From Anthopleura xanthogrammica (lineage: Eukaryota; Cnidaria; Anthozoa; Actiniaria; Actiniidae): DNA of 64,000 nucleotides. How positions within the stretch are numbered: the first letter of the stretch is position 1; every line of letters begins with the position of its first letter. Of this stretch, positions 1-64,000 are shown piece after piece. The notes under the pieces are model-generated. The model made no database searches. It was given only the letters and a program-made list of their open reading frames with translations, and was not told the origin of the DNA. Both the position numbers and the translations under genes were made by a program. The stretch is taken from contig OZ025223.1 in assembly GCA_964019055.1 (NCBI GenBank), forward strand, positions 8,748,263-8,812,262. Reading direction: 5' to 3'.

Positions 1-136
1 CCGGGTCCGACTGATCGCAAAAACCATGCTGCGAAAATTTTTCTTAATATCTGAACTTTGAACAACAAAATCTGTCAGAAAGAAAAAGTAGTGACCAGTT
101 GTAAAAAGAAACTATAACAGTAATAGCTGGCGAGTT

Positions 137-425
137 AGAAAGAAAGAAACGGGAGAAAAAATAAATAGGAAAAGAAAGTAAAGTAAAACAAATCAACCAA
201 AACAGAGAGGTTCGAAGGAGGGAAGATGAAAAAAAGGGAAGGAAAGAAGCAAGGAAGGAGGAAATGAAGGGAAAAGTGGAGGGAAGGAGGAAGCAGGAAA
301 GTAATTTATTAATGAATGTAGGAGAAAGGGAAAGAGGAAAAGAGCGAATGAGAAAAGGAGGAAAGAAGAGAAGAAGATAAGAAGGGAGGGAGAGAGGAAC
401 AAACGAGGGAACAAACCAACCAACA
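137..425. repeat. Polypurine (GA-rich) tract, unit 1
   Basis: The plus strand is almost all purine over roughly 290 bases, with diverged gaaa/ggaag words. Related shorter tracts lie in the same place at about 12660-12860 and 27175-27370. The long minus-strand reading frames here (Phe/Ser/Leu/Pro-rich) are a result of this composition and are not called as genes. Confidence 0.8.
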
Positions 426-498
426 AAGGAATTTTGGAGTTTTAGGAATGCGTAAAACCAGGACCAGGTACAGCGAAGACAAAGAGTGTGTATTGACT

Positions 499-523
499 GG
501 GGAGGGGAGGGGAGGGGAGGGGA
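499..523 (+). repeat. Five-run G4A repeat (G-quadruplex motif)
   Basis: Five runs of four G are separated by single A residues. This matches the classical G-quadruplex pattern with one-base loops. It sits just after the polypurine tract. No function can be assigned. Confidence 0.7.
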
Positions 524-626
524 GAGAAATTTAAACACGACAACCGTGTGTCTTAATAAAGACTGATCCAATCAATAGAAATACATACCATCTTCGTACC
601 TGCAGCTTGCAACAATAGAATACTCA

Positions 627-973
627 CGTATTTACTCGATAAACCGCCTCGACGCTCTTTAAAATTTAAGTGTTTCGACTGCGGCGCTTATTCGGGGCTA
701 TGCTTATTTGAGGGCTGCGCTCTTTAATACGGGACATTGCAAATTGCAAACTTTCCTGAGAGCTACATTGGGGCCCGCGCAATGAAATATTCCCACTTCG
801 AACTGAAAACCACTGTAATACAGGGGAATAAGTTTGTAAGGCTGGTTTAGACCTAGTCTTACATATCATAGTTTGTCTCCTTGAACTATACAGGCTAATG
901 ATGTTTCGAATAAGCGCCGCATGATTATGGATGCGGCGCTTATTCGAGGGCGGCGCTTAAACGAGTAAATACG
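627..973. mobile_element. MITE with GCGCTTATTC subterminal repeats
   Basis: The ends are inverted: cgtatttactcg on the left and cgagtaaatacg on the right. Inside are several copies of gcgcttattcgaggg-type words and a near-perfect palindrome (about 907-945, gaataagcgccgc against gcggcgcttattc). The equivalent place in unit 3 (about 27435) lacks this block, so it inserted into unit 1 or was lost from unit 3. No transposase is visible. Confidence 0.65.
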
Positions 974-1328
974 TTATTTATTTACAAAAATGCCACTTTT
1001 AAAGAATATATAATAATAGCGATAATTTCAATTTACTAGTAAAATGTAATAAAAATTTTTTTTAAAATTTCCAAAAATGAATACATAGGCGAGGGACAGC
1101 ACAAACTGAGAGAAGCTCCAAATTAAGTGAACCCATGAAGCAGAGTGATAGCATGATTGAGAACACTGTCATCTCCACGTCACTGTATACCTTACACTCT
1201 GGTTTCGATGCCACAGATGGAAGAATTCTTAGGACAACTACCACGACTGCTCCACGTTCCCCAAGGTATACCATGGCGGATAAGACGATACCACTCATAC
1301 CGGTTCTTGTCACTTGACAACTACACTA

Positions 1329-1476
1329 CACTACTTTGCTAATGCGAATTTCTTCTCGTTCCAGTTTACTCAGGGGGCAAATTTGTTGAATTAATGAAAC
1401 AAAATGTGGCCGTGCAACACCATTTTGCCCCCCGAGTAAACTGAAACGAGAGAAAATTCGCATTAGCGAAGTAGTG
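1329..1476. mobile_element. 148-bp MITE, TA target duplication
   Basis: The left arm starts cactactttgctaatgcg. The right arm, reverse-complemented, starts cactacttcgctaatgcg, and pairing continues about 50 bases inward. TA dinucleotides flank both ends (1327-1328 and 1477-1478), as expected for Tc1/mariner-type elements. The loop has no coding potential. Confidence 0.75.
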
Positions 1477-1479
1477 TAT

Positions 1480-2570
1480 TGGCATAAAAATGAAAAATTG
1501 TTCACTAAAAAAGAACGAAATTTCACTTTTTATGAAACCTCTTGTTGCATATTTGGGCGCATGTACGTAGAAGATGAGCACGATACCGAGAGGATAAAAT
1601 ATTAGAGCATCTCCTTTGGTGTGGGGAAAAAACAATTCTCAATAGTAGACAGGATGCAGCCTTTTTCAAATATTTTACATCCTTCTGCTTGGTATATAAA
1701 CTCAATTCTTAGTTCCTCGAGACAAAAAAAAAAAAAGCTGTTGCTGTGCTCTTCAGTATTTCCTAAAGTCTTACATTACAACCAGTCATGATATCTTCCC
1801 GCCATGATCCATGACTGTTTGACGCTCTGAAGACCCTATTATAGATTATTCAATATTAGATTTTGTGGACCAAAAATCTGGAATTTTATACATGGTTTAT
1901 TTGTTAAAGCAGGTTATAAAATAAGCAAGACGTTAAGTCCTTATGTGGACCTGCAGGCTAACTAACTACTAATTACAATAGAGTGCAAATAATATAACCG
2001 TGAAATAGTTAGCTAGCTAACTAATGACTAATTATGTCCTAAGTTCTGCCTAAATTTGATTAGTGGAGAAATAAGCGAGCCGTGACGGGTCTTGCACGTG
2101 CAAGCATGTTCAATTAGTCAAATGATCACCGCTACGCTGCGGTTTTGTAATGCGGAATAAAAAAAACAACCGTGATAATTTGAACAAACTTTTATTCCAC
2201 ATTAATCTATCAGTATTACAATTCAAATAGTTGTATCTGCGTCTTGATTTATTGACCTGTGTCTTCATTTTTAACTCATTAAACGTCAGAAACACATTCT
2301 TTTGTGCACTGAGTCGTTGATCTAGAAAAAGCCCGTGCTCCTGTCATGCCTCGCTTATTTCCTATGTCTTGCCTAACTAAGCACTAACTATCTCCTATTT
2401 CTTGCTATCTATTTCACGGTTATATTATTTGCACTCTATATAAAATATTGAGAACTTATTAAGAATTTAGTGAAATAAATGCTGTTGTTCTGCTATTCAG
2501 TATTTCCTAGAGTCTTGAGAATCAACTGGTCTTTATTAATTATGATAGAAATGATAATCCAGAATAATTA
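1480..2570. other. Intergenic flank of unit 1, no gene seen
   Basis: AT-rich sequence shared in pieces with other units. The stretch around 1872-1935 (tctggaattttatacatgg) recurs at 35887 and 46240 and is the sequence used at the D-E recombination junction. No credible ORF, RNA gene or promoter is visible. Confidence 0.5.
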
Positions 2571-2801
2571 ACAATTATTCATCGAAGTGAATATCAGTGA
2601 ATATTTTTCAAGACGTAGTTGAGATAAATATTCACCATATTCACTGAGCCCGAGGTGAATAATTGTTTTAGTATAATTTTGGACTTGAATATCAGAGAAA
2701 AGACGAAATTCAGGATGAAAATCACGTTTTAGAATTACTTGCGCTCTGGCATATTCACAGCTCGTCCAGTGAATATCGTCTCATAATCACTGGTCGCTCG
2801 A

Positions 2802-2851
2802 CCAATCACAGCGCGCGAAACTCTATATTCAAGTCTAAAATGATATAAATA
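2802..2851 (+). promoter_or_regulatory. CCAAT + TATA-like promoter upstream of the satellite, unit 1
   Basis: CCAAT at 2802-2806 is followed 38 bp later by TATAAATA at 2844-2851. The 7-bp satellite begins about 27 bp downstream of the TATA start, where a Pol II start site would be expected. The arrangement is identical in units 2 and 3. Transcription from it would run toward the 3' end of gene A in antisense. Promoter activity is inferred only. Confidence 0.4.
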
Positions 2852-2871
2852 GGGCTTTCCCGAATTCGCTT

Positions 2872-3041
2872 GCATGATGCATGTCGCATGTCGCATGTTG
2901 CATGTCGCATGTTGCATGTCGCATGTCGCATGTCGCATGTCGCATGTTGCATGTTGCATGTTGCATGTTGTATGTTGCATGTTGCATGTTGCATGTTGCA
3001 TGTTGCATGTTGCATGTTGCATGTTGCATGTTGCATGTTGC
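2872..3041 (+). repeat. (GCATGTT)n heptanucleotide satellite, unit 1
   Basis: About 24 head-to-tail copies of a 7-bp unit. The first half is rich in the variant gcatgtc and the second half is homogeneous gcatgtt. Open frames through it (repeating MQHATCN or CMLHVAC) exist only because a 7-bp unit without stops is open in all three frames. They are not called as genes. Confidence 0.95.
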
Positions 3042-3494
3042 TTCCAAGCTTGAAATGTATTATATTCATATGTAAATAATATCAGCACTTAAGAAAAATG
3101 CTGAAAAAACCTGCAGGCAAAGTCTGGGAAAATTCCATATTGTTGTGACCTTCCGCTGCTTGAATTCACATCACCCATACTGCATTTCGGGCTTGGTATG
3201 CAACAAGCAACAAAACCTTCATCAACCTTTTTTGAAATAGCTGTATACTCAGTGTCGCCCTAATGACACTAAAACAACTATTCACCTCGACCTCAGTGAA
3301 TTATTGTTAAATAATAATTATACCTTAATACTAATATACCGAAAACTATTAAAATATATCTAGATATAAATATACAACTATAAAATCTATTTAGCAAATG
3401 CCTACTGTAATAAAGTCTTAATCTTACATAGACATATTGAAAGCTAGTGATAATTTTGTAACTAACTCATATTAGATATTATTATATTTACATT

Positions 3495-3768
3495 GTTACA
3501 CTGCAACGCGATCTCAGCAACTTGCAGTGACTTGAAAAATATGCCTTAAAACTGCGAGAAAAGTTGTTGGAGGGGTGATACACTGTGCAATGGCGCTGCA
3601 AGTTGCTGCTATCCGTTGCGAAATGTAGAACTGAGTTCTACTTCGTGCAACGCTACGAGAAACGACAAAAATTGCGAGACATCCCCTGTTACACTGTTCA
3701 ATTCTCCAGCAACTTGTCTAGCAACGGTGTTAAGTTGCTGGAAAAATTGTACAGTGTAACAAGGCCTT
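3495..3768. mobile_element. GTTACACTG-type MITE, left end missing (unit 1)
   Basis: Related to complete copies at 14917-15281, 28647-29011 and 37362-37719. Their ends are inverted: aaggtcctgttacac on the left and gtgtaacaaggcctt on the right. This copy lacks the first roughly 80 bp but keeps the right end. Internal caacttg/ttgctgg words repeat. Non-coding. Confidence 0.7.
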
Positions 3769-3804
3769 TACATCCATGTTCATTGCTAATTACGTGACCA
3801 ACAC

Positions 3805-3935
3805 AGCCCAAGACGTCTGGGTTTTAGGCTACCGACAATCAAAAATTTACAAGCTCAGACCGATGAAAATTTGATTGACGGAAGCAAAAACCCAGACGAC
3901 TCGATTTATAGCTAGTTGTCTGGGTCGCGTGATTA
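3805..3935. repeat. Foldback with cgtctgggttttaggc arms
   Basis: The left arm (cgtctgggttttaggctacc, then caatcaaaaattt) pairs with a right arm (aaatttgattgacgg, then aaaacccagacg) about 20 bases away. It recurs in the 3' flank of every gene copy (about 15325, 29060 and 37765) and so is part of the duplicated unit. Confidence 0.65.
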
Positions 3936-4020
3936 TGAAAATGCGTAATTATATAAATTACGACCAGTCGTGATATCTTTCTTGCATGATACTGGACTGT
4001 TTGACGCTCTGAAGGTCCTA

Positions 4021-4290
4021 TAGTTCACCCTAAATTGATGCTTCACCATAGCAACCAGAGAGGGTAACTTTATACGATGACGTAAGTGTTATGGACAAAA
4101 CTTTATGTTCACTTCAGCTATATGGATTCTTTGTTGAGTCTGTAGTCAATAATTATAGTTCACACTAAATTGATGCTTCACCATAGCAACCAGAGAGGGA
4201 AACTTTATACGATGAGGTAAGTGTTATGGACAACACTATATGTTCACTTCAGCTATATGGATTCTTTGTTGAGTCTGTAGTCAATAATTA
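4021..4290. repeat. 135-bp direct tandem duplication, unit 1
   Basis: Two near-identical 135-bp copies (start tagttcac, end caataattat) lie side by side. Unit 2 has one copy (about 15558-15692). Both 3' flanks in unit 3 have two (29295-29564 and 37972-38241). Confidence 0.85.
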
Positions 4291-4353
4291 TTTCCTTTTT
4301 CGAGTCATGTAAGCGAGGCTAAAGGGTCAATACAAGCATGTAAACGTGTCTAC

Positions 4354-4412
4354 TTTATTCTCAACTAAGATTGGTTTGAGTATGAAATCCCGTGAAGACG
4401 TGTCTCTTTATT
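4354..4412 (-). terminator. Poly(A) signals of gene A, one overlapping the stop codon
   Basis: On the minus strand the last codons run into aataaa, so the TAA stop (4408-4410) lies inside a canonical poly(A) signal at 4407-4412. A second aataaa is about 50 nt downstream at 4354-4359. The overlap of stop and signal is conserved in B, D and E. The downstream signal is kept in D but lost in B and E. Confidence 0.6.
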
Positions 4413-7400
4413 GAAGACCTTGAAGGTTTAAATTATGAAACACAAGTCTTGACACTTCATTAAAATCAGGTTTGGAAAGGTTGCTGACCAAATTGAAGGA
4501 CTTTCCATCTTGTTCTGGAAACAGAAGGTATTGTTTTGCATTTGGAAAAACAGAATAATTCTGAGATATTCTGTGCTCAATGTCATCTGTTTGGACGTTA
4601 ATCACGTACATGAAACCCATATCAGTAATACCGAGATATGACCTTGATACGAAAAAAATGTCAACACTCGATATCTCTCTGTCTATTGACAAACGTTTGA
4701 ACAGAGAGCCATCTGAAGTGTAGACTATGAATATGGAATCCTTATGATGGTAAGCGAGAAGATGACCATCTTCAGAAACATGAACTGCTTCATCTACACT
4801 AATATGGGGCAGACGGTAAGGACAATGGCATATCTTTTCTACTAGTGGGTGGATCGAAATGGGTTCCTGTCCACGGAGAGAATGATACAGGAACAATTCT
4901 CGGTAGGTGTGTGTATAACGATGAATCCTCCAATTCATCAGCTCCACACCGCGTTCCAATCTTCTTGTCACGACGATATGACCTTGACAGGTAACGTCCA
5001 TTACAGTACTATCTTCATTCACTGTAATGGTGTTACGTACTTGTCCTGTTAGTTCTTCAATGACGTAGACCTTGTTGTCGCGATAACCCTTAATGACGAT
5101 GAAGCAACCCTGATCATCCCTAAACACATGACATGTTCGTATTGCATCATGGGGAGACTGATATTGACTGACCACTTCAAGTGTCGTTGCGTCTAATATC
5201 TCAATCTTGTTTCCATTTTCTTCGGCAGCAACAATGAAATTGATGTTTGGAGAGGTGGTAATGAGCCTTTTACTAGGAAACGATTTCTTCCTGATAAGGC
5301 GTCCATCAAGCTGAAACACATATACTGCAGTTGACAGTGAATTTGAACAAGTTATGGGGAGAACAGCTATAAACCCTTCCTTACACTTAAGTATATATTG
5401 TAGGAAAGATGAAACAAACAATTGTCCTCCTATTACTACTAACGGACTCTGCAACAAAGTACTTTCATTAAAATAAGGAAAATGATGCTTCTTTAGGGCA
5501 TCAAGTGCATTTGGCGTTGTTTCTTCACTCACTCCCTCCACATGTACAGCTTGAAGAACGAATGCAAGGTAACGCCCAAATGAAGTGGGACGAGAGAAGC
5601 GACAAGAAGAGTCGTGTCGCCGACTGTTCATGGGGAAACAAGTGCTCATACCTCGAAAAACATTGAGTAGAGATTGAGATATGATACCGCCACTAATGCA
5701 ATTGCCAAAGTTGATGTTTTCAATCTCTAATGCAGTCAGAAGGTAAATGTTAGAAAAAAATCCATACTTATCATCAGCTGTGACGTCTGGTAAACGTTTC
5801 TCAATATGGTTGCATAGAAATCTTAGAGCATACTTCTCGCTGTCTGTAAGGTTCAAAGGTTTATCCAGATCTTTCTTCCCGTTTCGTATGTCACTAAGGA
5901 CTTCATTACACTGACTGGCAAGTACTTCATTCCCGTCTTCTACACGAACACTGAAATCATGTTCTTCATCTTCTTGAAGAGTCAACCAATCAAACACTGA
6001 CTTGTGAAATGCTGTCACGTGATCCCCCTCAACAGGAAACAACCAATGAAGTGAGTTCAAAGCATCTTTTCTTTTCTTTCTCTCTTGGCGTTGGACTTCA
6101 CGCTCACTCTTAAGACATAGAATATTGTGAAACATGTTCTTTGGCAAAGGGTTGTTGGTTGCCACTACAGCTTCGAGCATCTTGTAGAACCTCTCTTCTT
6201 CTGCTATGTAAGGTAGGAGGACTTCTTTTAGACGAGAGAAATAATTCTCATACACTGATGAGATTCCGTTTGTGAACAGCTCCCAAACTTTGTCTGGTGA
6301 TGCGACCTTTTCTTTTTTCAAAAAGTCGATGACAAAGAAAGCCACTAAGAACAAACCTTTTGTCATTTCCACCAGCTTCTGTACAAGGTCTGCATTTTCG
6401 TCATTGTCGTACTGTGGATAGAGAGCTTTAAGCTCGAATCTGAAAAACAGTTCTAGATCTTTGATATTAGACTGATCTTCTGCTCTTATTTCTACAGCAA
6501 CAATCGAACCAAGGACAGAGGTATTTGTTGATGGTCTACTGGTGAGAATAAATCGAAGCCATGAAGGGAAACATGACAGTTTTTTCCTTAGTGCCTTCAG
6601 TAGTTCATCTTTAGGATCATGTGAACACTCGTCCAGAGCATCTAGGACAACCACCAAGTTAGAGTCTCTTTGTTCTACGTTACACAATGGTTCCTCCAGC
6701 AAAATGGTTAACAGCTCTTCACAGTTCATCTCGGAAATCTTCTTACCAAAATCTGTTTTCATCTTTCTTTCCAAGGCCTCTTCATAACCAGGAACCGTGT
6801 CACACATCTGCCTTGCTATGGACTGCAACATCAACCTTGGATTGTTTCTTGTAGAATTACTGAACTGAAAGAAGTGGCATGCTGCAAGACAGCCAAGATC
6901 CTCGTATGTCTGACAGATTGTAGCAGCAATAGTTGATTTGCCCATCCCTGGACCAGCTGTGATCAGCATTATACACGAGTCTGGTTGGTCACTGTCAACA
7001 TGGAATTTGACTGGATCGAGAATCCACTGGCGAGTGTCTGGATGGAAAGACTTACATTTTGTATTTATTTCTGGTCTAAAGTCAGAAAAATGCAACTTTT
7101 GGATCAGTTGATCTCTTTTCTGAGCCTCGATGCAGACATTCCTAATGTCATCTAGTTTATCTTTCATATCTGCCGTGTCTGTCTTGAGGTCTGCTGTGTC
7201 TGACTTGAGGTCTGCTGTGTCTGACTTGAGGTCTGCTGTGTCTGACTTGAGGTCTGCCGTGTCTGACTTGAGGTCTGCCGTGTCTGATTTGAGGTCTGCT
7301 GTGTCTGACTTGAGGTCTGCTGTGTCTGACTTGAGGTCTGCTGTGTCTGACTTGAGGTCTCCTGTGTCTGACTTGAGGTCTGCTGTGTCTGACTTGAGGT

Positions 7401-8769
7401 CTGCTGTGTATGACTTGAGGTCTGCTGTGTCTGACTTGAGGTCTGCCGTGTCTGATTTGAGGTCTGCTGTGTCTGACTTGAGGTCTGCTGTGTCTGACTT
7501 GAGGTCTGCTGTGTCTGACTTGAGGTCTGCTGTGTCTGACTTGAGGTCTGCTGTGTCTGACTTGAGGTCTGCTGTGTCTGACTTGAGGTCTGCTGTGTCT
7601 GACTTGAGGTCTGCTGTGTCTGACTTGAGGTCTGCTGTGTCTGACTTGAGGTCTGCTGTGTCTGACTTGAGGTCTGCTGTGTCTGACTTGAGGTCTGCTG
7701 TGTCTGACTTGAGGTCTGCTGTGTCTGACTTGAGGTCTGCTGTGTCTGACTTGAGGTCTGCTGTGTCTGACTTGAGGTCTGCTGTGTCTGACTTGAGGTC
7801 TGCTGTGTCTGACTTGAGGTCTGCTGTGTCTGACTTGAGGTCTGCTGTGTCTGACTTGAGGTCTGCTGTGTCTGACTTGAGGTCTGCTGTGTCTGACTTG
7901 AGGTCTGCTGTGTCTGACTTGAGGTCTGCTGTGTCTGACTTGAGGTCTGCTGTGTCTGACTTGAGGTCTGCTGTGTCTGACTTGAGGTCTGCTGTGTCTG
8001 TCTTGAGGTCTGCTGTGTCTGACTTGAGGTCTGCTGTGTCTGACTTGAGGTCTGCTGTGTCTGACTTGAGGTCTGCTGTGTATGACTTGAGGTCTGCTGT
8101 GTCTGACTTGAGGTCTGCTGTGTCTGACTTCACTTCCTCTAGCTGTGTTTTGACATCCTTATCTGATATATACCAATCATAGAGTAACTGGTTGTATTTT
8201 TTCTCTCCCAAAGGAGCAGACTTCAAATCATCGATGTCATCTTGACTCAGTCCCAATGACAGAAGGGCAGATGAGATATCTTGCCAGTGTTGTTCGAAGT
8301 CAACATTATCTATTTCCGTATTTGGTTTGTGTGCTATTGTATTGTTTCTGTAGTACTTTATCATGACTAGGTTACCCTCTAGTGAGTTATCTGTTTTGTG
8401 CGGCAACTTGTCCCAACCGCGCTTCCGTTTTCCAGAGCCAGTTATCTCATACACCGGTGGTGTAAGTCCGCAAATGTTTCTTAGAAGAACAAACAGTAAA
8501 GTGATATCAAAGTCTTCAGATTTAGGGTCACTCCCACTTGGTGGATACAGTTTGTCCCATTGCTCGTTATTCAGTACTTTCCCTTTTGGTTTTTTCAGCT
8601 TTTGTAGCGTTGTCTTGTTAGCATTTAAGAAGGTTTTCAATGTAGATGGTGCATATATACGATCAAATTCAGAACGAACTGCCTGTGTGCCTCCATCGAC
8701 AAGTAACCTACAAAGCTTGGTGTAGTTGATTTTTTCATCTGTTTCTTTGCACCAGCTGGATGAGGCCAT
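4408..8769 (-). CDS. Gene A: HEPN-(heptad coil)46-NACHT-beta-propeller protein
   Basis: A 1453-residue STAND-type NTPase, probably a cytosolic NLR-like sensor. The N-terminal roughly 200 residues resemble the DZIP3-like HEPN family, with R141-x5-H147 (RNNTIAH) matching the HEPN Rx4-6H motif of nucleases. Residues 214-535 are 46 uninterrupted heptads of the KSDTADL type. NACHT follows: Walker A GPGMGKST 606-613, Walker B VVVLDALDEC 706-715, LTSRP 742-746. The FHKSVFDWL motif near 920 is typical of the winged-helix end of animal NACHT proteins. From about 1145 to the end, repeated short beta-strand patterns (KIEILDATTLEVV, KVYVIEELTGQV) suggest a WD/quinoprotein-like propeller. I start at MASSSW because the sequence before it looks like a splice acceptor and copy E has no upstream ATG. 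The frame stays open upstream to 8802, with an ATG at 8799. A single large exon. The immune role is inferred. Confidence 0.85.
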   Translation of the reverse strand: MASSSWCKETDEKINYTKLCRLLVDGGTQAVRSEFDRIYAPSTLKTFLNANKTTLQKLKKPKGKVLNNEQWDKLYPPSGSDPKSEDFDITLLFVLLRNICGLTPPVYEITGSGKRKRGWDKLPHKTDNSLEGNLVMIKYYRNNTIAHKPNTEIDNVDFEQHWQDISSALLSLGLSQDDIDDLKSAPLGEKKYNQLLYDWYISDKDVKTQLEEVKSDTADLKSDTADLKSYTADLKSDTADLKSDTADLKSDTADLKTDTADLKSDTADLKSDTADLKSDTADLKSDTADLKSDTADLKSDTADLKSDTADLKSDTADLKSDTADLKSDTADLKSDTADLKSDTADLKSDTADLKSDTADLKSDTADLKSDTADLKSDTADLKSDTADLKSDTADLKSDTADLKSDTADLKSDTADLKSDTADLKSDTADLKSDTADLKSDTADLKSDTADLKSYTADLKSDTADLKSDTGDLKSDTADLKSDTADLKSDTADLKSDTADLKSDTADLKSDTADLKSDTADLKSDTADLKTDTADMKDKLDDIRNVCIEAQKRDQLIQKLHFSDFRPEINTKCKSFHPDTRQWILDPVKFHVDSDQPDSCIMLITAGPGMGKSTIAATICQTYEDLGCLAACHFFQFSNSTRNNPRLMLQSIARQMCDTVPGYEEALERKMKTDFGKKISEMNCEELLTILLEEPLCNVEQRDSNLVVVLDALDECSHDPKDELLKALRKKLSCFPSWLRFILTSRPSTNTSVLGSIVAVEIRAEDQSNIKDLELFFRFELKALYPQYDNDENADLVQKLVEMTKGLFLVAFFVIDFLKKEKVASPDKVWELFTNGISSVYENYFSRLKEVLLPYIAEEERFYKMLEAVVATNNPLPKNMFHNILCLKSEREVQRQERKKRKDALNSLHWLFPVEGDHVTAFHKSVFDWLTLQEDEEHDFSVRVEDGNEVLASQCNEVLSDIRNGKKDLDKPLNLTDSEKYALRFLCNHIEKRLPDVTADDKYGFFSNIYLLTALEIENINFGNCISGGIISQSLLNVFRGMSTCFPMNSRRHDSSCRFSRPTSFGRYLAFVLQAVHVEGVSEETTPNALDALKKHHFPYFNESTLLQSPLVVIGGQLFVSSFLQYILKCKEGFIAVLPITCSNSLSTAVYVFQLDGRLIRKKSFPSKRLITTSPNINFIVAAEENGNKIEILDATTLEVVSQYQSPHDAIRTCHVFRDDQGCFIVIKGYRDNKVYVIEELTGQVRNTITVNEDSTVMDVTCQGHIVVTRRLERGVELMNWRIHRYTHTYRELFLYHSLRGQEPISIHPLVEKICHCPYRLPHISVDEAVHVSEDGHLLAYHHKDSIFIVYTSDGSLFKRLSIDREISSVDIFFVSRSYLGITDMGFMYVINVQTDDIEHRISQNYSVFPNAKQYLLFPEQDGKSFNLVSNLSKPDFNEVSRLVFHNLNLQGLQ
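7165..8130 (-). repeat. 21-bp coding minisatellite of gene A, 46 units
   Basis: Exactly 966 bp, or 46 units of 21 bp, encoding K-S-D-T-A-D-L with rare substitutions (S to T, D to Y, A to G, L to M). Most units use ACA for Thr, whereas the array of gene E mostly uses ACG. A rare-variant unit (tctgattt at 7283 and 7451) repeats 168 bp apart, which is an 8-unit block duplication. The L/T spacing of 4 and 3 fits a coiled coil with Thr at a and Leu at d. Asp at g and Lys at e would form salt bridges. Confidence 0.95.
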
Positions 8770-8799
8770 CACTGAGTAAGAAAATATTAAAAATGTCAT
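8770..8799 (-). promoter_or_regulatory. Probable 3' splice acceptor before the gene A start codon
   Basis: Read on the minus strand, a T-rich tract ending ttttcttactcag lies two bases before the ATG, and a branch-point-like ttgatgac lies about 25 bases upstream. Copy E differs here by extra pyrimidines but keeps the acceptor, as expected for intron and not for coding sequence. Copy D has ctcgg in place of ctcag, losing the AG. Confidence 0.5.
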
Positions 8800-8848
8800 C
8801 AATCAAGACCATTTGTTTTCTAAATTTATTGCACGGTTACTGTCACTA

Positions 8849-8863
8849 TACGTCATTTCCGGT
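8849..8863 (-). promoter_or_regulatory. ETS/CRE-like composite element upstream of gene A
   Basis: The minus strand reads ACCGGAAATGACGTA, joining an ETS-type CCGGAA core to a CRE/ATF-type TGACGTA core. It is the same in D (33427-33441), nearly so in B (19349-19363), and degraded in C (21099-21113) and E (42363-42377). It may mark the promoter or first exon. Factor binding is inferred from motif shape only. Confidence 0.35.
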
Positions 8864-8935
8864 ATAGTGTTTGTCCTTGTTTTTACGAGGGTAGCAATAG
8901 CCAGTAGCTAACAAACCTGTAGCCCTCATTCCATG

Positions 8936-9108
8936 ATCCAATTAGAATTTAGAAATGATTTTTGTGGAGGGAGGAAAACTTGACAATCTGGAGAAAAAAC
9001 CCTAGAAACCCTACTCATATATGACACCTAGCCCAGCTGGACTCCAATTAACCTGGGATGCACTGGTGAATGGTAAGCGCTCTCGCCACTACACCACCTG
9101 TGCTTCCC
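8936..9108 (-). mobile_element. tRNA-derived SINE upstream of gene A
   Basis: On the minus strand a box A-like ggtgtagtggcgagagcgc is followed by a box B-like segment (ggtt...ggagtcc, broken by a 4-bp insertion also present in copy E). After that comes a tail containing ttttcctccctccac, the pattern of a common coral SINE. Sister copies lie upstream of C, D and E. Confidence 0.6.
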
Positions 9109-9419
9109 TGTGTGGAGTCTGAACTAGCTGAATGTAGGGCTGGAGCAAGCCTTGAAACACTTGGGGGACAAAGTCACTTCGCAACACGTGATCACGAAAA
9201 ATGAATATTCAATGCCATAGTTGGTTTACTTTTCTAGGGTAAACTGGGGGGCAGGGGTCCCCCAGCCGCTGTGGGCGCTACAACCCTGGAATGACAAGTT
9301 AGAAATATAGACAGAGCAGTGTTTGCCCTTCACCGAAAGCTTGTAATCAAATTCCTTTAGATTCAAACAGCTGATTGATGATTGAAACCATAACATGTAT
9401 GTTGTATATAAAAAAACCA

Positions 9420-9500
9420 ATGGAAATCCAAATGGCTGAAGGATGGGAGATGATGGGGATGATGAAGGGGAAGGAAAGAGGAAAATCTAAGAAAAACCAA
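9420..9500 (+). other. Conserved mini-ORF MEIQMAEG beside a foldback
   Basis: A short Met/Lys/Gly-rich frame (MAEGxEMMGMMKGK...) is kept in the 5' flanks of A, B, D and E (about 19868, 34015 and 42932). In B it stops early, and in A a 1-bp deletion shifts the later part. It runs directly into a foldback MITE. It may be a relic exon, but nothing shows that it is expressed. Confidence 0.25.
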
Positions 9501-9730
9501 ATCAAGTCTCAAGCTTCTCCAGCCACCCCTCTATTAGCCATTCCCAGGTTGAGGAAAATACTGGGTCAAGTTGGTATTACAGTGCATTGTGGGACTGTTT
9601 TAGGGGACAAAATAGACAGCATCTTAATACAGTCCCACAATGCAATGTGATGCCAAACAGACGCAGTTCTTTTCCTCAACTTCGCAACAGCTAAAAGATG
9701 GGTGGCTGGAGAAGTTTGAGACTTGATTGA
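9499..9730. mobile_element. Foldback MITE with ctccagccaccc arms (unit 1)
   Basis: The left arm aatcaagtctcaagcttctc pairs with the right arm gagaagtttgagacttgatt. An inner stem (gcattgtgggactgt against acagtcccacaatgc) is also present. Copies lie at about 34096-34326 and 43012-43241, and a broken left arm lies at the edge of pseudogene C. Confidence 0.7.
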
Positions 9731-9918
9731 CACAAACATCTGTACAAAATATTATGTCAATTTTGGGTAGATGTGTTTAAGATTGTGAGAGGGGGAGGGG
9801 TAGGGAAGAGGAGGAGGAAGATTCTGTGAATGTCAAATTCCCTTCCTTTGGATTGAATCCAGGTTAATACCTAGTTAATCTGATTGTCACAATGTCAAAT
9901 TATATACTCATGGGGATT

Positions 9919-9937
9919 GGGGGGGGGGGGGGGGGGG
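9919..9937 (+). repeat. Poly-G tract, 19 bases
   Basis: Uninterrupted G run after gggatt. The same place is G-rich with different lengths at about 21848, 34503 and 43431, so this is a length-variable homopolymer within the duplicated flank. Confidence 0.9.
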
Positions 9938-9939
9938 TT

Positions 9940-10870
9940 ACGATCCCTACCTCTTCTAGTTCAGGGGGATGCCAGCTCACCCCTAACACAATGAATTATA
10001 AATGAAAATGGAAATGAAAATGGAAAAAAGGAATTTATTCACTACTTGCATGGCCAAAAAGCCTCTCTCCAGTGCTTTGAGGGCTTTTCACTGGGTTATC
10101 CAGTTTTCCTCCCTCTTCGAAAATCAACTTTTAAATTCTAATTACATTTCAATGGATGAATACTGCTACTCTCTAAAGATGCCACTGAATATATATAGTT
10201 ATTATATTAGTATTTTTTATTTTTATTTTATTAATTCTAATCATTACTATAAATATGTATTCCTCATTACAAATTCAAGGTTTATATCTAGAAATAGACC
10301 TGCTATACTAGAGGTCTATTTAACAAATATTCACTGCCCGAGCACTGAATATTAAAGTTTGCCAAAGTTTGCTAAGGGAGAAGTAATACTAACTAAAGAT
10401 GCTTTTTTTATCATGAATTTCATCTTTTCTCTGATATTCAAGTCCAAAATTATACTAAAACAATTATTCACCTCAGGCTCAGTGAATATTCATGATGAAT
10501 ATTTACTGTGACTATGTCTCAGTAAAAATTAGCAAATAAACCCTTCTGACGGCTGGGATACTGGCTGATATAATGTCTGAGGATGAGAAATGATCCAAAA
10601 AAGAACATCTGAACGAGAAGCGAAGCTTTCACTCTCACTTGTTTATAAATGTTTTCTGTGTTTTTTTCCTCCCATTTTTTACATATTTTTATTTTACTGG
10701 ATGGATATCACTTTGGACTGGGGGATATCACCTTTTATCCCACTCCATAGAAATAAAGCCAATCAGAATGCAGGACAGCCATTGTATATTCATCAGTATT
10801 TCACTCTTCCTTCCCATCATGCGCTGCGCGTTGAATCTATGCATTTGTATTTCTATGGTGTGGGATAAAA
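9940..10870. other. Distal 5' flank of gene A, no gene seen
   Basis: AT-rich sequence shared with the flanks of C, D and E, with scattered ttcacctcagg/cagtgaatatt foldback fragments. The several 60-117 residue frames here are not conserved between copies and are rejected as genes. Confidence 0.45.
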
Positions 10871-10872
10871 TG

Positions 10873-11028
10873 GTCATACGATGGTCTCTCGTGGGATACT
10901 GTGGATATCCCACTTGTCACTTGTATTTTCTTTGTATACACACTTGCCTAAAGGCTCTTGTGTATACTAGAAACTACAAGTGACTCGTGGGATATTCCAC
11001 GGTATGCCACGAGAAACCATTGTATACC
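10873..11028. mobile_element. Foldback element unique to unit 1
   Basis: The arms contain ctcgtgggatactgtgg and, inverted, ccacggtatgccacgag. Pairing extends through the inner tgtatacac/gtgtatac arms. Unit 3 has an unrelated insertion in this general position. Confidence 0.6.
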
Positions 11029-11606
11029 GGTAACTAATATTGATTATATGTTTATCAATGAAATACCTAAATTTATTTATTTCAAAAATTTGATATTTTC
11101 ACAATTGAAAATATCTTGAAAATATCATCACTATGGTTACGTACTAGAAAAAAGGCTCGAAAAATTATTTTCTTTTTCATGTATAATTATATAATAAACA
11201 GAATATTACATGTTCGCTTGGAGATACAAATTTTATCTTCAAGTGTTGAAAAGATCTCTCATGAGTGAGTGCACGCCTATGTAATATCCTCTATATATAT
11301 CCACCCTGTGAAAATGTCATGGTTGGGTTATAATCAACTGTATTCAAGAAGCCTTCGGTGAATAATTGTGGAATGACATAATCTGGTTTCTATTCAAGAT
11401 GAATAACAAAGAAAACCATGTTAAGTATGCAATAAATATATATTTCTTTTCTTACCTCATACTAAAAGGAACAGACCCTGTGTACCACTTCAAACTCAAA
11501 GACAGGAATCCAAAAAATCCCAAGTTGACTGAGTCTGGAAGAAAAAGATGGACTGTTAACAATCTACATAAAAATGAAGGTGGGGGACTATGTATATGAA
11601 ATACCA

Positions 11607-11711
11607 TCGTTCAAGAAGAATTAATGAAAAATACCACGCGTATTTGAGTGGTATTAATTAAGCAACTTTCATCAAATACAAGTGGTATTTTTCATTAATT
11701 CTTCAAGAACT
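11607..11711. mobile_element. 105-bp foldback with gaattaatgaaaaatacc arms
   Basis: The left arm ttcaagaagaattaatg and the right arm cattaattcttcaag are inverted and extend to ataccac/gtggtat. Unit 3 lacks it at the matching place (about 45210), which gives an approximate empty site. Confidence 0.65.
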
Positions 11712-12530
11712 TAGATTGTATTTCCTTTTATTAATAATACATCTACATAACCTTCTTGGTTGGCAAAAATATCATAACCCTCCCTATATTTCGCCCAGTT
11801 TATTACTAAACCCCTAAAAAGCTGCATCCAATTAGTAACAACCCCCCTTATATAGCTTACGAAAATAATGTGACGCCCCCCAATATTGCTCCCCCCCCCC
11901 CCAAATATTGCACCCCTCATACAATAACAAATGAAAGCCCCCTTACATGGTTCAAAGGCTATACTCCAAAGAACATGTTAAAATTTACTTACTAAAAGTT
12001 GAAACTTTGAGATAAATTTAGTAATTACGAAGAAAGTTATTGAAGTTCAAAGTTTGTACATTTTGTATGGATTTGAATGTTGGTGAGCAACAGCTTGAGC
12101 TACAACCAACAATTCTTATCAAATTTGTACAATCTTTGGTCATCGGTAACTTGGGTCCTATTTGAGTAATTTCACTTCAATCTCTCCATTTTTACTCTCT
12201 TTAACATGCTCTTTCGAGTCATTATATTTTTGTTGGTCTTGGATTAAGTTAATATTTAAAATAAAAGCACAATACACGTGTGCCAACTGATCATTCATTT
12301 AACCTACTTTGAAGGGCTTCTAACTGACTATATAGACCGCCTCAAGCTTAGATTCAATATATTCCTATCTAGAAATATTCACGACTTACCTGAATGTCTT
12401 TAAACCATGTTCAAAGCCACACAATTCGAACTCTACTCGACTCAATCCAACATGTCTGGTCAGAATTGTAGGTACATCCTGGATACTTCGTGTAGGACGT
12501 CATATAGAGATTTTTACTTGTGACGTATTT
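11712..12530. other. Unit-end flank, no gene seen
   Basis: Conserved with 23390-23745, 26770-27040 and 45240-46046. It includes a poly-C run near 11890. It ends at the next unit marker. No ORF or RNA gene is supported. Confidence 0.5.
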
Positions 12531-13133
12531 CCGGGTCCGACTGATCACAAAAACCATTAAAATATGCTGCGAAAATTTTTCTTAATATCTGAACTTTGAA
12601 CAACAAATTCTGCCATCAAGAAAAAGTAGTGACCAGTTCTAAAAGGAAACTATGAGTAATAGCTAGAGAGTTAGAAAGAAAGGAGAAAGGGGAAAAATAA
12701 ATAGGAAAAGAAAGTAGAGGAAAACCGAACCACCGAAACAGAAAGGAAGTTAAGGAGGAAGCAGGGATGGAAGGAATGAAGGAAAAAGGGAAAATAGGAA
12801 AAGAGTAAAAGAGAAATGGAGGAAAGAAGAAAAGAAGATAAGAAGGGAAGGATCGAAATAAGAATCGAATAAGGAAATCAGGGTGGGGGGGGGGGGTACC
12901 CTTGAACTGTTTTGACTGTAGCAATTAGACCTCTCACCTTCATGGTCTACGAGTCAATAGCCCATTCGGCTTTCAGCTCCATGTTTTAGTATAAATCTAA
13001 TAATCGATCAAATAAATAATTGTTTTTGCTATTGTTTTAGCTTTCAAAACCAGCCTTTTTCGCAGACCACTAGTACCTCAGCCAATCAGGGCGCAGGATT
13101 TGTGATAGACCATTAGTAGGTTTATACTAATTA

Positions 13134-13375
13134 ACAATTAGTTCTCGAGTCCGATCTACGAGTCAATAGCCCATGAGGGCGAGAGGTCTAATTGTTTTAG
13201 TAAAAACCTACTAATCGGTCCAATAAAAGGATGCAAAAAGTTTTGGATTTTGCTTTAAATATATATTTTTTGGTTTTCAAAACCGGCGCTTTTCGCTACT
13301 AGAGGTCTATCACTAATAGACCCCTAGTAGCTCAGCCAATCACAGGGCTCGATTGGTGATAGACCATTAGGCTAA
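13134..13375. mobile_element. Tctacgagtcaatagccc-type foldback MITE, inverted copy
   Basis: Contains ctacgagtcaatagcccatg, a gatagacc..ggtctatc palindromic end and a central atatatattttttgg. It lies in the opposite orientation to the copies at 14586-14888, 37031-37325 and 43805-44098. A related, more diverged copy fills 12925-13133. Confidence 0.65.
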
Positions 13376-13756
13376 CTAACTACTAATTAAAATATATAAA
13401 ATATTGAGAACTTATTAAGAATTTAGTGAAATAAATGCTGTTGTTCTGCTATTCAGTACTTCCTAGAGTCTTGAGAATCAACTGGTCTTTATTAATTATG
13501 ATAGAAATGATAATCCATAATAATTAACAATTATTCATCGAAGTGAATTCAGTGAATATTTTTCAAGACGTAGTTTTGATAAGTTTTCGCCATATTCACT
13601 GAGCCTGAGGTGAATAATTGTTTTAGTATAATTTTGGACTTGAATATCAGAGAAAAGACGAAATTCAGGATGAAAATCACGTTTTAGAATTACTTGCGCT
13701 CTGCCATATTCACCGCTCGTCCAGTGAATATCGTCTCATAATCACTGGTCGCTCGA

Positions 13757-13806
13757 CCAATCACAGCGCGCGAAACTCTATATTCAAGTCTAAAATGATA
13801 TAAATA
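13757..13806 (+). promoter_or_regulatory. CCAAT + TATA-like promoter upstream of the satellite, unit 2
   Basis: CCAAT and TATAAATA at the same spacing as in unit 1, again about 27 bp before the satellite starts. Conserved while the satellite itself has diverged. Activity is inferred. Confidence 0.4.
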
Positions 13807-13825
13807 GGGCTTTCCCGAATTCGCT

Positions 13826-14149
13826 TGCATGTTGCATGTTGCATGTTGCATGTTGCATGTAGTATGTTGCATGTTGCATGTTGCATGTTGCATGTTACAT
13901 GTTGCATGTAGCATGTAGTATGTTGCATGTAGCATGTAGTATGTTGCATGTTGCATGTAGCATGTAGTATGTTGCATGTAGCATGTAGTATGTTGCATGT
14001 AGCATGTAGTATGTTACATGTTGCATGTTGCATGTAGTATGTTGCATGTAGCATGTAGTGTGTTGCATGTTACATGTTGCATGTTGCATGTAGCATGTAG
14101 TATGTAGCATGTAGTATGTTGCATGTTGCATGTTGCATGTTGCATGTTG
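13826..14149 (+). repeat. 7-bp satellite, unit 2 (324 bp)
   Basis: About 46 heptamers. Besides gcatgtt it has many gcatgta and gtatgtt/gtatgta units arranged as short higher-order blocks that units 1 and 3 lack, so it expanded after duplication. Confidence 0.95.
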
Positions 14150-14585
14150 ATTACCAAGCTTGAAATTTATCATATTCATATGTAAATAATATCAGCACTT
14201 AAGAAAAATGCTGAAAAAACCTGCAGACAAAGTCTGGGAAAATTCCATATTGTTATGACCTTTCGTTGCTTCAATTCACATTACCCATACTACATTTCGG
14301 GCTTGATATGCAACAAGCAATAAAACCTTCACCAACCTTTTTTTAAATAGCTGTATACTCAGTGTCACCCTAATGACACTAAAACAATTATTCACCTCGA
14401 CCTCAGTGAATGATTGTTAAATAATAATTATACCTTAATACTAATATACCAAAAACTATTAAAATATATCTAAATATAAATATACAACTATAAAATCTAT
14501 TTAGCAAATGCCTACTGTAATAAAGTCTTACGTAGACATATTGAAAGCTAACGATGATTTTGTAACTAACTCATATTAGATATTA

Positions 14586-14888
14586 GAAAAAACCTACTAA
14601 TGGTCTATCACCAATCGAGCCCTGTGATTGGCTGAGCTACTAGGGGTCTATTAGTGATAGACCTCTAGTAGTGAAAAGCGCCGGTTTTGAAAACCAAAAA
14701 ATATATATTTAAAGCAAAATCCAAAACTTTTTGCATCCTTTTATTGGACCGATTAGTAGGTTTTTACTAAAACAATTAGACCTCTCGCCCTCATGGCCTA
14801 CGAGTCAATAGCCCATTCGGCGTTCGGCATCATGGGCTATTGACTCGTAGACCATTTGGACTCGAGGACTAATTGTTAATTATTACAT
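14586..14888. mobile_element. Tctacgagtcaatagccc-type foldback MITE
   Basis: Runs from aacctactaatggtctatcacc to ctcgaggactaattgttaa. The right half is a strong hairpin (gagtcaatagccca against tgggctattgactc). Near-identical copies lie at 37031-37325 and 43805-44098. Confidence 0.7.
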
Positions 14889-14916
14889 TTACATTATTTA
14901 TATTTCCCAGAGTCTT

Positions 14917-15281
14917 AAGGTCCTGTTACACCGCGCAATATTCTCAGCAACTTGTCTCTCGATCTGATGCTTGAAAATGTAGCGTTCCAGGTTGCCGAGG
15001 TGAGGTGTTACACTGCAACGCGATCTCAGCAACTTGCAGTGACTTGAGAAATATGCCTTAAAATTGTGAGAAAAGATGTTGGAGGGGTGATACACGGTGC
15101 AATGGCGTTGCCAGTTGCTGCAATCCGTTGCGAAAAGTAACTGAGTTCTACTTCGTGCAACGCTACGAGCAACGACAAAAATTACGAGATATCCCCTGTT
15201 ACACTGTTCAATTCTCCAGCAACTTCTCTAGCAACGGTGTTGTTAAACTGCTGGGAAAATTGCACAGTGTAACAAGGCCTT
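14917..15281. mobile_element. GTTACACYG MITE, full length (unit 2)
   Basis: Terminal inverted repeats of about 38 bp: the left end begins aaggtcctgttacacc and the right end, reverse-complemented, begins aaggccttgttacact. Internal repeats of gcaactt words. No transposase. Confidence 0.75.
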
Positions 15282-15889
15282 TACCTCCATGTCCATTTCT
15301 AATTACGTGGCCAACACAGCCCAAGACGTCTGGGTTTTAGGCTACCGTCAATCAAAAATTTACAAGCTCAGACCAATGAAAATTTGATTGACGGAAGCAA
15401 AAAACCCAGACGACTCGAAATGTTGCTAGTTGTCTGGGTCGCGTGATTATGAAAATGCGTAAATTATATAAATTACGTCCAGTCGTTTTTCTTGCATGAT
15501 ACTTGACATCTTTTTGGAATGCATGATACTTGACTGTTTGACGCTCTGAAGGTCCTATAGTTCATCCTAAATTGATGCTTCACCATAGCAACCAGAGAGG
15601 GAGACTTTATACGATGACGTAAGTGTTATGGACAACACTTTATTTTCACTTCAGCTATATGGATTCTTTGTTGAGTCTGTAGTCAATAATTATATCCTTT
15701 TTCAAGTCACGTGAGCGAGGCTAAAGGGTCAATACAAGCAAAACAGACCAATAACAAGCAGTAATATCGGTGTCAGTATTATGGTCAGTCACTTTTTCTT
15801 AAGATGGAGTATCTAGTCACGTGCAAACTTGTCAATCTCATTCTCAACTAAAATTGGATTGAGTTTGAAATCCCGGAAGACGTGTCTGT

Positions 15890-18800
15890 TTATTGAAGAC
15901 CTTGAAGGTTTAGATTACGGAACACAAGTCTTGACACTTTATAAAAATCAGGTTTTAAAGAATCTAGCCATTCAACCTTGCATTGAAGGCGGATCAAGTT
16001 GAAGGACTTCCCATCTTCTTGTGGAAACAGAAGGTATTCATTTGGGTCGGTATTACCAATATAGATCGTGTGCTCAATCTCATCTGTTTGGACGTTTATC
16101 ACGGATATGGTTACATCGTCAACAATCACGAGATATGACATTGATATGAACAAAATCTCATTAACCAATTCACGTTCTATTGCGCAACGTTTGAACAGAG
16201 TGCCATCTGACGTGTTGACTATGAATATGGAATCCTTATAATGGTATGCGAGAAGACGACCATCTTCAGAAAAACTAACAATTGCTTCATCTATCAATTC
16301 ATCGGGAGAAATGTTATCACAATCGTATATCTCTTCTTGTGGTGGGTAGATCGGAATGGGTTCCTGTCCACGGTCATAATGATACAGCAACAATTCTTGG
16401 TAGGTGTATGGATGCTCTGCATCACCAGTACTCCAATTCATCACCTTTACTTCACCATCTTCTGGTATCTTGCGTTTCCAACTTCTTGTCACGACAATAT
16501 GACCTTGACAGCTAACGTCCATTACAGTACTATCTTCATTCACTGTAATGGTGTTACGTACTTGTCCTGTTAAGCCTTCAATGACGTAGACCTCGTTGTC
16601 ATGACAACCTTTGATGACGATGAAGCAACCCTGATCATCCCCAAACACATGACATGTTTGTATTGCATTATGGGGAGACCGATATTGACTGACCACTTCA
16701 AGTGTCGTTGCGTCTAATATCTCAATCTTGTTCCCATTTACTTCGGCAGCAACGATAGAGTTAATGTTTGGAGAGGTGGTTATGAGCCTTTTGCCAGCAA
16801 TGAATTTCCTCCTGATAAGGCGTCCATCAAGCTGAAACGTACACACTTCAGTTGACGGTGAATTTGAACCTCCTTACACTCCTTACGAGTGCGAGGTAAT
16901 AAACAAATAGGTTCATCCACTATTTCTAACGGACTCTGCCATAAAATATTTTCATCAAATTAAGGAAAAAGATGATTCTTAGGGGCAGCAAGTGGATTTG
17001 GCGTGATTTCTTCACTCACTCTTTTCACATCTGCAACTTGAAGAAAGAGTGCAAGGTTACGCCCAATATTGAAGGGGGACGAAAGTAGCGACATGAAGGG
17101 TCGTGTTGTTTAATGCAACCGCAACGAAAACATTGTAGGTAATTGCTATAAACCTCGAATAGAGAACTAGACATGATACCTTCGTCAGAAAGAGTACCAT
17201 AAACGAAAGCTACAACAAAGTTGATTTCTTCAATATGTAATGCAGTCAGAAGGTAAATGTTAGAAAAAAATTCAAACTCATCAGGTTTGACGACTGGTGA
17301 GCGTTTCTCAATAAGGTTGCAAAAAAATCTTAGAGCATACTTCTCGCTGTCTGTAAGATTCAAAGGTTTATCCAGATCTTTCTTCCCGTTTTGTATGTCA
17401 CTAAGGACTTTATTACACTGCATGACTGGCAAGTACTTCATTCCCGTCTTCTACACGAACACTGAAGTCATGTTCTTCATCTTCTTGAAGAGTCAACCAA
17501 TCAAACACTGACTTGTGAAATGCTGTCACGTGATCCCCCTCAACAGGAAACAACCAATGAAGTGAGTTCAAAGCATCTTTTCTTTTCTTTCTCTCTTGTC
17601 GTGGGACTTGACGCTCACTCTTAAGACCAAGAATATTGTAAAACATGTTCTTTGGCAAAGGGTTGTTGGTTGCCACTACAGCTTCGAGCATCTTGTAGAA
17701 CATATCTTCTTCTGCTATGTAAGGTAGGAGCACTTCTTTTAGACGAGAGAAATAATTCTCATACACTGATGAGATTCCATTCGGGAACAGCTCCAAAACT
17801 TTCTCTGGTGATGCGACCTTTTCTTTTTTCAAAAAGTCGATGACAAAGAAAGCCACTAAGAACAAACCTTTTGTCATTTCCACCAGCTTCTGTACAAGGT
17901 CTGCATTTTCGTCATTGTCGTACTGTGGATAGAGAGCTTTAAGCTCGAAGCTAAAAAAATGTTCAAGATCTTTGATATTAGACTGATCTTCTGCTATTAT
18001 TTCTACAGGAACATTCGAAACAAGAGCAGAGGTATTTGTTGATGGTCTACTGGTGAGAATAAATCGAAGCCATGAAGGGAAACATGACAGTTTTTTCCTT
18101 AGTGCCTTCAGTAGTTCATCTTTAGGATCATGTGTACACTCGTCCAGAGCATCTACAACAACAATCAAGGTGGAACCTGTTTGTTTTACGTTACACAATG
18201 GTTCCTCCAGCAAAATGGTTAACAGCTCTTCACAGTTCATCTCGGAAATCTTCTTACCAAAATCTGTTTGCAACTTTCTTTTCAAGGCATCTTGATAACC
18301 AGGAACAGTGTCACACATCTGCCTTGCTATGGACTGCAACATCAACCTTGGATTGTTTCTTGTAGAATTACTGAACTGAAAGAAGTGGCATGCTGCAAGA
18401 CATCCAAGATCCTTGTATGTCTGACAGATTTTAGCAGCAATTGTTGATTTCCCCATCCCTGGACCAGCTGTGATCAGCATTATACACGAGTCTGGTTGGT
18501 CACTGTTAACATGGGATTTGACTTGATCGAAAATCCACTGGCGAGTGTTTGGTTGGAAAGACTTACATTTTGTATCTATTTCTCGTGTAAAATCAGAAAA
18601 ATGCAACTTTTGGATCGGTTGATCTCTTTTCACTTCCTCTAGCTGTGTTTTGACATCCTTATCTGATATATACCAATCATTGAGTAACTGGTTGTAGTCT
18701 TTCTCTCCCAAAGGAGCAGACCTCAAATCATCAATGTCATCTTGACTCAGTCCCAATGACAGAAGGGCAGATGAGATATCTTGCCAGTATTGTTCAAAGT

Positions 18801-19269
18801 CAACATCATTTATTTCAGTATTTGGTTTGTGTGCTATTGTATTGTTTCTGTAGTACTTTATCCTTGCTAGATTAGCCTCTTGTGAGTTATCTGTTTTGTG
18901 CGGCAACTTGTCCCAACCGCGCTTCCGGTTTCCAGAGCCAGCAATCTCATACACTGGTACTGTAAGTCCACAAATATTTCTTAGAAGAACAAACAGTAAA
19001 GTGATATCAAAGTCTTCAGATTTAGGGTCGCTCCCACTTCGTGGAAACAGTTTGTCCCATTGCTCGTTATTCAGTACTTTCCCTCCTGGTTTCTTCAGCA
19101 TTCGTAGCCTTGACAGGTGAGCATATAAGTTTGCTTTCAATGTTGATGGTGGATGTTTGCCATCAAATACAGAACGAGCTGCCTGTGTGCCTCCATCGAC
19201 AAGTAACCTACAAAGCTTGGTGTAGTTGATTTTGTCATCTGTTTCTTTGCACCAGCTGGATGAGGCCAT
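15890..19269 (-). pseudogene. Gene B: frameshifted HEPN-NACHT-propeller copy without the coil
   Basis: The first 618 codons are open and encode HEPN (R141-x5-H147) and NACHT (Walker A 269-276, Walker B 369-378) up to the winged-helix region. A 4-bp insertion (catg at 17421-17424, absent from A, D and E) then shifts the frame. Reading continues in a second frame to about 17025, where further indels (such as ccaatattgaag at about 17071) lead to a stop. Around 16865-16910 part of the linker is deleted. The last 318 codons of the propeller are open again to the same LNLQGLQ end. The heptad array and following linker (DKLDDIRNVCIEAQ in sister copies) are cleanly absent, joining EEVK to RDQP. A truncated HEPN-NACHT protein could still be made, but this is unproven. 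Confidence 0.8.
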
Positions 19270-19379
19270 CACTGAGTAAGAAAATATTAAAAATGTCATC
19301 AATCAAGACCTTTTGTTTTCTAAATTTCTTGCACGGTTACTGTCATTAGACGTCATTTCCGGTCTAGTGTGTAGTCGTT

Positions 19380-19740
19380 ACAAGTTTAACGAAAAGTGTT
19401 CTCAAAAAAGGTTGCCGTTGCCAAAGAAGATACGCGATAGGTCATTCTTAGACGGAAAGGAATTATGGGTATATAACTAATAATCAAGGCCTTGAAGATG
19501 GTTTCGTCGACTAGAAAGAACGCTTGACTTTTCAATACTAGCTTTCGTGTTCTTAATGAGAATAATAATAAGAAACACAAGTCAATTCAGCTATTCTTGG
19601 ATCTTGAAATTGCACATCGCCTATCTTCCATCGCTCATTGTGTATCACCAATGAAAAGAGTATAAATATTTCAGTATTCTCTCTTGGTATCACCTATTGC
19701 CTATCGCCTTTGTCTCTGACAACCTTTTTTGAAATAGGTA
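19380..19740. other. Unique sequence upstream of B, no gene seen
   Basis: This stretch replaces the SINE and flank found upstream of the other copies. It has no match elsewhere in the window and no convincing ORF. It may be the remains of a rearrangement in this unit. Confidence 0.45.
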
Positions 19741-19944
19741 GATATGGAAGACTGAGCATGGAGAGCAGCGATTGCCCTTCACTGAACACTGGTAATCATA
19801 TTCATTAGATTCAATCAGCTGATTGATAATTGAAACAATAACATGTATGTTGTATATAAAAAACCAATGGAAATCCAAATGGCCAAAGGACCGGAGATGA
19901 TGGGGATGATGAAGGGGAAGGAAGGAAGAAAATATTAAACCAAA

Positions 19945-21021
19945 TCAAGTCTCAAGCTTCTCCAGCCACCCCTCTATCCAGCTGATCTGAAATAGGGACG
20001 TAGAAAAGTGGCATGCTGCAAGACAGCCAAGATCCTTGTATGTCTGACAGATTTTAGCAGCAATAGTTGATTTGCCCATCCCTGGACCAGCTGTGATCAG
20101 CATTATACACGAGTCTGGTTGGTCACTGTCAACATGGGATTTGACTGGATCGAGAATCCACTGCTGAGTTTTTGAATGAAAATACTTACATTTTCTATTT
20201 GTTTCTGGCTTAAAGTCAGAAAAATGCAACTTTTGGATCGGTTGATCTCTTTTCTGAGCCTCGATGCAGACATTCCTATGGTCATCTAGTTTATCTAGTT
20301 TATCTAGTATATCTGCTATGTCTGACTTGATGCCTGCTGTGTCTGACTTGATGCCTGCTGTGTCTGTCTTGAGGTCAGCTGTGTCTGACTTGATGTCAGC
20401 TGTGTCTGACTTCACTTCCTCTAGCTGTGTTTTGACATCCTTATCTGATATATACCAATCACAGAGTAACTGGTTGTAGTCTTTCTTTCCCAAAGGAGCA
20501 GACCTCAAATCATCAATGTCATTTTGACTCAGTCCCAATGACAGAAGGGCAGATGAGATATCTTGCCATAGTTGTTTAAAGTCAACATCATTTATTTCAG
20601 TATTTGATTTGTGTGCTATTGTATTGTTTCTGTAGTACTTTATCCTGGCTAGGTTAGCCTCTAGTGAGTTATCTGTTACAGGTGGTAAGACATCCCATCC
20701 AGCTGCTGGTGGTGCAAGTCCACAAATATTTCTTAGAAGAACAAACAGTAAAGTGATATCAAAGTATTCAGATTTAGGGTCACTCCTACTTGGTGGATAC
20801 AGTTTGTCCCATTGCTCGTTATTCAGTACTTTCCCTTTTGGTTTTTTCAGCTTTTGTAGCGTTGTCTTGGTAGCATTTAAGTTGGCTTTTAGCAAAGATG
20901 GTGGATGTATGCCATCAAATACAGAACGAACTGCCTGTGTGCCTCCATCGACAAGTAACCTACAAAGCTTGGTGTAGTTGATTTTTTCATCTGTTTCTTT
21001 GCACCAGCTGGATGAGGCCAT
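19945..21021 (-). pseudogene. Gene C: truncated, chimeric HEPN-coil-NACHT copy
   Basis: Encodes HEPN (R131-x5-H137), five diverged heptads (about 204-238) and the start of NACHT with Walker A at about 312-319. It breaks off after CLAACHF. The last roughly 20 codons (STSLFQISWIEGWLEKLET) are translated from flank: a 28-bp filler (19978-20005) and then the arm of the ctccagccaccc foldback belonging to the 5' flank of B. Walker B, winged helix and propeller are missing. The HEPN part carries the shorter PPAAGW form shared with D. Unlikely to be a functional NTPase. Confidence 0.8.
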
Positions 21022-21179
21022 CACTGAGTAAGAAAATATTAAAAATGTCATCAATCAAGACCTTTTTTTTCTTATTTATTGCATGGTTACTGTCACTAAA
21101 CATCATTTCTGGTATAGTGTTTGTGCTTGTTTTTACGAGGGTAGCAATAGCCAGTAGCTAACAAACCTGTAGCCCTCAT

Positions 21180-21352
21180 TCCATTATCCAATTAGAATTT
21201 AGAAATGATTTTTGTGGAGGGAGGAAAACTGGAGAATCTGGGGAAAAACCCTTGAAACCCTACTCATATATGACACCTAGCCCAGCTAGACTCCAACCTG
21301 GGACGCACTGGTGAATGACAAGGGCTCTCACCACTTCACCACCCATGCTTCC
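21180..21352 (-). mobile_element. tRNA-derived SINE upstream of C
   Basis: Same SINE as at A, D and E, with the box B region uninterrupted (ggttggagtc on the minus strand) as in D. This groups C with D. Confidence 0.55.
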
Positions 21353-21359
21353 CCATGTG

Positions 21360-22200
21360 GAGTCTTTTAAAACTAGCTGAATGCAGGGCCTTGAAAATCT
21401 GGGGGGCACAAAGTCACTTCGCAACATGTGATCACGAAAAATGAATATTTAATTCCATAATAGAATGTATATATTCGTCTGTACTGGTATTGAATATATA
21501 TCGAAAAGTTTAACTTTAGATACTCAGAACAACTTACTAAGATCGATAACAAGCTTTCGACTCAAGCTAGAGTGAGCATCGCCAGCATTTGTCGCTCGTG
21601 TAGCCACTACCCCGCTTTGGTGATTTAAAAAAATTGCATCGCCTGTGCAAGCAAAAAATCGCTCATGTAGCCGCGGCTTAAAACACTGAGCAAACATTTA
21701 TCTAAATGAAAATTAAAACAATACCTAGTTGGTCTCAACTAATCAGCTTTGTATTATCTAATGGCTATATATATATATCATTGAATCCAGGTTAATACCT
21801 AGTTAATCTGATTGTCACAATGTCAAATTTTATACTCATGGGGATTAGGGGGGGGGGGGGGGTTACAATCCTTACCAAAATGACAGTCTTCTAGTTTCAG
21901 GGGGATGCCAGCCCACCCCTAACACAATGAATTATAAATGCATTAGAATGGAAGAAAAAAGCAATTTAGTCACTACTTGCATGGCCAAAAAGCTTCTCTC
22001 CTGTGCTTTGAGGGTTTTTCACTGGGTTATCCAGTTTTTTTATCCAGATACTCTCTAGAGATGCCATTGAATATTTATAGTTATTAAGTTATTATTATTT
22101 TCATTAATTCTAATCATTACTGAATATCTATTCCTCATTACAAATTCCAGGTTTACATCTAGACATAGACCTGCTACTAGACTGGAGGTCTATCCTACAT
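21360..22200. other. 5' flank of C, no gene seen
   Basis: AT-rich flank shared with D, interrupted by a region (about 21465-21780) not seen in other units. It has a poly-G run near 21848. No supported gene. Confidence 0.45.
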
Positions 22201-22440
22201 TAAATTAGACCCGGAGCCCGAATGGTCTACGAGTCAATATTCCATGAGGCTGAAGGCTGAGTGTGATAACTGACTTGTAGACCATGAGGGCGAGAGGTCT
22301 AATTGTTTTAGTGTAAACCTACTAGGTAAACACACAAATAAATAATTGTTTTTGCCATTGTTTTGGCTTTGAAAACAAGCCTTTTTCACTAGTGGTCTAT
22401 CAAAAATAGACAGCAAGAAGCTCACCCAATCAGAGTGCAG
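22200..22440. mobile_element. Diverged tctacgagtcaat-type MITE (upstream of C)
   Basis: Carries tctacgagtcaatattccatgag and the gcgagaggtctaattgtttt end of the family. It matches the copy at about 34895-35155 upstream of D. Confidence 0.55.
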
Positions 22441-23751
22441 GATTGGTGTGATTATCAGGCGATATTCAATGGTCGAACAGTGATTATGAAGTTTGACAAA
22501 GTTTGCCTGAGTGGAAGTAATACTAAAATGTTTTTATAATCCTGAATTTCATCTTTTCTCTGATATTCAGGTCTAGAATTATACTAAAACAATTATTCAC
22601 TTCAGGCTCAGTGAATATGACGAATATTTACCTTGATTATTTCTCAGTAAATATTTAGTAAATAAACCACTTCTGGCGGCTGGGATATCGGCTGATAATG
22701 TCCAAGGATGAGAAATGGTCCTTTCATTAACACTTGTTTATGAAAACTGAGTTTCTATGTTTTCTGTGTTTTTTTCCTCCCATTTTTTTACCTATTTATA
22801 TTTTACTGGATGGGTATCACTAATTGGACTGGAGATATCACCTGATATCTGTCCTGTGAAAATGTTCCATGTGACACATTTGAACCAATGAAAGCATGCA
22901 AGAATTTATCGTTGGGTTATAATCACAAATGGTATTCAGTATGCCTTCGGTGAATAAGTGTGAAATAACATATTATCTGGTTTCTATCTGAGATACAACC
23001 CAATGAATAACAAAGAAAACTGTGTTAAGTATGCAATAAATATATATTTCTTTTCTTACCTCATACTAACAGGAAAAGACCCTGTGTACCACTTCAAACT
23101 CAAAGACAGGAATCCAAAAAATCCCAAGTTGACTGAGTCTGGAAGAAAAAGATGGACTGTTAACAATCTACATAAAAAGGAAGATGGGGGACTAATATTA
23201 TTCTTAAAATTCACCTTCAGCAATTATTTTATTTGTTATACTTTTTTCAATATCATTTTCAGCTGAAAGTACCGAAATAAGATCCTGTTTGGATTAAATA
23301 CCCAAAATGAGAGGTGACTGAACCCCCCTGTATTCTTATCTAGGAGAGCTGAAGGCCCCAATCCCCTCCCACCCTGCCGTCTATGCATTACATGTTTCAA
23401 AGGCTATATATATTCCAAAGAATATGATAAAATTTATTTACTAAAAGTTCAAAGTTTGAGATAAATTTAGTAAATACGAAGAAAGTTATTGAAGTCCAAA
23501 GTTTGTACATTTTGTATGGATTTGAATGCTGGTGAGCAACAGCTTGACCTACAACCAACAATTCTGATAAAATTTGTACAATCTTGGGTCATCGGTAACT
23601 TTGGTCCTATTTGAGTAATTTCACTTGAAACTCTCCATTTTTACTCTCTTTAACATGCTCTTTCAATTCATTATATTTTTGTTGGTCTTGGATTAAGTTA
23701 ATATTTAAAATGAAAGCACAATACACGTGTGCCAACTCATTCATTCAGATC

Positions 23752-26700
23752 ACTCTAAAGACGGGACGGGGACGCAGGGACTCGGGGACGGGGACACGGG
23801 GACAGGGACTCGGGGACAGGGACGCGGGGACTCGGGGACTCAGGGACATGACTGTAAAATTCAAACATTTTTAGAATGAAAAGAATATTTTACCTTCAAT
23901 CTTGAAAGCCTCTTTCTCCTCAAATTGAAAAATTACGACTTATTATTTGGTTTGTTTGGCGAACAACATGCTCGTTAGTAGACCAAATAAATTACTAAAT
24001 AATCATTTGAATCTGTCTTTTACATTGAGTTCAGATCATGTGCAGAGGTGTGTCTGACCATAGTGTCAATTGTAGATTTAATTCACGCAACAAAAGTACA
24101 ATTGAATTGCTTGGGTTCATAATAAAACAAACAAACAAGAACAATATTGGTTTATCAAGCTAGGTTTAAAGCATAATATACCTTCTTTTCTGCTAGATGT
24201 TTTCATACATTCAGAACTATAACTCCCATTTCAAGTGGTAACCGGTATTCCATTATTTTGACGTCTTCTGCAGAGTCTTTAAAACAAATTTTTCTACTAG
24301 ATTCGCCCAGCTCGCAGGGGGGGTTGGACACAGCGCGCGAAGCATCAAGGGACAAAACGTTAATTTGAATTCATTTGCTCCTGGACGTCGAGAAGTGAAG
24401 AGCTCCCGACGGTTTGAAACTTGATGTAAACAAACAAAGGACATAAGAATATCAAAAGTTTATGGAGAAACGGGAAGTTAATTAGCTATTTTATATATCA
24501 TACACAAAATTTGGAATTTATTGAATAAAATTCAAAACTAAATAAAGCAAATTATTTGTAGCCGAGTCTTACAAACTACCGAGTTTTTCATCCGAAAATC
24601 TTTCAGCTCAAATGATTGCTAGGATGCCTAATATGTTGAAGTAATTCAGCTTTCAACAAGGAAATTACTGATTCTGATCCTTTTGGCAACGGAATGCTGG
24701 AAAATTATACTGAGGTTTTTAAAGGAATCGACTAAAATAATATGATGAGAAATTTCAAAACTTTAGAAAACTGCCGGCGTAATTGAGTTGTCAAGCAAGC
24801 GCAGATTGCTAGAAGTCAAGAAACTAAAACTTATCATGTATGACACGAAAATAAAGTATACTAAAAAAGTTTTTTTACTTATGACAAGAAAACTCTGTTT
24901 AAAAAATATCAGCTAGAAAACTACTTGCCTGTTCGTAAAATTATCAAAATTTTTAGCAGCAGACTCTGAAAGCCCTGCAAGTGTCACCACAGATCGTAGG
25001 TAAAAATTGAAAAACAAAACAAACATGAAATCTCTAAAAAGCAAAGTGTAATATGAAAATTAAATAATATAGAAACAATATATAAAAAAAAAGCAAATAT
25101 AGCCGCCTATTCTGATCATAAAAATGACTGTTAGTTCAGTGAAAATCGTGAAAAGCTTGGCCCTGTCTACATAACCAGTGTGAACAATCAAAATTAATAT
25201 CAAGCTTTCCCCCAAAAAAAAATGACCGACAAAATTAAATTCGATATAAGAGTATAAATAGAATATTAGTAAAGTATTTATTGGTTTACAACATTTAAGA
25301 CTAGTTATAGAATTCCATCCTTTTTCGAAAGCAAAATAGTATTTTCAGTTCAACTCGTAATGAAGAAGTAGAATGCCTCTGATTCAGTTCACTGTTAATA
25401 ATAATATACTTTTCTTTTTTTGTTTTTTTTTCCCCACAAAGCAAACAACTTAAATAAGAAATTGTTTTAGAAGAACTTTTTGCAATTACAATGAAGAAAA
25501 AGAAAGAGAAAAAGAATAAAAAGGCGCCCATTTGGAGCATCGAATAGGTTCACTCTTCGAACAGCAAGTGCATGCAGAGTTAAAAGACAACAGTGAGATG
25601 TCAACTTTTATGTCACCAATTTCACCTTGACAAGCTTAATTTTTTTACACAAGAAGGTACTGTACCTATCGTGTATTTGCATGATGATAAACTGATATTA
25701 TTTCGACATTTATCTGACCAAAGTGGTACAACACTATAAAATTTTCCTCGTCAAATATTGGAAGAACCGAGTTACCTGCTATACGAAAGCTAGCTCAAGA
25801 AAGGCTTCAATATGAGTCTTTATATCTCAAAAAGTAATGGGGAGCCCTGGGGAGCGTTTATACCACATGAAAGGTACTTTCCTGCTTTACATTTTGTTAT
25901 AGTTTCAATACGAGATCCCTTATATTTCAAGAGTAAACAACAGAAGTGTGAAGCAAGCAGTTTTAGACAAAATGACTCGAGATCAAAATTAACACACGTC
26001 AATGAATGACGATAAAAAAAACTCATAAGCAAGATTTTGAAGCCAAACTTCTATGACACCTTCAATATAACATACACTTTAATCGTACGAAATTTTATCG
26101 TAAGAAAAAACAAATAAATGCTATAAAACCTACTAACTTTAGCACTTGCCTTCTCAGTTCTCTCTGCCATTTTTGTTTTTCCCTCTCTCGAAATAGAGGG
26201 TCCTGATTGGTCAGTTTTCACTACCGTGATGCTTCGCGCGCTGTGTCCAACCCCCCCTGCCCAGCTCGATTCGCCATTAAAAGCACAGGTATACCGAGCC
26301 TTTTAATAAGGAGTAAAACAACCAAAAATGGGCTTCCTGTGTTATTGACAGCCTATATGCGGTTTTTCGTAAAAATAATTGCGGGCTCAATAACAACAAT
26401 CATGGCGACAGGATCGGTGGATATTTGATTTTACAGAAGGAAAAAGGAGACAAAAAGACCCTTAATATCCATGTTTATTCATCAGGATCTCGTGAAACTA
26501 TCAATAAAGTATACACAGACAGATTCAAATGATTATTTAGTAATTTATTTGGTCTACTAACGAGCATGTTGTTCGCCAAACAAACCAAATAATAAGTCGT
26601 AATTTTTCAATTCGAGGAGAAAGAGGCTTTCAAGATTGAAGGTAAAATATTCTTTTCATCCTAAAAATGTTTGAATTTTACAGTCACGTCCCCGCGTCCC

Positions 26701-26761
26701 CGAGTCCCCGTCCCCGAGTCCCCGTCCCCGAGACCCCGCGTCCCCGTCCCTTCTTTAGAGG
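23752..26761. mobile_element. 3.0-kb foldback DNA transposon, non-autonomous
   Basis: Terminal inverted repeats of roughly 260 bp. The ends read actctaaagacgggacgggg and, reverse-complemented from the right, cctctaaagaagggacgggg. Next come G-rich subterminal repeats (ggggactcggggac) and a long arm matching across ttggtttgtttggcgaac. A possible GATC target duplication flanks it (23748-23751 and 26762-26765), and unit 1 has gatc once at the matching site. A further inverted block (ggacacagcgcgcgaagcatca) lies deeper inside. No transposase-sized ORF is present, so it would depend on an element elsewhere. Confidence 0.8.
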
Positions 26762-27612
26762 GATCCCATTCATTTAACCTACTTCGAAGGGCTTCTAACT
26801 GACTATATAGACCGCCTCAAGCTTAGATTCAATATATTCCTATCTAGAAATATTCACGGCTTACCTGAATGTCTTTAAGCAATGTTCAAATCCACACAAT
26901 TCACAAATACTGGGATATTTTCCTCGTTATAAACGTCGAACTCTACTCGACTCAATCCAACATGTCTGGTCAGAATTGTAGGTACATCCTGGATACTTCG
27001 TGTAGGACGTCATATGGAGATTTTTACCTGTGACGTATTTCCGGGTCCGACTGATCACAAAAACCATTAAAATATGCTGCGAAAATTTTTTTTAATATCT
27101 GAACTTTGAACAACAAAATCTGTCATAAAGAAAAAGTAGTGACCAGTTCTAAAAGGAAACTATGAGTAATAGCTAGAGAGAAAGGAGAAAGGGAAAAATA
27201 AATAGGAAAAGAAAGTAGAGGAAAACCGAACCACCAAAACAGAAAGGAAGTTAAGGAGGAAGCAGGGATGGAAGGAATGTAGGGAAAAGGGATAATAGGA
27301 AAAGAGTGAAAGATAAATGGAGGAAAGAAGAAATGAAGAAAAGAAGGGAAGAAGAAAGGGATAAAAGAGGGAATAAAGCAACCAACCAACTTCGTTCCTG
27401 TAGCTTGAAACAATAGAATACTTACTGTATATAATAGATAAACCGAACTCATAAAAATGAAAAATTTTTCAATAAAAAATAACGAAATTTCACTTCTTAT
27501 GAAACCTCTTGTTGCATATTTGGACGCATGTACGTAGCCATGACCCATGACTGCTTTTCCCTCTGAAGGCCCTATTTACAGTCAAAACGGCTCAAACGTA
27601 CCCCCTAGAAGC

Positions 27613-27877
27613 CATTAATGAATTTATTATTCGAATATTGAGTTCATTATTCACTCTGACTCCAAACTTCAAAATAAATCATCTATACTTGAGTTTTGAT
27701 TGGATTCTTCAACAATTGTCATGCCAAGCTAGGTAGAAAAACTCTCCAGAAAGGCCATCACTTAGAATTTCAGTTGTGAAATGAATGTTTTAACCTTAAA
27801 AGGTTTGGAGTCTTCCGATTTTTGAATGAAAACTCAAAGTGAATAATCAACTCAATATTCGAATAATGAAATCAGTA
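27613..27877. mobile_element. Foldback with ttattcgaatattgag arms
   Basis: The arms ttattattcgaatattgag and ctcaatattcgaataatg are inverted and extend to attcact/agtgaat. Units 1 and 2 lack it at the matching site, so it is specific to unit 3. Confidence 0.65.
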
Positions 27878-28440
27878 ACGGAGTCTAGGGGTGGGGGGGT
27901 ACGCTTGAGCTGTTTTGACTGTAACAATTAAACCTCTCGCCTTCATGGTCTACGAGTCAATAGCCCATTCGGCCTTCAGCCCCATGTTTTAGTATAAATC
28001 TAATAATCGATCAAATAAATAATTCTTTTTGCTATTGTTTTAGCTTTCAAAACAAGCCTTTTTCGCAGACCACTAGTACCTCAGCCAATCAGAGTGCAGG
28101 ATTTGTGATAGACCGTTAGTAGGTTTATACTAATATGGACCTTCATCAACCTTTTTTGAAACAGCTGTATACTCAGTGTCACCCTAATGACACTAAAACA
28201 ATTATTCACCTCGACCTCAGTGAATGATTGTTAAATAATAATTATACCTTAATACTAATATACCAAAAACTATTAAAATAGATCTAGATATAAATATACA
28301 ACTATAAAATCTATTTAGCAAATGCCTACTGTAATAAAGTCTTAATCTTACATAGACATATTGAAAGCTAATGATAATTTTGTAACTAACTCATATTAGA
28401 TATTATTATATTTACATTATTTATATTTCCCAGAGTCTTA

Positions 28441-28644
28441 CAGCGCGACGCTCAAAAGTATGACCACATTTAATGTATTCGCACACTTCTATGCACGGGA
28501 TTTTGTACTTTAAACCGACACAATTGATGCAAAGTTGTCTGGTTTTACCAAATAAGGCGTGTAAAAGCTCGTTTGCAGCAAAAAGCCCGTGCATAGAAGT
28601 ATGCCAATACATTAAAAGTTGTCATACTTTTGCGCGTCGCGCTG
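28441..28644. mobile_element. 204-bp MITE with TA duplication and paralogous empty site
   Basis: The ends are cagcgcgacgctcaaaagta and, reverse-complemented, cagcgcgacgcgcaaaagta. TA flanks both sides (28439-28440 and 28645-28646). Units 2 and 3b read gtcttaaggtcc with a single TA, so this is a clean insertion after duplication. Probably a Tc1/mariner-type non-autonomous element. Confidence 0.85.
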
Positions 28645-28646
28645 TA

Positions 28647-29011
28647 AGGTCCTGTTACACTGCGCAATATTCTCAGCAACTTGTCTCTCGATCTTATGCT
28701 TGAAAATGTAGCGTTACAGGTTGCTGAGGTGAGGTGTTACACTGCAACGCGATCTCAGCAACTTGCAGTGACTTGAGAAATATGGCTTAAAATTGTGAGA
28801 AAAGTTGTTGGAGGGGTGATACACGGTGCAAGGGCGTTCCCAGTTGCTGCAATCCGTTGCGAAAAGTAGAACTGAGTTCTACTTCGAGCAACGCTACGAG
28901 CAACGACAAACATTGCGAGACATCCACTGTTACGCTGTTCAATTCTCCAGCAACTTGTCTAGCAACGGTGTTGTTAAGTTGGTGGGAAAATTGCACAGTG
29001 TAACAGGGCCT
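28647..29011. mobile_element. GTTACACYG MITE, full length (unit 3, gene D side)
   Basis: Same ends as at 14917-15281, with the 204-bp MITE inserted directly at its left border. Non-coding. Confidence 0.7.
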
Positions 29012-29294
29012 TTACATCCATGATCATTCCTAATTACGTGACCAACACAGCCCAAGACGTCTGTGTTTTAGGCTACCGTCAATCAAAAATTTACAAGCTC
29101 AGACCGATGAAAATTTGATTGACGGAAGCAAAAAACCCAGGCGAATCGAAATGTTGCTAGTTGTCTGGGTCGCGTGATTATGAAAATGCGTAAACTATAT
29201 AAATTACGTCCAGTCGTGATATCTTTCTTGCATGATACTTGACATCTTTTTTGGAATGCATGATACTTGACTGTTTGACGCTCTGAAGGTCCTA

Positions 29295-29564
29295 TAGTTC
29301 ACCCTAAATTGATGCCTCACCATAGCAACCAGAGAGGGAAACTTTATACGATGACGTAAGTGTTATGGACAACACTCTATGTTCACTTCAGCTATATGGA
29401 TTCTTTGTTGAGTCTGTAGTCAATAATTATAGTTCACCCTAATTTGATGCTTCACCATAGCAACCAGAGAGGGAAACTTTATACGATGACGTAAGTGTTA
29501 TGGACAACACTCTATGTTCACTTTAGCTATATGGATTCTTTGTTGAGTCTGTAGTCAATAATTA
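29295..29564. repeat. 135-bp direct tandem duplication (gene D side)
   Basis: Two copies with start points exactly 135 bp apart, as at gene A and gene E. Confidence 0.85.
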
Positions 29565-29708
29565 TATCCTTTTTCAAGTCATGTAAGCGAGGCTAAAGGG
29601 TCAATACAAGCAAAACAGACCAATAACAAGCAGTAATATCGGTGTCAGTATTAAGGTCAGTCACTTTTTCTTAAGATGGAGTATGTAGTCACGTACAAAC
29701 GTGTCTAC

Positions 29709-29767
29709 TTTATTCTCAACTAAGATTGGATTGAGTTTGAAATCCCGTAAAGACGTGTCTCTTTATT
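29709..29767 (-). terminator. Poly(A) signals of gene D
   Basis: AATAAA overlaps the TAA stop (29762-29767), and a second copy lies about 50 nt downstream (29709-29714), the same arrangement as in gene A. Confidence 0.55.
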
Positions 29768-32700
29768 GAAGACCTTGAAGGTTTAAATTATGAAACACAA
29801 GTCTTGACACTTCATAAATACCAGGTTTGAAATGATTGCTGATCAAGTTGAAGGACTTTCCATCTTGTTCTGGAAACAGAAGGTATTGTTTTGTATTTGG
29901 TAAAACAGGATAAGGAAGATAGATTCTGTGCTCAATCTCATCTGTTTGGACGTTAATCACGGACATGAAACGCTGATCAATAATCAGGAGATATGACCCT
30001 GATACGAACAAAATGTCAAGACACGATACGCATGCGTCTGTTGACCAACGTTTGAAAAGAGTGCCATCTGACGTGTTGACTATGAATATGGAATACTTAT
30101 AATGGTATGCGAGAAGACGACCATCTTCAGAAACATGAACTGCGTCATGTACATTAATATCGGGCAGCCTGTAAGGACAAGGGCATTTATTTTTTACTGT
30201 TGGGTAGATTGGAATGGGTTCCTGTTCACGGTCATAATGATACAGCAACAATTCACGATAGGTGTAAATGAAGTACTGTTTAGATGGTGTCTGTAAACCA
30301 GGTTTTGGAGGATATGGATACTCAGTATGACCAATCCCCCAATTCATCAGCTTCACTTCACCATCTTTATTGGTAAACGTTTTTATTTCTTCTGGCTCAT
30401 AGCGCTTCCATGTTCTTGTCACGACAATATGACCCTGACAGCTAACGTCCATTACAGTACTATCTTCATTCACTGTAATGGTGTTACGTACTTGTCCTGT
30501 TAGTCCTTCAATGACGTAGACCTTGTTGTCATGACAACCCTTGATGACGATGAAGCAGCCCTGATCATCCCCAAACACGTGACATGTTTGTATTGCGTCA
30601 TGGGGAGACTGATATTGACTGACCACTTCAAGTGTCGTTGCGTCTAATATCTCAATCTTGTTCCCATTTTCTTCGGCAGCAACGATGAAGTTGATGTTTG
30701 GAGAGGTGGTAATGAGCCTTTTGCAAATAAAGGATTTCCACATGATAAGTCGTCCATCAAGCTGAAACACATATACTGCAGTTGACAGTGAATTTGAACA
30801 AGGTATGGGGAGAACAGCTATAAACCCTTCCTTACACTTAAGTAGATATTGTAGGGAAGATAACAATGACAAGCGTCCTTCTATTACTGCTAACGGAGTC
30901 TGCAACAAAGCATTTTCATAAAAATAAGGAAAATGATGCTTCGTAAGGGCATCAAGTGCATTTGGCGTTGTTTCTTCACTCAATCCCTTCGCATGTGCAG
31001 CTTGAAAAACGAATGCAAGATAACGCCCAAATGAAGTGGGACGAGCGAAGCGACAAGAAGAGTCGTGTGGCTGTATGTTCCTGGGGAAACAAATTGTCAT
31101 ACCTCCAAGTACTTTGAGTAGAGAATTAGATATCATACCGTCACTAATGCAATTGCCAAAATTGATGTTTTCAATCTTTAATGTAGTCAGAAGGTAAATG
31201 TTAGAAAACAATCTATGCTTATCAGCTTTGACGACTGGCAAACGTTTCTTAATAAGGTTGCAAAGAAATCTTACAGCATACTTCTCGGTGTCTGTAAGAT
31301 TCAACGGTTTATCAAGATCTTTCTTCCCGTTGCGTATGTCACTAAGGACTTCATTACACTGACTGGCAAGTACTTCATCCCCGTCTTCTACACGAACACT
31401 GAAGTCATGTTCTTCATCTTCTTGAAGAGTCAACCAATCAAACACTGACTTGTGAAATGCTGTCACGTGATCCCCCTCAACAGGAAACAACCAATGAAGT
31501 GAGTTCAAAGCATCTTTTCTTTTCTTTCTCTCTTGGCGTTGGACTTCATGGTCACTCTTAAGACAAAGAATATTGTAAAACATGTTCTTTGGCAAAGGGT
31601 TGTTGGTTGCCACTACAGCTTCAAGCATCTTGTAGAACCACTCTTCTTCTAATATGTAAGGTAGGAGGATTTCTTTTAGACGATAGAAATAATTCTCATA
31701 CACTGATGAGATTCCATTTGGGAACAGCTTCCAAACTTTGTCTGGTGATGCGACATTTTCTTTTTTTAAAAAGTCGATGACAAAGAAAGCCACTAAGAAC
31801 AAACCTTTTGTCATTTCCACCAGCTTCTGTACAAGGTCTGCATTTTCGTCATTGTCGTACTGTGGATAGAGAGCTTTAAGCTCGGAGCTAAAAAAATGTT
31901 CAAGATCTTTGATATTGGACTGATCTTCTGCTATTATTTCTATGGCAACCACCAAACCAAGGGCAGAGGTATTTGTTGATGGTCTACTGGTGAGAATAAA
32001 TCGAAGCCATGAAGGGAAACATGACAGTTTTTGCCTTAGTGCCTTCAGTAGTTCATCTTTAGGATCATGTGAACACTCGTCCAGAGCATCTAGAACAACA
32101 ACCAAGTTAGAGTCTCTTTGTTCTACATTACACAATGGTTCCTCCAGCAAAATGGTTAACAGCTCTTCACAGTTCATCTCGGAAATCTTCTTACCAAAAT
32201 CTGTTTGCAACTTTCTTTTCAAGGCATCTTCATAACCAGGAACAGTGTCACACATCTGCCTTGCTATGGACTGCAACATCAACCTTGGATTGTTTCTTGT
32301 GGAATTACTAAACTGAAAGAAGTGACATGCTGCAAGACATCCAAGATCCTTGTATGTCTGACAGATTTTAGCAGCAATAGTTGATTTGCCCATCCCTGGA
32401 CCAGCTGTGATCAGCATTATACACGAGTCTGGTCGGTCACTGTCAACATGGGATTTGACATGATCTAGAATCCACTGGCGAGTGTTTGGATGAAAAGACT
32501 TACATTTTGTATTTATTTCTGGTCTAAAGTCAGAAAAATGCAGCTTTTGGATTGGTTCATTCATTTTCTGAGCCTCGATGCAGACATTCCTAATGTCAAC
32601 AAGTTTGTCTTTCATGTCTGCCGTGTCTGACTTGAGGTCTGCTGTATTTGACTTGAGGTCTGCTGTGTCTGTCTTGAGGTTTGCTGTGTCTGTCTTGATG

Positions 32701-33347
32701 CCTGCTGTGTCTGACTTGAGGTCTGCTGTGTCTGACTTCACTTCCTCTAGCTGTGTTTTGACATCCTTATCTGATATATACCAATCATAGAGTAACTGGT
32801 TGTTGTCTTTCTTTCCCAAAGGAGCAGACTTCAAATCATCTATGGCATCTTGACTGAGTCCCAATGACAGAAGGGCAGATGAGATATCTTGCCAGTGTTG
32901 TTCGAAGTCAACATCATCTATTTCAGTATTTGGTTTGTGTGCTATTTTATTGTTTCTGTAGTACTTTATCCTTGCTAGGTTAGCCTCTAGTGAGGTATCT
33001 GTTCCAGGTGGTAAGACATCCCATCCAGTTGCTGGTGGTGCAAGTCCACAAATATTTCTTAGAAGAACAAACAGTAAAGTGATATCAAAGTCTTCAGATT
33101 TAGGGTCACTCCCACTTGGTGGATACAGTTTGTCCCATTGCTCGTTATTCAGTACTTTCCCTTTTGGTTTTTTCAGCTTTTGTAGCGTTGTCTTGGTAGC
33201 ATTTAAGTTGGCTTTTAGCAAAGATGGTGGATGTATGCCATCAAATACAGAACGAACTGCCTGTGTGCCTCCATCGACTAGTAACCTACAAAGCTTGGTG
33301 TAGTTGATTTTGTCATCTGTTTCTTTGCACCAGCTGGATGAGGCCAT
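29763..33347 (-). CDS. Gene D: HEPN-(heptad coil)6-NACHT-beta-propeller protein
   Basis: A 1194-residue intact paralog. The HEPN domain has R131-x5-H137 (RNNKIAH) and lacks the 10-residue insert present in A, B and E. Residues 204-245 are only six heptads, several diverged (KSDTAGI, KTDTANL, KSNTADL). Walker A is 316-323 and Walker B 416-425. FHKSVFDWL lies near 630 and the propeller covers the last roughly 310 residues. The propeller carries a short Pro/Tyr-rich insert (PYPPKPGLQTPSKQY) not seen in the sisters. The splice acceptor proposed before the start codon in A and E is changed from ctcag to ctcgg here, a silent change if the upstream frame is translated. So D may start at the upstream ATG (33377), use another acceptor, or be poorly spliced. 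NLR-like function is inferred. Confidence 0.85.
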   Translation of the reverse strand: MASSSWCKETDDKINYTKLCRLLVDGGTQAVRSVFDGIHPPSLLKANLNATKTTLQKLKKPKGKVLNNEQWDKLYPPSGSDPKSEDFDITLLFVLLRNICGLAPPATGWDVLPPGTDTSLEANLARIKYYRNNKIAHKPNTEIDDVDFEQHWQDISSALLSLGLSQDAIDDLKSAPLGKKDNNQLLYDWYISDKDVKTQLEEVKSDTADLKSDTAGIKTDTANLKTDTADLKSNTADLKSDTADMKDKLVDIRNVCIEAQKMNEPIQKLHFSDFRPEINTKCKSFHPNTRQWILDHVKSHVDSDRPDSCIMLITAGPGMGKSTIAAKICQTYKDLGCLAACHFFQFSNSTRNNPRLMLQSIARQMCDTVPGYEDALKRKLQTDFGKKISEMNCEELLTILLEEPLCNVEQRDSNLVVVLDALDECSHDPKDELLKALRQKLSCFPSWLRFILTSRPSTNTSALGLVVAIEIIAEDQSNIKDLEHFFSSELKALYPQYDNDENADLVQKLVEMTKGLFLVAFFVIDFLKKENVASPDKVWKLFPNGISSVYENYFYRLKEILLPYILEEEWFYKMLEAVVATNNPLPKNMFYNILCLKSDHEVQRQERKKRKDALNSLHWLFPVEGDHVTAFHKSVFDWLTLQEDEEHDFSVRVEDGDEVLASQCNEVLSDIRNGKKDLDKPLNLTDTEKYAVRFLCNLIKKRLPVVKADKHRLFSNIYLLTTLKIENINFGNCISDGMISNSLLKVLGGMTICFPRNIQPHDSSCRFARPTSFGRYLAFVFQAAHAKGLSEETTPNALDALTKHHFPYFYENALLQTPLAVIEGRLSLLSSLQYLLKCKEGFIAVLPIPCSNSLSTAVYVFQLDGRLIMWKSFICKRLITTSPNINFIVAAEENGNKIEILDATTLEVVSQYQSPHDAIQTCHVFGDDQGCFIVIKGCHDNKVYVIEGLTGQVRNTITVNEDSTVMDVSCQGHIVVTRTWKRYEPEEIKTFTNKDGEVKLMNWGIGHTEYPYPPKPGLQTPSKQYFIYTYRELLLYHYDREQEPIPIYPTVKNKCPCPYRLPDINVHDAVHVSEDGRLLAYHYKYSIFIVNTSDGTLFKRWSTDACVSCLDILFVSGSYLLIIDQRFMSVINVQTDEIEHRIYLPYPVLPNTKQYLLFPEQDGKSFNLISNHFKPGIYEVSRLVFHNLNLQGLQ
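32613..32738 (-). repeat. 21-bp coding minisatellite of gene D, 6 units
   Basis: 126 bp, exactly six units, much less homogeneous than the arrays of A and E. It probably represents the short ancestral state or an old contraction. Confidence 0.95.
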
Positions 33348-33514
33348 CACCGAGTAAGAAAATATTAAAAATGTCATCAATCAAGACCTTTTGTTTTCTA
33401 AATTTATTGCATGGTTACTGTCACTATACGTCATTTCCGGTATAGTGTTCGTCCTTGTTTTTACGAGGGTAGCAATACCCAGTAGCTAACAAACCTGTAG
33501 CCCTCATTCCATGA

Positions 33515-33676
33515 TCCAATTAGAATTTAAAAATGATTTTTGTGGAGAGAGGAAAACTGGAGAATCTGGAGAAAAACCCTACTCACATATGACACCTAGC
33601 CCAGCTGGACTCCAACCTGGGATGCACTGGTGAATGACAAGTGCTCTAACCACTACACCACCAATGCCTCCCTGGG
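33515..33676 (-). mobile_element. tRNA-derived SINE upstream of D
   Basis: The best preserved copy: on the minus strand box A-like ggtgtagtggttagagcac and box B-like aggttggagtcc are about 30 bases apart, followed by the shared tail. Confidence 0.65.
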
Positions 33677-33823
33677 AGGGGGGGATCTTAACCAGCTGAA
33701 TGCAGGGTCTTGAAAACTGGAGGGGGAACAAAGTCACAGGTGATCACGAAAAATGAATATTTAATTCCATAGTTGCTCTACTTTTGTGGGGAAAACAAGA
33801 AGACCCGCACCTACACCTTACAC

Positions 33824-33850
33824 TCCCCCCCCCCCCCCCCCCCCCCCCAC
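33824..33850. repeat. Poly-C tract
   Basis: An almost pure C run of over 20 bases in the flank of D, where A and E have a shorter G/C-rich segment. Confidence 0.85.
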
Positions 33851-34095
33851 TCCTGTGGGCTCTACAGTTCTGGAATGACAAATGTTCCATAGAAATATAG
33901 ACAGATGATTGAGCAGTGTTTGCCCTTCACCAAAAGCTTGTAATGAAATTCCTTTAGATTCTAACAGCTGATTGATAAATGAAACAATAACATGTATGTT
34001 GTATATAAAAAACCAATGGAAATCCAAATGGCTGAAGGACCGGAGATGATGGGGATGATGAAGGGGAAGGGAGGAGGAAAATCTAAGAAAAACCA

Positions 34096-34326
34096 AATCA
34101 AGTCTCAAGCTTCTCCAGCCACCCCTCTATTGGCCATTCCCAGGTTGAGGATAAATACTGGGTCAAGTTGGTATTACAGTGCATTGTGGGACTGTTTTAG
34201 GGGACAAAATAGACAGCATCTTAATACAGTCCCACAATGCAATGTGATGCCAAACAGACCCAGTTCTTTTCCTCAACCTCGCAACAGCTAAAAGATGGGT
34301 GGCTGGAGAAGTTTGAGACTTGATTG
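34096..34326. mobile_element. Foldback MITE with ctccagccaccc arms (gene D side)
   Basis: Same element as at 9499-9730, with both arms and the inner cattgtgggactgt stem intact. Confidence 0.7.
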
Positions 34327-34894
34327 ACACAAACATCTGTACTAAATAATGTCAGTTTTGGGTAGATGTGTTTAAGTGTGTGAGAGGGGGGAGGGGGTAG
34401 GGAAGAGGAAGATTGTGTGAATGTCAAATTCCCTTCCTTTGGATTGAATCCAGGCTAATATCTAGTTAATCTGATTGTCACAATGTCAAATTTTATACTC
34501 ATGGGGGGGGGTTACAATCCCTACCAAAAACACAGTCTTCTAGTTTCAGGGGGATGCCAGCCCACCCCTAACACAATGAATTAGAAATGCATTAGAATGG
34601 AAGAAAAAAGCAATTTACTCACTACTTGCATGGCCAAAAAGCTTCTCTCCTGTGCTTTGAGGGTTTTTCACTGGGTTATCCAGTTTTCCTCCCTCTTCAA
34701 AAATCAACTTTTAAATTCTAATTACATTTCAATGAATGAATAGCTACTCTCTAGAGATGCCATTGAATATTTATAGTTATTAAGTTATTATTATTATTTT
34801 TATTAATTCTAATCATTACTGAATATCTATTCCTCATTACAAATTCCAGGTTTACATCTAGACATAGACCTGCTACTGGAGGTCTATTTTACAT

Positions 34895-35160
34895 TAGACC
34901 CACAGCCCGAATGGTCTACGAGTCAATATTCCATGAGGCTGAAAGCTGAGTGTGCTAACTGACTTGTACACCATGAGGGCGAGAGGTCTAATTGTTTTAG
35001 TGTAAACCTACTAGGTAAACACACAAATAAATAATTGTTTTTGCCATTGTTTTGGCTTTGAAAACAAGCCTTTTTCACTAGTGGTCTATAAAAAATAGAC
35101 AGCAAGAAGCTCACCCAATCAGAGTGCAGGATTGGTGATAGAGCATTAGTAGGTTTATAC
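34895..35160. mobile_element. Diverged tctacgagtcaat-type MITE (upstream of D)
   Basis: Near-identical to 22200-22440 upstream of C, supporting a common origin of the C and D flanks. Confidence 0.55.
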
Positions 35161-35884
35161 TAATATGGATTATTCAACATTAGAATATGTGGGCAATGAT
35201 TGTCAGGGGATATTCACATGTCGAACGGTGATTATGAAGTTTGACAAAGTTTGCCTGAGTGGAAGTAATACTAAAATGTTTTTATAATCCTGAATTTCAT
35301 CTTTTCTCTGATATTCAGGTCTAGAATTATACTAAAACAATTATTCACTTCAGGCTCAGTGAATATGACGAATATTTACCTTGATTATTTCTCAGTAAAT
35401 ATTTAGTAAATAAACCACTTCTGGCGGCTGGGATATCGGCTGATAATGTCCAAGGATGAGAAATGGTCCTTTCATTAACACTTGTTTATGAAAACTGAGT
35501 TTCTATGTTTTCTGTGTTTTTTTCCTCCCATTTTTTTACCTATTTATATTTTACTGGATGGGTATCACTAATTGGACTGGAGATATCACCTGATATCTGT
35601 CCTGTGAAAATGTTCCATGTGACACATTTGAACCAATGAAAGCATGCAAGAATTTATCGTTGGGTTATAATCACAAATGGTATTCAGTATGCCTTCGGTG
35701 AATAAGTGTGAAATAACATATTATCTGGTTTCTATCTGAGATACAACCCAATAAATAACAAAGAAAACTGTGTTAAGTATGCGATAAATATATATTTCTT
35801 TTCTTACCTCATACTAACAGGAAAAGACCCTGTGTACCACTTCAAACTCAAAGACAGGAATCCAAAAAATCCCAAGTTGACTGA

Positions 35885-35893
35885 GTCTGGAAT
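35885..35893. other. Recombination junction between duplication units
   Basis: Left of here the sequence follows the 5' flanks of A and C (ttgactgagtctgg). Right of here it follows sequence at 1872 and 46240 (tctggaattttaaac). The two parents share tctggaa, a 7-bp microhomology at the crossover. Confidence 0.75.
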
Positions 35894-36349
35894 TTTAAAC
35901 ATGGTTTATTTGTTAAAGGTTATAAAATTGGCAAGACGTTAAGTCCTTATGTGGACCTGCAGGCTAACTAACTACTAATTACAATATATAAAATATTGAG
36001 AACTTATTAAGAATTTAGTGAAATAAATGCTGTTGTTCTGCTATTCAGTATTTCCTAGAGTCTTGAGAATCAACTGGTCTTTATTAATCATGATAGAAAT
36101 GATAATCCATAATAATTAACAATTATTCATCGAAGTGAATATCAGTGAATATTTTTCAAGACGTAGTTGAGATAAACATTCACCATATTCACTGAGCCTG
36201 AGGTGAATAATTGTTTTAGTATAATTTTGGACTTGAATATCAGAGAAAAGACGAAATTCAGGATGAAAATCACGTTTTAGAATTACTTCCGCTCTAGCAA
36301 ATTCACCGCTCGTCCAGTGAATATCGTCTCATAATCACTGGTCGCTCGA

Positions 36350-36399
36350 CCAATCACAGCGCGCGAAACTCTATATTCAAGTCTAAAATGATATAAATA
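36350..36399 (+). promoter_or_regulatory. CCAAT + TATA-like promoter upstream of the satellite, unit 3
   Basis: Third conserved copy of the CCAAT/TATAAATA pair at the same distance from the satellite. Activity is inferred. Confidence 0.4.
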
Positions 36400-36419
36400 G
36401 GGCTTTCCCGAATTCGCTT

Positions 36420-36589
36420 GCATGTTGTATGTTGCATATTGTATGTTGCATGTTGCATGTTGCATGTTGGATGTTGCATGTTGCATGTTGCATGTTGCAT
36501 GTTGGATGTTGCATGTTGCATGTTGCATGTTGCATGTTGCATGTTGCATGTTGCATGTTGCATGTTGCATGTTGCATGTTGCATGTTGC
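36420..36589 (+). repeat. 7-bp satellite, unit 3
   Basis: About 24 heptamers, mostly gcatgtt with a few gtatgtt and ggatgtt units. Its variant pattern differs from units 1 and 2. Confidence 0.95.
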
Positions 36590-37030
36590 TTACCAAGCTT
36601 GAAATGTATCATATTAATATGTAAATAATATCAGCACTTAAGAAAAATGCTGAAAAAACCTGCAGACAAAGTCTGGGAAAATTCCATATTGTTGTGACCT
36701 TTCGTTGCTTGAATTCACATCACCCATACTGCATTTTGGGCTTGGTATGCAACAAGCAACAAAACCTTCACCAACCTTTTTTGAAATAGCTGTATACTCA
36801 GTGTCGCCCTAATGACACTAAAACAATTATTCACCTTGACCTCAGTGAATGATTGTTAAATAATAATTATACCTTAATACTAATATATCAAAAACTATCA
36901 AAATATATCTAGATATAAATATACAACTATAAAATCTATTTAGAAAATGCCTACTGTAATAAAGTCTTAATCTTACATAAACATATTGAAAGCTAATGAT
37001 GATTTTGTAACTTACTCATATTAGATATTA

Positions 37031-37325
37031 GAAAAAACCTACTAATGGTCTATCACCAATCGAGCCCTGTGATTGGCTGAGCTACTAGGGCTCTATTAGT
37101 GATAGACCTCTAGTAGTGAAAAGCGCCGGTTTTGAAAACCAAAAAATATATATTTAAAGCAAAATACAAAACTTTTTGCATCGTTTTATTGGATCGATTA
37201 GTAGGTTTCTACTAAAACAATTAGACCTCTCGCCCTCATGGCCTACGAGTCAATAGCCCATTCGGCCTTCGGCATCATGGGCTATTGACTCTTAGACCAT
37301 TCGGACTCGAGGACTAATTGTTAAT
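37031..37325. mobile_element. Tctacgagtcaatagccc-type foldback MITE (gene E side)
   Basis: Same as 14586-14888 with few substitutions. Confidence 0.7.
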
Positions 37326-37361
37326 TATTATATTTACATTATTTATATTTCCGAGAGTCTT

Positions 37362-37719
37362 AAGGTCCTGTTACACCGCGCAATATTCTCAGCAACTTAT
37401 CTCTCGATCTGATGCTTGAAAATGCGTTCCAGGTTGCGGAGGTGAGGTGTTACACTGCAACGCGATCTCAGCAACTTGCAGTGACTTGTAAAATATGCCT
37501 TAAAATTTTGAGAAAAGTTGTTGGAGGGGTGAAACACTGTGAATGGCGTTGCCAGTTCCTGCAATCCGTTGCGAAAAGTAGAACTGAGTTCTACTTCGTG
37601 CAATGCTACGAGCAACGACAAAAATTGCGAGACATCCCCTGTTACACTGTTCAATTCTCCAGCAATTTGTCTAGCAACGGTGAAGTTCTTGGGAAAATTG
37701 CACAGTGTAACAAGGCCTT
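37362..37719. mobile_element. GTTACACYG MITE, full length (gene E side)
   Basis: Ends aaggtcctgttacacc and gtgtaacaaggcctt. Keeps the uninterrupted gtcttaagg left border that serves as the empty site for the 204-bp MITE. Confidence 0.75.
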
Positions 37720-37971
37720 TACATCCATGTTCATTACTAATTACGTGACCAACACAGCCCAAGACGTCTGGGTTTTAGGCTACCGTCAATCAAAAATTTA
37801 CAAGCTCAGACCGATGAAAATTTGATTGACAGAAGCAAAAAACCCAGACGACTCAATTTATAGCTAGTTGTCTGGGTCGCGTGATTATGAAAATGCGTAA
37901 TTATATAATTACGACCAGTCGTGATATCTTTCTTGCATGATACTGGACTGTTTGACGCTCTGAAGGTCCTA

Positions 37972-38241
37972 TAGTTCACCGTAAATTGATGCTTCACCAT
38001 AGCAACCAGAGAGGGAAACTTTATACGATGACGTAAGTGTTATGGACAACACTCTATGTTCACTTCAGCTATATGGATTCTTTGTTGAGTCTGTAGTCAA
38101 TAATTATAGTTCACCCTAAATTGATGCTTCACCATGGAAACAAGAGAGGGAAACTTTGTACGATGACGTAAGTGTTATGGACAACACTTTATGTTCACTT
38201 CAGCTATATGGATTCTTTGTTGAGTCTGTAGTCAATAATTA
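37972..38241. repeat. 135-bp direct tandem duplication (gene E side)
   Basis: Two copies 135 bp apart. The second copy carries catggaaacaag in place of catagcaaccag. Confidence 0.85.
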
Positions 38242-38443
38242 TATCCTTTTTCAAGTCATGTAAGCGAGGCTAAAGGGTCAATACAAGCAAAACAGACCAA
38301 TAACAAGCAGTAATATCCGTGTCAGTTTCTCATTATGGTCAGTCACTTTTTCTTAAGATGGAGTATGCAGTCACGTGCAAACTTGTCAATCTCATTCTCA
38401 ATTAAGATTGGATTGAGTATGAAATCCCGTGAAGACGTGTCTC

Positions 38444-38449
38444 TTTATT
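38444..38449 (-). terminator. Poly(A) signal overlapping the gene E stop codon
   Basis: AATAAA contains the TAA stop. Unlike in A and D, the downstream second signal is mutated (gagaatgag). Confidence 0.5.
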
Positions 38450-41400
38450 GAAGACCTTGAAGGTTTAAATTATGAAACACGAGTCTTGACAATTCATAAA
38501 TACCAGGTTTGAAATGGTTGCTGATCAAGTTGAAGGACTTTCCATCTTGTTCTGGAAACAGAAGGTATTGTTTTGTATTTGTTAAAATAGGATAAGGAAG
38601 AAAGATGCTGTGCTCAATCTCATCTATTTGGACGTTTATCACGGATATGGTGTTCCTGTCAATAATCACGAGATATGATCTTGATGTGAACAAAATCTCA
38701 TCAACATATTCACGTTCTATTGCGCAACGTTTGAACAGAGAGCCATCTGACGTGTTGACTATGAATATGGAATCCTTATAATGGTATGCGAGAAGACGAC
38801 CATCTTCAGAAAAACTAACAATTGCTTCATCTTTAAAACATTCGCAACAAAAAATATCACAATCGCACATCTCTTCTTGTGGTGGGTAGATCGGAATGGG
38901 TTCCTGTCCACGGTCATAATGATACAGCAACAATTCTAGGTAGCCGTATCTATACTCTTCATCACTAATATTCCAATCCATCAGCTCTACTTCACAATCT
39001 TCTGGTATCTTGCGTTTCCATGTTCTTGTCACGACAATATGGCCCTGACAGCTAACGTCCATTACAGTGCTATCTTCATTCACTGTAATGGTGTTACGTA
39101 CTTGTCCTGTTAGTTCTTCAATGACGTAGACCTTGTTGTCATGACAACCTTGAATGACGATGAAGCAACCCTGATCATCCCTAAACACGTGACATGTTCG
39201 TATTGCATCATTGGGAGACTGATATTGACTGACCACTTCATGTGTCGTTGCGTCTAACATCTCAATCTTGTTCCCATTTTCTTCAGCAGCAACAATGAAG
39301 TTGATGTTTGGAGAGGTGGTTATGAGCCTTATGCCAGGAAAGGATTTCCTCCTGATAAGGTGTCCATCAAGCTGAAGCATATATACTGCAGTTGACGGTG
39401 AATTTGACCAAGATATGGGGGGAACAGCTACCAACCCCTTCTTACATTTAAATAAACCTCGAAAGGAAGGTGGTACATCAATCAAATCACCCACTAACGG
39501 ACTTTGCCATAAAATATTTTCATCAAAATAAGGAAAAAGATGCTTCTTAAGGGCAGCAAGTGGATTTGGCGTTGTTTCTTCACTCACTCCCTTCACATGT
39601 GCAGCTTGAAGAAAGAATGCAAGGTTACGCCCAAATGAAGGGGAACGAAAGTACCTACAGAAAGGGTCATGTTGACAAATCAACGGGTATCTGAACGACT
39701 GCAAATAATGTCTGTACTCGTGACATACCTCGATTAGAGAACTAGTCATGATACCTTCGTCAGAACGAGTTCTAGATACGGCGAAATCTATAGGAAAGTC
39801 GATGTCTTCAATATGTAATGCAATCTGAAGGTAAATGTTAGAAAAAAATCCATACTTATCATCAGGTTTGACGACTGATGAGCCTTTCTTGGCAAGGTGG
39901 CAAATATAACTTAGAGCATACTTCTCGCTGTCTGTAAGATTCAAAGGTTTATCCAGATCTTTCTTCCCGTTCCGTATGTCACTAAGGACTTCATTACACT
40001 GACTGGCAAGTACTTCATCCCCGTCTTCTACACGAACACTGAAGGCATGTTCTTCATCTTCTTGAAGAGTCAACCAATCAAAAACTGACTTGTGAAATGC
40101 TGTCACGTTATCCCCCTCACCAGGAAACAACCAATGAAGTGAGTTCAAAGCATCTTTTCTTTTCTTTCTCTCTTGGCGTTGGACTTCACGCTCACTCTTA
40201 AGACAAAGAATATTGTAAAACATGTTCTTTGGCAAAGGGTTGTTGGTTGCCACTAAAGCTTCGAGCATCTTGTAGAACCTCTCTTCTTCTGCTATGTAAG
40301 GTAGGAGGATTTCTTTTAGACGAGAGAAATAATTCTCATACACTGATGAGATTCCATTTGGGAACAGCTCCCAAACTTTGTCTGGTGATGCGACATTTTC
40401 CTTTTTCAAAACGTCGATGACAAAGAAAGCCACTAAGAACAAACCTTTTGTCATTTCCACCAGCTTCTGTACAAGGTCTGCATTTTCGTCCTTGTCGTAC
40501 TGTGGATAGAAAGCTTTAAGCTCGAACCTGAAGAAAAGTTCAAGATCTTTGATATTAGACTGATCTTCTGCTCGTATTTCTACAGCAACAATCGAACCAA
40601 GAGCAGAGGTATTTGTTGATGGTCTACTGGTGAGAATAAATCGAAGCCATGAAGGGAAACATGACAGTTTTTTCCTTAGTGCCTTCAGTAGTTCATCTTT
40701 AGGATCATGTGAACACTCGTCCAGAGCATCTAGGACAACCACCAAGTTAGAGTCTCTTTGTTCTACGTTACACAATGGTTCCTCCAGAAAAACTGTTAAC
40801 AGCTCTTCACAGTTCATCTCGGAAATCTTCTTACCAAAATCTGTTTTCATTTTTCTTTCCAAGGCCTCTTGATAACCAGGAACAGTGTCACACATCTGCC
40901 TTGCTATGGACTGCAACATCGACCTTGGATTATTTCTTGTAGAATTACTGAACTGAAAGAAGTGGCATGCTGCAAGACATCCAAGATCCTTGTATGTCTG
41001 ACAGATTTTAGCAGCAATAGTTGATTTGCCCATCCCTGGACCAGCTGTGATCATCATTAAACACGAGTCTGGTGGGTCCCTGTCAACATGGGATTTGACT
41101 TGATCGAGAATCCATTGGCGAGTGTCTGGATGGAAAGACTTACATTTTCTATTTATTTCTGGTCTAAAGTCAGAAAAATGCAACTTTTGGATCGGTTGAT
41201 CTCTTTTCTGAGCCTCGATGCAGACATTCCTAATGTCATCTAGTTTATCTTTCATATCTGTCGCGTCTGACTTGAGATCTGCTGTGTCTGACTTGAGATC
41301 TGCCGTGTCTGACTTGAGGTCTGCTGTGTCTGACTTGAGTTCTACTGTGTCTGACTTGAGGTCTGCTGTGTCTGTTTTGAGGCCTGCCGTGTCTGACTTC

Positions 41401-42290
41401 AGGTCTGCCGTGTCTGACTTGAGGTCTGCCGTGTCTGACTTGAGGTCTGCCGTGTCTGACTTGAGGTCTGCCGTGTCTGACTTGAGGTCTGCCGTGTCTG
41501 ACTTGAGGTCTGCCGTGTCTGACTTGAGGTCTGCCGTGTCTGACTTGAGGTCTGCCGTGTCTGACTTGAGGTCTGCCGTGTCTGACTTGAGGTCTGCCGT
41601 GTCTGACTTGAGGTCTGCTGTGTCTGACTTGAGGTCTGCTGTGTCTGACTTCACTTCCTCTAGCTGTACTTTGACATCCTTATCCGATATATACCAATCA
41701 CAGAGTAACTGGTTATAGTCATTTTCTCCCAAAGGAGCAGACCTCAAATCATCAATGTCATCTTGACTCAGTCCCAATGACAGAAGGGCAGATGAGATAT
41801 CTTGCCAGTGTTGTTCAATGTCAACATCATTTATTTTAGTATTTGGTTTGTGTGCTATTGTATTGTTTCTGTAGTACTTTATCCTGGTTAGGTTCGCCTC
41901 TAGTGAGTTATCTGTTTTGTGCGGCAACTTGTCCCAACCGCGCTTCCGTTTTCCAGAGCCAGTAATCTCATACACCGGTGGTGTAAGTATACAAATATTT
42001 CTTAGAAGAACAAACAGTAAAGTGATATCAAAGTCTTCAGATTTAGGGTCGCTCCCACTTGGTGGATACAGTTTGTCCCATTGCTCGTTATTCAGTACTT
42101 TCCCTCTTGGTTTCTTCAGCTTCTGTAGCGTTGTCTTGTTAGCATTTAAGTTTGCTTTCAATAAGGATTGTGGATGTATGCCATCGAATACAGAACGAAC
42201 TGCCTGTGTGCCTCCATCGACTAGTAACCTACAAAGCTTGGTGTAGTTGATTTTTTCATCTGTTTCTTTGCACCAGCTGGATGAGGCCAT
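38445..42290 (-). CDS. Gene E: HEPN-(heptad coil)19-NACHT-beta-propeller protein
   Basis: A 1281-residue intact paralog. HEPN has R141-x5-H147. The coil is 19 heptads at 214-346. Walker A is 417-424 (GPGMGKST), Walker B 517-526, and FHKSVFDWL lies near 730. The propeller fills about the last 310 residues. E is a mosaic: its HEPN and 5' flank resemble A, the post-NACHT linker (SDEGIMTSSL) and mid-propeller (PPQEE, RCAIERE) resemble B, and the last roughly 45 residues resemble D (NTKQYLLFPEQDGKSF...KPGIYE). No upstream ATG precedes MASSSW (the matching codon is ATA), and the preceding pyrimidine tract is longer, which supports this start. Likely cytosolic NLR-like sensor, by inference. Confidence 0.85.
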   Translation of the reverse strand: MASSSWCKETDEKINYTKLCRLLVDGGTQAVRSVFDGIHPQSLLKANLNANKTTLQKLKKPRGKVLNNEQWDKLYPPSGSDPKSEDFDITLLFVLLRNICILTPPVYEITGSGKRKRGWDKLPHKTDNSLEANLTRIKYYRNNTIAHKPNTKINDVDIEQHWQDISSALLSLGLSQDDIDDLRSAPLGENDYNQLLCDWYISDKDVKVQLEEVKSDTADLKSDTADLKSDTADLKSDTADLKSDTADLKSDTADLKSDTADLKSDTADLKSDTADLKSDTADLKSDTADLKSDTADLKSDTAGLKTDTADLKSDTVELKSDTADLKSDTADLKSDTADLKSDATDMKDKLDDIRNVCIEAQKRDQPIQKLHFSDFRPEINRKCKSFHPDTRQWILDQVKSHVDRDPPDSCLMMITAGPGMGKSTIAAKICQTYKDLGCLAACHFFQFSNSTRNNPRSMLQSIARQMCDTVPGYQEALERKMKTDFGKKISEMNCEELLTVFLEEPLCNVEQRDSNLVVVLDALDECSHDPKDELLKALRKKLSCFPSWLRFILTSRPSTNTSALGSIVAVEIRAEDQSNIKDLELFFRFELKAFYPQYDKDENADLVQKLVEMTKGLFLVAFFVIDVLKKENVASPDKVWELFPNGISSVYENYFSRLKEILLPYIAEEERFYKMLEALVATNNPLPKNMFYNILCLKSEREVQRQERKKRKDALNSLHWLFPGEGDNVTAFHKSVFDWLTLQEDEEHAFSVRVEDGDEVLASQCNEVLSDIRNGKKDLDKPLNLTDSEKYALSYICHLAKKGSSVVKPDDKYGFFSNIYLQIALHIEDIDFPIDFAVSRTRSDEGIMTSSLIEVCHEYRHYLQSFRYPLICQHDPFCRYFRSPSFGRNLAFFLQAAHVKGVSEETTPNPLAALKKHLFPYFDENILWQSPLVGDLIDVPPSFRGLFKCKKGLVAVPPISWSNSPSTAVYMLQLDGHLIRRKSFPGIRLITTSPNINFIVAAEENGNKIEMLDATTHEVVSQYQSPNDAIRTCHVFRDDQGCFIVIQGCHDNKVYVIEELTGQVRNTITVNEDSTVMDVSCQGHIVVTRTWKRKIPEDCEVELMDWNISDEEYRYGYLELLLYHYDRGQEPIPIYPPQEEMCDCDIFCCECFKDEAIVSFSEDGRLLAYHYKDSIFIVNTSDGSLFKRCAIEREYVDEILFTSRSYLVIIDRNTISVINVQIDEIEHSIFLPYPILTNTKQYLLFPEQDGKSFNLISNHFKPGIYELSRLVFHNLNLQGLQ
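41253..41651 (-). repeat. 21-bp coding minisatellite of gene E, 19 units
   Basis: 399 bp, exactly 19 units. The central block uses ACG for Thr (plus strand tgccgt), unlike the ACA of gene A, so the array homogenised independently. Confidence 0.95.
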
Positions 42291-42449
42291 CACTGAGTAA
42301 GAAAAGAAAAAATAGGTTATCAATCAAGACCTTCTAAATTACTTGCATGGTTACTGTCACTAAGCGTCATTTCCTTCTAGTGTCCGTCTTGCTTTTTAGG
42401 AGGGTAGCAATAGCAGGTGTCTAACAACCCTGTGGCACTCGTTCCATAA

Positions 42450-42622
42450 TCAAATTGGAATTTAATTTAGAAATGATTTTTGTGGAGAGACGAAAACTTG
42501 AGAACCTCGAGAAAAATCCTAGAAACCCTACTCATATATGACACCTAGCACAGCTGGACTCCAATTAACCTGGGATGCACTGGTGAATGGTAAGCGGCCA
42601 CTACACCACCTGTGCTTCCCTG
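42450..42622 (-). mobile_element. tRNA-derived SINE upstream of E
   Basis: Shares with A the 4-bp interruption of box B and the neighbouring gtgtggagtctgaactagc, grouping the flanks of A and E. Confidence 0.55.
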
Positions 42623-43011
42623 TGTGGAGTCTGAACTAGCTGAATGTAGGGCTGGAGCAAGCCTTGAAAAACTGGGGGGAAAAAGTCACTTCGCAACACG
42701 TGATCACGAAAAATGAATATTCAACTCCATAGTTGGTTTACTTTTCTAGGGTAAACTGGGGGGCAGGGGTCCCCCAGCCGCTGTGGGCGCTACAACCCTG
42801 GAATGACAAGTTAGAAATATAGACAGAGCAGTGTTTGCCCTTCACCGAAAGCTTGTAATCAAATTCCTTTAGATTCAAACAGCTGTTGATGATTGAAACC
42901 ATAACATGTATGTTGTATATAAAAAAAAACAATGGAAATCCAAATGGCTGAAGGACCGGAGATGATGGGGATGATGAAGGGGAAGGAAGGAGGAAAATAT
43001 AAGAAAAACCA

Positions 43012-43241
43012 AATCAAGTCTCAAGCTTCTCCAGCCACCCCTCTATTAGCCATTCCCAGGTTGAGGATAAATACTGGGTCAAGTTGGTATTACAGTGCAT
43101 TGTGGGACTGTTTTAGGGGACAAAATAGACAGCATCTTAATACAGTCCCACAATGCAATGTGATGCCAAACAGACGCAGTTCTTTTCCTCAACTTCGCAA
43201 CAGCTAAAAGATGGGTGGCTGGAGAAGTTTGAGACTTGATT
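43012..43241. mobile_element. Foldback MITE with ctccagccaccc arms (gene E side)
   Basis: Same element as at 9499-9730. It matches the A copy closely, including the cttcgcaacagc segment. Confidence 0.7.
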
Positions 43242-43249
43242 GACACAAA

Positions 43250-43800
43250 CATCTGTACAAAATATTATGTCAATTTTGGGTAGATGTGTTTAAGATTGTG
43301 AGAGGGGTAGAGGTAGGGAAGAGGAGGAGGAAGATTCTTTGAATGTCAAATTCCCTTCCTTTGGATTGAATCCAGTTTAATACCTAGTTAATCTGATTAT
43401 CACAATGTCAAATTTTATACTCATGGGGATTGGGGGGGGGGGGGGGTTACGATCCCTACCTCTTCTAGTTCAGGGGGATGCCAGCTCACCCCTAACACAA
43501 TGAATTATAAATGAAAATGGAAATGAAAATGGAAAAAAGGAATTTATTCACTACTTGCATGGCCAAAAAGCCTCTCTCCAGTGCTTTGAGGGCTTTTCAC
43601 TGGGTTATCCAGTTTTCCTCCCTCTTCGAAAATCAACTTTTAAATTCTAATTACATTTCAATGGATGAATACTGCTACTCTCTAAAGATGCCACTGAACA
43701 TATATAGTTATTATATTAGTATTTTTTATTTTTATTTTATTAATTCTAATCATTACTATAAATATGTATTCCTCATTACAAATTCAAGGTTTATATCTAG
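43250..43800. other. 5' flank of gene E, no gene seen
   Basis: Close match to 9730-10285 upstream of A, with a poly-G run near 43431. The 114-residue frame here (KMEMKMEKRN...) also exists at A but diverges at its end where a MITE has inserted. It is AT-rich with no domain features, so I do not call it. Confidence 0.45.
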
Positions 43801-43804
43801 AATT

Positions 43805-44098
43805 AGAAAAAACCTACTAATGGTCTATCACCAATCGAGCCCTGTGATTGGCTGAGCTACTAGGGGTCTATTAGTGATAGACCTCTAGTAGCGAAAAGCA
43901 CTGGTTTTGAAAACCAAAAAATATATATTTAAAGCAAAATCCAAAACTTTTTGCATCCTTTTATTGGACCGATTAGTAGGTTTTTACTAAAACAATTAGA
44001 CCTCTCGCCCTCATGGCCTACGAGTCAATAGCCCATTCGGCCTTTGGCCTCATGGGCTATTGACTCGTAGACCATTCGGACTCGAGGACTAATTGTTA
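43805..44098. mobile_element. Tctacgagtcaatagccc-type MITE inserted in the E flank
   Basis: Full copy inserted into the flank that runs uninterrupted at 10290 in unit 1 (tatctagaaatagacctgc), where unit 1 serves as the empty site. Confidence 0.7.
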
Positions 44099-44536
44099 AA
44101 TAGACCTGCTATACTAGAGGTCTATTTAACAAATATTCACTGCTCAAGCAGTGAATATTAAAGTTTGCCAAATTTTGCTAAGGGAGAAGTAATACTAACT
44201 AAAGATGCTTTTTTATCATGAATTTAGTCTTTTCTCTGATATTCAAGTCTAAAATTATACTAAAACAATTTCACCTCAGGCTCAGTGAATATGATGAATA
44301 TTTACTGTGACTATATATGTCTCAGTAAAAATTAGTAAATAAACCCTTCTGGCGGCTAGGATATTGGCTGATATAATGTCTGAGGATGAGAAATGATCCA
44401 AAAAAGAACATCTGAACGACAAGCGAAGCTTTCACTCTCACTTGTTTATAAATGTTTTCTGTGTTTTTTTCCTCAGATTTTTTACATATTTTTATTTTAC
44501 TGGATGGATATCACTTTGGACTGGGGATATCACCTT

Positions 44537-44786
44537 TTGTTATATACCAACTGTCAAAGTCCATTTTTCTCATACTCTGATTGGGTGAGAGGGTACCACG
44601 TGAAAGAGAACAAGTTTCAATGTTTCCCCGGCAATGGCTCTTAGCAGGTAATAATATGTTATCTACCGGAAAATAACAAAACCGGAAGTGATTTTAATGG
44701 AAAAGTAAGAGTTTTTCTAAGTTTTTAAAGTCACATAATTAAAATCAAATAATTTTGTTGTGTTCTTTGACACTTGGTATATAACA
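44537..44786. mobile_element. MITE with ttgttatataccaact ends
   Basis: The inverted ends ttgttatataccaactgtca and tgacacttggtatataacaa are about 200 bases apart. Absent from the matching flank in unit 1. Non-coding interior. Confidence 0.65.
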
Positions 44787-44789
44787 AAA

Positions 44790-44912
44790 CACTTATTGAC
44801 TGGAACCTCGGGAAAGCTGTGTGTTTTGTGGCCCTCGACGGCGCACCTCGGGAAACATCGTTGTCTCAGGACCACAAAACACACTGTTTCCCTTGGTCTC
44901 AGTCAATGAGTA
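44790..44912. mobile_element. Foldback adjacent to the tatatacc MITE
   Basis: The arms attgactggaacctcggg and the inverted caaaacacactgtttccc...cagtcaat segment fold into a hairpin about 120 bp long. Confidence 0.55.
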
Positions 44913-46046
44913 TTAAATATCCACCCTGTAAAAATGTCACAGTTGTGTTATAATCACCAATGCCTTCGGTGAATAATTGTGAAATAACATATTTATCAAT
45001 ATGGTTTCTATCCAAGATGAATAACAAAGAAAACCATGTTAAGTATACAATAAATATATATTTATTTTCTTACCTCATACTAACAGGAACAGACCCTGTG
45101 TACCACTTCAAACTCAAACACAGGAATCCAAAAAATCCCAAGTTGACTGAGTCTGGAAGAAAAAGATGAACTGTTAACAATCTACCTAAAAATGAAGGTG
45201 GGGGACTATGTAAAATAAATCTTTAGAAATAAACTTCTTGGTTGGCAAAAATATCATAACCTCCCTATATTTCGTCCAGTTTATTACTAAACCCCTAAAA
45301 AGCTGCATACAATTAGTAACAACCCCCCTTATATAGCTTACGAAAATAATGTGACGCCCCCCAATATTGCTCCCCCCCCCCCCCAAATATTGCACCCCTC
45401 ATACAATAACAAATGAAAGCCCCCTTACATGGTTCAAAGGCTATATTCCAAAGAACATGTTAAAATTTACTTACTAAAAGTTGAAACTTTGAGATAAATT
45501 TAGTAATTACGAAGAAAGTTATTGAAGTTCAAAGTTTGTACATTTTGTATGGATTTGAATGTTGGTGAGCAACAGCTTGACCTACAACCAACAATTCTTA
45601 TAAATTTGTACAATCTTGGGTCATCGGTAACTTGGGTCCTATTTGAGTAATTTCACTTCAAACTCTCCATTTTTACTCTCTTTAACATGCTCTTTCGAGT
45701 CATTATATTTTTGTTGGTCTTGGATTAAGTTAATATTTAAAATAAAAGCACAATACACGTGTGCCAACTGATCATTAATTTAACCAACTTTGAAGGGCTT
45801 CTAACTGACTATATAGACCGCCTCTAGCTTCGATTCAATATATTCCTATCTAGAAATATTCACGGCTTACCTGAATGTCTTTAAGCCATGTTCAAATCCA
45901 CACAATCCACAAATACTGTGATATTTTCCTTGATATAAACGTCGAACTCTACTCGACTCAATCCAACATGTCTGGTCAGAATTGTAGGTACAACCTGGAT
46001 ACTTCGTGTAGGACGTCATATAGAGATTTTTACCTGTGACGTATTT

Positions 46047-46296
46047 CCGGGTCCGACTGATCGCAAAAACCATTAAAATATGCTGCGAATTTTTTTTTTA
46101 ATATCTGAACTTTGAACAAGAAAATCAGTCATAAAGTAGTGACCATGGACCATCGGCCTCATGGGCTATTGACTCTTAGACCATTCGGACTCGAGAACTA
46201 ATTGTTAATTATTAAACATTAGAATATGTGGGCCAAAAATCTGGAATTTTAAACATGGTTTATTTGTTAAAGCAGGTTATAAAATTAGCAAGACGT
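46047..46296. repeat. Right end of the duplicated array
   Basis: A fourth unit marker, a MITE hairpin scrap (about 46150-46205) and the tctggaattttaaacatgg segment occur together. Similarity to unit 1 stops right after gcaagacgtt, giving a sharp array boundary at about 46296. Confidence 0.7.
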
Positions 46297-46422
46297 TTTC
46301 TAATCGACGCCGTAAGTGTAAAAAATATTTGTATATTTGCCCCCTACCAAAATGGTCGCCGTATCTTTGAAGTATCCCAGAAAGTGAAAAGAACAATAAA
46401 CTCCAAACAAATTTGAATCGGG

Positions 46423-46794
46423 ATGTTGAGTAATGAATATATCGAGTGCAATAATGATGGATCGAATAAAGCATTCAAAGAAGATCCCACTGTGAAGAAT
46501 GCCAAAAATATAGCAATTGCCTCGCAGGACGTTTTACTACAAGAACAAGACCATATAAATACTCCATGGCAGAGTAGTTCTGCAGATTCAGACGACGAGG
46601 ATAAATATCAGCAGGATCCAACAAGTTCGTGGTATCAGGCTGACCGAGGGGGATACAAGGCTAGAGATGTGTTGGGTAGGGATTCTAGTTCAGAAGATGA
46701 AGATTTTGATTATTACGACATTGATCTACGAACTGTTGAGAGTGAGAACGAGTTTGTCCATAAATCTGAGATTGATTTCTCTACGTTTCCTTAG
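46423..46794 (+). CDS. Acidic Ser/Asp-rich hypothetical protein or exon
   Basis: A 123-residue ORF with ATG start and an in-frame stop just upstream. It is strongly acidic in its middle and C-terminal parts (SSADSDDEDKY, SSSEDEDFDYYDIDLR), with no signal peptide or membrane segment. Such acidic stretches are common in nuclear proteins and at the N-termini of some domesticated transposases, but I recognise no family. It begins about 125 bp outside the duplicated array. It could be a real small protein, one exon of a larger gene or chance. Confidence 0.35.
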   Translation: MLSNEYIECNNDGSNKAFKEDPTVKNAKNIAIASQDVLLQEQDHINTPWQSSSADSDDEDKYQQDPTSSWYQADRGGYKARDVLGRDSSSEDEDFDYYDIDLRTVESENEFVHKSEIDFSTFP

Positions 46795-46799
46795 TTGTC

Positions 46800-48260
46800 G
46801 CTCTATCTTCTGCTCTCTTTGCTGGCTGAAAATAATTAAACAGGAAACGGACTGTAATGTTTGCACACAGTACAAGCTGTATATTTTCTCATTGTGGCAC
46901 CGAAATTTGTTTCCAAAAACAAAAACTGCAGCGCGTAATGTCATGACTTGCGAGAACAGCGCACTCCGAGTCAACCGTATTAGGTCCCTACTTTTTAGCG
47001 AAGATAACCAATACAAGATATTTTTCCTTTGATTTTAACCGGTACACTCCTCTATGAGTCGATTCTGTGTCCCTATTTGTGACGTAATAAATTTCTCTTT
47101 CGTGGATGCCAGATCGTGTGTTTGTTTGTTGTTGTTGTTTTATGCTTTTTGGCTTTACGTTTTTATTCGTGTGGGTGCACTTCCAACGCTACCCTGAAGA
47201 AAATCCTGGATCCCTGCAGCGGTGCCGCTCCACACCATCACATCTACATCCAGAATCATCATCAGTAGCAGCAGCGGCAGCAGCGGCAGCAGCGGCACCA
47301 TCATGACCACAGCAGCAGCGGCACCATCATGACCACAGCAGCAGCTGCACCATCATGACCACAGCAGCAGCTGCAGCAAGACTGACATCATCAGTGAATT
47401 CATCGGCAAACGTCAAAAAAACGTCAGAACTGGACCCACTTTCCTCACTAACTGATTAATCTATGTCAAAAATAAAAGGAAAAAAGCGCGCACGCACAAA
47501 TACACAGAATACTGAGAATTCTTACCAGTCTCCTTCCACTACTCGGTTCGTCCTCGCCGCACGCGCATCGATGAACGTGGGTCCAGCTCTGGACTAAAGT
47601 CAAATACGATTCCCCTAAAGCAATTCCCTCGTTAATATTTTTTACTCAGTTAGATTTTAAGATGCTTTTATTTGTTATCCTTTTAAGTTTACATATATTC
47701 TTCCAGGAATGAAATACATTAGGGACTGTGCAACTCTTGCATTGTAATCAGGGGTAGTTACAAGACTCTTTTCAGTTTCCCGTTATTCATTTCTGTCTAT
47801 AGCCTTCAGCCAAGTTGTTGATCCTTTTTCTAAACAAAGCACGCCTTTCGGTCATGTACTCTGGAACGCCTTCTTCCTAATATGGACAGAAAGAAAGAGA
47901 ATACTTTGAACATCATAATGATCACAGCTGGCAACATGTCATGAAAACTACCTTATCTATCAAACTTGAGAATTAGTGGAGTATTCGCACAGGGAGCCTA
48001 CAGCCACTGGTAGAATCAGTGACTAAAATAAAATCTATCATGCGTAAATGCTCGTGCTCCTGCACGAGCTCCTAGTGTAGAATATAGTGACAAGGGATGA
48101 AAATTAAATCGTGCCCTCCAATAAAATTGCTTTAAAAATATCGTGAAATATCTTGTAAGTTTTAAACCTCGAAATCCTGATGCTTGGAAATATTGTCTAA
48201 CGTTCTGTGTGGACAGAAAAAATCAGCATGGACTTACGTCTTGATAAAATGGCAACATAT
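46800..48260. other. Single-copy region, no gene seen
   Basis: Apart from a CAG/CGG-rich minisatellite near 47260-47380, I see no supported gene. The stretch around 47500-47590 is richer in CpG than its surroundings. Confidence 0.4.
47297..47376. repeat. 26-bp minisatellite (three copies) with CAG-rich core
   Basis: The unit caccatcatgaccacagcag plus cagcgg or cagctg repeats three times, preceded by imperfect agcagcggc triplets. The 26-bp period is not a multiple of three, which argues against coding. Confidence 0.75.
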
Positions 48261-48357
48261 TAGAATTGCGTAATGGATAAGTTGCGAGCCTTAATATAAG
48301 CGACTGAAGAAGACTGGCGTTAGGCCTTTGACAACTTCAAGTCGACTGAAAAATGAA

Positions 48358-48434
48358 CCAGTTCAACTAGAAACCGTGGACAGCTGTTTCGGCCTGTATT
48401 GGGCCTCGTCAGCACGGTGTGTCTAGTGAACTGG
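48358..48434 (-). ncRNA. Type I hammerhead ribozyme, intact core
   Basis: In RNA order on the minus strand: stem I 5' strand ending CCGUG, core CUGACGA (48406-48412), stem II GGCC/GGCC with loop CAAUACA, core GAAA (48387-48390), a very short stem III (CAG/CUG), cleavage triplet GUC, then CACGG, which pairs with CCGUG. Outer stem I pairs CUAGA with UCUAG and CCAGUUCA with UGAACUGG. All conserved core positions are present. Predicted cleavage is between 48379 and 48378. The short stem III suggests activity as a dimer. Confidence 0.8.
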
Positions 48435-48598
48435 CAAGATCCCACGAAAATTACTAGATGAGAAGTAAGGCACTAGGCCATGTGGGATAGGCTCAGACAT
48501 AATGATATGCGTAATGGATAAGTTGCGAGCCTTAATATAAGCGACTGAAGAAGACTAGCGTTAGGCCTTTGACAACTTCAAGTCGACTGAAAAATGAG

Positions 48599-48675
48599 CC
48601 AGTTCAACTAGAAACCATGGACAGCTGTTTCGGCCTGTATTGGGCCTCGACAGCACGGTGTGTCTAGTGAACAGG
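48599..48675 (-). ncRNA. Hammerhead ribozyme copy with core mutation
   Basis: Same fold as the first copy, but the core reads CUGUCGA in place of CUGACGA, changing the invariant A of CUGA. Stem I has one G-U wobble from CAUGG. Likely inactive or very weak. Confidence 0.7.
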
Positions 48676-48754
48676 CAAGATTTTTACAAGATTTTACTGA
48701 CTCTCTATTTAGGGGATAAGACTGAGAAAATATAAAAGACATTTCGACATCTTT

Positions 48755-48930
48755 TTACACCGAACTCCAGTTGGGATTTAGAAGTTTTTTTGTGCGAGGG
48801 AGAAGAAAAAGCGGAGAAACCATAGAGAAAATCCTTCGAAGCACAGGAGAGAACCACATTTGACGACGAGTCCGGGAATCAAACCCGGGTCGTATAGACC
48901 TCTTTAGCTTGCCCCATTTCAGACCACATG
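48755..48930 (-). mobile_element. SINE fragment with tRNA box B
   Basis: The minus strand has the box B-like gggtttgattcccggac, followed by a tail related to the gaggga..ggagaaa pattern of the other SINEs here. Box A is not clear. Confidence 0.5.
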
Positions 48931-49362
48931 ACATTTCCTTGAGAAATGTTCTTTTGTTAAAATATTTACATATGAAAGAATCAACTCCCAAGACTGGCAT
49001 CACATGCTCTGAAATGGGCATAACAAACAATGAAGCTACCCGTGCTTCCCGCGTTTCATGTTCATGTGTGTGTTTAAATTGAAACCATCATCACCGCCAC
49101 CACCACAACTCACACCGCCGCACCATCATCACTGTATAATCACCAGCACTATTATTATCGCGATTACTGCCATATCATATCATCATCTTTATCAGTCATC
49201 AACCTTTCGGGCAACACTGTCTGTCTGTCTTTCGGTCTGTCTGTCCGTTTCCGTTTATATGGATTTCCCCCAGATTTTTGAAGATCCACACATACCAAAA
49301 TTTGGCTAATAAGCTGAATTTGTTCGCAATACCGAAAAATAAAACTGTGTTTTCAGCTTGAG

Positions 49363-49875
49363 AAAACAAATGCAGTATTAAGAGTGTCCTATAAATGGAG
49401 AAGGGGAGGGGGGTTGGGGAAACAAATGCAGTATTAAGAGTGTCCTATAAATGAAGAAGGGGAGGGGGGGTTGGGGAAACAAATGCAGTATTAAGAGTGT
49501 CCTATAAAGGGAGAAGGGGAGGGGGGGGGGGGGTTGGGGAAACAAATGCAGTATTAAGAGTGTCCTATAAAGGGAGAAGGGGAGGGGGTTGGGGAAACAA
49601 ATGCAGTATTAAGAGTGTCCTATAAAGGGAGAAGGGGAGGGGGGGTTGGGGAAACAAATGCAGTATTAAGAGTGTCCTATAAAGGGAGAAGGGGAGGGGG
49701 GGTTGGGGAAACAAATGCAGTATTAAGAGTGTCCTATAAAGGGAGAAGGGGAGAGGGGGTTGGGGAAACAAATGCAGTATTAAGAGTGTCCTATAAAGGG
49801 AGAAGGGGAGGGGGGTTGGGGAAACAAATGCAGTATTAAGAGTGTCCTATAAAGGGAGAAGGGGAGGGGGGTTTG
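49363..49875 (+). repeat. Nine-copy minisatellite with a G-quadruplex in each unit
   Basis: Units of about 55-62 bp: aaacaaatgcagtattaaga, gtgtcctataaaggg, then a G-rich part (gaaggggaggggggttgggg). Length differences come mostly from the G run. Each unit supplies four G runs with loops of 1-4 bases, so up to nine quadruplexes could form on the plus strand. Reading frames through it are artefacts of the repeat. Confidence 0.9.
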
Positions 49876-49879
49876 GGAT

Positions 49880-50500
49880 TGGAAGATCATGATCTCATTA
49901 TCCTGTCCCAGCTCAAAATCCCAGACTCAGTCGGGGTTATAAAGTTATAGCTAGAGATTTTAGCAAAATCCCAATCCTAGTAATGGTACGTTAAATCCCA
50001 GACCCCGTGCATGAGATCCTATTTTCCCAGCCCCAAAAAAGGCAAATCCCAGCTCCAATTTTACCCCTTTAGGACCCTCAGTCATCAATCAACACCAACT
50101 TTTCAGGGAAGAAATTCCTTACACTCTTAACAAATGGTTTCAAAAATACTGATTATTTTAATGTTTAGTAATTTTTTGAGCCCCTTCGTATTTCTGCCAC
50201 CAAAATTAAACGTCTCCAGATATAACACAGCAGTTTTTCCTCGTGTTTTGGCTTTTTTTATTTATTTTTATTGTTTTTAAATAACTTTCAAATTATATGC
50301 ATCGAGTATTGGATTTACTTAGTACCATTTTACCCCAAATCCCTATTTTTTTAAACTACACCTTTTAAGATGTTCAGGTTCGACAACAACTATACACATC
50401 GTGTGTCTTTGAAAATTATCTTTTGAATAGGACACCAGAGAAATGTCCAGCCAACTTGGAGCAAAATAATTCGACAAAGTTTCGATTGCTTACTGTTTGT
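49880..50500. other. No gene seen
   Basis: Begins with sequence rich in aatcccag/ccccag words that looks like an old repeat, then AT-rich DNA. Nothing coding is supported. Confidence 0.4.
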
Positions 50501-50508
50501 ATTTGGAA

Positions 50509-50835
50509 TCAGTCAATTTTTCTTGTAGAGTGTGGTCTGATCGACTTAACATCTTTTCTCTCTCTCTTCTGCTTGTTATTGTTTTCCACATAGAACTTTT
50601 GTTCGTGTTTGATCGATCGCCGTACTTCTACTTTTGTCGTTGGTACAACAGTCGATGTAAAGAGCGACAGTTTTTCTTCCAGCTTAGAGATACGGCTATC
50701 AATATGTAGATAGATAAACACTGTGCTTAAAAGCAAGCCAACCACGCAAAACACCAAAAGTAGGCAAAGACACAAGCGAGCGATTTTTCCATCCGTTTTT
50801 CTTCGACCCTCGTATGTACATTCTACGCATTGCAT
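50509..50835 (-). CDS. Possible small type II membrane protein or first exon
   Basis: 108 residues from the first ATG in frame. A basic cytosolic-type N-terminus (GRRKTDGKIAR) is followed by a hydrophobic segment at about 19-44 (rich in C, L, V), then a short helix with a heptad-like pattern (SRISKLEEKLS) and a basic, Asn/Lys-rich tail. This layout (short cytosolic head, membrane anchor, stalk) is seen in type II proteins such as TNF ligands and some lectins, but no extracellular domain is visible. It may be exon 1 of a split gene, with the tail being read-through into intron. No family assigned. Confidence 0.35.
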   Translation of the reverse strand: MQCVECTYEGRRKTDGKIARLCLCLLLVFCVVGLLLSTVFIYLHIDSRISKLEEKLSLFTSTVVPTTKVEVRRSIKHEQKFYVENNNKQKRERKDVKSIRPHSTRKID

Positions 50836-51412
50836 AGTTTTAAGAGAGATCCTCACCTGGCATAGGCATAAGGTATAACAATTTTTCGAAAGAACTTATT
50901 CTGCTCTCCAAAAGAATTTAATGTTTGTTGATTCATGATTCAAACAGCTCTCGATTGACGTCACCTGGTAAACATTTGCTAAAGTCCTCACTCACTGCCT
51001 TCAATATACCTCTATATTGACCTGAATTCATACAGCTCAGGAATTTTTCCCGTTACTATAACTGTATGATATAGCGCTATGAGTGTGGCAACCAAGTCAT
51101 TAGCTTAGAAATCCCGGTTTGGCCAATATTTGTTTAATTTCCGTTCGGCACGTAAACGTTCTAAATTATCGAATTTTTTGCACGATTGTCTTCGATTTTA
51201 TTTATTTTGGAAGACAACCGAGGTCCTTATTGACGTTTAGTTAGTAGTCTTAAATAGATTTTTTCTTCATTAAATCATTAGAAATAGCTATGCCGTAGAT
51301 TTCGGCCCCTTCACCGCTATACGCTTGAATTTAAGTGTCTAGTACAAAAGAATGCCAAAATGGTATAAAAAATAGGTAAACAAACAAACAATTACTTAAT
51401 TACCAAAAATTT

Positions 51413-51431
51413 TGGGGGGGCACGTGCCCCC
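51413..51431. repeat. GC palindrome with CACGTG core in a repeat scrap
   Basis: A perfect ggggggcacgtgcccccc palindrome followed by cccttgctacgcccc. The flanking words look like a dispersed repeat end, so the E-box core is probably incidental. Confidence 0.5.
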
Positions 51432-51718
51432 CTTGCCCCCCCTTGCTACGCCCCATGCCTTAACTATTTGTGATCTCAAGTTTTTAGGTTGGAAAATCTG
51501 GAAGAAAGCTTACTGAAAAAGGGAGCATTTTTGCAATTTAAAGATTGTGTCTCAAGGTTTCTTCCAATAAACCTGTAATTCTTAGTTATTCTATAGAAGT
51601 GTCAGAAATGAAGGTTCTGAGTTGTATGCGTAGTAAACTTAGAATTCTGTATACCTTACCGCTAGAAGGAACTACTGTAGCCTAAAGGATTTCTGTATTA
51701 CATTCCATCTAAATTTGT

Positions 51719-51938
51719 TGTCACGAAGTTATGTTTTGCTTTGTTATGTTGAGTGTGAGTGTGAGAGTGTGTTAGTGTGTGATCCCGTGAGTTTGTGAGT
51801 CCCTTGAGGACAGCATATGTATTTACATATAAGGATTGCGTGGGTTGTAAAATAAAGGAGGCAGAAGAACTCAAGTTGTTTAGCCGAAGTCGTCTTGGTT
51901 TATTTGAGAATATTATCAGGTTTTAAGAACCCGTGACA
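51719..51938 (+). mobile_element. Solo LTR candidate, 220 bp
   Basis: Starts tgtcacg and ends cgtgaca, a 7-bp terminal inverted repeat of TG...CA type. It contains an atataagg TATA-like box and, about 25 bp later, an aataaa signal in the right order. Flanks tttgt and ttttt are a poor 5-bp target duplication. No internal retroelement domains are adjacent. Confidence 0.5.
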
Positions 51939-51971
51939 TTTTTCTTTGAGAAACCTGGACCAGTTTTAAAA

Positions 51972-52011
51972 CAAGCTCTCACTCACTCTCTCTCGCTCTC
52001 TTTCTCTCTTC
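51972..52011 (+). repeat. CT-rich microsatellite
   Basis: Run of (ctct)/(cact) words, nearly pure pyrimidine. Confidence 0.8.
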
Positions 52012-52016
52012 ATTAA

Positions 52017-52352
52017 TAGCTGTTGTTATGGATACATGCAAATTAGATGCAAATGAGATATTCTTTTGTTTTAAGAACCATGCAAGTGGGGTTATCGGGT
52101 CGATACAATGCTTGTTGTCTCATTTGCATGCATCCGTGATAACAGCTATGGTATTTACACCTACTTTCAAGAACGTTGTCATACAACATTTGAGCATTCG
52201 TAGTTTAGTGGATTAGGAATAAATTAAAAGTACAAAAGAAGATCATTGAAGCAGAACTCTTTCTTTTGTACTTTGAATTTATTCCTAATCTTGAAACTAC
52301 AAATGTTCAAATGTTGTATGACAATGTTTTTGCAAGTAGGTGTAATTGCTTG
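52017..52352. mobile_element. Two adjacent long hairpins (foldback MITE)
   Basis: The first hairpin pairs tagctgttgttatgg with ccgtgataacagcta. The second, about 200 bp, pairs ggtatttacacctactttc and attgt-type arms through taggaataaatt/aatttattccta. Together they cover about 335 bp of inverted structure. The frames inside are not called as genes. Confidence 0.65.
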
Positions 52353-52354
52353 GG

Positions 52355-52870
52355 ACTCCGGGGGTAAAGTATCGGGTATGCTCGTCGTATCTCTTAGGGG
52401 TAAAAATCAGCGACTTTGGATGCTAAAAATAGCTCAACCGGGAATTCACATGGCGGGCGCGGTATTAAGAAGTTTCCAGGCTTATTTATGCTCTCTTGGC
52501 CCAAGCTAAAAAGGTGGCAGCATTAGCCAAGTATCTTCAACAACGTAGCATATTTTTTCTTGATGAAATTGTTTCAGTTTGTTTGTTTCTTCTTCTTTTT
52601 CTTCGTCTTGTTCTTGTTCTTTGTTTTAGTTTTCTTTTCTGGATTGCGCTGGTACATTCAGAACAGCGCTTCTTTAGTTCTACATATAGTTATGTTTTCT
52701 GCATATTTTAGCCTAACTATTTTTTGTTTTTTTGTTTTAATTATAAATTAAAGTTAAAATGAAAGAAATTTCCTTCGAAAAACTGCTGAGATTGCATATA
52801 GATAAAAAAATTGGCACGCAGTCGTGGGAAAATAACTGTTTTTCAAACAAGTTCTCGAAATATTTCCCAC
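52355..52870. other. Repeat-like and AT-rich DNA, no gene seen
   Basis: A short G-rich piece (gactccgggggtaaagtatc) looks like a dispersed repeat, followed by a T-rich stretch whose Phe/Leu-rich frames reflect composition. Confidence 0.4.
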
Positions 52871-52879
52871 AGTTTCTCA

Positions 52880-53923
52880 CTATGCGATGCTGACAGTGAC
52901 TGTGACATTTTTGCTTCCTTCTTCATGGTTCATGGTTTGTAATTTTTCTTCATCTGTTTCAATTTTCAAGTTGTCCACTTTGGACGTCGTTCCTGGCGCT
53001 TTGCAGGATTCAGTCTTGCTTGATCTAAGCCACCTACAAAACTTGTATAAAACTTTCTTGAATTGAGGCATACGCCAAGCGTACAAGTAAGGGTTAATAG
53101 CAGAATTCATTAGGACAATTACAAACTGCAAATCTCGAAGCCAGTGGATAAACTCACAGCTACATGTTCTACAAAAGTTTAGAATGTAAATAATGATGCA
53201 TGCTGGAGCGAAGCAGAGAATATAGGCGAGCAATACGAGCACTAAAGCCTTCGTAACTTTCGCTTCCCATTTCAAACTTGATAGTTTCTTCTTATTCATT
53301 CTGCTTCCTTGTTTGCTCGAAGCTCTTCGTCGGCTCAATAACTTTACTTGAGTATACAGCCGTTTGTAGATGCTAACATAGACGAATAATAGCACCAGAA
53401 AGGTCAGGAGGACAGTCGTACTGGCGAAAATCAGAGAATAAAATATATAACCGAGTTTAAAATAAACCATGCTAAGTCCTATTGATACCAGCCAAATAAC
53501 CAGGGTCAGGTAGATACACTTCTTGGAAGATAAATAGTTCTTGTAGTTCAGAGGATAGATTACAGCTACATATCTATCTATTGTAAGAGCTCCTAAAGAC
53601 ATGATAGAAGCCGTCGAAAGAGTGAAATAAAAAATGTGTAGAATTCGAATATCTACGAGGTCTATTTCGAGTGCCTCGGTAAGATGGAAAACTGTCGATA
53701 TTGGATCCAATAAGATGCCAACCAAAAGATCTGCTATGGCGAGACTTAGGATTAGAAAACTGAACGGAGTTCGTAGCTCGTGGAATGGATCTTTCAAAAT
53801 GGCGTAACATATCAGAGAGTTGCCTGCAATGGTCACAAACGTAAGACCTAAAGATACTGTCGTAGTGAAGATAGAAAGATATCTTGGTGCTATGCACGGG
53901 TTAATGACGCTGTCGTTAAACAT
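52880..53923 (-). CDS. Intronless class A (rhodopsin-family) GPCR, MECA-like orphan
   Basis: 347 residues, seven hydrophobic segments. Hallmarks: GN (N35) in TM1, LAIAD (D65) in TM2, DRY 116-118 at the end of TM3, W144 in TM4, CFAP 237-240 in TM6, NPYLY 277-281 in TM7, and then an amphipathic helix 8 with Cys. There is no Cys at the top of TM3, the TM4-TM5 loop is extremely short, and TM5 has no Pro. This set is typical of melanocortin, S1P and cannabinoid receptors (MECA group) as opposed to amine or peptide receptors. ATG in good context (purine at -3). One N-glycosylation site (N3). Ligand unknown. In cnidarians such intronless receptors form expanded families. Confidence 0.85.
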   Translation of the reverse strand: MFNDSVINPCIAPRYLSIFTTTVSLGLTFVTIAGNSLICYAILKDPFHELRTPFSFLILSLAIADLLVGILLDPISTVFHLTEALEIDLVDIRILHIFYFTLSTASIMSLGALTIDRYVAVIYPLNYKNYLSSKKCIYLTLVIWLVSIGLSMVYFKLGYIFYSLIFASTTVLLTFLVLLFVYVSIYKRLYTQVKLLSRRRASSKQGSRMNKKKLSSLKWEAKVTKALVLVLLAYILCFAPACIIIYILNFCRTCSCEFIHWLRDLQFVIVLMNSAINPYLYAWRMPQFKKVLYKFCRWLRSSKTESCKAPGTTSKVDNLKIETDEEKLQTMNHEEGSKNVTVTVSIA

Positions 53924-53929
53924 CCTTGC

Positions 53930-55000
53930 CTCGAAAAAATGACCAACCTCTTGAAAGTCTCTATTATTTTCCCAATCTTAGGGCACCTGTTACTTATTGT
54001 TGATAATAATATTGGATAACCTGAGGGCTATCTCCAAAAATACTCTCCAACTTCAAGTTAATGCTTGTGTACTGTTTTATACTAACCAGAAATCCAGTCT
54101 TGAATGATTTAAAGCCTTGATATGACGAAGAAGAAGAATTTGGAAGCCGGATATTGTCAGGGCTAATTATACTATCCAATTTGTTTGTAGGCTAGGATAA
54201 TTGGGGTCATATCGAAAACGAAGATGGTGTAATTGAAAACGCGATATCCATATTTTTACCCGCTTTTTATCCTTTCTTGTCTTTTCTTCTCCCTTAATTT
54301 CTTACAGCTTTGACGAGTTTTTCGCTTCACAATATTGCAATAGATTAAAGTTGCCGAAAGACAGAGTTTTATCAAATTGTATTCATTCATAAAGTCTTGG
54401 TTCATATTCTTCCTCGTCTGAGAAGAATTGTCAACAAGGGCAGTTTTTATTGAATACGATTTTGAAATGTTGACTGACTAAGCGACAGTTCTGTAATTAG
54501 GAGAATCGTTATTTGGAAAGTATAATATCACAATGGCTAGAGTGCTAGATATTATTTAGAGAGAGGAGGCAGGCAAGCAGGCAAGCAAACAGGCAAGGAA
54601 GACCACGCAAGATGGCGGTCCTGTACAAACTCTAGATAAAATAGCCATTTTCTTACTCATGATTTTGAGGGCTATTTTGCATTTCCATATGATCATCTTT
54701 CATATTTTCAATTTTCTTTTAGCTGTATTCAGCTTTTTCATCTGTTAACACACGTCAACTATCACCTGCCTTTGTTTTCATTTCTCAATTCTTGAAAAGG
54801 ATATTTTGAAGTCTAAACCAACATTATGGCATAAACAATAATTATGAATATCTTGTTTTATAATTATTTTGCTTCGAACGAGTTTGCTAGAATAATTTTT
54901 AATCTCAAAAGTCAGTAACTAAATTATTGCAAGCCCTAACGTGTTCAGCTTAATTTTAATCACGAGCACTCATCGCTATACCTTTACAAGTTAATGGCTT
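53930..55000. other. Upstream region of the GPCR, no gene seen
   Basis: AT-rich. A short ggcaagcaggcaagc repeat lies near 54570. No clear promoter motif or ORF can be supported. Confidence 0.4.
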
Positions 55001-55006
55001 TGTTTG

Positions 55007-55007
55007 G

Positions 55008-55038
<31 letters not shown>

Positions 55039-55050
55039 GAGAGAGAGAGA
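55007..55050. repeat. Compound microsatellite A(n)-(TA)n-(GA)n
   Basis: Poly-A followed by about eight TA and six GA units, directly preceding the hammerhead-like sequence on the plus-strand map. This is a typical end of a retroelement copy. Confidence 0.85.
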
Positions 55051-55082
55051 TTATAGATTGTAGATAGATGAAAGACAAGACA

Positions 55083-55148
55083 TCACTTTTGCTGTTACTC
55101 GGAGTTTCACGCTTACGCGATCTTCAGACAGTGTTTAATAAAGAATGA
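55083..55148 (-). ncRNA. Hammerhead-like ribozyme candidate of Penelope type
   Basis: Minus-strand order: CUGU, core CUGAAGA, stem II CGC/GCG with GUAA loop (outer pair is a U-U mismatch), GAAA, stem III CUC/GAG, triplet GUA, then ACAG pairing with CUGU. An outer stem I (AUCAUU with AGUGAU) is possible. The mismatch next to the core lowers confidence. It lies beside a compound microsatellite, as Penelope-like repeats often do. Confidence 0.4.
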
Positions 55149-55199
55149 TCCATACTGTAATCTATATATACCTGACGCGCTATAATCTATAATTGGAGT

Positions 55200-56140
55200 A
55201 TTGTTACAATAGTGCTATTGTTCTATCAAGGTGCGATAATTTATGTTATCCGGCTTAAGTAATATTTGTTTTCGTGGCGGCATTTTGAAATAAGTTCTGA
55301 TCTTTTGTTGAGAAGGTTGGCTTTATCTGCTTTAATAATGTTCAATATATATAATATAGGCTTGCATTCTTAAATTATAGCCTTGAAGGACACAATGTTG
55401 TAGTAAAATAAATTAAAATTAAAATTAATGAATTTGCAAGAAAAAAAACGAGGAAAAATAATAAACTCGAGAAACAATAATAAAAATATGTCATAACTGC
55501 TTATTATACGAGAAGAATAGACAGACGTTATCATCATATCTCCATGGACTTCACAACGATTTAAAAAACAATTGAATGCCAATTTTCATATTAGAACAAT
55601 GAAAGGATTTGTGAATCAATATACCATACTGTCTGCATGAAAAGAAGATGTTTTGGGCCGTGTGGCTAGGATTTCTACTTGAATATCGAAATTTTATTGC
55701 ATTTTAAGAAAGAAAAACTGAAATAATAAGAACGAAAAGGAGTTTTATAAAGATTTTTCTTATATTTTCTTCGTGACAGGATTTGTTGTTCAAAGTTCTA
55801 ATTGTTTCAGGGGGAGGTAAAGTCATTGAAAATATTTTTCGCTTTATTTTAGCGGTTTTATGAGCAGCCTGACCCGGAAATACGTCACGACTTAACAGCT
55901 CTATAGAAGTACCACTGTATATTATTTTTGGCAAAACAATTTAAATCATTCGATTATGGAACGAAGACTAAAGGATTACAATTATGTCCGATAACTGCTA
56001 AAGAATCAACGATGAACTCGAATGTAAATGTATGATAACTTATTTGGCATAAAACGTTTCAATATTTGAATTTGGAAAGAACTTTTGGAGTCACTATAGT
56101 AACATGTAAATAATAATAATAATAATAATAAGAAACTTTG
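55200..56140. other. No gene seen
   Basis: AT-rich DNA with a short (aat)n run near 56110. Short frames are not supported. Confidence 0.4.
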
Positions 56141-56143
56141 TTA

Positions 56144-56339
56144 CAGTGCGAATCGAAAAAATGTGGGCACCCAGAAATATTTCAGAAATCGTTTATCGTT
56201 CGTTGAACAATCTGAAACAACTCTCTAACTACAAGAATGTCGACTGATTTGTAGTCAGATAAACTTCTTGTAGTTAGAGAGTCGTTTCATATTGTTCAAC
56301 GAACAAATTATTTCTGGGTACCTACGGTTTTTTGCACTG
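56144..56339. mobile_element. 196-bp Tc1/mariner-type MITE, TA duplication
   Basis: Starts cagtgc and ends gcactg, flanked by TA on both sides. The arms pair over most of the element (for example ctctctaactacaagaa with ttcttgtagttagagag), leaving a loop of about 30 bases. Confidence 0.8.
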
Positions 56340-56344
56340 TAATA

Positions 56345-56725
56345 ATGTAATAGATTTTTGAAGCCATTCGGTTCCCTATAACATCTGTTTTTTTATATGT
56401 AGTTCATTAGCATAACCCAACTTCAACCAACAATTATTTAAATTTTGAATAAGTCGAAAAAAAATCTTAATAACTACAGAATTCTGTTAAGTTTCAAAAC
56501 TTTTTTTTTTTAATGTTGTAAGTTAAAATTTTATCAGAAATCTATGGCTGAGTATCGTAGTAAGTCTTGTAATCTAACTCTAAATCTTTGTGAATTTTGC
56601 CTGTTTTATCATTCTTATTATAACTTCAAAACTATTCAAGGTTTTGGGAAAAATTAGTTAAAAATGACAAACAAAGAAATAACAAAACACTAACAACAGC
56701 AAAAATAATGGTCAATAGTAAAAGA
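56345..56725. other. No gene seen
   Basis: AT-rich, unremarkable. Confidence 0.4.
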
Positions 56726-56790
56726 AAGGAAGATAGGAAGATAGAAAGGAAGGAAGGAAGGAAGGAAGGAAGGAAGGAAAGAAAGAAGAA
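56726..56790 (+). repeat. (GGAA)n microsatellite
   Basis: About nine perfect ggaa units with impure edges. Confidence 0.85.
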
Positions 56791-56799
56791 AGGAATGAA

Positions 56800-58160
56800 A
56801 AAAACCTTAAAATATATTTATTGCCCGCAGCAAACTCCAAGAAACACAATTACGTAAACAAATACAGCGTTCCTCAGTAATAATTTAGATGCACTAATTG
56901 AAAACATTGTGATCTATTCTTAACATGTCTTCAAAGTTCGGAAAAAAAGCTTTTCTCATCAATTATGCACATGATGCACTACTATATACATTAATATCCA
57001 ACCTCACCTAAGAATATATCTTACATAGTTAAAAAATCAAGATATAACGGCCATCTGTTAAGCCATATTTTAGAATATTTCTTTGATAGTGAAGATTCTG
57101 TGAATATATTCAAGTATTGATTACATTTTTTTAAAAAGAATGACGTTCCCTTACGAAGTGAATATTTCAGGTAGATAAAGCACGTTGTAATAGAAATATC
57201 AATTTATTTAGATTTCGTTAATTATAAGCTTTGTTTTAATCGAAAGATACAGAAAAAAATTGTTTACTAGGAAATGTAGAATGATGTGACGACTAGATCA
57301 GAGGTGAGAAACAGCAGGAAGCCAAACCAAAAGAGGAAGAGAGAAGAAAAGAGAAATAAAAAAAAAAGGAAAGAAAAGAAAAGGAGAGAAAAAGAGAAAA
57401 GGAAAAATCTGCCAATTATTTTTCTCTTCAACTAACTTCCTAACTTTTTTTCAGATGGATGCAAAACATTGGTTTTCAAGGTGAAGATTGAAAGCAAAGC
57501 ACAAAGTATCATTTCTTTATTTAAATGGTTGCACATGAGAAGACACATGAATATGGATACGACTCAAACAAAGAATATTATTCTCAAGAGAATGGCACGT
57601 GGTCTTGAATGGTAATACATTACGTCAAAGCTAAAGGGCTCTTTTAATATATAGACCCCTTGCTGCATTTCGGTATGCAACTCAATTTGGAGGACAAAAC
57701 AATAAGTTTCCAATTCTCAGGAAATTGAAATTCTTTCGTTTTGTCCTCCAAATTGAGCTTCTTTGACGCCAAGTGAAAGAGGTCAAAAAAGTGGAAAGAC
57801 AGGGAACGTTTGGGGTCTTAAGATTTTTAAAGCGAAATATTTTATAAATTTGTCATAGATATCTCAGACAGAAATCGAAAAACGCTAAGACATACCGAGA
57901 AATAGAAATATCGGAGTAATTTAAAAGATGAGTTATTGATGACCAGGATTTTTTTTAATTGAAAACTGGCACCCCAAATGAGTTTTTATGAGTCTTGGTA
58001 TGATTAAATTTAAAGCATTTGAGCTTGAAACAGGTGGCAAGCCACATAAATAAACCAAACTTTATATAGCTTTATAACAAGACTTGTCGAAGACGATTAC
58101 CGTCTTTCAGTTCCTGATCATAATTTTTTTTAAATTTTTTCTGATAGTTTTTTTAACCTT
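56800..58160. other. No gene seen, one small hairpin
   Basis: AT-rich with a purine-rich stretch near 57320-57410. Around 57690-57760 caatttggaggacaaaac and its exact inverse gttttgtcctccaaattg lie about 40 bases apart, probably a small MITE remnant. Confidence 0.45.
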
Positions 58161-58162
58161 GC

Positions 58163-58520
58163 AAAAAGAAGGAAAGAAGGAAGGAAGAAAGGATGGATGG
58201 AAAGAAAGAAGGTAGGAAAGAAGGAAGGAAGGAAAGAAGGAAAGAAGAAAGGAAAGAAGGAAGGAAGGAAAGAAGGAAAGAAGGAAGGAAGGAAGGAAGG
58301 AAGGAACGAACGAACGAACGAACGAAGAACTCGAAGAATCGAACGAACGAAGAACTCGAAGAACTCGAAGAATCGAACGAACGAAGAACTCGAAGAATCG
58401 AACGAACGAAGAACTTGAAAAGGAAGAAACGAACGAAGAAACTCGGAAAGGAAGAAAGGAACGAAGGAACGAAGGAACGAAGGAGTTCGGGAAGGTGGGA
58501 ACGAACGAACGAAGGAGTAA
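58163..58520 (+). repeat. Long purine microsatellite (GGAA/GAAC/GAAGAACTC)
   Basis: (gaag/ggaa)n passes into (gaac)n and then into a higher-order block of gaacgaacgaagaactcgaa. The Lys/Glu/Arg-rich frames through it come from the repeat and are not called. Confidence 0.9.
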
Positions 58521-58842
58521 AGGAGTAAAGTAAAATACGTAAATAAAAATTTATTACCTAGTGTCTACTTCAGTTTGAACTGACTTATTACTCTGTATTC
58601 GGAAACCACTAAGACATCTGAGACATTGAAAGTAATTAAGAACAGTAATATAATTAATAAAGGGCAGGATGTAATCAGTTTTTATTAGGAAGCACCAAAC
58701 ATATTGGGTCCCTTAAAAATGATCTCATTGTTGATGAGTTTCAGTTTAACTAAGAGCGTGATTTGAAGCGGGTTCTCGAAGGTGACGAGGTATATCAACA
58801 AACGAAATTTAGATAACTTTGTCTGAGCAAGAATTGTCGAAG

Positions 58843-58918
58843 ATGAATACCTTCTTTCGTTTCTTCATTCTAACCTTGTTTTTGATCGTTTTGAACTTTG
58901 GGATAATGCAAGGTGTCG
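58843..58918 (+). CDS. Candidate first exon: signal peptide ending at a splice donor
   Basis: An ATG opens a 25-codon frame with a textbook signal peptide: MNTFFRFF, then a hydrophobic run (ILTLFLIVLNFGIM). It is followed at once by the donor tcg|gtgagt, leaving the reading frame in phase 1. Phase-1 introns right after a signal peptide are common in secreted animal proteins. No second exon can be identified in the window. It resembles the exon at 62505 in design, so both may belong to secreted-protein genes that run rightward. Confidence 0.45.
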
Positions 58919-58919
58919 G

Positions 58920-60100
58920 TGAGTGGTTTTATTCTAATTTGTAGTTTGTTCAATTGAATTTGGTGGAATGATTTTGTAATTTTCGTTTGTGCTGCGCGTT
59001 TTTATATAACCACTCATGATGATCGCCATATTTTACGTCCGTAAGACTTAGGTTTTCCAATACTTCATATTTTTTCAAGTCTTTCTTTTTCTTTCTTTTC
59101 TTTGTCCTCAAAACTTATCTTATTTCAGTTCCAAACCACTTAATGATTCATGAAAACATATCCCAAGTAGGGGTGGATTTAGGTATTTTCTTGACTAGTG
59201 CCAACTCCAACCCGCATCAAATTCAAGGGAATATATTCCCTATGATGTAATTTTTTTATAGCTTGTAATTTACCTAGCTAGAAGTGTATGGGCAACACGT
59301 GTATATGTTTATGAAGATACAGTAAGGCGGCTGTCCAAAACCTTAGAGGAGAATTGACTAACTCGTCCAATTTGCTCGAATTTCGACCACATTCACTCGC
59401 AAATAAAACACAAGGCTAACAAAATACTCCACCCATGTGCTTAGAATAAACCAACCAAGGAAATTGCTGTAGCCAAGCTGAATTAACCTTTCCGAAGATC
59501 TGCCACTCTCCGATCCTTCAACTTAGGGAATTTGAAGAGAAGATCTCCACACATTGTAGATGAACTCTTGCTTTCTCAGATCCAAAAAAGTACCAAGATA
59601 TCTAAATACCACACCAAAATATATCAAAGTAGAGCAGTTGCTGTTCTCCTTTTGAAAAATAGGTTCTCTGCGAGCAATATTGTTTCTATTATAGCAGTTC
59701 GACGCCATGTTTACAAAGTCCTGCTCACTAGTTCAAAGTCGGTCTCTAGCCAATAGCAAACGACCTTGACTTGTTCCAGAAAACAAAACCAGCCAATAGG
59801 AAACGACTTTGACTAGTTCCACTTAAACAATAGGCACAAGTGAGTTGAATATCCAGTGGGTCCCTACCCTCAATAAGAACAAAATGTCGCTCATCGATGA
59901 CATTTTCCCGGAAAACGACCCGAATATGTTACATTCCAACGACTTAATTTATTGTTAATGGGTTACCTGTGGTTTAAAGAATGACGAAAGAAATCGCTGT
60001 TTTCAAGAAAAGTAGCTTCTTATATTTGATAATTTATTGCGTTTTTTGATTGGTCGAGACAAAATATTTTATCGATTTTTTAAAGAAAAGTTCAAAGAAA
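58920..60100. other. Intron or intergenic, no gene seen
   Basis: Near 59745-59825 an agccaatag..aaacgac segment is repeated, giving two CCAAT motifs about 45 bp apart. Otherwise AT-rich with no supported exon. Confidence 0.35.
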
Positions 60101-60106
60101 ACCTGA

Positions 60107-60225
60107 TTGACGTCCACCACAACCAACTTGCGACAGCAAATAGTGAAGCGCACAGTTACAATCACACGCGCGAAATCGTTCAATTTGCTGTCGCGACGAA
60201 GTTGGATGGTGGACGTCAATCACGG
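60107..60225. mobile_element. Foldback with ttgacgtccacc arms
   Basis: tgattgacgtccaccac...gacagcaaat pairs with atttgctgtcgcgacgaag...gtggacgtcaatca. A third ttgacgtccacca lies at about 60302, suggesting nested or tandem copies. Confidence 0.65.
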
Positions 60226-60449
60226 CGTTTACACAACATTCCACGTGGCACGTACCTTCATAACTCTGTGTTTTCCGACAATGCCATGGAAACACTTTGA
60301 TTGACGTCCACCAAAATCTTGTTTTGTCGCGGCAGCGATTCGTGTGATTGGAAAGAGCTGTTGTAGGCCAAAACTCAGACAAACAAATAATAATACGGCG
60401 ACAAAAAGAACTAAAAACGATAAGGAGGCAACTATTGCATGACAAAGTC

Positions 60450-60667
60450 AATACTCCAGTTTCGAGTTCTCTTTTACGCTGTGTTAGCCTCAATTGTGCG
60501 TAAATTATGCAGAAATTTAGATAAAACTCGTGAAATTTCAAAGTATTTTTATTGTCTTCTTTACACACAGATCTCTTGAATTTCCACGGGCTGTTACTGA
60601 ATAAAAGAATATATTACACGGTTTTGAGGCTAACACAGCGTAAAAGAGAACTCGAAACTGGAGTATT
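60450..60667. mobile_element. 218-bp element with perfect 44-bp terminal inverted repeats
   Basis: The left arm (60450-60493, aatactccagtttcgagttc...) and right arm (60624-60667) are exact reverse complements over 44 bases, around a 130-bp loop without coding potential. Perfect arms suggest a young element. Confidence 0.75.
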
Positions 60668-60669
60668 AA

Positions 60670-62490
60670 CAAATCAAGAATAAGCCATACGAAATAAATA
60701 AGTCTTGACAAACCGAAACTGAATCTCGAGGAACTCATAAATAGTTATTTTGTTTTGTTTTGAATGCAAGAATGCTAAGAAAATAAAATTATAAACTCAG
60801 ACAAACCTGACTTCTGTGCGCTTTGCTATTGTATTGTCTGACTGGGACATGCACAGCATGACAAATCTAAAACTAATTCCAGAGCTGATTGTATGGGATT
60901 ATAGAGTCACCCATAAGATAATCAAAAGACAAAGAGAATATGAAAGAAAATTTAGACAAAGAAATATAGCTGTTTGAAATATTTTCTCAGTAGATAGTTT
61001 TTCACGAGCCACTGTAAATGTTTTGACTAATTCTTCGCTCCCATTCGGCCGAAATCCACAGGTATTATTGTTTACATAAAATTTATTTTTTTTCCAAGTT
61101 TTCGGGCACCAAATTGCAAAGTTACTCAAGATACTATTTTTACATCTAGACATTATCGAGTGTGAGTTTAAAAACTTTATTTCTTTGTGGTTTGAATTCC
61201 AAATATTTAAGCTGGCTATGGTAACGAAAAAAATCGTGTAAAAATATTTGCTATTGTTGTAGTGAAAATGTTTCTTATTGGAGAGGGATTTTGAGAACGA
61301 CACTAAGAACGGCTGCAAAGTAGACTGCACGTAGCGGAGTGCTTCTCCTAACACTTCTCTCGTGTTCTGCCAATCTCCGCATGCTTTATATACAGTACTA
61401 GTATAACCACACAGCATTTACAAAATATTCAAATGAAACTTCGAAAACACTTAACTAAGTGATCAAAAACAAGATGCGCGAAATGGATGCGCAGTAGCAA
61501 GGGTCCCGAACTACCTTAAGAAGCCGAGTTTGTATTTCAATAATAATTGAAATTGACTTTATTTTAAGAGGATAAAACAGGTTATAGTGTAAATACATTA
61601 ACAAACTTGTGGTCCTTCATACAATAAAACTATAAAACTATAAGACTATAAAATATTATGAATCGTATTTTTTTTCTGATACAATAAAGTTGGAGATATT
61701 GTTCAAAACGAAAAACAACAAGTTTCCCTTGCATCGTAAATTCTTATTTAAAATATATCTGTGAATTTAGGAAAAAGTTTTGTTTTAAAATTTCAATTCT
61801 TAGAAATTCAAATCCAAATAGAATGCAAGGAACACCCAGGGGTTATTCTGCTATCAGAATTTTTGTTTTACTGGCGTGACATAGCAACTTGAACGTAGAA
61901 ACAGAAACGTAGGATTTAAAGGTAATATTCACACGTTCAAAATTGAATCGCGCTTTTGAGTACACTGATGAATTACGGGGTAGTTTTTAAGTTCACACAA
62001 CTCTCAGAATAATAGATAAATAATCTCTCACAACTGATCAGCGAGAAACTATTTTGTAGGCAAAAATTATACTAATGGTGAGTGGAAATTATTCGCTCTC
62101 TTAGGATTTTTCTCCATGTTTTCTGGTTTTCCTCCCTCACTAAACCCCACTACATTCCAGTTACTGATCTGTGAGTTAGTTAGCGGTCGTAATGTTACTT
62201 TGGTAAGCCCTCTTCTTAAAAATATCAAACGATAAGCAGCTGGGCTAAATTCATAAAATCACTCACTACCAGCAATGCTATAATTACCATCATCATGCCT
62301 TATTATTTGGTGTTAATTTCAACTCTTTTATCCTTTTGAACATGATTATGATGATTCCGCAGTTTGGCCAAACCCACACGTGATTCCTATAATAAAGCTC
62401 ACCGCCTACTCGCCAAAAAATAAATAAGCCCTCGCAATTTAAATAAAGCATTCGTCGTTAAGAAACACCTGCGATAGAAGTTGTTGCGAG
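60670..62490. other. No gene supported
   Basis: A 172-residue minus-strand frame (60899-61417) lacks domains and has an Asn/Ser/Phe-rich composition typical of AT-rich chance ORFs. A SINE-tail remnant (ggttttcctccctcac) is near 62130. Confidence 0.4.
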
Positions 62491-62504
62491 AAGTAGGACC
62501 AAAA

Positions 62505-62577
62505 ATGTCCAGCAAAACGATTTTCGTTTGGATGGTATTTTACGCAGCGCTTTCGCTCTCAAGAATATCTGCAAGTG
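62505..62577 (+). CDS. Candidate first exon: signal peptide ending at a strong splice donor
   Basis: ATG in good context (aaaATGt) opens 24 codons: MSSKTIFVWM then VFYAALSLSRISAS, a typical signal peptide with a small-residue cleavage region. The donor agtg|gtaagt follows in phase 1. Upstream lies a tataataaag TATA-like motif at about 62387. No following exon is recognised before the window ends, so the mature protein is unknown. Confidence 0.5.
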
Positions 62578-62579
62578 GT

Positions 62580-63100
62580 AAGTTATTTCAATAGAACTCT
62601 AGAAATATAATAACAGGAAAAATGAGAGTATTATGATACAATGTCAATAATAACCAATACTGAACAATATTATATTATGTAACTGCCACAGAGCAAAACA
62701 TTTCAAGAGTTCTAAACTTCAGGATTTTGCTACATATAAATTACGACTTTGAAAGTAAATTTTATGACGATATCGATGCTCCTTATTCGTCTTTTTATCA
62801 TATAGTTCAAAAAAACAAGTAAACTGAAAATGGCTTTAAAAGGACTTTAGGAGAGATTTAACTCCAAGTTTAAGGGGAAAACATTGGCATTCTTGGTCCA
62901 TCTCCATCAAATTTAAGCTTCCTGACCAAGAGTTCTAATTCTTGCATTTCAAATTTAAAAATTTTATTGCTTTCGTTAAAAAATCCTTTCATGAATGGAA
63001 TTCAAATGCTATAATAATAAGCCGTAAATAAACTACCTTATTTTATTGCTACTCTTAAAAACAAATAAAATACATAAATATATGCGAATTAACAGTGGTT
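62580..63100. other. Probable intron, nothing recognised
   Basis: AT-rich. If the exon at 62505 is real, this is the start of its first intron. Confidence 0.35.
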
Positions 63101-63109
63101 CCACAGAGA

Positions 63110-63290
63110 GCTCTTCTTCCACTAGATCCTAATTCGAATTTAGAAAATGATTCTTGCGGAGGGAGGAAATACGGGAGAAAAACCCTCGAATCACAGTAGA
63201 GTATCAACAAACAACTCTACTAACATTAAAAGACGCCGTGGATAGAACCCGGGTCGCCTTGGTGAAACGCGAGTGGTAGAAAAAACCTTT
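63110..63290 (-). mobile_element. tRNA-derived SINE
   Basis: The minus strand has ctaccactcgcgtttcacc followed by the box B-like cccgggttctatcc, then a tail with ggtttttctcccgtatttcc and cctccctccgc read on the other side. Same superfamily as the SINEs in the gene array. Confidence 0.55.
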
Positions 63291-63397
63291 GATCGAGTTC
63301 AAATATTAGAAAGACTAGATCCTGTCAGTCACTGCATGATGTTGGTTTCGGGCTGCGTGAAACAAGAAAAATGTCTTAATTATGTAACATTATCTCT

Positions 63398-63456
63398 GGT
63401 TAGGTGTGCGGTTTGTTGCTAGGAAGAGTTTGAGTTCAAGCCCCGGTCGAACAAAA
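63398..63456 (+). mobile_element. Possible tRNA-like SINE head
   Basis: The plus strand has ggttaggtgtgcggtttg (box A-like) and gagttcaagccccgg (box B-like) about 35 bases apart. Weak on its own. Confidence 0.35.
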
Positions 63457-63459
63457 ATT

Positions 63460-64000
63460 CAGGGTCTTAAGATATCTGAGTACAAGGTTTTGCCTTTTCT
63501 CTAAAAATATTTGCAAATTGTTAGACCTTCGCTATGGCTCGGATGACCGCCTAAAATGGCGGTGAAGTCGTATTTAGAGACCTTAAACAAACAGGGCCTC
63601 AAGTTTATCGGTTATCACGCGAATTTGAGTGTTGCTAACCCTCTCTACAAGAAGTTTGTTATTATTTTTTCTTTGTATTAAAACGGATAGCTAGTCGCAC
63701 AGTCACGAAGTTTCCTTCCATATTTACTGTAAAACGGATAGTTTTTTTCGTAACTTAGACAAAAGGTTTTTCTTAATTTCTTTATTAAAATCGCACAAAA
63801 AGTAAAGATTCTACTGTATTGAATTTAGTACATTTTGAAACTGCATTGGATTTTCTTAATAGCATTTAAAATTAGGCCTAGTATTCGTAAGATTATAGCT
63901 GGTTAAAGAACTACCAAATTTACTTTTTATGGACCACAATATATTCCATACTGTGTTTTCAGCACGGCTTTTGTTCAGTTCAAAGCATAAATATTTGATA
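63460..64000. other. Window end, no gene seen
   Basis: AT-rich, no supported feature. Confidence 0.4.

Follow-up and report, generated by a model that had tools for sequence, protein, structure and literature searches.

A cluster of HEPN-NACHT genes with a heptad array of variable length

The DNA that we analyzed, a stretch of 64,000 nucleotides from the sea anemone Anthopleura xanthogrammica (the window), lies within a 10.07-Mb contig (C20) of a 289.8-Mb assembly of 125 contigs. It contains five paralogous genes on the minus strand, A to E, which are listed together with the other features of the locus in Table 1. Gene A occupies a minus-strand open reading frame (ORF) of 1464 codons (4408-8802), in which the start Met was set by comparison with the Actinia tenebrosa protein P0008. 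Within this ORF, Tandem Repeats Finder (TRF) identified an array with a period of 21 bp, 45.8 copies, a 98% match, and a score of 1847, which in frame corresponds to 46 heptads (966 bp), most of them SDTADLK. An earlier sequence-only reading of the locus had described a 21-bp minisatellite encoding uninterrupted heptads between a HEPN and a NACHT domain, and this description is accurate: the 46 in-frame units all reside within one ORF, and Pfam agrees in placing HEPN upstream and NACHT downstream of the array. The heptad counts that it assigned to the five genes (46 in A, 19 in E, 6 in D, 5 in C, and 0 in B) are likewise right by inspection of the units, while a stricter scripted counting rule gives 4 for gene C. 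Two of its other claims need to be corrected. The copies do not all differ by exact multiples of 21 bp, as gene B has lost 15 flanking codons together with the array and is 57 codons shorter than gene D, and gene C carries three additional codons next to its array. Nor are the NACHT domains nearly identical, since protein identity between the five copies is 84-94%. Both genes B and C are damaged, with matches to the gene D protein switching frame repeatedly after the winged helix in gene B and gene C ending inside its NACHT domain. Thus, the intact series within the window consists of 46, 19, and 6 heptads only. A sixth member of the cluster (L009, C20:8740000-8746000) is located just left of the window and carries 13 heptads, with ~86 copies of a 7-bp unit arrayed downstream of it. 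Downstream of the window paralogs, TTGCATG arrays and paired 135-bp repeats are both found inside the duplicated unit, and the window also includes a type I hammerhead ribozyme, a rhodopsin-type GPCR ORF, and a 57-bp minisatellite.

Table 1. Genes, domains, arrays, and other features of the window
Feature	Position	Strand	Remarks
TTGCATG 7-bp arrays	2870-3041, 13825-14149, 36418-36589		Downstream of paralogs
Paired 135-bp repeats	4019-4291, 29293-29566, 37970-38243		Downstream of paralogs
Gene A	4408..8769	-	Intact single ORF, 1453 aa from MASSSW; order HEPN_DZIP3, 46 heptads, NPHP3_N/NACHT, HTH_TANC1, C-terminal part homologous to gene D propeller
Gene A winged helix HTH_TANC1	5911..6195	-	PF25521, 29.8 bits (cut-off 27)
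Gene A NPHP3_N/NACHT	6535..7038	-	PF24883, 110 bits; PF05729, 29.9 bits
Antisense ORF within gene A array	7130..8182	+	157 Pfam models matched
Gene A array	7162..8127	-	46 x 21 bp, SDTADLK heptads; TRF range 7169-8130
Gene A HEPN_DZIP3	8203..8649	-	PF18738, 160.7 bits; putative RNase motif RNNTIAH
Gene B	15890..19269	-	Broken copy without heptads
Gene B propeller piece	15890-16846	-	
Gene B HEPN-NACHT-winged helix ORF	17413-19269	-	Frame changes beyond
Gene C	19945..21021	-	Broken: HEPN, 5 heptads plus 3 extra codons, end within NACHT
Gene D	29763..33347	-	Intact, 1194 aa, 6 heptads
Gene D C-terminal beta-propeller	29766..30932	-	Residues 806-1194
Gene D array	32610..32735	-	6 units
Gene E	38445..42290	-	Intact, 1281 aa, 19 heptads
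Gene E array	41250..41648	-	19 units
Type I hammerhead ribozyme	48373-48418	-	Rfam RF00163, 38.6 bits (gathering 34); between gene E and GPCR-like ORF
57-bp minisatellite	49364-49877		9 copies, outside genes
Rhodopsin-type GPCR ORF	52880-53923	-	Uninterrupted, 347 aa

Domains and structure models

The HEPN family PF18738 is present in all five window copies, each with the motif RNNTIAH or RNNKIAH, and among the best 120 of 433 homologues plus window copies the R, N, and H of this motif are identical in 123 of 124 proteins (including the five window copies), with the remaining one unaligned. These alignment-based counts supersede strict regular expressions, which had found the HEPN motif in 17, Walker A in 23, and both anchors in 16 of 121 proteins. 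In the NACHT domain of gene A, a GPGMGKST P-loop and a Walker-B-like LDALDE can be read in the sequence. PF24883 and PF05729 both score above their cut-offs in genes A, B, D, and E, gene C has only a partial PF24883 match below the cut-off, and the PF25521 winged helix was found in the same four genes. No leucine-rich repeat (LRR) was present among the eight Pfam families matched by gene D at E 0.01. The model of gene D, the one copy for which the entire protein was modeled, has a mean pLDDT of 82.4 and ends in a beta-propeller. Its five best Foldseek matches are murine Apaf-1 and human apoptosome chains (E 3.5e-16 to 1.9e-15), although a whole-chain TM of ~0.2 means that a match of the overall arrangement is not implied. 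The genes probably encode intracellular NLR/Apaf-1-like switch proteins with a putative RNase-type HEPN head. Their closest proteins among the best 120 of 433 homologues are from A. tenebrosa (81% over gene D residues 1-700).

Structure prediction of the coil segment, which the sequence-only reading had proposed as a check, yielded a mixed outcome in AlphaFold2 monomers of genes A and D: the segment is helical, but the helices are broken and the pLDDT is moderate to low. The gene A array forms helices at residues 189-310, 329-471, and 483-557 with a pLDDT of mostly 65-84, broken at 311-328 and 472-482, while the linker of gene D has a pLDDT of ~40. The 48-nm rod previously calculated for gene A holds only if the array is one straight helix, whereas the monomer model contains three long ones. 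This splitting could be taken to indicate that a long array folds back on itself through intramolecular antiparallel hairpins, creating a compact bundle instead of a rod. We consider such folding quite improbable, because near-identical units make the break points arbitrary and of low confidence, 6-heptad arrays are too short to need folding back, and a monomer prediction cannot show oligomers.

A coiled-coil signal in the linkers of relatives

To describe the repeat, we assigned a heptad register (T=a, A=b, D=c, L=d, K=e, S=f, D=g), which is a convention rather than a result. In this register the SDTADLK heptad has Thr at a and a single strong hydrophobic residue; the gene A array has a net charge of -44 and a mean helix propensity of 0.43 kcal/mol vs a family median of 0.44. 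A 21-bp repeat yields a heptad in every open frame, and the plus-strand ORF spanning the gene A array was judged to be a by-product of the stop-free 21-bp unit, not a gene. Among the 25 listed Pfam models matched by this antisense ORF, many are coiled-coil models, and its scores exceed those of the array in the real protein. Pfam coil-model matches of the array were therefore rejected as coil evidence, and because the antisense translation of the same array matches coil models too, the heptad periodicity of the array is itself no evidence of a coil. A PDB sequence search with 90 array residues gave 14 matches at E up to 1, by name mainly designed or other helical proteins, which we attribute to composition only; a PDB sequence search with protein P0004 gave no match. 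When the array region was used to search a protein database, 10 proteins were matched, three of which are A. tenebrosa family members (P0008, P0009, and P0018), while the listings of the other seven are without a HEPN_DZIP3 or NPHP3_N domain. The sequences of three of these seven were inspected, and the search brought up no second long TADLK array.

The linkers of relatives are more informative. The homologue search scored 7993 candidates, and the statistics given here cover the best 120 of 433 homologues, those named being from the anthozoans Actinia, Actinostola, Exaiptasia, Acropora, Montipora, Oculina, and Paramuricea. Both domains were mapped in 124 proteins, 123 of which had both anchors and were kept; counts for non-window linkers omit the five window genes and four A. 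tenebrosa proteins. Within the best 120 of 433, the mean hydrophobic spectrum of the 96 non-window linkers of at least 50 aa peaks at 3.48-3.52 residues, with the best period rounding to 3.5 in 71 of them. For non-window linkers of at least 100 aa from this same set, 38/40 peak at 3.45-3.55, compared with 2/42 of the control stretches of equal length after the P-loop (window genes included). Proline accounts for just 35 of 12127 linker residues (0.3%) vs 3.9% in all proteins, again among the best 120 of 433 homologues and with the window included. Q and T are frequent at core positions of the non-window linkers in this set, similar to the window Thr at a, but these residues were read after a phase choice that maximizes hydrophobics and serve as an illustration rather than a test. 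Heptads of a similar kind are also present in P0011 and P0012, which are more distant.

These observations bear upon a reading in which the array is a passive or disordered spacer, nothing more than an in-frame minisatellite that a linker can tolerate, with no function as a coil. Such a spacer would agree with the heptads that any 21-bp repeat produces in its open frames, with the low AlphaFold2 confidence in the gene D linker, and with the lack of significant purifying selection within the arrays described below. We nevertheless regard it as unlikely, since the heptad period and an excess of 7-residue steps both hold in relatives without perfect minisatellites (best 120 of 433 homologues), proline is nearly absent from the linkers of that set, and the distant P0011 and P0012 share the pattern. 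The coiled coil originally proposed between HEPN and the NTPase can therefore be retained on different grounds: the imperfect linkers of relatives argue for it through their period, scarce proline, and 7-residue steps, while the periodicity of the array is uninformative. Sequence comparison thus supports a predicted coiled-coil stalk between the RNase-type HEPN head and the STAND NTPase, and we infer that this stalk dimerizes in a parallel orientation.

An excess of seven-residue steps in linker length

Changes in linker length were measured between nearest-relative pairs in a tree, chosen by a core identity threshold and omitting linkers with an anchor distance ≤40. Among non-window pairs at ≥80% identity (best 120 of 433 homologues), 18/52 changes are multiples of 7 when 7.4 are expected (p=2.0e-4), while the remaining 34/52, and thus most of the changes, are not. 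Including the window and A. tenebrosa proteins raises this to 22/58 (p=7.5e-6). At a 70% threshold, the same set of homologues yields 21/64 (p=1.4e-4), and at 90% the excess is weaker (10/30, p=0.007), with multiples of 4 (14) and 8 (9) about as enriched as those of 7. At 80% and 70%, 14 and 7 stand out among moduli 4 to 18 (best 120 of 433); the p-values of all these modulus and threshold tests are uncorrected for multiple testing. The flanks served as controls, in which multiples of 7 were found in 6/59 changes after the P-loop and 3/16 before the linker (best 120 of 433). Internal repeats point in the same direction. They occur in 25/73 linkers of at least 80 aa among the best 120 of 433 homologues, and the top repeat lag is a multiple of 7 (7, 21, 28, 35, 42, or 49 aa) in 19/25, or 17/23 without genes A and E. 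In this set, such lags come from 5/8 of the clusters concerned, with a single cluster contributing 10/19, and the six exceptional lags are 81, 73, 30, 39, 39, and 64.

Within the window clade, the distance from the HEPN Arg to the P-loop is 3 mod 7 in 8/8 uninterrupted genes tested (A, D, E, L009, L012, L017, P0008, and P0009) and in 0/3 interrupted ones (B, C, and L021), a comparison that is post hoc and small and whose uninterrupted half would be produced by 21-bp slippage alone. The interrupted L021 (C2:11473900-11480700), counted as having 1 heptad, is split into ORFs of 751 and 525 codons, and its array has a period of 33 bp (11 residues, hendecad-like) among others, with no clean 21-bp period.

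Arrays across the gene family and their expansion

A two-unit pattern allowing ≤3 mismatches had at least 96 matches in the genome, and a reversed two-unit pattern used as a control had no match genome-wide. As all listed matches fall within members of this HEPN-NACHT family on contigs C20 and C2, the array is apparently a property of the gene family and not a dispersed satellite. HEPN_DZIP3 has 63 matches in the genome, including the five window genes. Of 20 stretches retrieved, 12 entered the paralog comparison; those left out were L016, whose ORF is short, and seven in which the HEPN ORF lacked a GPGMGKS P-loop. By a fixed rule, these 12 further paralogs contain 15, 13, 12, 9, 7, 4, 3, 1, and 1 in-register heptads plus three zeros. 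One of the zeros, L018, retains part of a heptad, and the A. tenebrosa protein P0008, scored as 0 by the strict rule, has six heptads by eye, the first ending in R. High counts are scattered over several clades of the core tree, indicating that array expansion probably occurred more than once, and counts of 15, 9, and 7 are found within one C2 subclade. Conversely, P0009, L010, and L018 are uninterrupted without an array; a long stalk is therefore dispensable. A second and distinct kind of repeat behind HEPN is seen in L025 (C11:10285100-10291800, ~1243-2248), where a HEPN_DZIP3 ORF of 591 aa contains ~1 kb of in-frame repeats encoding ENLER-type pentads, with TRF periods of 30 and 45.

Genes A, D, and E are 88-94% identical in their HEPN, NACHT, and winged-helix regions despite having 46, 6, and 19 heptads, and these regions are constrained, with pairwise dN/dS values of 0.31-0.48. 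The C-terminal part yields 0.90-1.57, as would be expected of a sensor on which selection is relaxed or diversifying. Inside the arrays, no significant purifying selection was detected, with 7/15 possible synonymous and 14/45 possible nonsynonymous variants seen (p=0.35). One third-position variant predominates in A and another in E, which fits independent and recent expansion of the two arrays. The interior of the gene A array has 24 consecutive identical units, with variant units interspersed in the array, and its 46 copies most probably reflect a recent and harmless expansion through slippage.

That this count might instead be an assembly artefact is extremely improbable. Near-identical tandem units are indeed prone to miscounting, but the size of the 10.07-Mb contig and the small number of contigs suggest that the assembly was built from long reads, a single one of which would accommodate 966 bp; furthermore, the variant units are interspersed and other paralogs have arrays of their own.

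The sequence-only reading went further and proposed a tunable spacer or oligomerization ruler as a possible new way for NLR-like genes to diversify. Under such a ruler, stalk length would itself be selected and would set the HEPN-NACHT assembly distance or the pairing of paralogs, making copy number an axis of diversification beside the sensor. The length diversity that the reading relied upon is real both in the genome and in relatives; points in favor of a ruler are the contrast between similar domain regions and disparate arrays in A, D, and E, the spread of counts within the C2 subclade, and expansions in several clades. The tuning itself was not borne out, since the uninterrupted P0009 has no array, no significant purifying selection is seen inside the array, and stepwise change already follows from slippage. 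With zero-array genes persisting uninterrupted, the row of near-identical interior units in gene A suggesting recent slippage, and no link between length and function in the present results, we give selection for length little credence.

Discussion

The explanation that we favor, with a probability of roughly 57% for the whole, is a coiled-coil stalk whose register is favored and whose length drifts by the slippage of units. HEPN RNases generally need two protomers. A coiled-coil stalk between effector and switch would pair the HEPN heads, and the NACHT switch would control whether this pair can act. Changes that keep the register would be favored because they leave the HEPN heads and the switch angularly aligned, while stalk length would otherwise be largely free and would often shift as DNA units coding for entire heptads are added or deleted, most rapidly in the anemone array, whose unit is exactly one heptad (21 bp). 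Both an RNase activity of the HEPN head and a need for register are presumed in this scheme. A bolder and rather unlikely extension is that diversification of an NLR-like RNase receptor in anthozoans follows two axes independent of each other. One would be a propeller sensor that evolves fast, and the other the length of the coil, which would mutate by whole heptads via register-safe 21-bp minisatellites, so that a stalk of 0 to ~48 nm sets both paralog pairing and how HEPN heads meet upon activation.

How NLR-like switches signal to their effectors is an open question. In this large animal family, the length of a coil-like linker changes by steps that preserve the register more frequently than expected by chance, and the close relatives with 46, 19, 13, 6, and 0 heptads constitute a ready-made experiment in length and register. 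The arrays also present a case of a minisatellite able to vary protein geometry while leaving the reading frame and coil phase intact.

In Apaf-1, a nucleotide-binding domain is followed by a winged helix and a beta-propeller. Apaf-1/Dark and gene D share the same domain order, except that here HEPN replaces the CARD and the predicted coil is inserted between effector and NTPase. Fusions of a DZIP3-like HEPN to NACHT have been described in cnidarians (PMC8260672, PMC10236652) and in the pearl oyster (PMC9646362), and DZIP3-HEPN/NACHT fusions in animals have been cataloged (PMC3710099). With LRRs excluded, HEPN is the commonest NACHT partner in A. tenebrosa and others (PMC8260672 / PMC10236652), and in the pearl oyster 194/202 DZIP3-like HEPN proteins, whether or not they contain NACHT, have an Rx4-6H motif (PMC9646362). 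Those cnidarian and pearl-oyster genes have the same effector and switch domains and the same expanded gene numbers as the family described here, which differs from the available descriptions in its heptad-stepped, extensible putative coil between the domains; the word "coiled" is absent from the main texts of PMC8260672, PMC10236652, and PMC9646362 (in one it appears in the reference list only). Neither a heptad-stepped HEPN-NACHT stalk nor an in-frame heptad minisatellite coding for a coiled coil was found in the literature searched, which misses most subscription papers. Thus, HEPN-NACHT genes are known, while the heptad-stepped stalk may tentatively be regarded as new.

Three other systems share parts of this design. 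The chicken BG genes, which belong to the butyrophilin family, encode a cytoplasmic coiled coil of 27-38 heptads built from 21-nucleotide units, and they likewise form an immune multigene family in which genes and haplotypes differ in heptad number (PMC5938342). Their heptads are mostly separate 21-nucleotide exons in the tail of a membrane protein (PMC5938342), in contrast to the one uninterrupted, near-identical array located within a single ORF between a STAND effector and switch. The fungal HNWD NLRs het-d/het-e also carry near-identical in-frame repeats, whose high internal conservation is accompanied by variation in copy number that has been ascribed to recombination, through unequal crossing-over or otherwise (PMC12222747), but those are WD40 repeats belonging to the sensor, whereas ours are heptads between the effector and NTPase. 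Finally, in histidine kinases a coiled-coil linker joins sensor and effector as it would here, signaling helices such as those of YF1 and LvrB tend to have linker lengths divisible by seven, and shifting the linker register alters signaling (PMC6798134, PMC13269768). Unlike the anemone genes, these kinases are bacterial and have few heptads (three in LvrB), and minisatellite expansion goes unmentioned in the available portions of these sources. By analogy, the HEPN-NACHT stalk may act in a manner resembling the signaling helices of histidine kinases, with a putative dependence upon register of its own.
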